Source: Rhodocyclaceae bacterium (GTDB taxonomy: Bacteria > Pseudomonadota > Gammaproteobacteria > Burkholderiales > Rhodocyclaceae). Taken from it: a stretch of DNA of 43,941 nt. This document shows, piece after piece, positions 1-43,941 of the stretch. The notes under the pieces are model-generated. The model had not been told where the DNA came from. It saw nothing but the letters and a program-made list of their open reading frames with translations, and made no database searches. Within the stretch, counting starts at the first letter, position 1; the number at the start of each line of letters is the position of its first letter. The stretch is from positions 1-43,941 of the forward strand of contig JAIEOJ010000259.1 of assembly GCA_019750575.1 (NCBI GenBank). Direction: 5' to 3'. The translations under genes were made by a program, and so were the position numbers.

Positions 1-213
1 ACGCTGGACATGCTGGACCGGACCAGCCGGCGCGGTTTCGCCTTCAACTGCCTGACCAGCTACTCTGACCCGGAGCGTATGCGCGGCTATCTTTACTATG
101 CTGACCCCTGCGCCTTGTTCGATCACTGCAAGCGCCGCTATTCGCGGCAGGTCGCATTGCTTCACGATTACGGGCTTTATGAGTTCACCATACTCGTCAG
201 GAAAGATATATGA
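1..213 (+). CDS. C-terminal fragment of a SAM-dependent methyltransferase-like protein (5' truncated by window edge)
   Basis: Frame open from base 1 (TLDMLDRTSRRGFAFNCLTSYSDPERMRGYLYYADPCALF...); overlaps the next ORF start by 4 bp (ATGA). Confidence 0.55.
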   Translation, partial: TLDMLDRTSRRGFAFNCLTSYSDPERMRGYLYYADPCALFDHCKRRYSRQVALLHDYGLYEFTILVRKDI

Positions 214-1226
214 CGAGGCTTCCACCGGCGGTAGGCCTCGACGATTTCGATGTGGCTGCACAAGCGGGTTTGCGCGAAGAATTGGCTGCCGTTTATCGCG
301 AGTTTCGCTCAATTCAGGCCAATAGCCAGAGCGGATTGGACGAGCCTGGCCAGATTGTCGCTCGTCAAGTTTGCCCTGGCTGTGGTGCCGCGACGCGGGA
401 TACGACCTTGCTGTTCAGCAAGAACAATATTCCCCATGTGCGTTGCAATCATTGCGATCTTGTCTATACGCTCGCAACACTGACGCCATCTGCCGATGCC
501 GCCCAGTATGATGGTAACGAGTTCATGCGTGCCTATGTCGAACTGAAGCGGCATCCTTTGTACGCCAAGCTCGAGATCGCTAAGGCGCGCTACCTTCTAC
601 AACGTGTACAAGCGCAGCGTGCAGGGGTGCGGACCGTTCTCGACATCGGTGCTAGTACCGGTGCCATGATGGCAGCTGCAGGTCTTCAGGGGCTGGATGG
701 CTACGGTATCGAACCTGATCGCGCCATGGCTGAACTGCTGGGGCGCCTGTATCCACAGCGCCTCATCAACGGTTATTTCCCTCAGGATTTATCACAGGAT
801 TGGCCGCTCTTCGACCTGATTACCTTGCTCGATGTCCTTGAGCACATGGTCGAGCCGGTGTGTTTTCTTGAGTCTATCAAGGCATCCTTGGGGCCGGAGG
901 GCGTGCTCTTGGTTCAGGTGCCGAATTTCAACAGCTTGCTCGTGCAAATGGACGGGCCAAAGAATTCAAATTTTTGCATCGGGCACTGGCAACACTTTAC
1001 CGCCGCGACGCTATCTGCGCTGCTGGCCAGAGCCGGGTTTTGCGCGCTAGAAATCGGCAATTGCATCAGCGAGCTCGACCGTATTCGGGACTATCCTGCA
1101 ACGCAGGTACTCACCACCACGGCGCGCCTCCTCGGTGAGGCAAAAACCGTGGAAACTCCTGCTCAGTTGTACGAATACGGTTTGGGCTACAAGCTGTATG
1201 GTTTGTTTGCCCTGACTTCCTCCTGA
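210..1226 (+). CDS. Class I SAM-dependent methyltransferase with N-terminal Cys-rich motif
   Basis: CPGCG...RCNHCDLVY zinc-ribbon-like motif, VLDIGASTGAMM SAM-binding motif, LLDVLEHMVEP post-I motif. Confidence 0.8.
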   Translation: MTRLPPAVGLDDFDVAAQAGLREELAAVYREFRSIQANSQSGLDEPGQIVARQVCPGCGAATRDTTLLFSKNNIPHVRCNHCDLVYTLATLTPSADAAQYDGNEFMRAYVELKRHPLYAKLEIAKARYLLQRVQAQRAGVRTVLDIGASTGAMMAAAGLQGLDGYGIEPDRAMAELLGRLYPQRLINGYFPQDLSQDWPLFDLITLLDVLEHMVEPVCFLESIKASLGPEGVLLVQVPNFNSLLVQMDGPKNSNFCIGHWQHFTAATLSALLARAGFCALEIGNCISELDRIRDYPATQVLTTTARLLGEAKTVETPAQLYEYGLGYKLYGLFALTSS

Positions 1227-1236
1227 TTCCTCTGCA

Positions 1237-2403
1237 TTGAGGTCGCCCATGTTCGACCCGCCTGACCTGGATATGATTCCTTTCGGCCGTCCCTTTATCG
1301 TCGGCAAAGAGCTGTATTACATGGCCAAGGCCGTCGAACTCGGCAGCCTGGCCGGTGATCAAGCTTTCACCAAGCTGTGCCACCGTTGGCTGGAGGAGCA
1401 TACCGGCAGCCGCCGCGCCTTGCTCACCCACTCCTGCACGGCGGCGCTCGAAATGGCCGCAATTCTGACCGAAGTCGGGCCTGGCGACGAAGTCATCATG
1501 CCGTCCTATACCTTTGTGTCGACGGCAAACGCCTTTGTGCTGCGCGGTGCGACGCCGGTCTTTGTGGATATTCGTCGCGACACCCTGAACCTCGACGAAA
1601 ATCTCGTGGCCGCAGCCATCAGCGACCGCACGCGTGCGATCGTACCGGTGCATTACGCCGGTGTCCCTTGCGAAATGGATGTGTTGGCCCAGTTGGCCGA
1701 AGATCGCAAACTGTGGCTGATCGAGGATGCCGCCCAGGCGCTGCAGTCGGAGTGGAAGGGCAGGGCGCTCGGCAGTATCGGTCACCTCGGTTGCCTGAGC
1801 TTCCACGAAACCAAGAACGTGATTGCCGGCGAAGGCGGGGCGCTGCTGGTGAACGACGAACGCCTGATCGAGCGCGCCGAGATCATTCGCGAGAAGGGTA
1901 CCAATCGCAGCCAGTTCTTCCGCGGCCAGACCGATAAATACACCTGGGTGGATATCGGCTCGTCCTACTTGCCGGGCGAGTTGATCGCCGCCTTCCTCTA
2001 TGCCCAGCTCGAACATGCCGACTTCATTACGGCGCAGCGCCGCGCCACGGTAAAGCGCTATCAGGCCCTGCTGCAGCCGATCGCTGCCACGGGACGCATC
2101 GAGCTGCCGGCGATTCCGTTAAGCGAGCATGGCAACGGCCACATGTTCTATTTCCTGGCGCAGGATCTGGAGCAGCGCTCGGACTTGCTGCAGCGCTTGC
2201 GTGCCGCCGGCGTCGGCGCCGTATTCCACTATGTGCCGCTGCATAGCTCGCCTGCCGGCAGACGCTACGGCCGCGCCGGCTCGCCGATGCCGGTGACCGA
2301 CTTTGTTGCCGACCGCCTGGTGCGGCTGCCGCTCTATCACGGCATGACCCAGGCCGAGCAAGACCGCGTGGTCGAGGTCGTCTTTGATTTCTACAAGCCC
2401 TGA
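1237..2403 (+). CDS. dTDP-4-amino-4,6-dideoxygalactose transaminase-like (WecE/RffA, DegT/DnrJ/EryC1 family)
   Basis: MIPFGRPFIVGKELYYMAKAVELGSLAGDQAFTKLCHRWLE...; PLP motif SFHETKNVIAGEGGAL. Confidence 0.88.
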   Translation: MRSPMFDPPDLDMIPFGRPFIVGKELYYMAKAVELGSLAGDQAFTKLCHRWLEEHTGSRRALLTHSCTAALEMAAILTEVGPGDEVIMPSYTFVSTANAFVLRGATPVFVDIRRDTLNLDENLVAAAISDRTRAIVPVHYAGVPCEMDVLAQLAEDRKLWLIEDAAQALQSEWKGRALGSIGHLGCLSFHETKNVIAGEGGALLVNDERLIERAEIIREKGTNRSQFFRGQTDKYTWVDIGSSYLPGELIAAFLYAQLEHADFITAQRRATVKRYQALLQPIAATGRIELPAIPLSEHGNGHMFYFLAQDLEQRSDLLQRLRAAGVGAVFHYVPLHSSPAGRRYGRAGSPMPVTDFVADRLVRLPLYHGMTQAEQDRVVEVVFDFYKP

Positions 2404-2419
2404 AGGGGCGTTCGCTGAC

Positions 2420-4726
2420 ATGACCCAACCGCCCAGCCTTTTTGCGCCGCTGAACCGTCCGTACTACATCTTCGCGCCCCATTATCAGCAGGGATCGGGC
2501 GGCGTGCGCGCCATGCATTACCTTTGCCATGCGCTCAATTTGCTTGGCGAAGAGGCTTACGTCACCAATCCGAATATCCATCTGGGATTGCGGACGCCTG
2601 TCCTGACCACGGCCATCGGCCAGATGCACGACGCGGCCGGACGCGAGCCCATCGTCGTGTATGCCGAGGTGGTGACCGCGAATCCCCTCCAGGCAAGAAG
2701 TGTCGTGCGTTATCTGCTGGCGGTGCCGGGCCTTCATACCGGCCAGCAGATTCAGCTGCAGCCGCGTGACCTGTTGTACACCTTCGGCCCCACCCTGGTG
2801 CCGCCGGGCTGGTCGGCGGATCCGTTGCGTATGCCGCTGGTGGATACCAAGATCTTCAACAGCGATGGCGTGAGGGACGACCAGCGCAAGGGCTCGGCGG
2901 TCTTCATCCACCGCCACCTGGACAAGGGCGGGCAACTCGATCCGGTCACCGCCGATTCGATCGAAATCTCCTACCGCGTACCCGAACGTTCAGCTGACGA
3001 GCTGGCGGAAATCTTCCGTCGCGTCGAATGTCTTTACCTGTACGAGTACTCCACCATCTGTTTCGAAGCCTTGCTGTGCGGCTGCCCGGTTGTTTTCATC
3101 ATGAACGACGTGTCGCTGCCGGAAACGACGCCCTGGCTCATGGGCGGCCACGGCATTGCGTGGGGGCTGGCACCGGAGGCGCTGGTCCACGCCAAGGCGA
3201 CTGTGCATGAGGTCAAGGCGTTTTATGCCGAAGAGCAGCGCGTATTCTGGCGCGATCTCGACGCTTTTGTCGCCAAGACCCAGGCGCAAGCCGCCGCGCT
3301 TGATACGCCCATGCCGGCGCCGGGACAGCCCGGCAGCGCATCCGTCATCAGCCATCGTGCAGTGAACTGGCCATCCAGCCAGCCGGCCAAAAAGGCGCCG
3401 GCAGCTGCACCGCGCAAGCGGCGCCTGGTGGTGTGCGGCATCGAGACGCCGAAGAACGCCTGCCCCATCATTCGCCTGATTGCCCCCTTCTCGTTTTATC
3501 CGGATGACTGGGAAGTCGTCTGGGGCATTGCGAACAGCGAGCTCAACTTCGCCACGGTGCGATCAGCCGACGTGATCCTGCTGCACCGCTTCATGCCCGG
3601 CGTCTGCTCTCCCGATGTGCTCAAGGCGATTTTTGATCTGGGCAAGCCGGTCATTTACGAAACGGACGATCTCCTCACCGAGGTTCCGGACGGTATTCCC
3701 AACGCCGAGTTCATGCGACGCGGCAAGGCGGGCATGGAGTATGCGATCCGTCATGCCAACGCGGTGGTTGTATCGACGCAGTTCATCGCCGACAAATACA
3801 AGGCGCTCAACCCGAATATCCACGTTCTGGTCAACTTTCTGGATTTCGATCGCTTCTACCGGCCGGTACCGATGCAGCCGCGCGCGAAAATCAGCATCGG
3901 TCTGGTCGGCACTTCGCTGATGCCATACAACTTTGCGCTCGTTGACGCGGCCTTGCGCAGCCTGTGCGAACGCTATGCCGGGCAAATCCGGCTGTGCTTC
4001 ATCGGGCATCAGGTGCCGGCTGGCTGGGAGGGACATCCCGCCGTCGAATATCACCCCGTACTGCATGAGTATCACGCCTACGCCGAGTGGTTGCTCGAGC
4101 AACAGCTCGATATCGCCTTGATCCCGCTCGTCGACGATGCCTTCAACAACAGCAAGAGCGTGATCAAGTGGATGGAGTATTCGGCTGCCGGTGTCGCCTC
4201 CGTATTCAGCGACGTGGCAACTTATCGCACCGTGGTCGATAGCGGCCGCAACGGCATGCTGGTCGAGGAGACGCCGGCTGCCTGGCAGGCGGCGATCGAA
4301 ACCCTGGTGGCAGATCCGGCCTTGCGTCGCCGCCTGGCGCGAACGGCTCAGGCCGAGGTGCGCAAGCACTTCGCCCTGCGCGAGAATGCCTGGCGCTATC
4401 ACCAGACCTATCTGCGGGCCATCGGCGAGACCGAGCAGGCGGCAGGTGTGCACCCGGCTGACCGGACGCAATCGGTGCCCGGAGTGCTGGTGCTCGATGC
4501 CGAGGGCAGCGCGGAGAAGATTCAGCGCAGCCTGGACGGCTTGTCGCGCGGGCCTTACGCCGGGGTCCCGGTGATCGTGCTGACGACGCTGCCCGGCCAG
4601 ATGCCGGAGTGGACCGACAGCCTGCGCTGCGTGCAGACGACCGCGGATGAGTACGTCGAGGCGGCAGAGCAGCTCTGCGCGCTGGCCGATTTCGACTGGG
4701 CTGTGATCATCGAGGCCGGTCAGTAG
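2420..4726 (+). CDS. Multidomain glycosyltransferase (N-terminal GT-like domain plus GT-B GT1/GT4-like domain plus short C-terminal extension)
   Basis: 780-aa ORF track entry begins upstream; ATG at 2420 is the likely start. Motifs: YLYEYSTICFEALLCGCPVVFI; VIKWMEYSAAGVASVFSDV; NGMLVEETPAAWQAAIETLVADP. Confidence 0.8.
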   Translation: MTQPPSLFAPLNRPYYIFAPHYQQGSGGVRAMHYLCHALNLLGEEAYVTNPNIHLGLRTPVLTTAIGQMHDAAGREPIVVYAEVVTANPLQARSVVRYLLAVPGLHTGQQIQLQPRDLLYTFGPTLVPPGWSADPLRMPLVDTKIFNSDGVRDDQRKGSAVFIHRHLDKGGQLDPVTADSIEISYRVPERSADELAEIFRRVECLYLYEYSTICFEALLCGCPVVFIMNDVSLPETTPWLMGGHGIAWGLAPEALVHAKATVHEVKAFYAEEQRVFWRDLDAFVAKTQAQAAALDTPMPAPGQPGSASVISHRAVNWPSSQPAKKAPAAAPRKRRLVVCGIETPKNACPIIRLIAPFSFYPDDWEVVWGIANSELNFATVRSADVILLHRFMPGVCSPDVLKAIFDLGKPVIYETDDLLTEVPDGIPNAEFMRRGKAGMEYAIRHANAVVVSTQFIADKYKALNPNIHVLVNFLDFDRFYRPVPMQPRAKISIGLVGTSLMPYNFALVDAALRSLCERYAGQIRLCFIGHQVPAGWEGHPAVEYHPVLHEYHAYAEWLLEQQLDIALIPLVDDAFNNSKSVIKWMEYSAAGVASVFSDVATYRTVVDSGRNGMLVEETPAAWQAAIETLVADPALRRRLARTAQAEVRKHFALRENAWRYHQTYLRAIGETEQAAGVHPADRTQSVPGVLVLDAEGSAEKIQRSLDGLSRGPYAGVPVIVLTTLPGQMPEWTDSLRCVQTTADEYVEAAEQLCALADFDWAVIIEAGQ

Positions 4727-4753
4727 CGAAACGCAGGCACGACAGGAACGGAT

Positions 4754-5575
4754 ATGGGCAAGGCGAACATCTATCAGATCTTTTATTCCGCGGAGACCCG
4801 CAACGGGCTCGATCGCGGCTTCATTCCGCTCGACAACACCGGGCAGCGTCCGGACTGGTACGAATACTGGCCGATGCGGACCTTTCTGCAGGGGCAGACC
4901 TTGAATGAGGAGGACTTCTACGCCTTCCTCTCACCCAAGTTCGGGCAGAAGACCGGTCTTGGCGCCCCACAGCTGCAGGCATTCCTTGGCAGCGTCGATC
5001 CGTCGGTGGATGTCATCACGCTGTCGCCTTTCTTCGATGCCGCCGCCCTGTTCGACAATGTTTTCAAGCAGGGCGCCAACGAACATCCGAATATCTGGCC
5101 GGTGTTCGTCGAGTGCGCCGCAATCGCAGCGCCCGGCGTCTCCCTCGAAACCTTGCTGATGGATTCGAGCGATAGCGTGTTCTGCAACTACTTTCTGGCC
5201 AAACCCCGCTTCTGGCGCCACTGGCTCGAATGCGCGGAACGGATCTTTGCGGTTGCGGAACGGAACGATACGGAGCTGGCCCGCATACTCAACGGGCCGA
5301 CGCGGCACAACAACGCCGATACGACCCCGGTCAAGGTGTTCGTGATCGAACGGCTGGTTTCCCTGCTGCTGGCGACCGAACCGCAATGGCGAGTAAGCAA
5401 TCTCAACAGTATGTCGCTGCCGTTCGCCTATCCGGGCGCTGACAGGGTGAAGCCCGGCTTGGCGATTCTGGATGCATTGAAAAGGGCGGCCAAGCAGACC
5501 GGCTACGCGGAGTATCGGCAGGTGTATGCCAGCATGCGCATGCAGGTCATCCAGCAACTAAACAATCCGGGCTGA
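4754..5575 (+). CDS. Hypothetical protein associated with glycosyltransferase cluster
   Basis: 273-aa ORF in same orientation, 27 bp after the GT; no family confidently recognised. Confidence 0.7.
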   Translation: MGKANIYQIFYSAETRNGLDRGFIPLDNTGQRPDWYEYWPMRTFLQGQTLNEEDFYAFLSPKFGQKTGLGAPQLQAFLGSVDPSVDVITLSPFFDAAALFDNVFKQGANEHPNIWPVFVECAAIAAPGVSLETLLMDSSDSVFCNYFLAKPRFWRHWLECAERIFAVAERNDTELARILNGPTRHNNADTTPVKVFVIERLVSLLLATEPQWRVSNLNSMSLPFAYPGADRVKPGLAILDALKRAAKQTGYAEYRQVYASMRMQVIQQLNNPG

Positions 5576-5586
5576 CTACCCCTCAA

Positions 5587-8500
5587 TCAGCGCTTCGCAG
5601 ACCACATACCCGATAGTGCGTTTTCGAAGTGACGCGCAAAACGCGGCGCGTCGAACATCGGCGAAGCCAGCGCTTGCTGGCGCAGCTGCTGGCGCAGCGT
5701 TGCCAGCATGTCCGGATCGGCGGCAAATTCGACCGCTTTGGTCACATAGTCGGCTTCGTCCACCGCGATCCATTCAGGCAGGCCGACGTTGCGCATGATG
5801 TTCTCGCCGGCGTGCGAGAGCATGCGGTTGCCGCGCAGCGTCAGCACCGGCACGCTCATCCACAGGGCTTCGACCGTGGTCGTGCCGCCCGGATACGGAA
5901 ACGGATCAAGCACGATGTCGAGGCGCTGATAGGCCCTGAGATAGTCATCACGCGGGGTCGGGCCCTCCAATAACAGTTGCTGGTCGGTGATGCCATACGC
6001 TGCAAAACGCTCGCGCAACCATGTGCATACGGCAGCGTCGGCAAGCTGCCGGGCCTTGAGCAGCAAACGGGCGTTCGGTACCTGTTGCAGAATGCGAGCC
6101 CACGTCGCCAGCACCGCATCGGTGAGCTTGCCGATATTGTTGAAGCAGCCGAAGGTGATGAAGCCGTTCTCCCGCGCCGGCAGATCGTTGATGGCGATAT
6201 CGGCGTCAGGCGGCGTGAAGCACAGATAGGTTTCCGGCAAGCGCCAGATCGTCTCGGTGAAATGGCCTTCCTCTCCCGCCGGGCAGACATTGGGATCGCC
6301 GATCAAATAATCCATCTGCTCCACGCCGGTGGTGGCGAAGTAGCCCAGCCAGGCCGCCTGTACCGGGGCCGGTTTGCAGGCGAAGAGCGGCAGGCGGTTG
6401 TCGCCGGTATGGCCTGCCAGGTCGAGGAGGATATGAATTCCGTCGGCATGGATCAAGCCGGCTGCGGCGACGTCGTCCAGCCCGTCGATGTTTTTCCAGC
6501 CGGCGCAATGTGCGCGCAGACGCTGACTCATCGCGTCGGTTTTGTGCTCGGGCCGGTTCGAATAGGCGATGACTTCAAAACGATGCGTGTCGAGTTGTTC
6601 AAGCAGACCGGCCAGAAAATAGCCGACCGGGTGATTGTAGAGATCGCCGGAGACGAGGCCGATCCGCAGGCGTGTCGGCTGCGGATCGCATGTCCACTGG
6701 CTGTAACGCTGCTGGGCAAACTTGCGGCTAAGCATCTTGCCGAAGTCCTGCGCCAGCGACAAGGCTTCCGGCGTATGCCTGGTATTGCCGTAATTGAGCA
6801 AGAACAGCAGGATGTTGTAGGCCTTGGCGTTATCGGGCTCCCGCTTGATGAGACGGCGCGCCAGGCTTTCCGCCTCTTCCAGCAGGCCGAGTTTGACCAG
6901 TGTCGAGCTCAGCGCGAGCATGGCGCCGGTGTCGGACGGCGTGAGGGCCAGCGCTTTGCGCAGGCTCTCCTCGGCGGCCCGCAGGCGGTTCTGTTCCAGC
7001 AGGACAATGCCCAGATTGGCATGGGCATTCGCCAGCGAGGCGTTGACGGCGACAGCCTGGCGATAGGCAGATACTGCGCCCTCCAGGTCGCCGCGGCTGC
7101 GGCAGATAAAGCCCAGATTGATGCACGCGTCGGTTTGCCGGGGATCTATTGCAATGGCGTGTCTGAGGCTGCTTTCGGCCTCGTGCGGGCGGCCGTTGCG
7201 GATCAGGAGATAACCGAGACTCGCATGGGCCGCGGCATCGTCGTGCGCCAGCGCTACCACGCGTTGCATCGACTGCAGAGCGGCATCGAGGCGTCCGCCT
7301 TGCTGTTGCGCCTGACCGAGCGCGCGCCAGGCGGCCGTAGTCTGCGGATATTTTTGCGTTATGGCCAGCGCGTGTTTTTCGAGCGCCGCCGCATTGCCTT
7401 GCTTGAGGAGTCGCTGCAACTGCGCCATCTCGGCGGCCGGGGCCTGTTTCTTCGCCGCGGTCGGCAGCGCCGCCGGCGGTTTCGGCGCATGCGCCTGCCA
7501 CATCTGCCAGAGAGCGGCGTCGAAACCCTGGGCGAAGCCCTGGGTGTCGAGCAGCGGCGAAGTCTTCAGCCGATCGCGCAGGCCGGACCGCAGTGCTCCC
7601 AGCGCCGCCAGGTCGCCGGCAAATGCAATGGCTTTGCGGATGTAATCGTCCTTGTCGGCGGCAATCCAGTTCGGCATCCCGGCATTGTGGGCGACGCTCT
7701 CGCCAAGGTGGGCAAGAAAACGGTTGCCGCGCAAGGTCAACACCGGTACGCCCATCCACAGCGTATCCACGCTGGTTGCGCCACCGGGGTAAGGAAAGGG
7801 GTCGAGGGCAATATCCACCTTGGCATATGCCTGCAGATATTCCTGGCGTGGCGACGGGCCTTCCAGCATCAGTCGGTCGCTGCCGATCCCGTGGAGCGCA
7901 AAGCGCGATGCAGTTTCGGCCTGCACAGCCGAGTCGCGCAACTGGGGTGCCTTCAGCAGCAGGCGCGCGTCGGGCAGCTGACGCAAAAGCTCGGCCCAGA
8001 GCGACACCACGGCGTCATTCATCTTGTTGAGATTGTTGAAGCAGCCGAAGGTCACGTAACCGTTCTGCAGCGCCGGCAAGGCGGAGACGGGCACGTCTGT
8101 TTCGGGGGGCGTGAAGCTGAGCCAGGTCTGCGGCAGACGCCATACGCTTTCGGTGAAGTGGGCTTCTTCTCCGGCCGGGCACAGCCATGGATCGCCGATC
8201 AGGTAATCCATCTCGGCCACACCCGTGGTTGCGAAGTAGCCGAGCCAGCTGGCTTGTACCGGAGCCGGCTTGAACGCGAACAGCGGCAGGCGGTTGTCCG
8301 TGGTGTGGCCGGAGAGGTCGAGCAGGACGTGGATCCCGTCGGCATGGATTAGCGCAGCCGCATCCTGATCCGAAAGTCGGTAGATCGACTTCCAGTCAGA
8401 GAAGTGCGGCCGGATACGCGTGGTCAGGGCGTCGCATTTCTGCTCCGACATATGTACATAAGCGACCAGCTCGATACTGTCGGTCGGAAGGTTGCTGACC

Positions 8501-9738
8501 AGACTCTCGACGAAGTAACCGACCGGATGGCTGTGCAGATCGGCCGATACGAGCCCGATCTTGAGCCGTACCGGATTCTTTTCACAACGCCATTCGCGAT
8601 AAAGCTGGCTACGGCGTCGGGCAACCAGGCGGCCGTATTGCTCGGCCAGATCGCGCGCCTCGCGGGCCTTGTCGATATGTGTGTAGTTGAGTACGAACAG
8701 CAGCAGATCGTAGGCCAGCGGACTGTCCGGATCGATTGCAATGGCCTTGCGTATGACGCTCTCAGCTTCGTCAAGATGGCCGAGCTTGACCAGTGCCGTG
8801 CTCAGATTTCGCAGCGCGAAGGCATTCCGAGGCTCGAGCTGAAGCGCTGTGCGAAAGCACGTTTCGGCTTCGCGAAACGCCTGCGCTGTCGTCAGCAGCA
8901 CACCCAGGTTGGAGTAGGGGACGGCCTGTTTCGGATCGAGCTCGATGGCACGTCGATAGCACGCTGCAGCCTCATCCAGCCGCTCCTGATCTTTGTACAC
9001 GTTACCCAGATTGGTGTGCGTGTCCGACACGTTCGGTTCGAGCGCAATCGCCTGCACGAATGCAGCCTCGGCTTCCTGAAGGCGGCGCAGACGCCACAGG
9101 ATCAGACCCAGGTCGGCGTGGGCCTGCGCCTCCCCTGGGCGAAGTTCGACCATTTTCAGGTTGGCGGGCAGGGCCTCTTCGAAGCGGTGGGTATGGTAGC
9201 GGGCGAGACTCAGCGCTTTCCATCCTTCCATGGCGTGCGGATATTTCTGCGTGAGTGCGACGGCAAGTTGTTCCATACGCACGTAGTCGCGCTTGGCGAA
9301 GGCCGCCGAGAGCGCCTGCAATTCGGCTGGCGTCGGCAAGGGGCCGGCGGGTGGTGCAGGCGCTGTTGTCGTGTGATTTTTTTCTTGGGACGTTACCGCA
9401 TGCGCGACGACGCCGTGACGCCGACTGAGTTGCATGACTTCCTGCGCAGCGGCAGTTTCGCCGGCTGCGTTGAGCGCCTCGATATAGCTTTGCCAGAACT
9501 GAGCCTTGCCGGGGTTGGCGGCCACTGCGGCCTGGAAGAAAGGCAGCGAGGCTGCGGGTTGCTGCAACTGGACGGCGATGACGCCGAGGTTGTGATGCGC
9601 GTCGGCATTCTGGGGGGCGATCTGCAGAATGGCCCGATACAATTCTTCCGCTTCCTTCAGGCGGCCCGCCTGATGATGCGCGACCGCAGTGCTGAAGGCT
9701 TCCTGGACGAGTGCGGCGTTGCTGGAGGTGTCGCTCAT
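5587..9738 (-). CDS. TPR-GT41-TPR-GT41 protein: duplicated O-linked GlcNAc transferase (OGT/SPINDLY) family
   Basis: 1383 aa; two copies of the LRIGLVSxDLxxHPVGYFxxxL...HADGIHxLLDLxGHTxDNRLPLFAxKPAPVQAxWLGYFATTGVxxMDYLIGDPxxCPAGEExHFTExxWRLP block and ...LDPFPYPGGxTxVxxLWMxVPVLTLRGNR, each preceded by TPR repeats. Confidence 0.92.
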   Translation of the reverse strand: MSDTSSNAALVQEAFSTAVAHHQAGRLKEAEELYRAILQIAPQNADAHHNLGVIAVQLQQPAASLPFFQAAVAANPGKAQFWQSYIEALNAAGETAAAQEVMQLSRRHGVVAHAVTSQEKNHTTTAPAPPAGPLPTPAELQALSAAFAKRDYVRMEQLAVALTQKYPHAMEGWKALSLARYHTHRFEEALPANLKMVELRPGEAQAHADLGLILWRLRRLQEAEAAFVQAIALEPNVSDTHTNLGNVYKDQERLDEAAACYRRAIELDPKQAVPYSNLGVLLTTAQAFREAETCFRTALQLEPRNAFALRNLSTALVKLGHLDEAESVIRKAIAIDPDSPLAYDLLLFVLNYTHIDKAREARDLAEQYGRLVARRRSQLYREWRCEKNPVRLKIGLVSADLHSHPVGYFVESLVSNLPTDSIELVAYVHMSEQKCDALTTRIRPHFSDWKSIYRLSDQDAAALIHADGIHVLLDLSGHTTDNRLPLFAFKPAPVQASWLGYFATTGVAEMDYLIGDPWLCPAGEEAHFTESVWRLPQTWLSFTPPETDVPVSALPALQNGYVTFGCFNNLNKMNDAVVSLWAELLRQLPDARLLLKAPQLRDSAVQAETASRFALHGIGSDRLMLEGPSPRQEYLQAYAKVDIALDPFPYPGGATSVDTLWMGVPVLTLRGNRFLAHLGESVAHNAGMPNWIAADKDDYIRKAIAFAGDLAALGALRSGLRDRLKTSPLLDTQGFAQGFDAALWQMWQAHAPKPPAALPTAAKKQAPAAEMAQLQRLLKQGNAAALEKHALAITQKYPQTTAAWRALGQAQQQGGRLDAALQSMQRVVALAHDDAAAHASLGYLLIRNGRPHEAESSLRHAIAIDPRQTDACINLGFICRSRGDLEGAVSAYRQAVAVNASLANAHANLGIVLLEQNRLRAAEESLRKALALTPSDTGAMLALSSTLVKLGLLEEAESLARRLIKREPDNAKAYNILLFLLNYGNTRHTPEALSLAQDFGKMLSRKFAQQRYSQWTCDPQPTRLRIGLVSGDLYNHPVGYFLAGLLEQLDTHRFEVIAYSNRPEHKTDAMSQRLRAHCAGWKNIDGLDDVAAAGLIHADGIHILLDLAGHTGDNRLPLFACKPAPVQAAWLGYFATTGVEQMDYLIGDPNVCPAGEEGHFTETIWRLPETYLCFTPPDADIAINDLPARENGFITFGCFNNIGKLTDAVLATWARILQQVPNARLLLKARQLADAAVCTWLRERFAAYGITDQQLLLEGPTPRDDYLRAYQRLDIVLDPFPYPGGTTTVEALWMSVPVLTLRGNRMLSHAGENIMRNVGLPEWIAVDEADYVTKAVEFAADPDMLATLRQQLRQQALASPMFDAPRFARHFENALSGMWSAKR

Positions 9739-9781
9739 GGAGGGCGGTGGCCCGGGTGGGGACCGGCTGCAATCAAAGGAT

Positions 9782-9806
9782 GGAAGTCCCTATTATCCGG
9801 ACTTCC
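9782..9806. promoter_or_regulatory. 8-bp dyad GGAAGTCC-N9-GGACTTCC flanking a GATAAT-like -10 (minus strand) upstream of the OGT gene
   Basis: Read directly: tGGAAGTCCctattatccGGACTTCCt; minus strand reads GGAAGTCCGGATAATAGGGACTTCC. Confidence 0.4.
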
Positions 9807-9820
9807 TTGCCGTCGGCACC

Positions 9821-9855
9821 AATAAAAAGGCCCGCACAAGGCGGGCCTTTTTATT
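9821..9855 (-). terminator. Rho-independent terminator (bidirectional-looking) downstream of HU gene
   Basis: AATAAAAAGGCCCGCacaaGGCGGGCCTTTTTATT. Confidence 0.85.
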
Positions 9856-9869
9856 GTTCTGGAGAAGTA

Positions 9870-10157
9870 TTACTTCTTCTTCTTGCCAGCAACAGCGGTC
9901 TTGAAACCGGCACCGGCGGAAAACTTCGGCACGGTGGTTGCCGGGATCTTGATCGACTCGCCGGTCTTCGGGTTCTTGCCGGTGCGTGCAGCACGCTTGG
10001 CCGACTTGAAGGTACCGAAACCCACCAGGGTAACCGTGTCGCCCTTCGACACAGCCTTGACAACAGCAGCGATGATGCCGTCCAGCGCCTTGCCGGCGGC
10101 GGCCTTGCTAATGTCGGCTTCCTTGGCGGCGATTTCGATCAGTTCAGCTTTGTTCAT
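9870..10157 (-). CDS. hupB: HU family DNA-binding protein
   Basis: MNKAELIEIAAKEADISKAAAGKALDGIIAAVVKAVSKGDTVTLVGFGTF...GKNPKTGE. Confidence 0.95.
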   Translation of the reverse strand: MNKAELIEIAAKEADISKAAAGKALDGIIAAVVKAVSKGDTVTLVGFGTFKSAKRAARTGKNPKTGESIKIPATTVPKFSAGAGFKTAVAGKKKK

Positions 10158-10332
10158 CTTCCCTTCCTTCCGTTTGTCGAGAGAAGGCCAAATGGCCTGA
10201 GGCGTATTCTAGCCACAAGTGCAAAGGAAAGTGCAAGGTTTTTTTGTCGGGGGCCCTTGTGAGGCCTTGCGCTACAATGCTCCCGCAACATCTGTCGTAT
10301 TTTTTCTGACACTTCCCCTGGAGTTTTTTCTC

Positions 10333-11232
10333 ATGTGGTTTCGCAATCTGCAGGTTTTTCGTCTCGCGTCGGGCTGGTCGGCCAGTCCGGAAAGTCTGGC
10401 GGAAAGCCTTGCCAGGACTGCCTTTCAGCCATGCAGTGCGATGGCGCGTCAGGCCCAGGGCTGGGTTCCGCCACGCGGCAACCCCGATGAGTTTCTCTAT
10501 GTGCAGGCGCAGCAAATGATGCTGACCCTGGGCGTGGAACAAAAGATACTGCCGGTCTCGGTGATCCGTCAGTATGTGCAGGAAAAGGCGCGCGAGCTTG
10601 AAGAAAGCCAGGGTTTCAAGCCCGGCCGCAAGCAGTTGAAGGACATGTTCGATGCCATCGAGGCCGAATTGCTGCCGCGCGCCTTCGTCAAGCGTCGCCT
10701 CACTTATGTATGGATAGACCCGGTTAACGGCTGGCTGGTGGTGGATGCGGCGAGCACCGGCAAGGCCGACGAGGTGATCGAGCAACTCAAGCTGACCCTG
10801 GGCGAACTGCCGCTGACGCTGTTCAAGACCGTGCAGGCGCCGGGTACGGCGATGACCACCTGGCTTTCGCTGGGCGAGGTGCCCGGTCCCTTCTCCATCG
10901 ACCAGGACTGCGAGCTGCGCGTGGCTGGCGAGGCCGGCGGCAGCGTGCGTTACACGCGCCATCCGCTGGATGCGGAAGAGATCAACCAGCATATCAATCG
11001 CGGCAAGGTCGCCGGCAAGCTCGCGCTCACCTGGAACGATCGCATCAGCTTTGTGCTGACAGAGCAGATGCAGATCAAGCGTGTTGTCTTCCTCGATGCC
11101 CTGCGCGAGCAGGCCGAGCAGGCAGTCGATGGCGGCGGTGATGCCTTCGAGGCCGACTTTGCCATCATGTGCGGTGAGCTGTCCGCCATGCTGGCCAGCC
11201 TCTCCGAGGCGCTCGGGGGCGAAGCCGAATGA
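10333..11232 (+). CDS. rdgC: Recombination-associated protein RdgC
   Basis: MWFRNLQVFRL start, LTLGVEQKILPVSVIRQYVQEKA, DEIINQHINRGK-like region; ORF track start at 10219 is too early. Confidence 0.92.
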   Translation: MWFRNLQVFRLASGWSASPESLAESLARTAFQPCSAMARQAQGWVPPRGNPDEFLYVQAQQMMLTLGVEQKILPVSVIRQYVQEKARELEESQGFKPGRKQLKDMFDAIEAELLPRAFVKRRLTYVWIDPVNGWLVVDAASTGKADEVIEQLKLTLGELPLTLFKTVQAPGTAMTTWLSLGEVPGPFSIDQDCELRVAGEAGGSVRYTRHPLDAEEINQHINRGKVAGKLALTWNDRISFVLTEQMQIKRVVFLDALREQAEQAVDGGGDAFEADFAIMCGELSAMLASLSEALGGEAE

Positions 11233-12026
11233 AGCGCCTCGCATTCATGCTGATGTTGTGTGCAGGCGCTGCCTGTGCGCAGGAGGGTGTGAATGTGGGC
11301 GAGGCTTCCTCGCTGCGCACCATGGTGCCGGCCGAGCAGATGGAGCAGCAGGCCGCCGCCAGCTACAGGCAGCTGCTCAAGCAGGCTGCGGCCAAGGACG
11401 CGCTGGCGCCCGACAGCCACCCTGAACTGAAGCGTTTACGCGCCATCGCCAATCGCCTGTTGCCGCATGCCGTGCGTTTCAATCCGCGCGCGGCGCAGTG
11501 GCAATGGGAAGTGAATCTGATCGGTGCCAGACAGATCAATGCCTTCTGCATGCCGGGCGGCAAGATCGCGTTCTACACCGGCATCCTGAATACGCTCAAG
11601 CTGACCGACGATGAAGTGGCCATGATCATGGGTCACGAGATGGCGCATGCGCTGCGCGAACATGCGCGCGAGCAGGCTGCGAAGAACACGCTGACCGGCC
11701 TCGCGGCAAACGTGCTCGGCATGGTGTTTTCCGGCAGCAACTATAGCGATGTCGCCAATATCGCCATCAATGCCGGTCACGGCCTGGCAGCGCGGGCCTT
11801 TTCTCGCAGTGACGAGCGCGAGGCGGATCTGGTCGGCATGGAGCTGGCGGCGCGCGGCGGTTTTGATCCGCAGGCCGGCATCACGCTCTGGGAAAAGATG
11901 GGCAATACGAGCAAGGGCGCACCGCCCGAGTTCCTGTCCACTCACCCGGCCAATGCCAGCCGCATCGAGGATATCCGCCGTCACCTGCCCGACGTGATGC
12001 CGCTGTATTTGCGGGCGAAACCCTAG
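11229..12026 (+). CDS. M48 family metallopeptidase, predicted exported
   Basis: N-terminal signal-like MKRLAFMLMLCAGAACA; GHEMAHALREH zinc motif; ATGA overlap with rdgC. Confidence 0.9.
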   Translation: MKRLAFMLMLCAGAACAQEGVNVGEASSLRTMVPAEQMEQQAAASYRQLLKQAAAKDALAPDSHPELKRLRAIANRLLPHAVRFNPRAAQWQWEVNLIGARQINAFCMPGGKIAFYTGILNTLKLTDDEVAMIMGHEMAHALREHAREQAAKNTLTGLAANVLGMVFSGSNYSDVANIAINAGHGLAARAFSRSDEREADLVGMELAARGGFDPQAGITLWEKMGNTSKGAPPEFLSTHPANASRIEDIRRHLPDVMPLYLRAKP

Positions 12027-12051
12027 TCAGCCCTGCGCCGAAAGGCGAGGC

Positions 12052-12879
12052 TTACGCCAGGCCGCTTTCGCGCGCCTTGCGCTCGCGTTCCATGCGCACG
12101 ATGTAGCGCTGGATCAGGTTCTGTGACGTGATCGGCATGTCCACGAACTGGCAGCCGGCACGCAGGCTGGGCTGACCGTTGCGCAGCGTCGTTTCATAAA
12201 TGTTCACGATGCGCAGGGTGGTGTTGATGACGCCGATCTGCGGCAGGTCCAGGGTGCAGTCCGGCCATTCCTGCTCGGTGCTGAACGGCACCTGGTCGAT
12301 GTGCAGCGACAGGCCGCCGATGCTGATGTCGATGACATCATGCGTGTAGATCTGCACGCTGCCATCGCTCATGACGACAGGGATGTCGCACAGCAGCGGC
12401 CGCGTGATGGGCGTGCGCAGGCGGAAGTACTCGCGGCGCTGCAGTCGCAGCAGGGTTTCCGGCAGGGCGGCAGCGAATACGCTGCGGCCCTCGTACGGCG
12501 TTTCACGCACACCCGTCAGGATGAACTGCAGCTTGACCATGTCGTGGCGGGTGATGCAGAAAATCTTGCCAGCCTCGAGCGCGCGCCGGTTCATTTCCTC
12601 GCTGCTGCCACGGTCGAGCAGGAGTTCGCGGTCGTTCACGGCGAGCAGGGTGGTCAGCAGGAAATCCTTGCCGCTGTTGAAGTAGAGGGTGACGAGATCG
12701 CCCTGGGCGACGACCTGGCGCAGCACGGCAAGAATTTCGCGCGGGCTGTGCAGCAGGTATTCGCTGTACTGGTCGAGGTGCAGGACCTCCGCGCTGGCCT
12801 CGTCTTCGGCCGCTGGCGGCAGCGGGGTTTCCTGCGGCGTATCGTCGGTTTCCATGAGGCGTGTTGTCGGGAGGGGCAT
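12052..12879 (-). CDS. ycgR: Flagellar brake protein, YcgR-like PilZ domain
   Basis: RREYFRLRTPITRPLLCDIPV...DISIGGLSLHI (PilZ motifs); next to flagellar genes; start may be 12855. Confidence 0.85.
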   Translation of the reverse strand: MPLPTTRLMETDDTPQETPLPPAAEDEASAEVLHLDQYSEYLLHSPREILAVLRQVVAQGDLVTLYFNSGKDFLLTTLLAVNDRELLLDRGSSEEMNRRALEAGKIFCITRHDMVKLQFILTGVRETPYEGRSVFAAALPETLLRLQRREYFRLRTPITRPLLCDIPVVMSDGSVQIYTHDVIDISIGGLSLHIDQVPFSTEQEWPDCTLDLPQIGVINTTLRIVNIYETTLRNGQPSLRAGCQFVDMPITSQNLIQRYIVRMERERKARESGLA

Positions 12880-12918
12880 GACAGGGCGGCAAAAATGTCG
12901 GGGATAAGCAGTTAAAGC

Positions 12919-13239
12919 TTATTCCATGCCAGAAGGCATGATGCCTTTTTCCTCGACACGATAAAGCCAGGCCAGCAGTTCGGCCACGGCCACATACAGC
13001 TGGGGTGGAATGTGATCGTCCAGATCGACCTGCAGCAGCAGGGTGACCAATTCCGGCGATTCATGCACATAGACGCCATGGGCCTTGGCGCGATGGATGA
13101 TTTCCTCGGCGATCAGGCCCTTGCCCCGCGCCACCACCTTGGGTGCGGCATCGCCCGGTGCATAGGCGAGGGCGACCGCCAGGGCGCGTTCGTTCTCGCG
13201 CTCCTGTCCGTCTTCGCGCTGGACTTCATTCTGACTCAT
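12919..13239 (-). CDS. FlhB-like protein (FlhB/HrpN/YscU/SpaS C-terminal domain homologue)
   Basis: ALAYAPGDAAPKVVARGKGLIAEEIIHRAKAHGVYVHESPELVTLLLQVDLDDHIPPQLYVAVAELLAWLY. Confidence 0.88.
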   Translation of the reverse strand: MSQNEVQREDGQERENERALAVALAYAPGDAAPKVVARGKGLIAEEIIHRAKAHGVYVHESPELVTLLLQVDLDDHIPPQLYVAVAELLAWLYRVEEKGIMPSGME

Positions 13240-14308
13240 GGCGTACCTGGGCGGCCTGCAGGGTGATGCCTGCCGCGGCCAGGGCCTCCGTGAGTGCCGG
13301 CAATTCGTCGCGCATGTCGGCGGCGGAGGCGCCGACCGGGGTGCTCAGGTTGAGTTGCAGGCTGTTGCCGGCAATGCGCAGCCTGGCCTCGACCGAGCCG
13401 AGGCGGGGCGTGGTGAGGCGCAGGGTCGTCAGCCAGGGCTGCGGCTCATCGCTGCCTTGTGCGGCCTGCTGGCGGTCTTCCTCCACCTCCCATTCGATGC
13501 GCTGGCCGGGCCAGGCCTCGCCATGCAGGATCAGGCGCTGACTGGCCGCCGCTTCAAGCTGCTGATGCACGAGCGGGCGCAATTCCGCGGGCAGGGTCTG
13601 GCTCTCGTTGCGTGCCAGGGCGGTTTCTGCGGGCCGGACGCCTTCTTCGGCGAGCGATTCTGCCGTGCGTGCGGCGGCGGCCGTATCCATGGCCGCTGCG
13701 GAGCGCGCCCTGGCGGCAAGTTGTGCGGCATTGGGCTCGGATTGCTTCCCCTGCGGCTCCTGCAGCAGGGTTTCCAGCGGCCGCTTGCCGGCAATCCATT
13801 GCGCCTGGTGTGCTTCGTAGAACAGGCCGCTGCCTTCCACCGCCTTCTGCAGCGCGGCAGCGAGCGGGCCGGCCGTTGTCGGCGGTGCATTGAGCAGGGG
13901 CTGGCCGCGATTCAGCGGTGCGGTGTGCGAGCCCTGTTCTTCACTCAGCAACTGACCGATGAGTTGGGCGGCAGGCGACAGCGTGGTGTGCTTGTAGGCG
14001 CCGGCATCAAGCGTGCCGTCGGGTACCGTGCGGGCAATGATGGCCTTGGGGCTGCGGTCGATGACGACCAGTTCCAGCACGTCGCCGGCATTGGCGCCCT
14101 CGGGCAGGGCCAGGGTCAGGCTCTTGCCGGCAACCAGGGCACGGTAGGTGTTTTCGGGCAGGACTTCCTGGATGCGCGCCGAGAATACCTGGCCCGGTTG
14201 CAGGTCAGGCAGGTCGGCGGGTACGCCGGCAACCCGTGCGACCGGTTGCAGCGGCCCGTCGTCGGGCAGGCGCATGCGTATGCCGACATCAGTCGGAATC
14301 AGGGCCAC
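13226..14308 (-). CDS. fliK: Flagellar hook-length control protein FliK
   Basis: Position between fliT and the FlhB-like gene; Ala/Gln-rich middle; C-terminal LGSVEARLRIAGNSLQLNLSTPVGASAADMRDELPALTEALAAAGI. Confidence 0.78.
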   Translation of the reverse strand: MALIPTDVGIRMRLPDDGPLQPVARVAGVPADLPDLQPGQVFSARIQEVLPENTYRALVAGKSLTLALPEGANAGDVLELVVIDRSPKAIIARTVPDGTLDAGAYKHTTLSPAAQLIGQLLSEEQGSHTAPLNRGQPLLNAPPTTAGPLAAALQKAVEGSGLFYEAHQAQWIAGKRPLETLLQEPQGKQSEPNAAQLAARARSAAAMDTAAAARTAESLAEEGVRPAETALARNESQTLPAELRPLVHQQLEAAASQRLILHGEAWPGQRIEWEVEEDRQQAAQGSDEPQPWLTTLRLTTPRLGSVEARLRIAGNSLQLNLSTPVGASAADMRDELPALTEALAAAGITLQAAQVRHESE

Positions 14309-14366
14309 GCCGGCCTCCGTTGCGGGAAAGGATGCGGGGTCAAGGTGGCGCTCCGGCCACCATCAG

Positions 14367-14714
14367 TCAGGCGGTGTGCGCGCCGTAGGTCTGGTCGACC
14401 TGGCGCTTCTTGCGGGCGCCGCCGAGAAACTGGCGTACCTGTTCCATCCAGGGCTCGGTATGGCGGCGGATTTCGGCGTCGTCGGCGAGTATGCGCTGGA
14501 TCAGCGCCGCCTTGCGTTCGCGCTCCCCCATGCCCAGCCTGCCGTTGTCGTCCTCTCCGGCGAGGCGCAGACGCAACTCGCTCACCGAGCGTTCCAGCTC
14601 GATCAGGCTGTCCCAGTCGTTGCGACGCGCGGCCTCGACCATGCGCGCCGACAGGCTGGTCATTTCTTCGTAGAGTTCGATCTGGTTCTGCATTGCAAGC
14701 ATGGTAGTCCTCAT
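14367..14714 (-). CDS. fliT: Flagellar protein FliT-like export chaperone
   Basis: 115 aa helical protein (IELYEEMTSLSARMVEAARRNDWDSLIELERSV), overlaps fliS end by 4 bp. Confidence 0.78.
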   Translation of the reverse strand: MRTTMLAMQNQIELYEEMTSLSARMVEAARRNDWDSLIELERSVSELRLRLAGEDDNGRLGMGERERKAALIQRILADDAEIRRHTEPWMEQVRQFLGGARKKRQVDQTYGAHTA

Positions 14715-15133
14715 GCAGCAGCACGGTTTGCGGAAACTACAGCGGGATCAGCCGCTATTTCTTCCCAGGCAGAGCGCAATTCGCCAAGCAGACGGGTAAC
14801 TTCCTCGATTGCCGCCGGATCGTTGTGCAGATTGGCGTGCAGCAGGCGGATCGTCATGTAATCGTAGAGCGCATGCAGGCGTTCGGCGAGTTCGCCGCCG
14901 GCCTCCAGGTCGAGGCTGACGCGCAGGCCATTGGTGATGATTTCGATGGCCTTGGAGATGTCCTGGCCCTTGGCGGGGATATTCTTTTCCGCCATATGCC
15001 GCGTGGCCGATCCCAGGGCCATGATGGCACCGTCGAAAAGCATGAGGATCAGCTTGTGCGGACTGGCCGCAGTGACACCTGTTTCGACACCGACCTGGGC
15101 GTAAGCGGAAGCGGGATTGTTCGGGGCAAACAT
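14711..15133 (-). CDS. fliS: Flagellar export chaperone FliS
   Basis: YAQVGVETGVTAASPHKLILMLFDGAI. Confidence 0.95.
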   Translation of the reverse strand: MFAPNNPASAYAQVGVETGVTAASPHKLILMLFDGAIMALGSATRHMAEKNIPAKGQDISKAIEIITNGLRVSLDLEAGGELAERLHALYDYMTIRLLHANLHNDPAAIEEVTRLLGELRSAWEEIAADPAVVSANRAAA

Positions 15134-15150
15134 GATGATTCCTCGCGAGA

Positions 15151-16512
15151 TTATTTCTTGCTGGTGCCGGGCAGGCTGGAGAGTTGCTGTTCCAGGAAGC
15201 TGCTGGTGGAGCTCATGCTGGTGATCAGGGCATCCAGCGCCGAGTATTGCTTGCGATAACGCGCCTCGATGGTGACCAGTCGGTCGTTGATGGCGTCGCG
15301 CCGGTTATCCAAGGATGCAATGGAGCCTGTCAGTCCGTCGATGCGGCTGGCGAGGATGCCGCTGGTGCCCGTCGCCTGCGTCAGCCAGTCGTTGAACTGG
15401 ATGGCGATGCCCTTGTTGCCACTGGTGGTCTGAGTGAACAGGCTGGCAACATCCTTGTCCGGATCATTCAGCGCTATGGACAGCTTGCTGGTGTCGAGCT
15501 TCAGGGTGCCATCTCTTTGCAGGCTGACACCGACTTGCGAGAGGCTGGATAGGCCGCCCGTGACACCCGACACTCGGGCGTTCACCAGGCTGCCCAGCTT
15601 GCCCTGGATTGAGCGCAGTGTGGCGTCACCGGTCAGGATGGAGGCGTCCTCGTTGGCAGCATCGTAGGCGCTGAGAGCGGAGTTTTGCGCTACTACGGCA
15701 TTGTAGGCCGTGACAAATGCGGTCACCGCATTCACCGCCGCGCTCGGGTTCTTGGCGACGGTGATCGTTGAGCTGCCTTCCTTGGCCAGCGTCAGGGTCA
15801 GCCCCTGTACCACATCGCTGATGTTGTTGGAAGGGCGGGTGATGCTGAGGCCGTTCACGGTAAATGCGGCATCCTTGGCCGCCTGTACCAGTTGCAGGTT
15901 GCCGGAATCGAGGTCACTGAGCGGGTTGGTACCGCCGCTGCCGCTGTCGGTTGCTGTCACGGTAATTTCGCCCGCCAAGCCCATGGTCTTGGAGGTTAGG
16001 ACCAGACGCTGGTTGGTGCCATCATTGATGATGGTGGCGTTGACGCCGGCGCCCGAATTGTTGATGGCATTGCGCACCTGCGCCAGCGAGTTGTTGTTGG
16101 TGGTGATCTCGACATCTACGGCAGTGCCGTTGCCGACCTTGATCGACAGGGTGCCGGTATTGAAGGTGGCGCTGGTTGCGGTATAGGCGCCATTCGAGCG
16201 CAGGGTATTGGCGGTGGCGATCTCGTCGACAACGATGTTGTAGGTCCCGGGCGCTGCTTCGGTGGTAGCGGAGCCGGAAACCACATTGAGGTCGGTGCTG
16301 GTAATGCCCAGCGCCTTGAAGGTGTTGGCTTGCGTCAGCGTCTGTACCGCCGATTGCAGGGAGGCAAGGGCACTCTTTACCGTGCCGTAGGCGGAAATTT
16401 TTGCCTGATAGCTGGCTTCCTTCGTGTCGAGCACCTTGAGGGGCTGCTTTTCCAGCTCCATCAACTGCGAGACGATACTGTTTACATCGAGGCTGGAAGC
16501 GGCAATAGCCAT
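15151..16512 (-). CDS. fliD: Flagellar filament capping protein FliD
   Basis: LDVNSIVSQLMELEKQPL...; DxLTLTLAKEGSSTITVAKN; C-terminal coiled coil. Confidence 0.95.
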   Translation of the reverse strand: MAIAASSLDVNSIVSQLMELEKQPLKVLDTKEASYQAKISAYGTVKSALASLQSAVQTLTQANTFKALGITSTDLNVVSGSATTEAAPGTYNIVVDEIATANTLRSNGAYTATSATFNTGTLSIKVGNGTAVDVEITTNNNSLAQVRNAINNSGAGVNATIINDGTNQRLVLTSKTMGLAGEITVTATDSGSGGTNPLSDLDSGNLQLVQAAKDAAFTVNGLSITRPSNNISDVVQGLTLTLAKEGSSTITVAKNPSAAVNAVTAFVTAYNAVVAQNSALSAYDAANEDASILTGDATLRSIQGKLGSLVNARVSGVTGGLSSLSQVGVSLQRDGTLKLDTSKLSIALNDPDKDVASLFTQTTSGNKGIAIQFNDWLTQATGTSGILASRIDGLTGSIASLDNRRDAINDRLVTIEARYRKQYSALDALITSMSSTSSFLEQQLSSLPGTSKK

Positions 16513-16706
16513 GATTTTTCCTTGAACTGCAGGGTGTTAAGTCATTTACGGCGCTTTTCCCATTTTCTGTAGGGCAAAGCGAAAAAGCAAGCCTTGATTG
16601 GCTCGTTCCGAATATAAGCAAGAAGCAGGCGCGCTCGACTTTCGGCCATAAAAAACCTGATTGGGCATGAAGTTAGGAGGGTTTTATCCTCGCTGAAAAT
16701 ACATGA

Positions 16707-16818
16707 CCGTTCGGGCTGAGCCTGTCGAAGCCGCAATGGGGGTCGTGCTCTGCTGCCATAGAAAACAAATCGCCGAGGCTTGGCTCATGCGCGGCTTCGA
16801 CAGGCTCAGCCCGAACGG
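16707..16818. repeat. REP-like inverted pair (28-bp arms) between flaG and fliD
   Basis: CCGTTCGGGCTGAGCCTGTCGAAGCCGC (16707-16734) and exact reverse complement GCGGCTTCGACAGGCTCAGCCCGAACGG (16791-16818). Confidence 0.9.
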
Positions 16819-16857
16819 CTTACTTGATACTGTTGGCTGAACCTCGTCCTGATCAGA

Positions 16858-16887
16858 ATAAAAAAAGCCCGCGCAGGGCGCGGGCTT
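16858..16887 (-). terminator. Rho-independent terminator downstream of flaG
   Basis: minus strand AAGCCCGCGCccTGCGCGGGCTTTTTTTATT. Confidence 0.85.
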
Positions 16888-16910
16888 AGGGATCGCTCGT
16901 GTTGCTCGGT

Positions 16911-17273
16911 TCAGGCTTGCTGTTTGAGTAGCAGGCCTTGCATCTTGTCCAGTGACCGGGCGATGGCCAGGGCTTCCTCGGAAGGCAGCTGGCGAATCAG
17001 TTCACCGGTGCTGGCATCAGTGACACGGACAACGGTTTTTGCGGTTGTTTCGTCGATCGAAAACTGCAGTTGTGGCGGCTCGGTCACGTTGATCATCTTT
17101 TCCATGTCGCGAACCGCTTCTTCCAGCGCTTTCCGGTCAGGCGCAGCAACAGGTGCAGTCTGGACAGCTGCCTTGGCCGTGGCGGCCGGGGCGGCGGTCT
17201 TGACTGCGGCAGCACTATTGCCTTGCACAACAACTGCTTGTGTGGCGACTGCGCTCTGCGATTGAATCTCCAT
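16911..17273 (-). CDS. flaG: Flagellar protein FlaG
   Basis: LQFSIDETTAKTVVRVTDASTGELIRQLPSEEALAIARSLD; ORF track start 17294, MEIQSQS start at 17273 preferred. Confidence 0.93.
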   Translation of the reverse strand: MEIQSQSAVATQAVVVQGNSAAAVKTAAPAATAKAAVQTAPVAAPDRKALEEAVRDMEKMINVTEPPQLQFSIDETTAKTVVRVTDASTGELIRQLPSEEALAIARSLDKMQGLLLKQQA

Positions 17274-17296
17274 GATTCGGCTCCTGAGGGTCATCA

Positions 17297-17322
17297 GGGA
17301 GAGGCGGTGTTCAGCCTCTCCC
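17297..17322 (-). terminator. Stable hairpin between fliC and flaG (no clear U-tract)
   Basis: GGGAGAGGC-ggtgttca-GCCTCTCCC. Confidence 0.45.
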
Positions 17323-17337
17323 TATGGCTGCGCTAGT

Positions 17338-18990
17338 TTAGCCTTGCAGCAGGGTCAGGACGCTGTTCGGCATTGCGTTGGCCTGGGCCAGCATCGCCAC
17401 ACCCGCCTGTTGCAGGATCTGCGAGCGGGTCAGGTTTGCCGTTTCAGCCGCGAAGTCGGTATCCAGGATACGCGAGCGGGAGGCCGAGAGGTTTTCCGAC
17501 GTCGTTTGCAGGTTGGCGATGGTGTTCTCGAAGCGGGTCTGGGTTGCACCGTAGCGGGCGCGTTGTCCGCTCAGGGCACTCAGGGCCGAATCGACGATCG
17601 ACAGGGTCCGCAGCGAGGCATCGTAGCTGGAGACATCCAGTGCCGCGACCTTTTGCAGTTGGCCACCGTAGGTGCCGGCGCCGGCCTTGAACACGTCCGC
17701 AACCGTCGTGGTGACCGAGAATGACTTGTCGGAGTCGAGAATGACGCGGCCGGTGATACGGTTGCCGCCGTCCCACTTGGCGTCGGCGTTACCGGCAGCC
17801 AGGGTCACGCCCAGCGCGGATGCGGTGGTGGTGTCACCATCTAGCACGGCGATATCGGCGACGCTGACGCTGCCTACCGAGGCGGCGCTGTCGTTGGCAA
17901 TACGCAGGTCGCGACCGGATTCGCTGGTCAGCTTGACGGCCCAGTCGCCGTTTTCGGTTTGCACAGCTTCAGCGGTAAAGCCGGTCTTGCCCGATTGATC
18001 ATTGAAGGCCTGGACTGCAGCGTTCAGCTGGTCAGCCGAATTCACGGCGGCACCAGCAGTGTCGGTACCACCAACCTTGAACGAGATGGTGGTGAAATCG
18101 GTCGGGGTGGTGCTGGCGGTTTCAGTGGACAGCTGGAACGTATAGGTCTTGTTTTGCTTCAGTTCTGCGCCGTCCAGACCGCCGAGGACAACCTGAGTGA
18201 TGGCCGAAGCGCTCACGCCGCTGTTGGTGCGGTTGATCGCGGCGGCGACGTCGGCAGCGCTGGAGCCAGAGCTGTACAGGACATCATAGCTGCCGTTAGC
18301 CGAGGTGATCTTGAATTGGCCGCTGGCGGTTGCGCCGGCAACAACAGAGGCGTCGCTGCCGCTGGCCTTGGCCAGCCAGGCGTCGCCGAGGCCCGTGGCA
18401 CCCGCAGTGTTGGTGCTACCAACGGTCATGTCACCCACACCGCCGGACTTGTAGGCGGCGATGCCGCCGATACGGTAGTTGCCGTAGGCGTTGGTCTGGT
18501 AGTTGCCGGAGTTGACCAGAATGGTCTGGTTGGCATTGGCACCGACCTGGAAGGTGGCGGTGGTGAACGAGCCATCGAGCAGGTTCTGGCCGTTGAACTG
18601 GGTCGTGGTGGAAATGCGCTGCAGTTCCTGGGTCAGCTGCTGAACTTCGGCGTTCAGTGCGGAACGGTCACCGGCGCTGTTGGAGGCGTTGGCGGACTGG
18701 ACAGCCAGTTCGCGGATACGCTGCAGAATGTCGGTCGAGGTGGCCAGTGCGCCTTCAGCGGTCTGGGCCAGCGAGATACCGTCGTTGGCGTTACGACTTG
18801 CTTGGCTAAGGCCGCGGATTTGCGAGGTGAAGCGCGAGGAGATGGCGAGGCCGGCGGCGTCGTCCTTGGCGCTGTTGATGCGCAGGCCGGTCGACAGACG
18901 CTGAATGGCGGTCTGCATCGAGTTCTGCGTACCGTTGAGGTTACGTTGCGCGTTCAGCGAGGCAACGTTGGTATTAATTACTTGAGGCAT
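17338..18990 (-). CDS. fliC: Flagellin
   Basis: [50 protein letters not shown]...; C-term [28 protein letters not shown]. Confidence 0.97.
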
Positions 18991-19185
18991 GGTGGCTCTC
19001 CTGTTGAATAACCGCTGCTATCAAAAACGACCGTTTGTCGGTCTTGCCTTAAGGCAGCGGCGAAAAATTCCGCTGTCACATGTCCATTAGCGGCCATACT
19101 CCGAAAAACTTTAGAACCTTTTGCGGGTTTTATTGATTCCCGCCCAAAATCCGGTTTTTGCGTGATGCTGCCTGGGACAGATGAG

Positions 19186-19212
19186 ATATCGGCGGCGCCA
19201 GACGAAACTTGA
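19186..19212 (-). promoter_or_regulatory. Sigma-28 (FliA) promoter for fliC
   Basis: minus strand TCAAGTTT-N11-GCCGATAT, close to the FliA consensus TAAAGTTT-N11-GCCGATAA. Confidence 0.8.
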
Positions 19213-19227
19213 AATCAAGTGTTTTCT

Positions 19228-20211
19228 ATGAAAAAAACAAAATCAATTGATGTTTTTAATGGTGATGCGGACGGGCTGTGTGCGCTGATGCAGTGGCGCC
19301 AGGTATTCCCGGCGCAGGCCGAGCTGCTGAGCGGGGTCAAACGCGACAACGCCCTGTTGCGGCGGGTGGCGCACGGTGCCGACACCGAACTGCTGGTGCT
19401 GGACATCAATTTCGAGAACAACCGGGCCGATGTGGCGCGCCTGCTCGCCGACGGCGCCCGCATCCGCTATTTCGACCATCACCATCCGGGTGAACGGCTG
19501 CAACATCCTGCCCTCACCTTGACGGTCGATGAGTCGCCCCTGACCTGTACCAGCCTGCTGGTTCATCAGGCCCTGGGGGGGCGGCAGCCGGCCTGGGCGG
19601 TCACCGGTGCCTATGGCGACAATCTGCCGGCGGTGGCCAGCCGTCTCGCCGAGCAGTCGGGTTTTGATGGCACGCAGGCCGCCACGCTGCGCGAACTGGG
19701 CGAGTTGCTCAACTACAACGCTTACGGCAGCTCGCTGGCGGATCTGCATTTTGATCCCGTGGTCCTGTATGCCGCCTTGCAGGCCCATGGCGACCCTTTC
19801 GCTTTCGCTGCGGCGGCCGAGGCCTATCTGCAGTTGAGAGAGGGCTATCGGGCGGACATGGCGGCCGCTGCGGCAATGGTTCCCGACAGCCGGAGCGCCG
19901 CGCATGCCATTTATATACTGCCGGATCAGCCCTGGGCGCGGCGGGTCATCGGCGTATGGGCCAACGCGCTGTCGCAGGCGGCACCGGCACAGGCCCATCT
20001 GATTTTCTGCCCCGATGGCACGGGCACGGTGACGGCCAGCGTACGCGCCCCGCAGTCACGGCCGCGCGGTGCCGGCAGCTTCTGCCGGCAATTTGCGGGC
20101 GGCGGCGGCCGCGAGGCGGCGGGCGGGATTACCGGCCTGGCCGAAGCGGATATTGCCGCTGTCAGCGCCCGCTTTTGCGCCGCCTTTGCTGTCGATTCAG
20201 CGACAGATTGA
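19228..20211 (+). CDS. DHH family phosphoesterase
   Basis: IDVFNGDADGLCALMQWRQ...; FDHHHPGE; C-terminal GGGGREAAGG. Confidence 0.88.
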   Translation: MKKTKSIDVFNGDADGLCALMQWRQVFPAQAELLSGVKRDNALLRRVAHGADTELLVLDINFENNRADVARLLADGARIRYFDHHHPGERLQHPALTLTVDESPLTCTSLLVHQALGGRQPAWAVTGAYGDNLPAVASRLAEQSGFDGTQAATLRELGELLNYNAYGSSLADLHFDPVVLYAALQAHGDPFAFAAAAEAYLQLREGYRADMAAAAAMVPDSRSAAHAIYILPDQPWARRVIGVWANALSQAAPAQAHLIFCPDGTGTVTASVRAPQSRPRGAGSFCRQFAGGGGREAAGGITGLAEADIAAVSARFCAAFAVDSATD

Positions 20212-20299
20212 GCATGCGCGGGTCGGACACGTCGGCCGAAAGCACTGAATTCGCTGCTGCTCGGCTATATTGTGCGCAATTCGCACTGCAAGGTCTTCC

Positions 20300-22120
20300 A
20301 TGAGCCCAAATTCCGCCACAACGGCCCCGAGCGCAGCCAGCCGTGCCAGCGCCAAGGACACTTCGGCGCACCGTCTTGGCCTCGCTGAACTGATTGATGC
20401 GCTGCTCGAGGACCAGATGATCGAGCCGGATGCAGCAGTCCAGTTCAAGCACGAGCGACGTCACTACAAGGGTGCGACGCATCCGCTGGTCCTGATTGCC
20501 GAGCAGCGCTGGAAGTCGCTCAAGCCGCCGCATCGCGTGCTCGACGTCGACAGCCTGACGCAGTGGATGGCGGGCTGGGCCGGCCTCGACTACGTGCATA
20601 TCGATCCGCTCAAGACCAATTTCGCGGCGGTCACCGAGGTGATGAGCAGTGCCTACGCCACCCGCTTCGGCATCCTGCCTGTCGAGGTGAAGCCGCACGA
20701 GGTTGTCATCGCTACCGCCGAGCCTTTCATGCGCGAGTGGGAGGCCGAGCTGCAGCCCATCATCCGCAAGGCTATCAAGGTGGTGCTGGCCAACCCGAAT
20801 GACATTTCGCGCTTCCAGGTCGAGTTCTACAACCTGGCGCGCTCGGTCAAGGGGGCCATGAAGTCGGGTGAGGGCAATGCCGGCGCCAGCAACTTCGAGC
20901 AACTGGTGGAGCTCGGCAACAGCAACCGCCAGTTCGATGCCAACGACCAGCACATCGTGCGCATTGTCGACTGGTTGTGGCAATACGCTTTCGATCAGCG
21001 CGCCAGCGACATCCACATCGAGCCGCGCCGCGAGCTCGGCATCGTGCGCTTTCGCATCGACGGCGTGCTGCATCAGGTCTACCAGATTCCCAAGACCGTG
21101 CTGAATGCCATGACCAGCCGCATCAAGATCCTCGGCCGCATGGATGTGGTCGAGAAGCGGCGTCCGCAGGATGGCCGCATCAAGACCAAGATGCCGGACG
21201 GGCTGGAAGTCGAGTTGCGCCTGTCCACCATTCCTACCGCCTTCGGCGAAAAGCTGGTGATGCGTATCTTCGACCCCGAAGTGCTGGTGCGCGACTTTGC
21301 CGATCTCGGCTTCTCGCCCGAGGACAAGGGGCGCTGGGATGGCATGACCGCCAAGCCGAACGGCATCATCCTCGTGACCGGCCCGACCGGCTCGGGCAAG
21401 ACCACGACGCTGTACACCACGCTCAAGCAGCTGGCGACTGACGAAGTGAATGTCTGTACGCTGGAAGACCCGATCGAAATGGTCGAGGCTTCCTTCAACC
21501 AGGTGCAGGTGCAGGCAGATATCGGCGTGACCTTCGCCGCCGGCGTGCGCGCCCTGATGCGGCAGGACCCGGACATCATCATGGTGGGCGAAATCCGCGA
21601 TCTGGAAACGGCGGAAATGGCGATTCAGGCGGCGCTGACCGGCCACCTGGTCCTGTCCACCCTGCATACCAACGATGCGGCCTCGGCGGTCACGCGCATG
21701 CTGGATCTCGGCGTGCCGGCCTATCTGATCAATGCCACCGTGCTCGGCGTCATGGCGCAACGTCTGGTGCGTACGCTGTGTCCCGCCTGCAAGGCCGCGC
21801 ATCCGATCCGGCCCGAGGAAGAGGCTGCCTGGAATGAACTGGTATCGCCCTGGAAGGCCAAGGCACCTGCCCAAATCCATTACCCCGTCGGCTGCCTGGA
21901 TTGCCGCATGACCGGCTATCAGGGGCGGGTCGGCTTGTATGAAATCCTGCTCATGACGCCGGAGTTCAAGAAGCTGCTGGCCGCGCACGGTGATCTGCTC
22001 GATCTTCGCGAACAGGCCATCCGCGAGGGTACCAAGCCCTTGCGCATCTCCGGCGCCATGAAGGTGGCGGCCGGCCTGACGACGATGGAAGAAGTGCTCA
22101 AGGTCGCCCCGCCGGGTTGA
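20300..22120 (+). CDS. GspE/PulE/PilB-type secretion or pilus assembly ATPase
   Basis: ASDIHIEPRRELGIVRFRIDGVLH; Walker A GPTGSGKTTTLYTTL; GEIRDLETAEMAIQAALTGHLVLSTLHTND; CPAC..CLDC zinc motif. Confidence 0.93.
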   Translation: MSPNSATTAPSAASRASAKDTSAHRLGLAELIDALLEDQMIEPDAAVQFKHERRHYKGATHPLVLIAEQRWKSLKPPHRVLDVDSLTQWMAGWAGLDYVHIDPLKTNFAAVTEVMSSAYATRFGILPVEVKPHEVVIATAEPFMREWEAELQPIIRKAIKVVLANPNDISRFQVEFYNLARSVKGAMKSGEGNAGASNFEQLVELGNSNRQFDANDQHIVRIVDWLWQYAFDQRASDIHIEPRRELGIVRFRIDGVLHQVYQIPKTVLNAMTSRIKILGRMDVVEKRRPQDGRIKTKMPDGLEVELRLSTIPTAFGEKLVMRIFDPEVLVRDFADLGFSPEDKGRWDGMTAKPNGIILVTGPTGSGKTTTLYTTLKQLATDEVNVCTLEDPIEMVEASFNQVQVQADIGVTFAAGVRALMRQDPDIIMVGEIRDLETAEMAIQAALTGHLVLSTLHTNDAASAVTRMLDLGVPAYLINATVLGVMAQRLVRTLCPACKAAHPIRPEEEAAWNELVSPWKAKAPAQIHYPVGCLDCRMTGYQGRVGLYEILLMTPEFKKLLAAHGDLLDLREQAIREGTKPLRISGAMKVAAGLTTMEEVLKVAPPG

Positions 22121-22176
22121 TGCGTTGAGCTCTCAATTCTGCTCAGGCATGGCGTTGATCGAAAATGCCCGACAAA

Positions 22177-22280
22177 CCGTTCGGGCTGAGCTTGTCGAAG
22201 CCTCGCGAAGAATATGCCCAGCGGCTTCTCGTTTCCAGATGCGGTGATTATTGCGGCTTCGACAGGCTCAGCCTGAACGG
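22177..22280. repeat. REP-like inverted pair, second copy, between convergent ATPase and fecR-domain genes
   Basis: CCGTTCGGGCTGAGCTTGTCGAAG (22177-22200) and CTTCGACAGGCTCAGCCTGAACGG (22257-22280). Confidence 0.88.
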
Positions 22281-22301
22281 GCGTGTCTTCGCCCTTGCAG
22301 G

Positions 22302-22976
22302 TCAATAGCGGTAGGTGCTGCCCGCGTAGCTGTCCACGAAAGGCGGTAGGCGCCCGACCAGGGCTTCCAGCATTTCCAGTTCCGCATCGCTGTGATTGAT
22401 CACGCCGGCGCCCACCATGCTGCGCGGCATGGCCGGATCGTTGTGTATCCAGTGCGGCTTGTCGTGGTGCCGGGCGGTGATGATTTCCTTCTGCGCCGGC
22501 GCTGCGCTCGGCGTCACTTCGGCCGTGCCGTAGCACAGGCAGAAATAGGTTTTTGCTCCGCTGCCTTCGCCCTCCGCCTCGATATAGCAGCCGGTGCCGC
22601 GTATGCCGATGGTGGCGGTGGGCACGTTGATCTGCTTGTCGCCGCGTCCGAACACCGAGAGCAGCTTGCCGCTGATGATGCGCAGCACGTCCTTGGCGAA
22701 GGTGACCGAGGACGACTCGCGCTGCAGATAGGCGTCCTGCCCGATCACATAGATGGCTTCCGCGCCCTTGCCGGTGACGACGGTGTCGCCGGGCTTGACC
22801 TGGGTACCGACAGTCGCGCTTTGTCCATTCACGCGCACATCGCCGCTGAGCTTGCGCATGCCCTGCTGCTGCGGATCGTTGCCGCGCGCCAGGGCTTCCG
22901 CGATCAGGCCGCTCAGTCCGGCCGCCGGCAGCAGTACGGCACTGTGTTGCAGGAAACGGCGGCGCGCTGTCTTCAT
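22302..22976 (-). CDS. FecR-domain protein with Tat-like signal
   Basis: MKTARRRFLQHSAVLLPAAGLSGLIAEALA twin-arginine leader; SGDVRVNGQSATVGTQVKPGDTVVTGKGAEAIYVIGQDAYLQRESS...ATIGIRGTG (FecR). Confidence 0.82.
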   Translation of the reverse strand: MKTARRRFLQHSAVLLPAAGLSGLIAEALARGNDPQQQGMRKLSGDVRVNGQSATVGTQVKPGDTVVTGKGAEAIYVIGQDAYLQRESSSVTFAKDVLRIISGKLLSVFGRGDKQINVPTATIGIRGTGCYIEAEGEGSGAKTYFCLCYGTAEVTPSAAPAQKEIITARHHDKPHWIHNDPAMPRSMVGAGVINHSDAELEMLEALVGRLPPFVDSYAGSTYRY

Positions 22977-24151
22977 TGTTTTCTCCTGAGCTCCTGCATC
23001 GCGGCGGTGAGGCCTTCCAGGGTGAGCGGAAACATGCGCCCCTGCATGAGTTCCTGCATGATGCCTATGGAGCGTGTGTATTGCCACATTTTTTCTGCTT
23101 CCGGATTCAGCCAGACGGCATGCGGGTAGGTGGCGAGCAGGCGCGCCATCCATGTCTGTCCCGATTCCGGATTGTTGTATTCGACGCTGCCGTTGGCATG
23201 CAGGATTTCGCTCGGCGCCATGCTGGCATCGCCGACGATGATGAGCTTGTAGTCGCTGCCGTACTTGTGCAGCACGTCGTAGAGCGGGATCGCCTCGGTA
23301 CGACGCCGGCGATTGTTGCGCCAGACGTGGTCGTAGATGCAGTTGTGGAAGTAGAAATATTCGAGGTGCTTGAACTCGACGCGGGCCGCGGAAAACAGCT
23401 CTTCACACTGCTCGATGTGGTCGTCCATGGAGCCGCCGACATCGAAGAACAGCAGCACCTTGATCGCGTTGTGCCGCTCCGGCCGCATCTTCAGATCCAG
23501 CCAGCCGGCATTGCGCGCCGTGCTGGTGATGGTGCCTTCAAGGTCAAGCTCGTCCGCTGCACCGCTGCGCGCAAACTTGCGCAACTGCTTCAGGGCCACC
23601 TTGATATTGCGCGTGCCCAGTTCCACCGTATCGTCGAGGTTGCGAAACTCGCGTTGTTCCCAGACCTTGACCGCAGTGCGGTGGCCGGCGGATTCACCGC
23701 CGATGCGTATGCCTTCCGGGTGATAACCGCTGTGGCCGAAGGGGCTGGAGCCGCCGGTGCCTATCCACTTGTTGCCGCCCTGATGGCGCCCCTTCTGTTC
23801 TTCGAGACGCTTGCTGAACTCCTCCAGCAGCCTGTCCAGCCCCATTCTTTCGAGCGCGGCCCTGGCTTCCTCGCTCAGGTAGCGACTGCTGATGTACTTG
23901 AGCCAGTCCTCGGGGATGGCGTCCGCCAGGCCGGGCAGCGCCTCCAGCCCCTTGAAGTATTCGCCGAAGGCGAGGTCGAAGCGATCGTAGTGCTTTTCGT
24001 CCTTGATCAGGCAGGTGCGCGCCAGCACATGGAAGTCGTCGATGCTGTAGTTGGACAGCCCGGCCTGCATGGCTTCGAGCAGGGTCAGGAACTCCCGCGT
24101 CGAGACCGGCAGTTGCTTGTCGCGCAGGTGCAGAAAGAAGTCGATCAGCAC
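22973..24151 (-). CDS. VWA domain-containing CoxE-like protein
   Basis: KVLLFFDVGGSMDDHIEQCEELFSAARVEFKHLEYFYFHNCIYDHVWRNN. Confidence 0.9.
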   Translation of the reverse strand: MLIDFFLHLRDKQLPVSTREFLTLLEAMQAGLSNYSIDDFHVLARTCLIKDEKHYDRFDLAFGEYFKGLEALPGLADAIPEDWLKYISSRYLSEEARAALERMGLDRLLEEFSKRLEEQKGRHQGGNKWIGTGGSSPFGHSGYHPEGIRIGGESAGHRTAVKVWEQREFRNLDDTVELGTRNIKVALKQLRKFARSGAADELDLEGTITSTARNAGWLDLKMRPERHNAIKVLLFFDVGGSMDDHIEQCEELFSAARVEFKHLEYFYFHNCIYDHVWRNNRRRRTEAIPLYDVLHKYGSDYKLIIVGDASMAPSEILHANGSVEYNNPESGQTWMARLLATYPHAVWLNPEAEKMWQYTRSIGIMQELMQGRMFPLTLEGLTAAMQELRRKQ

Positions 24152-24162
24152 CGCTGCTGGCC

Positions 24163-25005
<843 letters not shown>

Positions 25006-25041
25006 GGCGAGTCCTCGGGCTGGGTGATGCTCAAGTCTTGT

Positions 25042-25470
25042 TTATAGCTTCATCCGCACGCATTCGACATAGGCGGCGCTGTCCGGCGGCAGGCCTTCGC
25101 GCTGGGCCTTCCACATGACTTCACCGAGGCAGTCGAGTACGTCGTGAAAGGCGTCGTGCTGGTTGCCGTGCTTGTCGCAGAGCTTGGTGAAGGCGTCGCG
25201 CAGGCCCGGCGGCTGGTCGATCTGCAACTGTTCGTAGATCGCCAGATGCATGGACAGGTGCAGGAAGGGATTGGTTTCTCCGTCAGCCGGCGTCCATTCG
25301 CGCGTCAGTGCGTCCGGGGCCTCGAGCAGGGCGTGGTATTCCGGGTGCCATTTGACGAAGGTCGAGGCCTGCATTTCCAGCGGTGTCTGCGGAACGCCTT
25401 CGCGCTCCTTCTTCCATGCGTCGATGAAGAAGGCGCGAACCTGGTCGCGGGTGGGATTGAATAGGCTCAT
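25042..25470 (-). CDS. DUF1841 family protein
   Basis: MSLFNPTRDQVRAFFIDAWKKEREG...ETNPFLHLSMHLAIYEQLQIDQPPGLRDAF. Confidence 0.85.
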   Translation of the reverse strand: MSLFNPTRDQVRAFFIDAWKKEREGVPQTPLEMQASTFVKWHPEYHALLEAPDALTREWTPADGETNPFLHLSMHLAIYEQLQIDQPPGLRDAFTKLCDKHGNQHDAFHDVLDCLGEVMWKAQREGLPPDSAAYVECVRMKL

Positions 25471-25474
25471 AAGT

Positions 25475-25564
25475 TTCACCACAGAGACACAGAGGCATAG
25501 AGAAAGACAAACATGAGCCTTTCTCTGCCGGTTTTTCTCTGTGTCTCTGTGCCTCTGTGGTTCA
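25475..25564 (-). repeat. CACAGAG palindromic element, copy A (nth / DUF1841 junction)
   Basis: minus strand TGAACCACAGAGGCACAGAGACACAGAG ... CTATGCCTCTGTGTCTCTGTGGTGAA; terminal TGA is the nth stop. Confidence 0.9.
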
Positions 25565-26194
25565 TAGGTTTTTGTCTTTAAACTCGCACAGGTCGTTGAT
25601 CACGCAGCGAAAGCATTCCGGCGTGCGCGCCTTGCAGACATAGCGGCCGTGCAGGATCATCAGGTGGTGGGCATCAATGATGAAATCTTTCGGCACCACT
25701 TTCACCAGCTTGTCTTCGACCGCACGGACATCCTTACCGGGCGCGATTTTCGTCCGGTTGGCAAAGCGGAAGATATGGGTGTCTACCGCAATCGTCGGTT
25801 CGCCGAAGATGGTGTTGAGAATGACGTTCGCCGTCTTGCGGCCGACGCCGGGCAGCGCCTCGAGGGCTTCCCTGTCGTTGGGCACTTCGCTGTTGTGATG
25901 CTCGATCAGCAACTCGGACAAGGCCAGCACATTCTTCGCCTTGGTGCGAAACAAACCGATGGTCTTGACCGCCTCGGTAATGCCGTCCAGCCCGAGCTTG
26001 ACCATCTTCTCCGGCGTCGGCGCCTTCTTGAACAGCGGCCGCGTTGCGATATTCACGCCCTTGTCCGTTGCCTGCGCCGAGAGGACGACGGCGACCAGCA
26101 GCTGGTAGGGTGTTTCATACTCCAGCTCGGTTTCCGGCTTGGGGATGGATTTGGCGAGACGCTTGAATATCTCGTGACGGATTTCTGCGTTCAT
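25562..26194 (-). CDS. nth: Endonuclease III
   Basis: EALPGVGRKTANVILNTIFGEPTIAVDTHIFR; C-terminal C-x6-C-x2-C-x5-C Fe-S ligands. Confidence 0.96.
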   Translation of the reverse strand: MNAEIRHEIFKRLAKSIPKPETELEYETPYQLLVAVVLSAQATDKGVNIATRPLFKKAPTPEKMVKLGLDGITEAVKTIGLFRTKAKNVLALSELLIEHHNSEVPNDREALEALPGVGRKTANVILNTIFGEPTIAVDTHIFRFANRTKIAPGKDVRAVEDKLVKVVPKDFIIDAHHLMILHGRYVCKARTPECFRCVINDLCEFKDKNL

Positions 26195-26202
26195 CGGGTG
26201 GC

Positions 26203-27003
26203 TCAGGCGTTTTCGTTCTTCTTGCGGCGCGCTTCAATGGCCTCGATTTCCGCCCGGGTGGCGTCGCTGAGATTGTCGGTGTTCTGCGGCTTGCTGGCCT
26301 CGCGTTGCTGGCGTGCGCGCTCCATGGCTGCGGCAATCAGTGCGCGCTTGGCGTCCAGCGGCATGAGCGCAGCAGGCGCGTCGGACGAAGGCGGGGCAGC
26401 GGCTACGTCGGCGTCAGCCGGTTTGGCTGCGTCGCCTGCGCGACTGCGCCTGTTTTCCCGTTCGTGCTTGTCCCTGTCCAGACGGTAGAGATGGATTTCG
26501 TGCTGTTCGCGCCACTGGGCGTTGCGGTCGCGCGCCAGCTCTTCGGCGGGAAGCGCTTGCATGCTGATGCAATCGACAGGGCAGGGTGCGACGCAGAGAT
26601 CGCAGCCGGAACAGAGGTCGGCGACGATGGTGTGCATCAGCTTGGCTGCGCCAACGATGGCATCGACCGGGCAGGCCTGGATGCAGAGCGTGCAGCCGAT
26701 GCAGACGGGTTCGTCGATGACCGCCACCATGCGCGGCTGCTCGACCCCGTGGACAGGATTCAGCGGCTTGTAGGGCTTGTCGAGGAGCTCTGCCAGCAGG
26801 TGAATGCCGTGGTCGCCGCCGGGCGGGCACTGGTTGATATCGGCCTCGCCGCGCGCAATGGCCTCGGCATAGGGGCGACAGCCGTCGTAGCCGCATTTCG
26901 TGCATTGCGTTTGCGGCAGGACTGCGTCGATTTTTTCGATCAGCCGTTCTGCCTCGGTCCGAGGCGCCGGATGAAGGCGAAAAACGGGGTAAGTACTGCT
27001 CAT
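26203..27003 (-). CDS. rsxB: RnfB/RsxB-type electron transport ferredoxin
   Basis: [35 protein letters not shown]; two 4Fe-4S motifs [16 protein letters not shown] and [16 protein letters not shown]. Confidence 0.9.
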
Positions 27004-27066
27004 CAGGGTAGCGCTCTTGATTGGCGAATGCCGCAATTTTCCGCCAAATCGGGATGCGGCGGGCGT

Positions 27067-27564
27067 TTATCTGCCGCGCAGGACGCTGGCGAAGGCGATC
27101 AGCGACAGCAGCAGCAGGCCGCTGAAGGCCAGCAGCGACCAGTCGGCGATGGCGAGGCCCAGAAACTTCCAGCCGGCTTCCGAACACAGGCCGGTGGCCT
27201 CGAAGAGCAGGGGGACCTTCTCGCCGGCCCAATAGACGAACTCTTCCCACCAGGGCGCATTGGCGGTGCAGCTGATATCGGTGGCAAAGCGCTGCAACCA
27301 GACCTGGTAGCCGGCGATAAAGGCGCCGAGCCCTGCCAGCCCGCTATTGCCGAGCGCGACCAGTCCCTGCGAAAGGCGGCAGCGCGACAGGCAAAGACCG
27401 ACCAAGGCGGATGCTGCCAGTGCCAGATACACCATGCGCTGCAAAATGCACAGCGGGCAGGCCGCCAGATTGAGTGTCTTGGCCAGGTACAAGCCACCGC
27501 CCACCAGACCGGCACCGGTCAGGAAAGTGAGGGCAAAGATGCGTGTGGGCGTGAGCAGTTTCAT
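27067..27564 (-). CDS. dsbB: Disulfide bond formation protein B
   Basis: CPLCILQRMVYLALA; CTANAPWWEEFVYW; C-terminal small TM protein. Confidence 0.88.
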   Translation of the reverse strand: MKLLTPTRIFALTFLTGAGLVGGGLYLAKTLNLAACPLCILQRMVYLALAASALVGLCLSRCRLSQGLVALGNSGLAGLGAFIAGYQVWLQRFATDISCTANAPWWEEFVYWAGEKVPLLFEATGLCSEAGWKFLGLAIADWSLLAFSGLLLLSLIAFASVLRGR

Positions 27565-27630
27565 GCCAACCATTCTATGCGGCTTGTGATCCGAACGTTT
27601 TCAGAAAGCGTAACAGCTCGGTGGAGGTTG

Positions 27631-27652
27631 CCCCGCCCCATGTGGGGCGGGG
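27631..27652. other. GC-rich hairpin CCCCGCCCC-atgt-GGGGCGGGG
   Basis: 9-bp perfect inverted repeat, 4-nt loop, intergenic cysN-dsbB. Confidence 0.7.
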
Positions 27653-27678
27653 TATGGGGTGGGGAGAGCTGAGCTGCG

Positions 27679-27711
27679 ATTTTGCAGGCCAGCTTAGCTG
27701 GCCTGCAAAAT
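27679..27711 (-). terminator. 33-nt perfect hairpin whose 3-nt loop is the cysN stop codon
   Basis: minus strand ATTTTGCAGGCCAGC-TAA-GCTGGCCTGCAAAAT. Confidence 0.7.
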
Positions 27712-28974
27712 CATGCCCGCACCCACCGTATTATTGGTGGCCTCATCAATCACGATGAAGGCGCCGGTGGCACGGTTTTCGGTATAGGGATCGATGGCCA
27801 GCGGCTGGGCCAGCTTGATCGTTACCTTGGCGATATCGTTCACGGCCAGTTTGTCGGCGCCCTGCTTTTCCAGCGTGTTGATGTCGAGGCGGTATTCGAT
27901 GCCGGACAGAATGGCCTTGGATTCGCGGGTGGTGTGGCGCACCACATACTTGCGTGCACGGTCCAGCGGCGTTTCCGACAGCCAGCACAGCATCGCATCG
28001 ATCTGCTTGGTGACAGCGGGGGCTTCGTCGGTTTTAACAATCATGTCGCCACGAGAAATATCGATCTCGTTTTCAAGCAGGATGGTCACGGACTGGTCGG
28101 CATGAGCTTCCGGCAGGGACTGGCCGTAGATCTGGATGTCCGCAACCTTGCTGGTGGCGCCCGATGGCAGCACGGTAATCGCGTCACCCTTGGCGATGAC
28201 GCCGGAGGAGACGCGGCCCATGAAGCCGCGATAGTCGTGCAGTTCCGGATTGGCCGAATCGTGCGGACGGCACACGAACTGCACCGGGAAGCGGAAGCGT
28301 TCGTCGCGATCCGCATGCGCGCACGGGGCTTCTTCCAGGATTTCCAGCAGCGTCGGACCGTCGTACCAGTCCAGCTTCTCGCCACGGTCCACGATCATGT
28401 CGCCATTGAGCGCCGACATGGGGATGAAGCGCACATCCTTGAGACCGATCTGCTGGGCGAAGGCGAGGTAGTCGGCCTTGATCTTCTCGAAGGTGGCCTG
28501 GTCGTAGTCGACCAGGTCCATCTTGTTGATGGCGACCAGCAGATGCGGTATGCCGACCAGATTGGCGAGGTAGGAGTGGCGGCGCGTCTGGGTCAGCATG
28601 CCCTTGCGCGCATCGATGAGGATGATGGCCAGATTTGCGGTCGAGGCGGCGGTCACCATATTGCGGGTGTACTGCTCGTGGCCCGGCGCGTCGGCGATGA
28701 TGTACTTGCGCGTGCCGGTGCTGTAGTAGCGGTAGGCGACGTCGATGGTGATGCCCTGTTCGCGCTCGGCTTGCAGGCCGTCGGTGAGCAGCGACAGGTC
28801 CACGGCTTCCATGCCGCGCTTCTTCGAGGTGCGCTCGATGGCGTTGAGCGTATCGACCAGAATCGTTTTGGTGTCGAACAGCAGGCGGCCGATCAGCGTG
28901 CTCTTGCCGTCATCGACGCTACCGCAGGTGAGGAAGCGCAGTACGCCGTGATCTTGAATTTCGTTGGCACCCAT
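27694..28974 (-). CDS. cysN: Sulfate adenylyltransferase subunit 1 (GTPase)
   Basis: LRFLTCGSVDDGKSTLIGRLL; DAPGHEQYTRNM; NKMDLVD. Confidence 0.96.
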   Translation of the reverse strand: MGANEIQDHGVLRFLTCGSVDDGKSTLIGRLLFDTKTILVDTLNAIERTSKKRGMEAVDLSLLTDGLQAEREQGITIDVAYRYYSTGTRKYIIADAPGHEQYTRNMVTAASTANLAIILIDARKGMLTQTRRHSYLANLVGIPHLLVAINKMDLVDYDQATFEKIKADYLAFAQQIGLKDVRFIPMSALNGDMIVDRGEKLDWYDGPTLLEILEEAPCAHADRDERFRFPVQFVCRPHDSANPELHDYRGFMGRVSSGVIAKGDAITVLPSGATSKVADIQIYGQSLPEAHADQSVTILLENEIDISRGDMIVKTDEAPAVTKQIDAMLCWLSETPLDRARKYVVRHTTRESKAILSGIEYRLDINTLEKQGADKLAVNDIAKVTIKLAQPLAIDPYTENRATGAFIVIDEATNNTVGAGMILQAS

Positions 28975-29876
28975 TAGAAATACCCTTCCTTCTTGCGTTG
29001 TTCCATTGAGGCTTCCGAGGTCTGGTCGTCAAGACGCGTCTGGCCGCGTTCGGTCACGGTGGTGGCCGCGGTTTCTTCAATGATCTGGCGAATGCTGCTG
29101 GCATCGGATTCGACCGGCGCCGTGCAGGTGATGTCGCCGACGGTGCGGAAACGCACGACCATGGTTTCGGCCACGTCGCCGTCCTTGAGCGGGGTCACCT
29201 CGGTGACCGGTTGCAGCAGGCCGTTCTTCCTGACGATCTGGCGCTGGTGCGCAAAGTAGATCGACGGCAGCTCCAGACCTTCGCGCTCGATGTATTGCCA
29301 CACGTCGAGCTCGGTCCAGTTCGAGATCGGGAAGGCGCGGATGTTTTCGCCCTTGAAGGCGCGTGCGTTGTACAGGTCCCAGAGTTCCGGCCGCTGGTTC
29401 TTCGGGTCCCACTGACCGAATTCGTCGCGGAAGGAGAAGATGCGTTCCTTGGCGCGGGCCTTTTCTTCATCGCGACGGGCGCCGCCGATACAGGCGTCGA
29501 ATTCGAATTCGGCAATGGTTTCGAGCAGGGTCACCGACTGATGCTTGTTGCGCGGCTCCAGCGGCGACTTAAGCACCACGGTACCGCGCTTCATGGAGTC
29601 TTCGACCGAGCGCACGATCAAGCGCTCGCCGAGTTCGGCGGCACGCTTGTCGCGGAAGTCGGTGACTTCCTTGTAGTTGTGGCCGGTGTCGATATGCACC
29701 AGCGGGAAGGGGAACTTGCCCGGACGGAAGGCCTTTTCGGCGAGACGCAGCAGGCAGATCGAATCCTTGCCACCCGAGAAGAGCAGGGCCGGGTTTGCGC
29801 ACTGGCCTGCGACTTCGCGCATGATGTGGATGGCTTCGGCTTCGAGCCAGTCGAGATGGGAAAGCGTTTTGCTCAT
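28974..29876 (-). CDS. cysD: Sulfate adenylyltransferase subunit 2
   Basis: LDWLEAEAIHIMREV...LLFSGGKDSICLLRLA; C-term MEQRKKEGYF. Confidence 0.96.
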   Translation of the reverse strand: MSKTLSHLDWLEAEAIHIMREVAGQCANPALLFSGGKDSICLLRLAEKAFRPGKFPFPLVHIDTGHNYKEVTDFRDKRAAELGERLIVRSVEDSMKRGTVVLKSPLEPRNKHQSVTLLETIAEFEFDACIGGARRDEEKARAKERIFSFRDEFGQWDPKNQRPELWDLYNARAFKGENIRAFPISNWTELDVWQYIEREGLELPSIYFAHQRQIVRKNGLLQPVTEVTPLKDGDVAETMVVRFRTVGDITCTAPVESDASSIRQIIEETAATTVTERGQTRLDDQTSEASMEQRKKEGYF

Positions 29877-29896
29877 AGTCTTCATTTTCAAGAATC

Positions 29897-29978
29897 TTCA
29901 CCACAGAGGCACAGAGACACAGAGGAAGGCAAAGCGAAAACTCGGGTTTTCTCCGTGCCTCTGTGTCTCTGTGGTTCA
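29897..29978 (-). repeat. CACAGAG palindromic element, copy B (cysH / cysD junction)
   Basis: minus strand TGAACCACAGAGACACAGAGGCACGGAG ... CCTCTGTGTCTCTGTGCCTCTGTGGTGAA; terminal TGA is the cysH stop. Confidence 0.9.
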
Positions 29979-30692
29979 AGCTTTTTTAAGGTGCAGGCCG
30001 CACTCTTTCAGTTCGGGCGATTCCCACCACCAGCGGCCCGAACGTATGTCCTCGCCCGGTGTCACCGAGCGGGTACATGGCGCACAGCCGATGCTGGGGT
30101 AGAACTTGTCGTGCAGCGCGTTGTACGGCACGTCGTACTGGGCGATATAGGCCCACACATCCTTCTCGCTCCAGTCGGCGAGCGGGTTGAACTTCTCCAG
30201 GCCGTTGGCACTGTCCTTCTCGTGCAGCGGCAGGCCAGTACGCGTTGCCGCCTGTTCTGCGCGCAGGCCGGTCACCCAGGCCTTCTTGCCGGCCAGGGCA
30301 CGGCCCAGCGGCTCGACCTTGCGCACGTAGCAGCAGCCCTTGCGCAGGTCGACGGACTCGTAGAAGGCATTGATACCCTTGGTCCGCACATATTCCTCGA
30401 CCAGATCATGCCTGGGGTAGAAAACCTTGAGCGTGGTGCCGTAGCGTTTTTCCACGGCGGCCAGCAGGTCGTAGGTTTCGATGGGCAGGCGGCCGGTGTC
30501 GAGCAGAAAAATCTCGAGCGCGATCTTCTCGCGCAGGATCATGTCCGTCAGCACCATGTCCTCGGCCCCCAGGCTGTTGGCGAAGGTGGCGGGCGCGTAA
30601 TCGCCGGCCACCTGGCGCAGCAGGGCGAGCGCCGCCTCGACCTTTTCAGGCGGCAGTGAATGATCCCTGGCTTTGAGTCTTGCGTCCGGCAT
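29976..30692 (-). CDS. cysH: Adenylyl-sulfate (APS) reductase, Fe-S type
   Basis: FANSLGAEDMVLTDMI; CCYVRKVEPL and CAPCTRSV cysteine pairs typical of APS reductases; start MPDARLK at 30692. Confidence 0.92.
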   Translation of the reverse strand: MPDARLKARDHSLPPEKVEAALALLRQVAGDYAPATFANSLGAEDMVLTDMILREKIALEIFLLDTGRLPIETYDLLAAVEKRYGTTLKVFYPRHDLVEEYVRTKGINAFYESVDLRKGCCYVRKVEPLGRALAGKKAWVTGLRAEQAATRTGLPLHEKDSANGLEKFNPLADWSEKDVWAYIAQYDVPYNALHDKFYPSIGCAPCTRSVTPGEDIRSGRWWWESPELKECGLHLKKA

Positions 30693-30699
30693 GGCTTGC

Positions 30700-31212
30700 T
30701 CAGGCGGCGCGGCCGCGGCGACGGAACAGGGGCAGCGGTTCATCCACTGCAGCCTGATAGGTTTCGGAGAAGTCGTTGAGCGCCTTGAGTGCGTCCTCGA
30801 TGTCCTTGCCTTCACGAATCGCATACGCATCGAAGCCGACGCGGTTCAGGTAGAAGAGCTGATCCCTCAGTACCTCGCCGATGGCGCGCAACTCGCCGCG
30901 CCAGCCGAAGCGGGTGCGCAGCAGGGCAGCGGTGGAGTAGCCGCGACCGTCGGCGAACTGCGGGAAGTCGATGGCGACGAGCTGCAGATTGGCGAGATCG
31001 GTGGCGATGTCCTGGGCCAGCTCGTCCGGCGCTAGCCACACGCCGCGTTGCGGCCGGGCCAGCAGTTCGGCCTTGCGTGCCTGCCATACGGCCAGCGGAA
31101 CAATCAGATTGCCGGCCGGCAGTGCCACGCTCTCGGCGCTCTCGCCTTCAGCGAGGCGAAGCAGCGTCCAGCCATCGTCGATGATGCTGCTGTGCTTGAT
31201 AATCTTAGCCAT
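30700..31212 (-). CDS. DUF934 family protein (assimilatory sulfate operon)
   Basis: VPLAVWQARKAELLAR...GVWLAPDELAQDIATDLANLQLVAIDFPQFADGRGYSTAALLRTRFGWRGELRAIGEVLRDQLFYLNRVGFDAY. Confidence 0.9.
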   Translation of the reverse strand: MAKIIKHSSIIDDGWTLLRLAEGESAESVALPAGNLIVPLAVWQARKAELLARPQRGVWLAPDELAQDIATDLANLQLVAIDFPQFADGRGYSTAALLRTRFGWRGELRAIGEVLRDQLFYLNRVGFDAYAIREGKDIEDALKALNDFSETYQAAVDEPLPLFRRRGRAA

Positions 31213-32896
31213 TGGCAACAGCCCTTTCCTTGCCGGCATTCTTGTTGGCATACACCCGCTCCTTGAAGGGGCCGATGCCGAGACGATGCACGGTATCCAC
31301 GAAGCGCTCGTCCTCGCTTTCACGGTTGTCGATATAGGTTTCAATCAGCGTGCTGATCACGTCCGGAATCTCGGCGGCGGCAAACGAGGGGCCGATCACG
31401 TCGCCGAGATGGGCGTTGTAGCCCTGGCGACCGCCGATCGAGACCTGGTACCACTCGGCACCGTTCTTGTCGACGCCGAGGATGCCGATGTTGCCGACGT
31501 GATGGTGTCCGCAGGCATTCATGCAGCCGGAGATATTGAGGTCGAGCTCGCCGATGTCATGCAGGTAGTCGAGATCGTCGAAGCGTTCCTGGATCGCGGT
31601 GGCGATCGGAATCGACTTGGCGTTGGCCAGCGAGCAGAAATCGCCGCCCGGGCAGCAGATGATGTCCTGCAGCAGGCCGACGGTGGGCGAGGCGAGGCTG
31701 TGGGCGCGGGCTTCCAGCCACAGCTCATGCAGGCGCGACTTCTCGACGTCGGCCAGGATGATGTTCTGTTCGTGCGAGGTACGCAGTTCGCCGAAGCTGT
31801 ACTTGTCGGCCAGATCGGCGACGAAGTTCATCTGCGCGCTGGTGATGTCGCCCGGCGCGGTTTTGGGGTCCTTCAGCGACAGCGTCACGGCGGCGTAGCC
31901 CGGCTTCTTGTGGCCATGCACGTTGCGTTCGAGCCAGCGCGTGAAGGCCTTGTCGTTCTTCTCGACCGCCAGCGCTTCCAGCGACAGGTCATCCAGCTGT
32001 TTCCAGGCCGGATCGGTGAAGTGCTGCTGGATGCGTTCGACTTCGGCTTCGGTCAGGGTGGCGGCGCCATCCTTGACGTAGGCCCATTCGTTCTCGACCT
32101 GGCGGCGGAATTCCTCGATGCCCAGCGCCTTGACCAGGATTTTGATACGCGCCTTGTACTTGTTGTCGCGGCGGCCGTGCAGGTTGTACACGCGCAGGAT
32201 GCATTCGAGATAGGTAATCAGGTGCTGCCAGGGCAGGAAGTCCTTGATCACCACGCCGACAATGGGCGTGCGGCCGAGGCCGCCGCCGACGATGACGCGA
32301 AAACCGATATTGCCGTCGCCATCCTTGAGCACGTCGAGGCCGATGTCATGCACGCGGGTGGCGGCACGGTCGGTGTCGGCCGCGTTCACGGCGATCTTGA
32401 ACTTGCGCGGCAGGTAGGCGAACTCCGGGTGGAAGGTCGACCACTGGCGCAGGATCTCGCACCAGGGGCGCGGATCGGTGAGTTCGTCGGGCGAGACGCC
32501 GGCGAACTGGTCACTGGTCACGTTGCGGATGCAGTTGCCCGAAGTCTGGATCGCGTGCATCTCGACCTTGGCCAGCTCGGCCAGGATTTCCGGCACGTCC
32601 TCGAGCTTGGGCCAGTTCAGCTGCAGGTTCTGGCGTGTGCTGATGTGGCCGTAGCCGCGGTCGTACTTCGCGGCGATGTCGGAGAGTGCGCGCAGCTGCC
32701 GGGAAGAGAGCAGGCCGTAGGGAATGGCGATGCGCAGCATCGGCGCATAGCGCTGGATGTAGAGGCCGTTCTGCAGGCGCAGCGGACGATATTCGTCCTC
32801 GGACAGGGTGCCGGCCAGATAGCGATGGGTCTGATCGCGGAACTGCTTCACGCGGTCGTCGACAATGGCCTGGTCGTAATGGTCGTAGCGGTACAT
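31205..32896 (-). CDS. cysI: Nitrite/sulfite reductase hemoprotein
   Basis: HISTRQNLQLNWPKLEDVP; TSGNCIRNVTSDQFAGV; C-CPGGDFC and NISGCMNACGHHHVGNIG siroheme/4Fe-4S motifs. Confidence 0.95.
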   Translation of the reverse strand: MYRYDHYDQAIVDDRVKQFRDQTHRYLAGTLSEDEYRPLRLQNGLYIQRYAPMLRIAIPYGLLSSRQLRALSDIAAKYDRGYGHISTRQNLQLNWPKLEDVPEILAELAKVEMHAIQTSGNCIRNVTSDQFAGVSPDELTDPRPWCEILRQWSTFHPEFAYLPRKFKIAVNAADTDRAATRVHDIGLDVLKDGDGNIGFRVIVGGGLGRTPIVGVVIKDFLPWQHLITYLECILRVYNLHGRRDNKYKARIKILVKALGIEEFRRQVENEWAYVKDGAATLTEAEVERIQQHFTDPAWKQLDDLSLEALAVEKNDKAFTRWLERNVHGHKKPGYAAVTLSLKDPKTAPGDITSAQMNFVADLADKYSFGELRTSHEQNIILADVEKSRLHELWLEARAHSLASPTVGLLQDIICCPGGDFCSLANAKSIPIATAIQERFDDLDYLHDIGELDLNISGCMNACGHHHVGNIGILGVDKNGAEWYQVSIGGRQGYNAHLGDVIGPSFAAAEIPDVISTLIETYIDNRESEDERFVDTVHRLGIGPFKERVYANKNAGKERAVANG

Positions 32897-32966
32897 AGAA
32901 GAGCCTTAGGGGTGTTCTCTATCTGTTCTGTTTAGTCGCGGAAGCAAAACAAGGTTTTCGGTCTTC

Positions 32967-33746
32967 CTAATTTGCAAGCAGCTTGCTGCCGGTGAACAGC
33001 AGGATGGCGGCAAGGCTGGGGCGCAGCACTTTTTCCGGAATGCGGACGGCCAGATGGCTGCCGAGATAAATGCCGGGCAGGGAGCCGATCAGCAGCGCGC
33101 CCAGCAATTTAAAATCCACACTGCCCATGAACCAGTGGCCGATGCCCGCGACCAGGGTCAGGGGCACGGCATGGGCAATATCCGAACCCACGATTTTAAC
33201 CGTTGGCAGCGTCGGATACAAAAACAGCAAGGCAGTGACGCCCAGCGCGCCCGCGCCCACGGAAGACAGGGATACGAGCACGCCGAGGATGAGGCCGGTG
33301 AGCACGGTCAGGCGGTCGGTCGCCTTCTGGCTGCGGGGCGCACGATTGCGCGATTGCGCCCAGGCCAGCAGCCGGGTGCGGAAAATCAGCGAAAGTGCCG
33401 TCAGCAGCAGCGCAATGCCCAGCGCCACGGAAATGAGATGGGTCGAGTTGCCAAAGCCGCCCGGCGCGAAGAAGTGCACCAGCAGCAGGGTGATGACCGT
33501 GGCCGGCATGCTGCCGGCGGCGAGCAGGCCGGTGATTTTCCAGTCCACCGTGCCTTTGCGCGCATGTACCCAGGTGCCGCCGGATTTGGTGATGGCAGCG
33601 TAGAGCAGGTCGGTGCCCACGGCCTTGGCCGGGTGGATGCCGAACATCAGCACGAGCAGGGGGGTCATCAGCGAGCCGCCGCCGACACCGGTCAGGCCGA
33701 CGATGGCGCCGACAATGAAACCTGCAACTGAATAGCCAAAATCCAT
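32967..33746 (-). CDS. TauE/SafE family sulfite exporter/permease
   Basis: VAGFIVGAIVGLTGVGGGSLMTPLLVLMFGIHPAKAVGTDL. Confidence 0.9.
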   Translation of the reverse strand: MDFGYSVAGFIVGAIVGLTGVGGGSLMTPLLVLMFGIHPAKAVGTDLLYAAITKSGGTWVHARKGTVDWKITGLLAAGSMPATVITLLLVHFFAPGGFGNSTHLISVALGIALLLTALSLIFRTRLLAWAQSRNRAPRSQKATDRLTVLTGLILGVLVSLSSVGAGALGVTALLFLYPTLPTVKIVGSDIAHAVPLTLVAGIGHWFMGSVDFKLLGALLIGSLPGIYLGSHLAVRIPEKVLRPSLAAILLFTGSKLLAN

Positions 33747-33851
33747 GAGTAAGTACTCAGACCGCATTTTATGGGAAGGCGGATGGTACTGGACTCTGTT
33801 AGATTTTAAAAATACTTATAAAAAGGAAATATATAACTTTTGGTTCTTAGT

Positions 33852-33880
33852 GGCTGGGGGCTGGGGGCTGGGGGCTGGGG
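33852..33880 (+). repeat. GGGGGCT heptamer tandem repeat; canonical G-quadruplex motif on + strand
   Basis: ggctGGGGGctGGGGGctGGGGGctGGGG, immediately adjacent to the pyrD stop. Confidence 0.85.
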
Positions 33881-34885
33881 CTAGCGAGTTGCCTGTATGC
33901 AGTCGGCGATCAGGGCCGGGCCTTTGTAGATCATGCCCGAATAGATCTGGACCAGGCTGGCACCGGCATCCAGCTTGGCTTGGGCTTTGGCGCCGTCGAT
34001 AATGCCGCCGGCGGCGATGATGGGCAGTTCGCCGTTCAGCGCCTTGGCCAGTGCCGCGACCACGGCTGTGGATTTCTCGAACACCGGCGCACCGGACAGG
34101 CCGCCGGCTTCATTGCCGTGCTGGAGGTGTTCGACGCCTTCGCGGCCGAGGGTGGTGTTGGTGGCAATCACGCCATCGATGCGGTGGCGGCGCAGTGCAT
34201 CGGCGATATTCACGATCTGTGCAGGGTCGAGGTCGGGCGCGATCTTGAGCGTGATCGGTACATATCTGCCGTGCCGCTGGGTCAGCTCGGTCTGTCTCGC
34301 CTTCAATGCACCGAGCAGGGCATCCAGTTCGGATTCGCCTTGCAACTGGCGCAGATTCTTGGTGTTCGGCGAGGAGATATTGACCGTCACGTAGCTGGCG
34401 GCGCTGTAGACCTTGTCCAGACAGATCAGATAGTCGTCGGCGGCGTTCTCGATCGGCGTGTCAAAGTTCTTGCCGATATTGATGCCGAGCACGCCTTTGT
34501 ATTTGCTCGCCGCAACATTGGCGAGCAGATTGTCCACGCCGTGATTGTTGAAACCCATGCGGTTGATGATGCCCATGGCCTCAGGCAGGCGGAACATGCG
34601 CGGCTTGGGATTGCCCGGTTGCGGACGCGGCGTGACGGTACCGATCTCGACAAAGCCGAACCCCAGCTTGCCCCAGGCCTCGATGCACTCGCCGTTCTTG
34701 TCGAGCCCGGCGGCCAGACCGACCGGATTGGGAAAGTCGATGCCCATCACATGGACAGGGCGGCCGCTGGATGCACAGGCAGGCATGAGTCCCTGCGTGC
34801 GGCGCAAGGTGTTCAGGGTGAATTCATGAGCGGTTTCCGCGTCGAGCGAAAACAGGAAAGGGCGGGCGAGGGCGTAGGGAAGCAT
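33881..34885 (-). CDS. pyrD: Quinone-dependent dihydroorotate dehydrogenase
   Basis: [62 protein letters not shown]. Confidence 0.97.
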
Positions 34886-34903
34886 CCGGCGATTTTAGAA
34901 CCA

Positions 34904-34976
34904 TTCACCACAGAGGCACAGAGACACCGAGAAAATCTCTTGCCAGATTGTGTTTCCTCTGTGCCTCTGTGGTTCA
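34904..34976 (-). repeat. CACAGAG palindromic element, copy C (bpt / pyrD junction)
   Basis: minus strand TGAACCACAGAGGCACAGAGGAAA ... CTCGGTGTCTCTGTGCCTCTGTGGTGAA; terminal TGA is the bpt stop. Confidence 0.9.
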
Positions 34977-35726
34977 GGCTTTTTCAGGCACTAAATTTAC
35001 CCACAAGCGGTCGGTGCCCGGTTCGTCGCTCAGGCGTTCGAGCGGGCGGAAGTTGGCCTTGTACGCCATCTTCTGGCTGTCGCGTATCCAGTAGCCCAGA
35101 TACAGATAGGGCAGGTTCAGATGCTGGCATTGCGCGACCTGCCACAGGATGCCGAAAGTGCCGTAGCTGGCGTGTTCGATATCCGGATCGTAGAAGGTGT
35201 AGACGGACGAGAGGCCGTCCGAGAGCAGGTCGATGATGCTGACCATGCGCAGCACGCCGTCCTCGCGGAACTCGACCAGGCAGCTGTCGACATGGCTTTG
35301 CAGCAGAAACTGGGCGTACTGCTCGCGGCTGTCGCTGTCCATGCCGCCGCCGGAGTGACGGGCCGCCTGGTAGCGCTGGTAGAGCTGGTAGTGGTCCTCG
35401 CGGAAACCCAGGCCCATTTCGCGCGGCACGAGTGCCGCATGCTGCTTGAGCGAACGCCGCTGGCTGCGGTTGGGCTTGAAGTCGGCGACGCGTAGGCGCA
35501 CCGGCACGCATTCGCGACAGGTGCCGCAGTGCGGACGATAGGTGAACACGCCGCTGCGGCGGAAGCCGGCCCGGACCAGTTCACCGTAGGTATCGTTGTC
35601 GATCAGGTGGGTCGGCGTGGCGACCTGCGAGCGCGCCACGCGGCCCGGCAGATAGGAGCAGCCGTAGGGCGCCGTGGCGTAGAAGTGCAGCAGCGGGAAG
35701 GGAGGGAGATCGCGCAGGTAGGCCAT
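34974..35726 (-). CDS. bpt: Aspartate/glutamate leucyltransferase (ATE/Bpt family)
   Basis: [53 protein letters not shown]. Confidence 0.92.
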
Positions 35727-35727
35727 T

Positions 35728-36453
35728 TCAGGCTTCCTTGCGGAAATGTCCGCTCACGGTAGCGGCCGACCAGGGGCCGATTTCGCCTGCCTGGGGCACA
35801 AGCACAGCCAGCCGGGCAGCGAATTCACTGCGAGGGATGGGGCGAGCGCCGAGCGAGGCTAAGTGAGAGGTTTCCATCTGGCAATCAATTATGCCAAAAC
35901 CTTTCTGTTGCAGCAGGACGCACAGATGGGCAAGCGCGATCTTGGAGGCGTCCTTGTGGCGCGAGAACATCGATTCGCCGAAGAAGGCGCGGCCAAGCGC
36001 AACCCCGTACAGGCCGCCGGCCAGTTGCCCGTCCATCCAGGTTTCGATGCTGTGCGCATAGCCGAGCTCATGCAGGCGCTGATAGGCGGCCTGAATCTCC
36101 GGCACGATCCAGGTGCCGCTCTGTCCGTCGTTCCGTGGCGCGGCGCAGCCGGCCATGACGTCGGCGAATGCGGTGTCGATGCGGATTTCGTAGGGACGGT
36201 TGCGCAGCACCTTGGCCAGCGAGCTGCGGATGATGATTTCGTCCGGCAGCAGCACCATGCGCGGGTCGGGGCTCCACCAGAGAATGGGGTCTCCCCTGGA
36301 AAACCAGGGAAAGATGCCTTGCGCGTAGGCGGCGAGCAGGCGCTCCGGAGAGAGGTCGCCGCCGGCGGCGAGCAGGCCGCTGGGGCCATCGGGTTCGCTG
36401 AGTGCCGATTCCAGCGGCGGAAAGACAGGCTCGGGCGGCAGCCAGGGAATCAA
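35728..36453 (-). CDS. aat: Leucyl/phenylalanyl-tRNA-protein transferase
   Basis: [43 protein letters not shown]. Confidence 0.96.
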
Positions 36454-37511
36454 GGCTGGCCGGCTCGGAAGGTGACGACGTGATCGGCGTCGATGCGTAT
36501 GCCGATGCGCTCGCCGATGGCATGGTTGTGGTGCGAGGGCACCAGCGACAGGACCTCGGCGCCCGAGGCGAGGCGCAGGGTGTAGATGAACTCGGCGCCG
36601 CGGAAGATGCGGTTGACCACCTCGGCCGTGAGTTCGCTGGCGTCGTCATGCACCACGTCGTCGGGCCGCAGCAGGATCTGCATGGGCGCAGGATCCTGGC
36701 AATCGATGGGGCTCAGGCTCTGCAGTACCCCTAGTTCCATTTCCACGGTGTGGCTGTCCAGGGCGCGACCCGGCAGGAAAGCGCCCTGGCCGATGAAGTC
36801 GGCAACGTAGCGGGTTTCCGGCTGGTGATAGAGGCGATAGGGGGCGTCCCATTGTTCGATGCGTCCTGCACGCATGACGCCGACCTTGTCCGCCACGGCG
36901 AAAGCCTCGTTCTGGTCGTGCGTCACGAGGATGGCCGTGGTGCCGCTCTGCTTGAGGATGTTGCGCACCTCCTGCGAGAGCCGCTCGCGCAGCTCCACGT
37001 CGAGATTGCTGAAGGGCTCGTCGAGCAGGAGCAGCCGTGGCCGGGGCGCGAGCGCGCGCGCCAGCGCCACGCGCTGCTGCTGGCCGCCGGAAATTTCGTG
37101 CGGGTAGCGCTTGCCGCGGCCGGCGAGTCCGATCAGTTCCAGCAGCTCATCGACGCGCGCAGCGCTTTCCGCGGCACTCGCGCCACGCAGGCCGAAGGCG
37201 ATATTGCTGGCGATGTCCAGATGGGGGAACAGCGCATAGTCCTGAAACACCATGCCGATGCGGCGGCGTTCCGGCGGCATGTGCTGTCCCGGCGCGCTCA
37301 AAGTTATCCCGGCAACCTCGATGCGGCCGCCCTGGGCATGCTCGAAGCCGGCGATGCAGCGCAATACCGTGGTCTTGCCGCAGCCTGAACTGCCGAGCAG
37401 GCAGCCGATTTCGCCCTCGGCCAGTTGCAGCGAGAGGTTGTCGATCACGACCTGCTCGCCGTAGCGGTGCTGGAGGCCGGTGATTTGCAGGAGTGCGGCG
37501 GTATGGCTCAC
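36450..37511 (-). CDS. ABC transporter ATP-binding protein, Fe(3+)/FbpC type
   Basis: [58 protein letters not shown]-like C-terminus. Confidence 0.92.
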
Positions 37512-37590
37512 GTTGATTTGCTGACCGGGAGGTAAGTGGGAATCGCCCTCAATTATAATCCCCGGCTTAGCCTTCCCTCAGCGGAACACC

Positions 37591-39225
37591 TTGCGCCTGC
37601 CCACGACTCCCCTTGCTGCCCTGACTGCCGTGCTGATTGCAGCCCTGGTGGCGCTGCCGGTATTCGTGGTCGGCAGCAATCTTTTCTTCGGCGGTACCGG
37701 CGATACCTGGGCGCACCTGATGGCCACGGTGCTGCCTGAATACGTGGCCAATACCCTGTGGCTGTGTCTGGGCGTCGGCACCGGCGTGATGGCGGTGGGG
37801 GTCGGGGCGGCCTGGCTCACGGCCATGCACGACTTTCCCGGACGTCGCATCTTCGAGTGGGCGCTGGTGATTCCGCTGGCCATGCCGGCCTATGTCATGG
37901 CCTATACCTATACCGATCTGCTGCAGTTCGTCGGCCCGGTGCAGACCTGGCTGCGCGAGGTGTTCGGCTGGCACTACGGCGACTACTGGTTTCCGGATGT
38001 ACGCAGCCTCGGCGGCGCGATCGTGCTTTTCATCTGCGTGCTCTATCCCTATGTATATCTGCTGGCACGCACCGTCTTTCTGGAGCGGGCCGGCTCGGCG
38101 CTGGAAGCCGCACGTTCGCTGGGCCTGTCGCCCTGGGCCAGTTTCTGGCGCGTGTCGATTCCGCTGGCACGGCCGGCGCTGGTGGCCGGCACGGCCCTGG
38201 CGTTGATGGAAACCCTGGCCGACTACGGCACCGTGGCCTATTTCGGCGTCAATACCTTTACCACCGGCATCTATCGCACCTGGTTTGCCTTGGGCGATCG
38301 GGTTGCCTCGGCGCAGCTGGCCGGTTGTCTGTTGAGTTTTGTCTTTCTGCTGCTGGCGCTGGAGCATTTCAGCCGCGGCCGGGCCCGCTTCGGTGCCGGT
38401 GCGGCGCGCAGCCGCAGCGTCGTGAGCCGCGCGCTCAAGGGGTGGCGCGGCTGGGCGGCGAGCGCTTTGTGTTTGCTGCCCTTGCTGGTCGGTTTTCTCT
38501 TGCCGGCCGGCATCCTGCTCGAGATGGCCTTGAGTGAGGGCGATGCGCAATTCGGGACGCGCTTCTTCATTCTTGCGCGCAACAGCGTGGTGCTGGCTTC
38601 GCTTACCGCGGTGCTGGCCATGTTGCTGGCAGTGGTCCTGGCCTACGCGGCGCGTTCACGGCGCAGCCGGATGCCGCGCTGGGCCAATCGCATCGTCAGC
38701 CTCGGTTATGCGGTACCGGGTTCGGTGATTGCCGTGGGCGTGCTGATACCGGTGACCCGCCTTGACCATGTGCTGGCCTCGACCTGGCAGGCGCTGACGG
38801 GCAGCAATCCTGGCCTGATCCTGACCGGCGGCATCGCTGCCCTGGTCTATGCCTACCTCGTGCGCTTCCTCGGCATGGCCCTGCAGACGGTGGAGGCGGG
38901 GCTGGTCAAGGTGACGCCGAACATGGACGATGCCGCGAAAAGCCTGGGCTGCAGCTCGGGCGAAACGCTGCGCCGCGTGCATCTGCCCATGCTGCGCGGC
39001 AGCCTGCTGACCGCCGGCCTGCTGGTATTCGTGGATGTGATGAAGGAGTTGCCCGCCACGCTGGTGATGCGTCCCTTCAATTTCGATACGCTGGCCACCC
39101 AGACCTATATTCTTGCCGCCGATGAGCGTCTGACCGAGGCATCGACGGCGGCACTGACCATTGTTGTCGTCGGCCTGCTGCCGTTGATTGCCCTGTCGAG
39201 GCAGATTGCCCGCAGTCGCCGCTGA
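37591..39225 (+). CDS. Iron ABC transporter permease (FbpB-like), TTG start
   Basis: Duplicated 12-TM permease with two EAA loops (ALEAARSLGLSPWASFWRVSIPLARPAL; DDAAKSLGCSSGETLRRVHLPMLRGSL). Confidence 0.9.
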   Translation: MRLPTTPLAALTAVLIAALVALPVFVVGSNLFFGGTGDTWAHLMATVLPEYVANTLWLCLGVGTGVMAVGVGAAWLTAMHDFPGRRIFEWALVIPLAMPAYVMAYTYTDLLQFVGPVQTWLREVFGWHYGDYWFPDVRSLGGAIVLFICVLYPYVYLLARTVFLERAGSALEAARSLGLSPWASFWRVSIPLARPALVAGTALALMETLADYGTVAYFGVNTFTTGIYRTWFALGDRVASAQLAGCLLSFVFLLLALEHFSRGRARFGAGAARSRSVVSRALKGWRGWAASALCLLPLLVGFLLPAGILLEMALSEGDAQFGTRFFILARNSVVLASLTAVLAMLLAVVLAYAARSRRSRMPRWANRIVSLGYAVPGSVIAVGVLIPVTRLDHVLASTWQALTGSNPGLILTGGIAALVYAYLVRFLGMALQTVEAGLVKVTPNMDDAAKSLGCSSGETLRRVHLPMLRGSLLTAGLLVFVDVMKELPATLVMRPFNFDTLATQTYILAADERLTEASTAALTIVVVGLLPLIALSRQIARSRR

Positions 39226-39264
39226 GCGCCCGGGCAGTCAGGCGCGGCAAGGACCACCGCACAT

Positions 39265-39302
39265 AAAAAAGGCCTCGCTCTTTTCAGGGAGCGAGGCCTT
39301 TT
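39265..39302. terminator. Bidirectional rho-independent terminator between convergent permease and fbpA
   Basis: AAAAAAGGCCTCGCTCttttcaggGAGCGAGGCCTTTT. Confidence 0.88.
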
Positions 39303-39319
39303 GCTGCAGCGGTTCAGGT

Positions 39320-40345
39320 TCAGCGATAACCGGAACGATCCGAGATCTTCTGTGCCACGGTGGCGTTCTTGGCCAGGGTAGCGACCGGCAGGGTGTCTTC
39401 CTTGAACTTGCCGAGTGATTCGAGAGCTTCATTCCTGGTCGCGGCGTTCGCGAGAACCGGCCACTCATTATTGCCTTCGGCAAAGTATTCCTGAGCCAGA
39501 TCGGACACCAGGTACTCCATGAACTTCACGGCGGCTTCCTTGTGCGGCGCGGTCTTGAGCATGCCGCCGCCGGAGATGTTCACGTGCGTGCCGTAGCTCT
39601 TCTGGTTCGGCCAGACGATGCCGATGTTGTCCATGACCTTCTTGTCTTCTGGCTTGGCCGAGCGCAGCAGGCGCACCAGATAGTAGGTGTTGGACACCGC
39701 TACGCCGCATTCGCCGGCGCTGACGGCCTTGATCTGGTCGGTATCGCCGCCCTTGGGTGCGCGCGCGAAGTTGGCGACGATGCCCTTGGCCCACTCTTCG
39801 GTCCTGGCTTCGCCGTTATGTGCGACGAGTGCGGCCATCAGCGAGATGTTGTAGGGATGCGCGCCCGAACGCGAACACACCTTGCTCTTGAACCTGGGCG
39901 TGGCGAGGTCTTCGTAGTTCTGCACATCGGCAGCCGCGAACTGCGACTTGTTGTAGATGATGACGCGGGCGCGCTTGGAAAAGGCAAACCAGCTGTCGGA
40001 ACGCAGATGCTTGGGAATGCGCGACTCCAGTACCTTGGATTTGACCGGCGCGAACAGGCCGAGCTGTTCCGCCTGTGCCAGACGCGAGGCATCGACGGTC
40101 AGGAAGACATCGGCCGGGCTGTTGGCACCTTCGTTCTTGATGCGCTCGAGCAGCTCTTCTTCCTTGCCCTCGATGCGGTTGATGGTGATGCCGGTGATGC
40201 GCGTAAAGTTGCTGTAGAGCGCTTCATCGGTCTGGTAGTGGCGGGCGGAATACAGGTTCAGCACCTTGTCTTCGGCCTGGACTGCGCCTGCCAGCGCGGT
40301 CAGGAGCAGGGTGCTCAGGGCGGTTCTCAGAATGGGCTTCATCAT
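39320..40345 (-). CDS. fbpA: Fe(3+) ABC transporter substrate-binding protein
   Basis: KVLNLYSARHYQTDEALYSNFTRITGITINRIEGKEEELLERIKNEG; SGAHPYNISLMAALV; VSNTYYLVRLL. Confidence 0.92.
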   Translation of the reverse strand: MMKPILRTALSTLLLTALAGAVQAEDKVLNLYSARHYQTDEALYSNFTRITGITINRIEGKEEELLERIKNEGANSPADVFLTVDASRLAQAEQLGLFAPVKSKVLESRIPKHLRSDSWFAFSKRARVIIYNKSQFAAADVQNYEDLATPRFKSKVCSRSGAHPYNISLMAALVAHNGEARTEEWAKGIVANFARAPKGGDTDQIKAVSAGECGVAVSNTYYLVRLLRSAKPEDKKVMDNIGIVWPNQKSYGTHVNISGGGMLKTAPHKEAAVKFMEYLVSDLAQEYFAEGNNEWPVLANAATRNEALESLGKFKEDTLPVATLAKNATVAQKISDRSGYR

Positions 40346-40396
40346 GGTCCTTCGGGTAGTGCCTGTTTAATGAAAGAAAGTCTGGCGCATTCTAAA

Positions 40397-40411
40397 CGCT
40401 AACAATTCTCA
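40397..40411 (-). promoter_or_regulatory. Candidate Fur box upstream of fbpA
   Basis: minus strand TGAGAATtGTTAGCG versus 7-1-7 TGATAATnATTATCA (10 to 11 of 14 positions match). Confidence 0.45.
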
Positions 40412-40432
40412 TGTGCAAGGAGTTTCAGGCGC

Positions 40433-40458
40433 AAAAAAACCAGCGCGCGGCTGGTTTT
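40433..40458 (-). terminator. Rho-independent terminator downstream of the NlpC/P60 gene
   Basis: AAAAAAACCAGCgcgcgGCTGGTTTT. Confidence 0.75.
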
Positions 40459-40482
40459 GTCGTGGCTACCTGCAGGCAGGCT

Positions 40483-41007
40483 TTATTCCATGCTGACGCG
40501 ACGAGCGCCCTCGTAACGCTTGGCCCAGTATGCTTCGCGCATGCTTTCAATGCGCACCTTGCCGCCTGCACGTGGTGAGTGGATGAACTGGCCTTCACCC
40601 AGATAGATGCCGACATGGGAGAAGGTGCGGCGCATGGTGTTGAAGAACACCAGATCGCCCGGCTGCAGCTCGCTCTTCTTGATGGCTTCGCCTTCCTTGC
40701 TGATCTCGCGCGAGGTACGCGGGAGGATCAGGCCCATGCCTTCACGGAATACGTGACCGACAAAGCCGCTGCAGTCAAAGCCGGTTTCCGGCGAGGTTCC
40801 GCCGCGCTTGTAGCTGACGCCGATCAGACCCATGGCATCGTCCACCGCCGTCTGCAGTGACAGAGTGGCGCGACTCATCAGAGAGGATCCCTCGCGCGCC
40901 GGCACATCGGCAACGGCTTCGCCCGCCTGCACGGAGGCAGCGGAGAGGGCGAGCAGTGCGGAAAAAATGGCCGCAACAGGAGTGGGGTTAAAACGCATGG
41001 CCAGCAA
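40483..41007 (-). CDS. C40 family (NlpC/P60) peptidase
   Basis: GFDCSGFVGHVFREGMGLILPRTSREISKEGEAIKKSELQPGDLVFFNT; SHVGIYLGEGQFIHSP. Confidence 0.93.
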   Translation of the reverse strand: MLAMRFNPTPVAAIFSALLALSAASVQAGEAVADVPAREGSSLMSRATLSLQTAVDDAMGLIGVSYKRGGTSPETGFDCSGFVGHVFREGMGLILPRTSREISKEGEAIKKSELQPGDLVFFNTMRRTFSHVGIYLGEGQFIHSPRAGGKVRIESMREAYWAKRYEGARRVSME

Positions 41008-41068
41008 TATAACCGGAGAACTCCGTCAATGCAAACCGCCACTTTTCGCCGAAAGTTTGCAGAAGTTC

Positions 41069-41097
41069 TTCCACACCGCAGAAAAATCTCCTATAAT
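41069..41097 (+). promoter_or_regulatory. Sigma-70 promoter for tRNA-Val (possibly reading into thrS)
   Basis: TTCCAC-N17-TATAAT, 12 bp before the tRNA 5' end. Confidence 0.7.
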
Positions 41098-41109
41098 GAT
41101 CGTCTTTGC

Positions 41110-41186
41110 AGGCGCGTAGCTCAGCTGGTTAGAGCACCACCTTGACATGGTGGGGGTCGTTGGTTCGAGTCCAATCGCGCCTACCA
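41110..41186 (+). tRNA. tRNA-Val(GAC)
   Basis: AGGCGCG/CGCGCCT acceptor stem, TAGCTCAGCTGGTTAGAGC D-arm, CCACCTTGACATGGTGG anticodon arm (GAC), TTCGAGT T-loop, encoded CCA. Confidence 0.96.
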
Positions 41187-41199
41187 GAATCCTGGTAGG

Positions 41200-41228
41200 A
41201 CGTTTTCAAAACCGGTTTTTGAAAACGT
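41200..41228. other. Near-perfect 29-nt palindrome between tRNA-Val and the thrS leader
   Basis: ACGTTTTCAAAACC-GGTTTTTGAAAACGT. Confidence 0.8.
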
Positions 41229-41251
41229 TAACCCTAGAGGGAGTAATCGGA

Positions 41252-41284
41252 ATGACCCGAACTCGAACTTTCACCGCAGCGTAA
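41252..41284 (+). CDS. Putative threonine-rich leader peptide MTRTRTFTAA (below ORF-track size cutoff)
   Basis: ATG ACC CGA ACT CGA ACT TTC ACC GCA GCG TAA, SD 8 nt upstream; 4 Thr codons of 10. Confidence 0.68.
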   Translation: MTRTRTFTAA

Positions 41285-41325
41285 AACGCCCGGGTAGAGT
41301 TCGGCTCGTTCAGTTCCCTCTGAAT

Positions 41326-41357
41326 AAAAAGTGCGGCTCACCCCCGCACTTTTTTTT
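41326..41357 (+). terminator. Intrinsic terminator between leader ORF and thrS
   Basis: AAAAAGTGCGGctcacccCCGCACTTTTTTTT. Confidence 0.9.
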
Positions 41358-41401
41358 CGTCCATCGTTTCCACGCACAAAGAAATTCCTAAAGGTCCGCA
41401 T

Positions 41402-43318
41402 ATGCCCGCGATTCGTTTGCCCGATGGTTCCGAACGTCGCTTTGACCAAGCCGTCACCGTTGCCGATGTGGCCGCCGCTATCGGCCCCGGCCTTGCCAAG
41501 GCTGCCATTGCCGGCAAGGTGGATGGCAAGGTGGTCGATACCTCCTTCCGTATCGAAAACGATGCGGACTTGGCCATCATCACCGACAAGGATCCTGAAG
41601 GCCTCGACACCATCCGCCACTCGACCGCTCACTTGCTGGCCTATGCCGTCAAGGAACTTTTCCCGGAGGCGCAGGTGACCATCGGTCCGGTCATCGAAAA
41701 CGGCTTCTATTACGACTTCGCCTACAAGCGCCCGTTCACGCCGGAAGATCTGGCGGCGATCGAGAAGCGCATGGCCGAGCTGGCCAAGAAGGATCTGCCC
41801 GTTACGCGCGAAGTCTGGTCGCGTGACAAGGCGGTGGAGTTCTTCAAGGGCATCGGCGAGATCTACAAGGCCGAACTGATTGCCGCGATTCCGGCCAACG
41901 AAGATGTGTCTCTCTATAGAGAGGGCGACTTCATCGATTTGTGCCGCGGCCCGCACGTGCCGTCTACCGGCAAGCTCAAGGCCTTCAAGTTGATGAAGGT
42001 GGCTGGTGCCTACTGGCGTGGCGACTCCAAGAATGAGCAGTTGCAACGCATCTACGGTACCGCCTGGGCCAAGAAGGACGAGCTCGACGCCTATCTGCAT
42101 ATGCTCGAAGAGGCCGAGAAGCGCGATCACCGCAAGCTCGGCAAGGCGCTGGATCTGTTCCATCTGCAGGAAGAGGCGCCGGGCCTGGTGTTCTGGCATC
42201 CGCACGGCTGGACCGTGTGGCAGGAAATCGAGCAGTACATGCGCGCCGTCTATCGCGACAACGGCTATCAGGAAGTGCGCTGCCCGCAGATTCTCGACAA
42301 GACCCTGTGGGAAAAGTCGGGCCACTGGGAGCATTACAAGGCGAACATGTTCACCACTGAATCGGAAAGCCGTGATTACGCGGTCAAGCCGATGAACTGT
42401 CCCGGCCATATCCAGATTTTCAACGACGGTCTGCGCTCGTACAAGGAGCTGCCGCTGCGTTACGGCGAGTTTGGTTCCTGTCACCGCAACGAGCCCTCGG
42501 GTGCGCTGCACGGCATCATGCGTGTGCGCGGCTTCACCCAGGACGACGGTCACATCTTCTGTACCGACGACCAGATCGAGCCGGAAGTCACTGCCTTCAA
42601 TGCCTTGGTGCGCAAGGTTTATGCAGACTTCGGTTTTACCGATGTGTCGGTCAAGCTGGCGCTGCGTCCGGACAGCCGTGTCGGTTCCGACGAGGTCTGG
42701 GACAAGGCCGAAAACGCGCTGCGTTCGGGCCTGCGTGCCAGCGGTCTCGAGTGGGAAGAGCTGCCGGGAGAGGGCGCCTTCTACGGTCCCAAGATCGAAT
42801 TCCACATCAAGGATGCGATCGGCCGTTCCTGGCAGTGCGGTACGGTGCAGGTCGACTTCTCCATGCCGACCCGGCTGGGCGCCGAATATGTGGGCGAAGA
42901 CAATGCGCGCCACATCCCGGTGATGTTGCACCGCGCGATCCTCGGTTCATTGGAACGCTTCATCGGCATATTGATTGAAAACCACGCTGGCGCACTGCCT
43001 TTGTGGCTGTCGCCGGTGCAGGTAGTGGTCGCTAACATTTCCGAAGCACAGGGCGAATACGCGCAGGATGTCGCCCAAAAGCTGCGCGCGGCCGGCTTCC
43101 GCGTCGAGTGCGATTTGCGTAGCGAGAAAATTAACTATAAAATACGCGAACATAGCTTGTTGAAGCGTCCCTACCAAGTCGTCATCGGTGACAAGGAAAA
43201 GGAAGCTGGGTTGGTCGCCGTGCGTGCCCGCGGCAATCAGGATTTAGGGCAAATGACTCCCGAAGCCTTGATTGAACGCCTGCTGCAAGAGAAAAGCAGC
43301 CGGGGCGTGGCGATCTGA
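41402..43318 (+). CDS. thrS: Threonyl-tRNA synthetase
   Basis: [40 protein letters not shown] (TGS); [31 protein letters not shown]-like [27 protein letters not shown]. Confidence 0.98.
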
Positions 43319-43345
43319 TTTTTAGAATTTATGGAGAACTGAACC

Positions 43346-43864
43346 ATCGCTCAAGATAAGACGCAACGCGTCAACGGTGAAATCACTGCGGCTGAAGTCC
43401 GTCTGGTCGGCCCCGATAGCGAGCAACTCGGCATCATGGGTTTACGAGCTGCATTGGCAATGGCCGAAGAGGCCGAACTTGATCTGGTCGAGATTGCGCC
43501 GCTGGCCCAGCCGCCCGTGTGCCGCATCATGGACTTCGGCAAGTTCAAGTACCAGGAAGCCAAGCGCCAGCATGAAGCCAAGCTGAAGCAGAAGCAGGTT
43601 CAGGTCAAGGAAATCAAGTTCCGTCCGGGTACCGACGAGAACGACTACCAGATCAAGATGCGCAATCTGGTGAAGTTTTTGAATGAAGGCGACAAGGCCA
43701 AGATCACGCTGCGTTTCCGCGGTCGTGAAATGGCCCACCAAGAGATTGGGATGCGCCAGCTGGAACGTGTGAAGGCGGATCTCGATGAAATCGCGATCGT
43801 CGAGCAGTTCCCCAAGATGGAAGGTCGTCAGCTCGTGATGATGCTGGCGCCGAAGAAGAAGTAA
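43346..43864 (+). CDS. infC: Translation initiation factor IF-3, ATC start codon
   Basis: ATCGCTCAAGATAAGACGCAACGCGTCAACGGTGAAATC = (M)[30 protein letters not shown]...; ORF track (ATG at 43436) misses the N-terminus. Confidence 0.93.
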
Positions 43865-43878
43865 GCAGTAAAGAATTC

Positions 43879-43902
43879 CCGCCGTTGCGCAAGCAGCGGC
43901 GG
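43879..43902 (+). other. GNRA-tetraloop hairpin just after infC
   Basis: CCGCCGTTGC-GCAA-GCAGCGGCGG: 10-bp stem (one G-U) with GCAA loop. Confidence 0.75.
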
Positions 43903-43941
43903 CAATACCGTGGTTCCGGGTTCCCAAGTGCTTCCAAGGTG

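Follow-up and report, generated by a model that had tools for sequence, protein, structure and literature searches.

A two-headed TPR-GT41 glycosyltransferase gene beside a flagellar gene cluster in a Rhodocyclaceae bacterium

Background

Glycosyltransferases of family GT41 have been studied as enzymes with one head per chain (human OGT, SPINDLY, FlmG). We know of no placement in a flagellar locus for the Thermobaculum terrenum OGT or for XcOGT of Xanthomonas. SPINDLY (SPY), a plant protein O-fucosyltransferase of family GT41 (PDB 7y4i, 8dtf-8dti), consists of a TPR superhelix and a GT-B head, and its single-headed chains dimerise. FlmG of Caulobacter crescentus, a cytoplasmic flagellin pseudaminyltransferase of 596 aa, has a single TPR domain and a single head and attaches pseudaminic acid to flagellins; efficient glycosylation depends on the TPR domain, to which the flagellins bind (PMC7591256).

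The gene described here was found in a stretch of 43,941 nucleotides from a Rhodocyclaceae bacterium (the window). Its product shares the modular TPR plus glycosyltransferase layout of FlmG, but is 1383 aa long and carries two heads on one chain, where SPINDLY brings two heads together by dimerisation. Each of its two units is built like SPINDLY, and the T. terrenum (5djs) and Xanthomonas (2vsn) enzymes have the same fold and subfamily features but are single-headed. Like a FlmG-type enzyme, it is encoded next to a flagellin gene, and this linkage is conserved in a second genome of the genus (G001; the genome of the window is G000).

Results and discussion

Domain layout

The minus strand of the window, a strand that the initial annotation had left unspecified, contains between positions 5587 and 9738 one unbroken open reading frame for 1383 aa, in which two TPR-GT41 modules follow each other in tandem. 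The parts of the gene, with the evidence for each in parentheses, are as follows.

5587..9738, minus strand: whole gene, two-headed TPR-GT41 protein, 1383 aa (ORF, translation, Pfam, syntenic ortholog)
9409..9738, minus strand: N-terminal TPR cap, residues 1-110, single copy (phmmer with the segment; helical hairpins in the model)
9319..9408, minus strand: Pro/Ala/Thr-rich linker, residues 111-140 (pLDDT below 50 at 116-125)
8581..9318, minus strand: TPR array of unit 1, residues 141-386 (Pfam TPR; model)
7489..8580, minus strand: GT41 catalytic module 1, residues 387-750, with H404, K572 and A654 (Pfam, alignment, model)
7414..7488, minus strand: linker joining units 1 and 2, residues 751-775 (self-comparison of the halves)
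6703..7413, minus strand: TPR array of unit 2, residues 776-1012 (Pfam TPR; model)
5590..6702, minus strand: GT41 catalytic module 2, residues 1013-1383, with H1036, K1204 and T1286 (Pfam, alignment, model)

Membership of the protein in GT41 (the OGT/SPINDLY family) is clear. The Pfam model PF13844 (Glyco_transf_41) matched it with E 1.5e-99 and 334 bits against a cut-off of 25 bits, in four stretches that correspond to two modules, as the model splits each catalytic domain at its middle insert. These stretches alternate with two TPR arrays, so that a TPR array directly precedes each catalytic domain. When the halves were aligned with each other, 50% identity was obtained over 624 aa (E = 0), which is far beyond chance. 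The duplicated unit, TPR plus GT41, thus spans about 620 aa and leaves out the cap. In the first linker, residues 116-125 are probably flexible, judging from the model.

AF2 models were made separately for unit 1 with the cap (pLDDT 93.3) and for unit 2 (pLDDT 94.6), and were compared with the PDB by Foldseek. Both halves were modelled as GT-B folds of the OGT/SPY type; SPINDLY was the best structural match, to which the unit 2 model aligned with a TM score of 0.89 and an rmsd of 3.1 Å, and T. terrenum OGT was the best PDB sequence match for head 1. The initial annotation had read the protein as two complete TPR-GT41 modules, with catalytic blocks at roughly residues 370-720 and 1030-1380, and had proposed that each half be modelled. 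Pfam, the self-alignment and these confident SPINDLY/OGT folds agree with that reading, the blocks lie close to the modules delimited here, and the DLxGHT and PYPGG motifs that it had noted are found in both modules.

Many other GT41 proteins, single-headed as well as multi-headed, were found to share the N-terminal cap (residues 1-110); several of them are encoded beside flagellin genes, and the cap may serve as a common docking domain. A gene on the plus strand (791-aa ORF, 5977-8352) was considered and rejected; it overlaps the conserved minus-strand gene and was taken as a shadow ORF.

Age of the duplication

The assembly is a draft of 325 contigs, and misassembly joining two genes was an explanation that the initial annotation had left standing. 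It is excluded by two observations. The halves share 50% identity in protein, and even the DNA pieces that match best reach only about 77%, which points to an old duplication and not to an assembly error. In addition, the independent genome G001 contains a full-length ortholog (1413 aa, 59% identity over residues 8-1381) with the same neighbours, in the conserved order RdgC - M48 - YcgR - FlhB-related - FliK - FliS - FliD - FlaG - flagellin. The chance that the two-headed form is an assembly or duplication artefact is therefore close to nil.

In trees built by a quick method, with SH-aLRT values as the only support, each head of the window protein paired with its counterpart in the G001 ortholog (SH-aLRT 99 and 97-98), and the four heads together formed one clade (93-97). 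Because the heads pair head by head, the duplication is older than the split of these two genomes. In G002, the third genome sampled from this genus, all GT41 genes are single-headed and of other subclades. Single-headed relatives with cap, TPR array and GT41 domain appear, from their sequences, to represent the ancestral form; L093, for example, has 739 aa and matches residues 10-755. The course of events would then have started from an ancestral single-headed enzyme of this type, which still occurs beside flagellin in relatives, and the TPR-GT41 unit would have been duplicated internally before the two sampled species split.

Catalytic residues and differences between the heads

The equivalents of SPY H495 (H404 in head 1, H1036 in head 2) and of SPY K665 (K572 and K1204), the latter being essential in SPINDLY (PMC9715652), are invariant in both 38-row alignments. 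Catalytic His, Lys and the donor-site Tyr (SPY Y744) are common to SPINDLY and both heads, and the equivalent of SPY T749 is also kept in head 1; SPY S496 is replaced by Pro. At the donor-phosphate position SPY T748-T749, head 2 has TT and head 1 has AT, A654 and T1286 occupying the position of SPY T748 (human OGT T921). Since the G001 ortholog has TT in both heads, threonine was replaced recently and in this lineage only. In SPINDLY the T748A mutation strongly lowers activity, so head 1 may be slower.

Between the orthologs, identity is 67.9% for head 1 and 69.6% for head 2, and NG86 dN/dS is approximately 0.20 and 0.22, respectively (rough values, synonymous sites being near saturation). Both heads are under equal purifying selection. 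The TPR arrays change faster, with 49.6% and 42.4% identity. Apart from the substitution in head 1, the motif comparison and the dN/dS values lend no support to a dead first or second copy. The initial annotation had judged neither module to be obviously dead, and this stands with respect to the retained His and Lys and the equal selection, with a reservation for the alanine in head 1.

The two heads are 59% identical to each other. At 25 of the 369 aligned catalytic positions they are fixed differently in both genomes, some of these positions lying near catalytic residues: H402/Y1034, two before the His; 570-573/1202-1205 around the Lys (570/571/573); and W518/N1150. At nine such positions it is head 2, and at eight it is head 1, that has the residue usual in single-headed relatives. 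As far as sequence comparison goes, the differences permit a different specificity, without showing it.

Taking into account these data, two alternatives to a pair of equivalent working heads can be weighed. That head 1 is weakened and acts mainly as scaffold or regulator, leaving catalysis to head 2, is suggested by the loss of the SPY T748/human OGT T921 threonine; among the other modules compared, Ala occurs at this position only in an evidently dead GT41 copy (L084, at 10189), which also tells us that GT41 pseudoenzymes occur in the family. We regard this as unlikely, as head 1 retains its catalytic His and Lys together with the equivalents of SPY Y744 and T749, is conserved to the same degree as head 2, and has its recent, lineage-confined Ala where the ortholog has Thr. 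Somewhat better placed, though still rather unlikely, is the idea that the heads have different jobs, using different donor sugars, serving different sets of acceptor sites, or catalyzing successive glycan steps in which head 1 starts and head 2 extends. It is consistent with the fixed differences, some beside catalytic residues, and with the stronger divergence of the TPR arrays (37.6% identity between units); relatives in which GT41 is fused to a sulfotransferase, a TylF methyltransferase, or a methyltransferase plus a group-1 glycosyltransferase, and two relatives (L078 and L089) whose heads stem from different GT41 subclades, point in the same direction. On the other hand, most active-site positions are the same in the two heads, which are still 59% identical, and their differences are spread evenly (nine versus eight), with no sign that a single head has changed its role.

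The L084 copy itself (from 10189 onwards, genome G132) is a single-headed GT41 just after a two-headed gene; its His, Lys and Thr-Thr are changed to G, A and A-R, and by these residues it is an apparent pseudoenzyme.

Genomic neighbourhood

The gene lies between sugar-modification genes and a flagellar cluster. Assignments are by Pfam and NCBIfam unless stated otherwise.

210..5575, plus strand: sugar-modification genes overall
210-1226, plus strand: methyltransferase
1237-2403, plus strand: WecE-type dTDP-4-amino-4,6-dideoxygalactose transaminase (WecE models far above cut-offs)
2384-4726, plus strand: group-1 glycosyltransferase
4754-5575, plus strand: 273-aa protein with no Pfam/NCBIfam match, convergent with the two-headed gene, the two ends lying 11 bases apart
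12052..18990, minus strand: flagellar cluster overall, same order in G001
12052-12879, minus strand: YcgR
12919-13239, minus strand: FlhB-related
13226-14308, minus strand: FliK
14711-15133, minus strand: FliS
15151-16512, minus strand: FliD
16911-17294, minus strand: FlaG
17338-18990, minus strand: flagellin, presumed substrate

Because the RdgC and M48 genes intervene on the opposite strand, the two-headed gene and the flagellar cluster do not form one operon. A flagellar cluster adjoins the gene in both G000 and G001, and also adjoins several other single- and multi-headed relatives. On the sugar-gene side, the counterpart in G001 consists of AMP-binding, GFO/IDH, FkbM methyltransferase and DegT genes; the sugar genes thus appear to vary while the two-headed enzyme stays, as would be expected for flagellar glycosylation islands.

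The WecE-type transaminase (dTDP-Fuc4N pathway) beside a glycosyltransferase is a candidate donor pathway. On another contig (L182, C317, approximately 7638-11040), a nonulosonic-acid-like locus codes for a WbuX amidotransferase, a NeuB-type synthase and an unmatched 384-aa protein; the synthase scored below both the PseI and the NeuB equivalog cut-offs, and the locus is unlinked to the two-headed gene. Neither WecE nor the NeuB-type synthase, nor the donor-site motif of the heads, singled out a donor sugar. The genome contains a second GT41 gene, single-headed and of another subclade, on contig C206. A search of the genome (95% complete) for a competing flagellin glycosyltransferase, with PF01973 (MptE-like), gave no match, a weak result as bacterial Maf was unconfirmed among the control genomes; with PF13844, a match was found in the Caulobacter control genome.

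Proposed function

The reading that we prefer, with a probability of about 0.55, is that the gene codes for a cytoplasmic flagellin O-glycosyltransferase acting before export, with two working heads on one chain. The following account of its activity, its substrate, the donor sugar and how the heads share the work is inferred. By analogy with the TPR domain of FlmG, the TPR arrays would bind flagellin in the cytoplasm, and each GT-B head would bind a nucleotide sugar and transfer the sugar to Ser/Thr of flagellin. Two tethered heads would raise the local activity on several acceptor sites of one flagellin, or, alternatively, each TPR/head pair might serve its own set of sites; most simply, the two heads raise throughput on multiple sites. 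The nearby group-1 glycosyltransferase could also take part.

Flagellin, the target that the initial annotation had in mind, is a sensible one, as the gene sits beside the flagellin cluster. It counts against this role that most multi-headed relatives lack a flagellin or FliD gene in the fetched stretches, and WecE-type genes, such as the neighbouring one, are likewise characteristic of pathways for O-antigen and enterobacterial common antigen. Both facts would fit an enzyme that acts on another protein or on a surface polymer, its proximity to flagellin being incidental. We consider this rather unlikely, given that two diverged species share the flagellar linkage and that it is seen again in further genera, that TPR-bearing GT41 enzymes act on proteins, and that FlmG provides a precedent.

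Multi-headed GT41 proteins in other genomes

The initial annotation had treated the two-headed architecture as an oddity. This picture was corrected by a search, with the protein as query, of 399 genomes of the family, 369 of the class and 399 of the phylum, and by counting modules in the fetched loci: after removal of duplicate loci, at least 26 verified GT41 proteins with two to four catalytic modules (20 double, five triple, one quadruple) were found in at least 24 related genomes. This is a lower bound, as loci were fetched only for long open frames among the matches listed. In examples such as L039, L078, L081, L083, L086, L040 and L165, two to four TPR-GT41 units make up open frames of 1258-3213 aa. 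Although proteins of this architecture are thus many, neither a description of the multi-headed form nor a function for such proteins was found in the open-access literature (most subscription journals being outside this coverage); GT41 membership as such is known, and the variant is apparently undescribed before.

Seven of the 24 genomes (G000, G001, G412, G196, G104, G493 and G623) have flagellin, FlaG, FliD or FliS genes within the fetched stretch, several contigs being too short to judge. The multi-headed proteins mostly go back to separate duplications; some are encoded away from flagellar genes, and several next to flagellin or FliD. In the tree, L040 (three heads), L086 (three heads), L091, L080, L083 and the pair from the window and G001 form separate exclusive clades; in L078 and L089 the heads of one chain belong to different subclades. 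The sequences suggest at least six separate origins of the multi-headed form, some of which could be mimicked by gene conversion within proteins. A single origin was rejected, as the tree (quick method, SH-aLRT only) would then need many gains or losses.

A more speculative view, to which we give little credence at present, is that multi-headed TPR-GT41 chains are glycosylation assembly lines, in which successive TPRs hold the substrate and successive heads act on it; two to four GT41s and, in relatives, sulfotransferase or methyltransferase domains would attach or modify sugars at separate sites or in separate steps. A form that has evolved repeatedly offers a natural system for studying how TPR enzymes choose their sites, and lets one ask whether tethered heads give processive glycosylation and how flagellin glycoforms diversify.

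Several other chains found in the census combine GT41 with further domains: L042:3642-9599 (GT41 and sulfotransferase), L080:5144-10942 (two GT41s and a TylF methyltransferase) and L041:5170-10215 (GT41, methyltransferase and group-1 glycosyltransferase). The most heads per chain, four GT41 modules in a 2550-aa open frame, were found in L165:1312-8961 (G929). At L078 (G412), two two-headed genes with near-identical catalytic modules (5049-8942 and 8681-13618) lie side by side, adjoining fliC-flaG-fliD; judged by this near-identity, the pair is a recent gene duplication.
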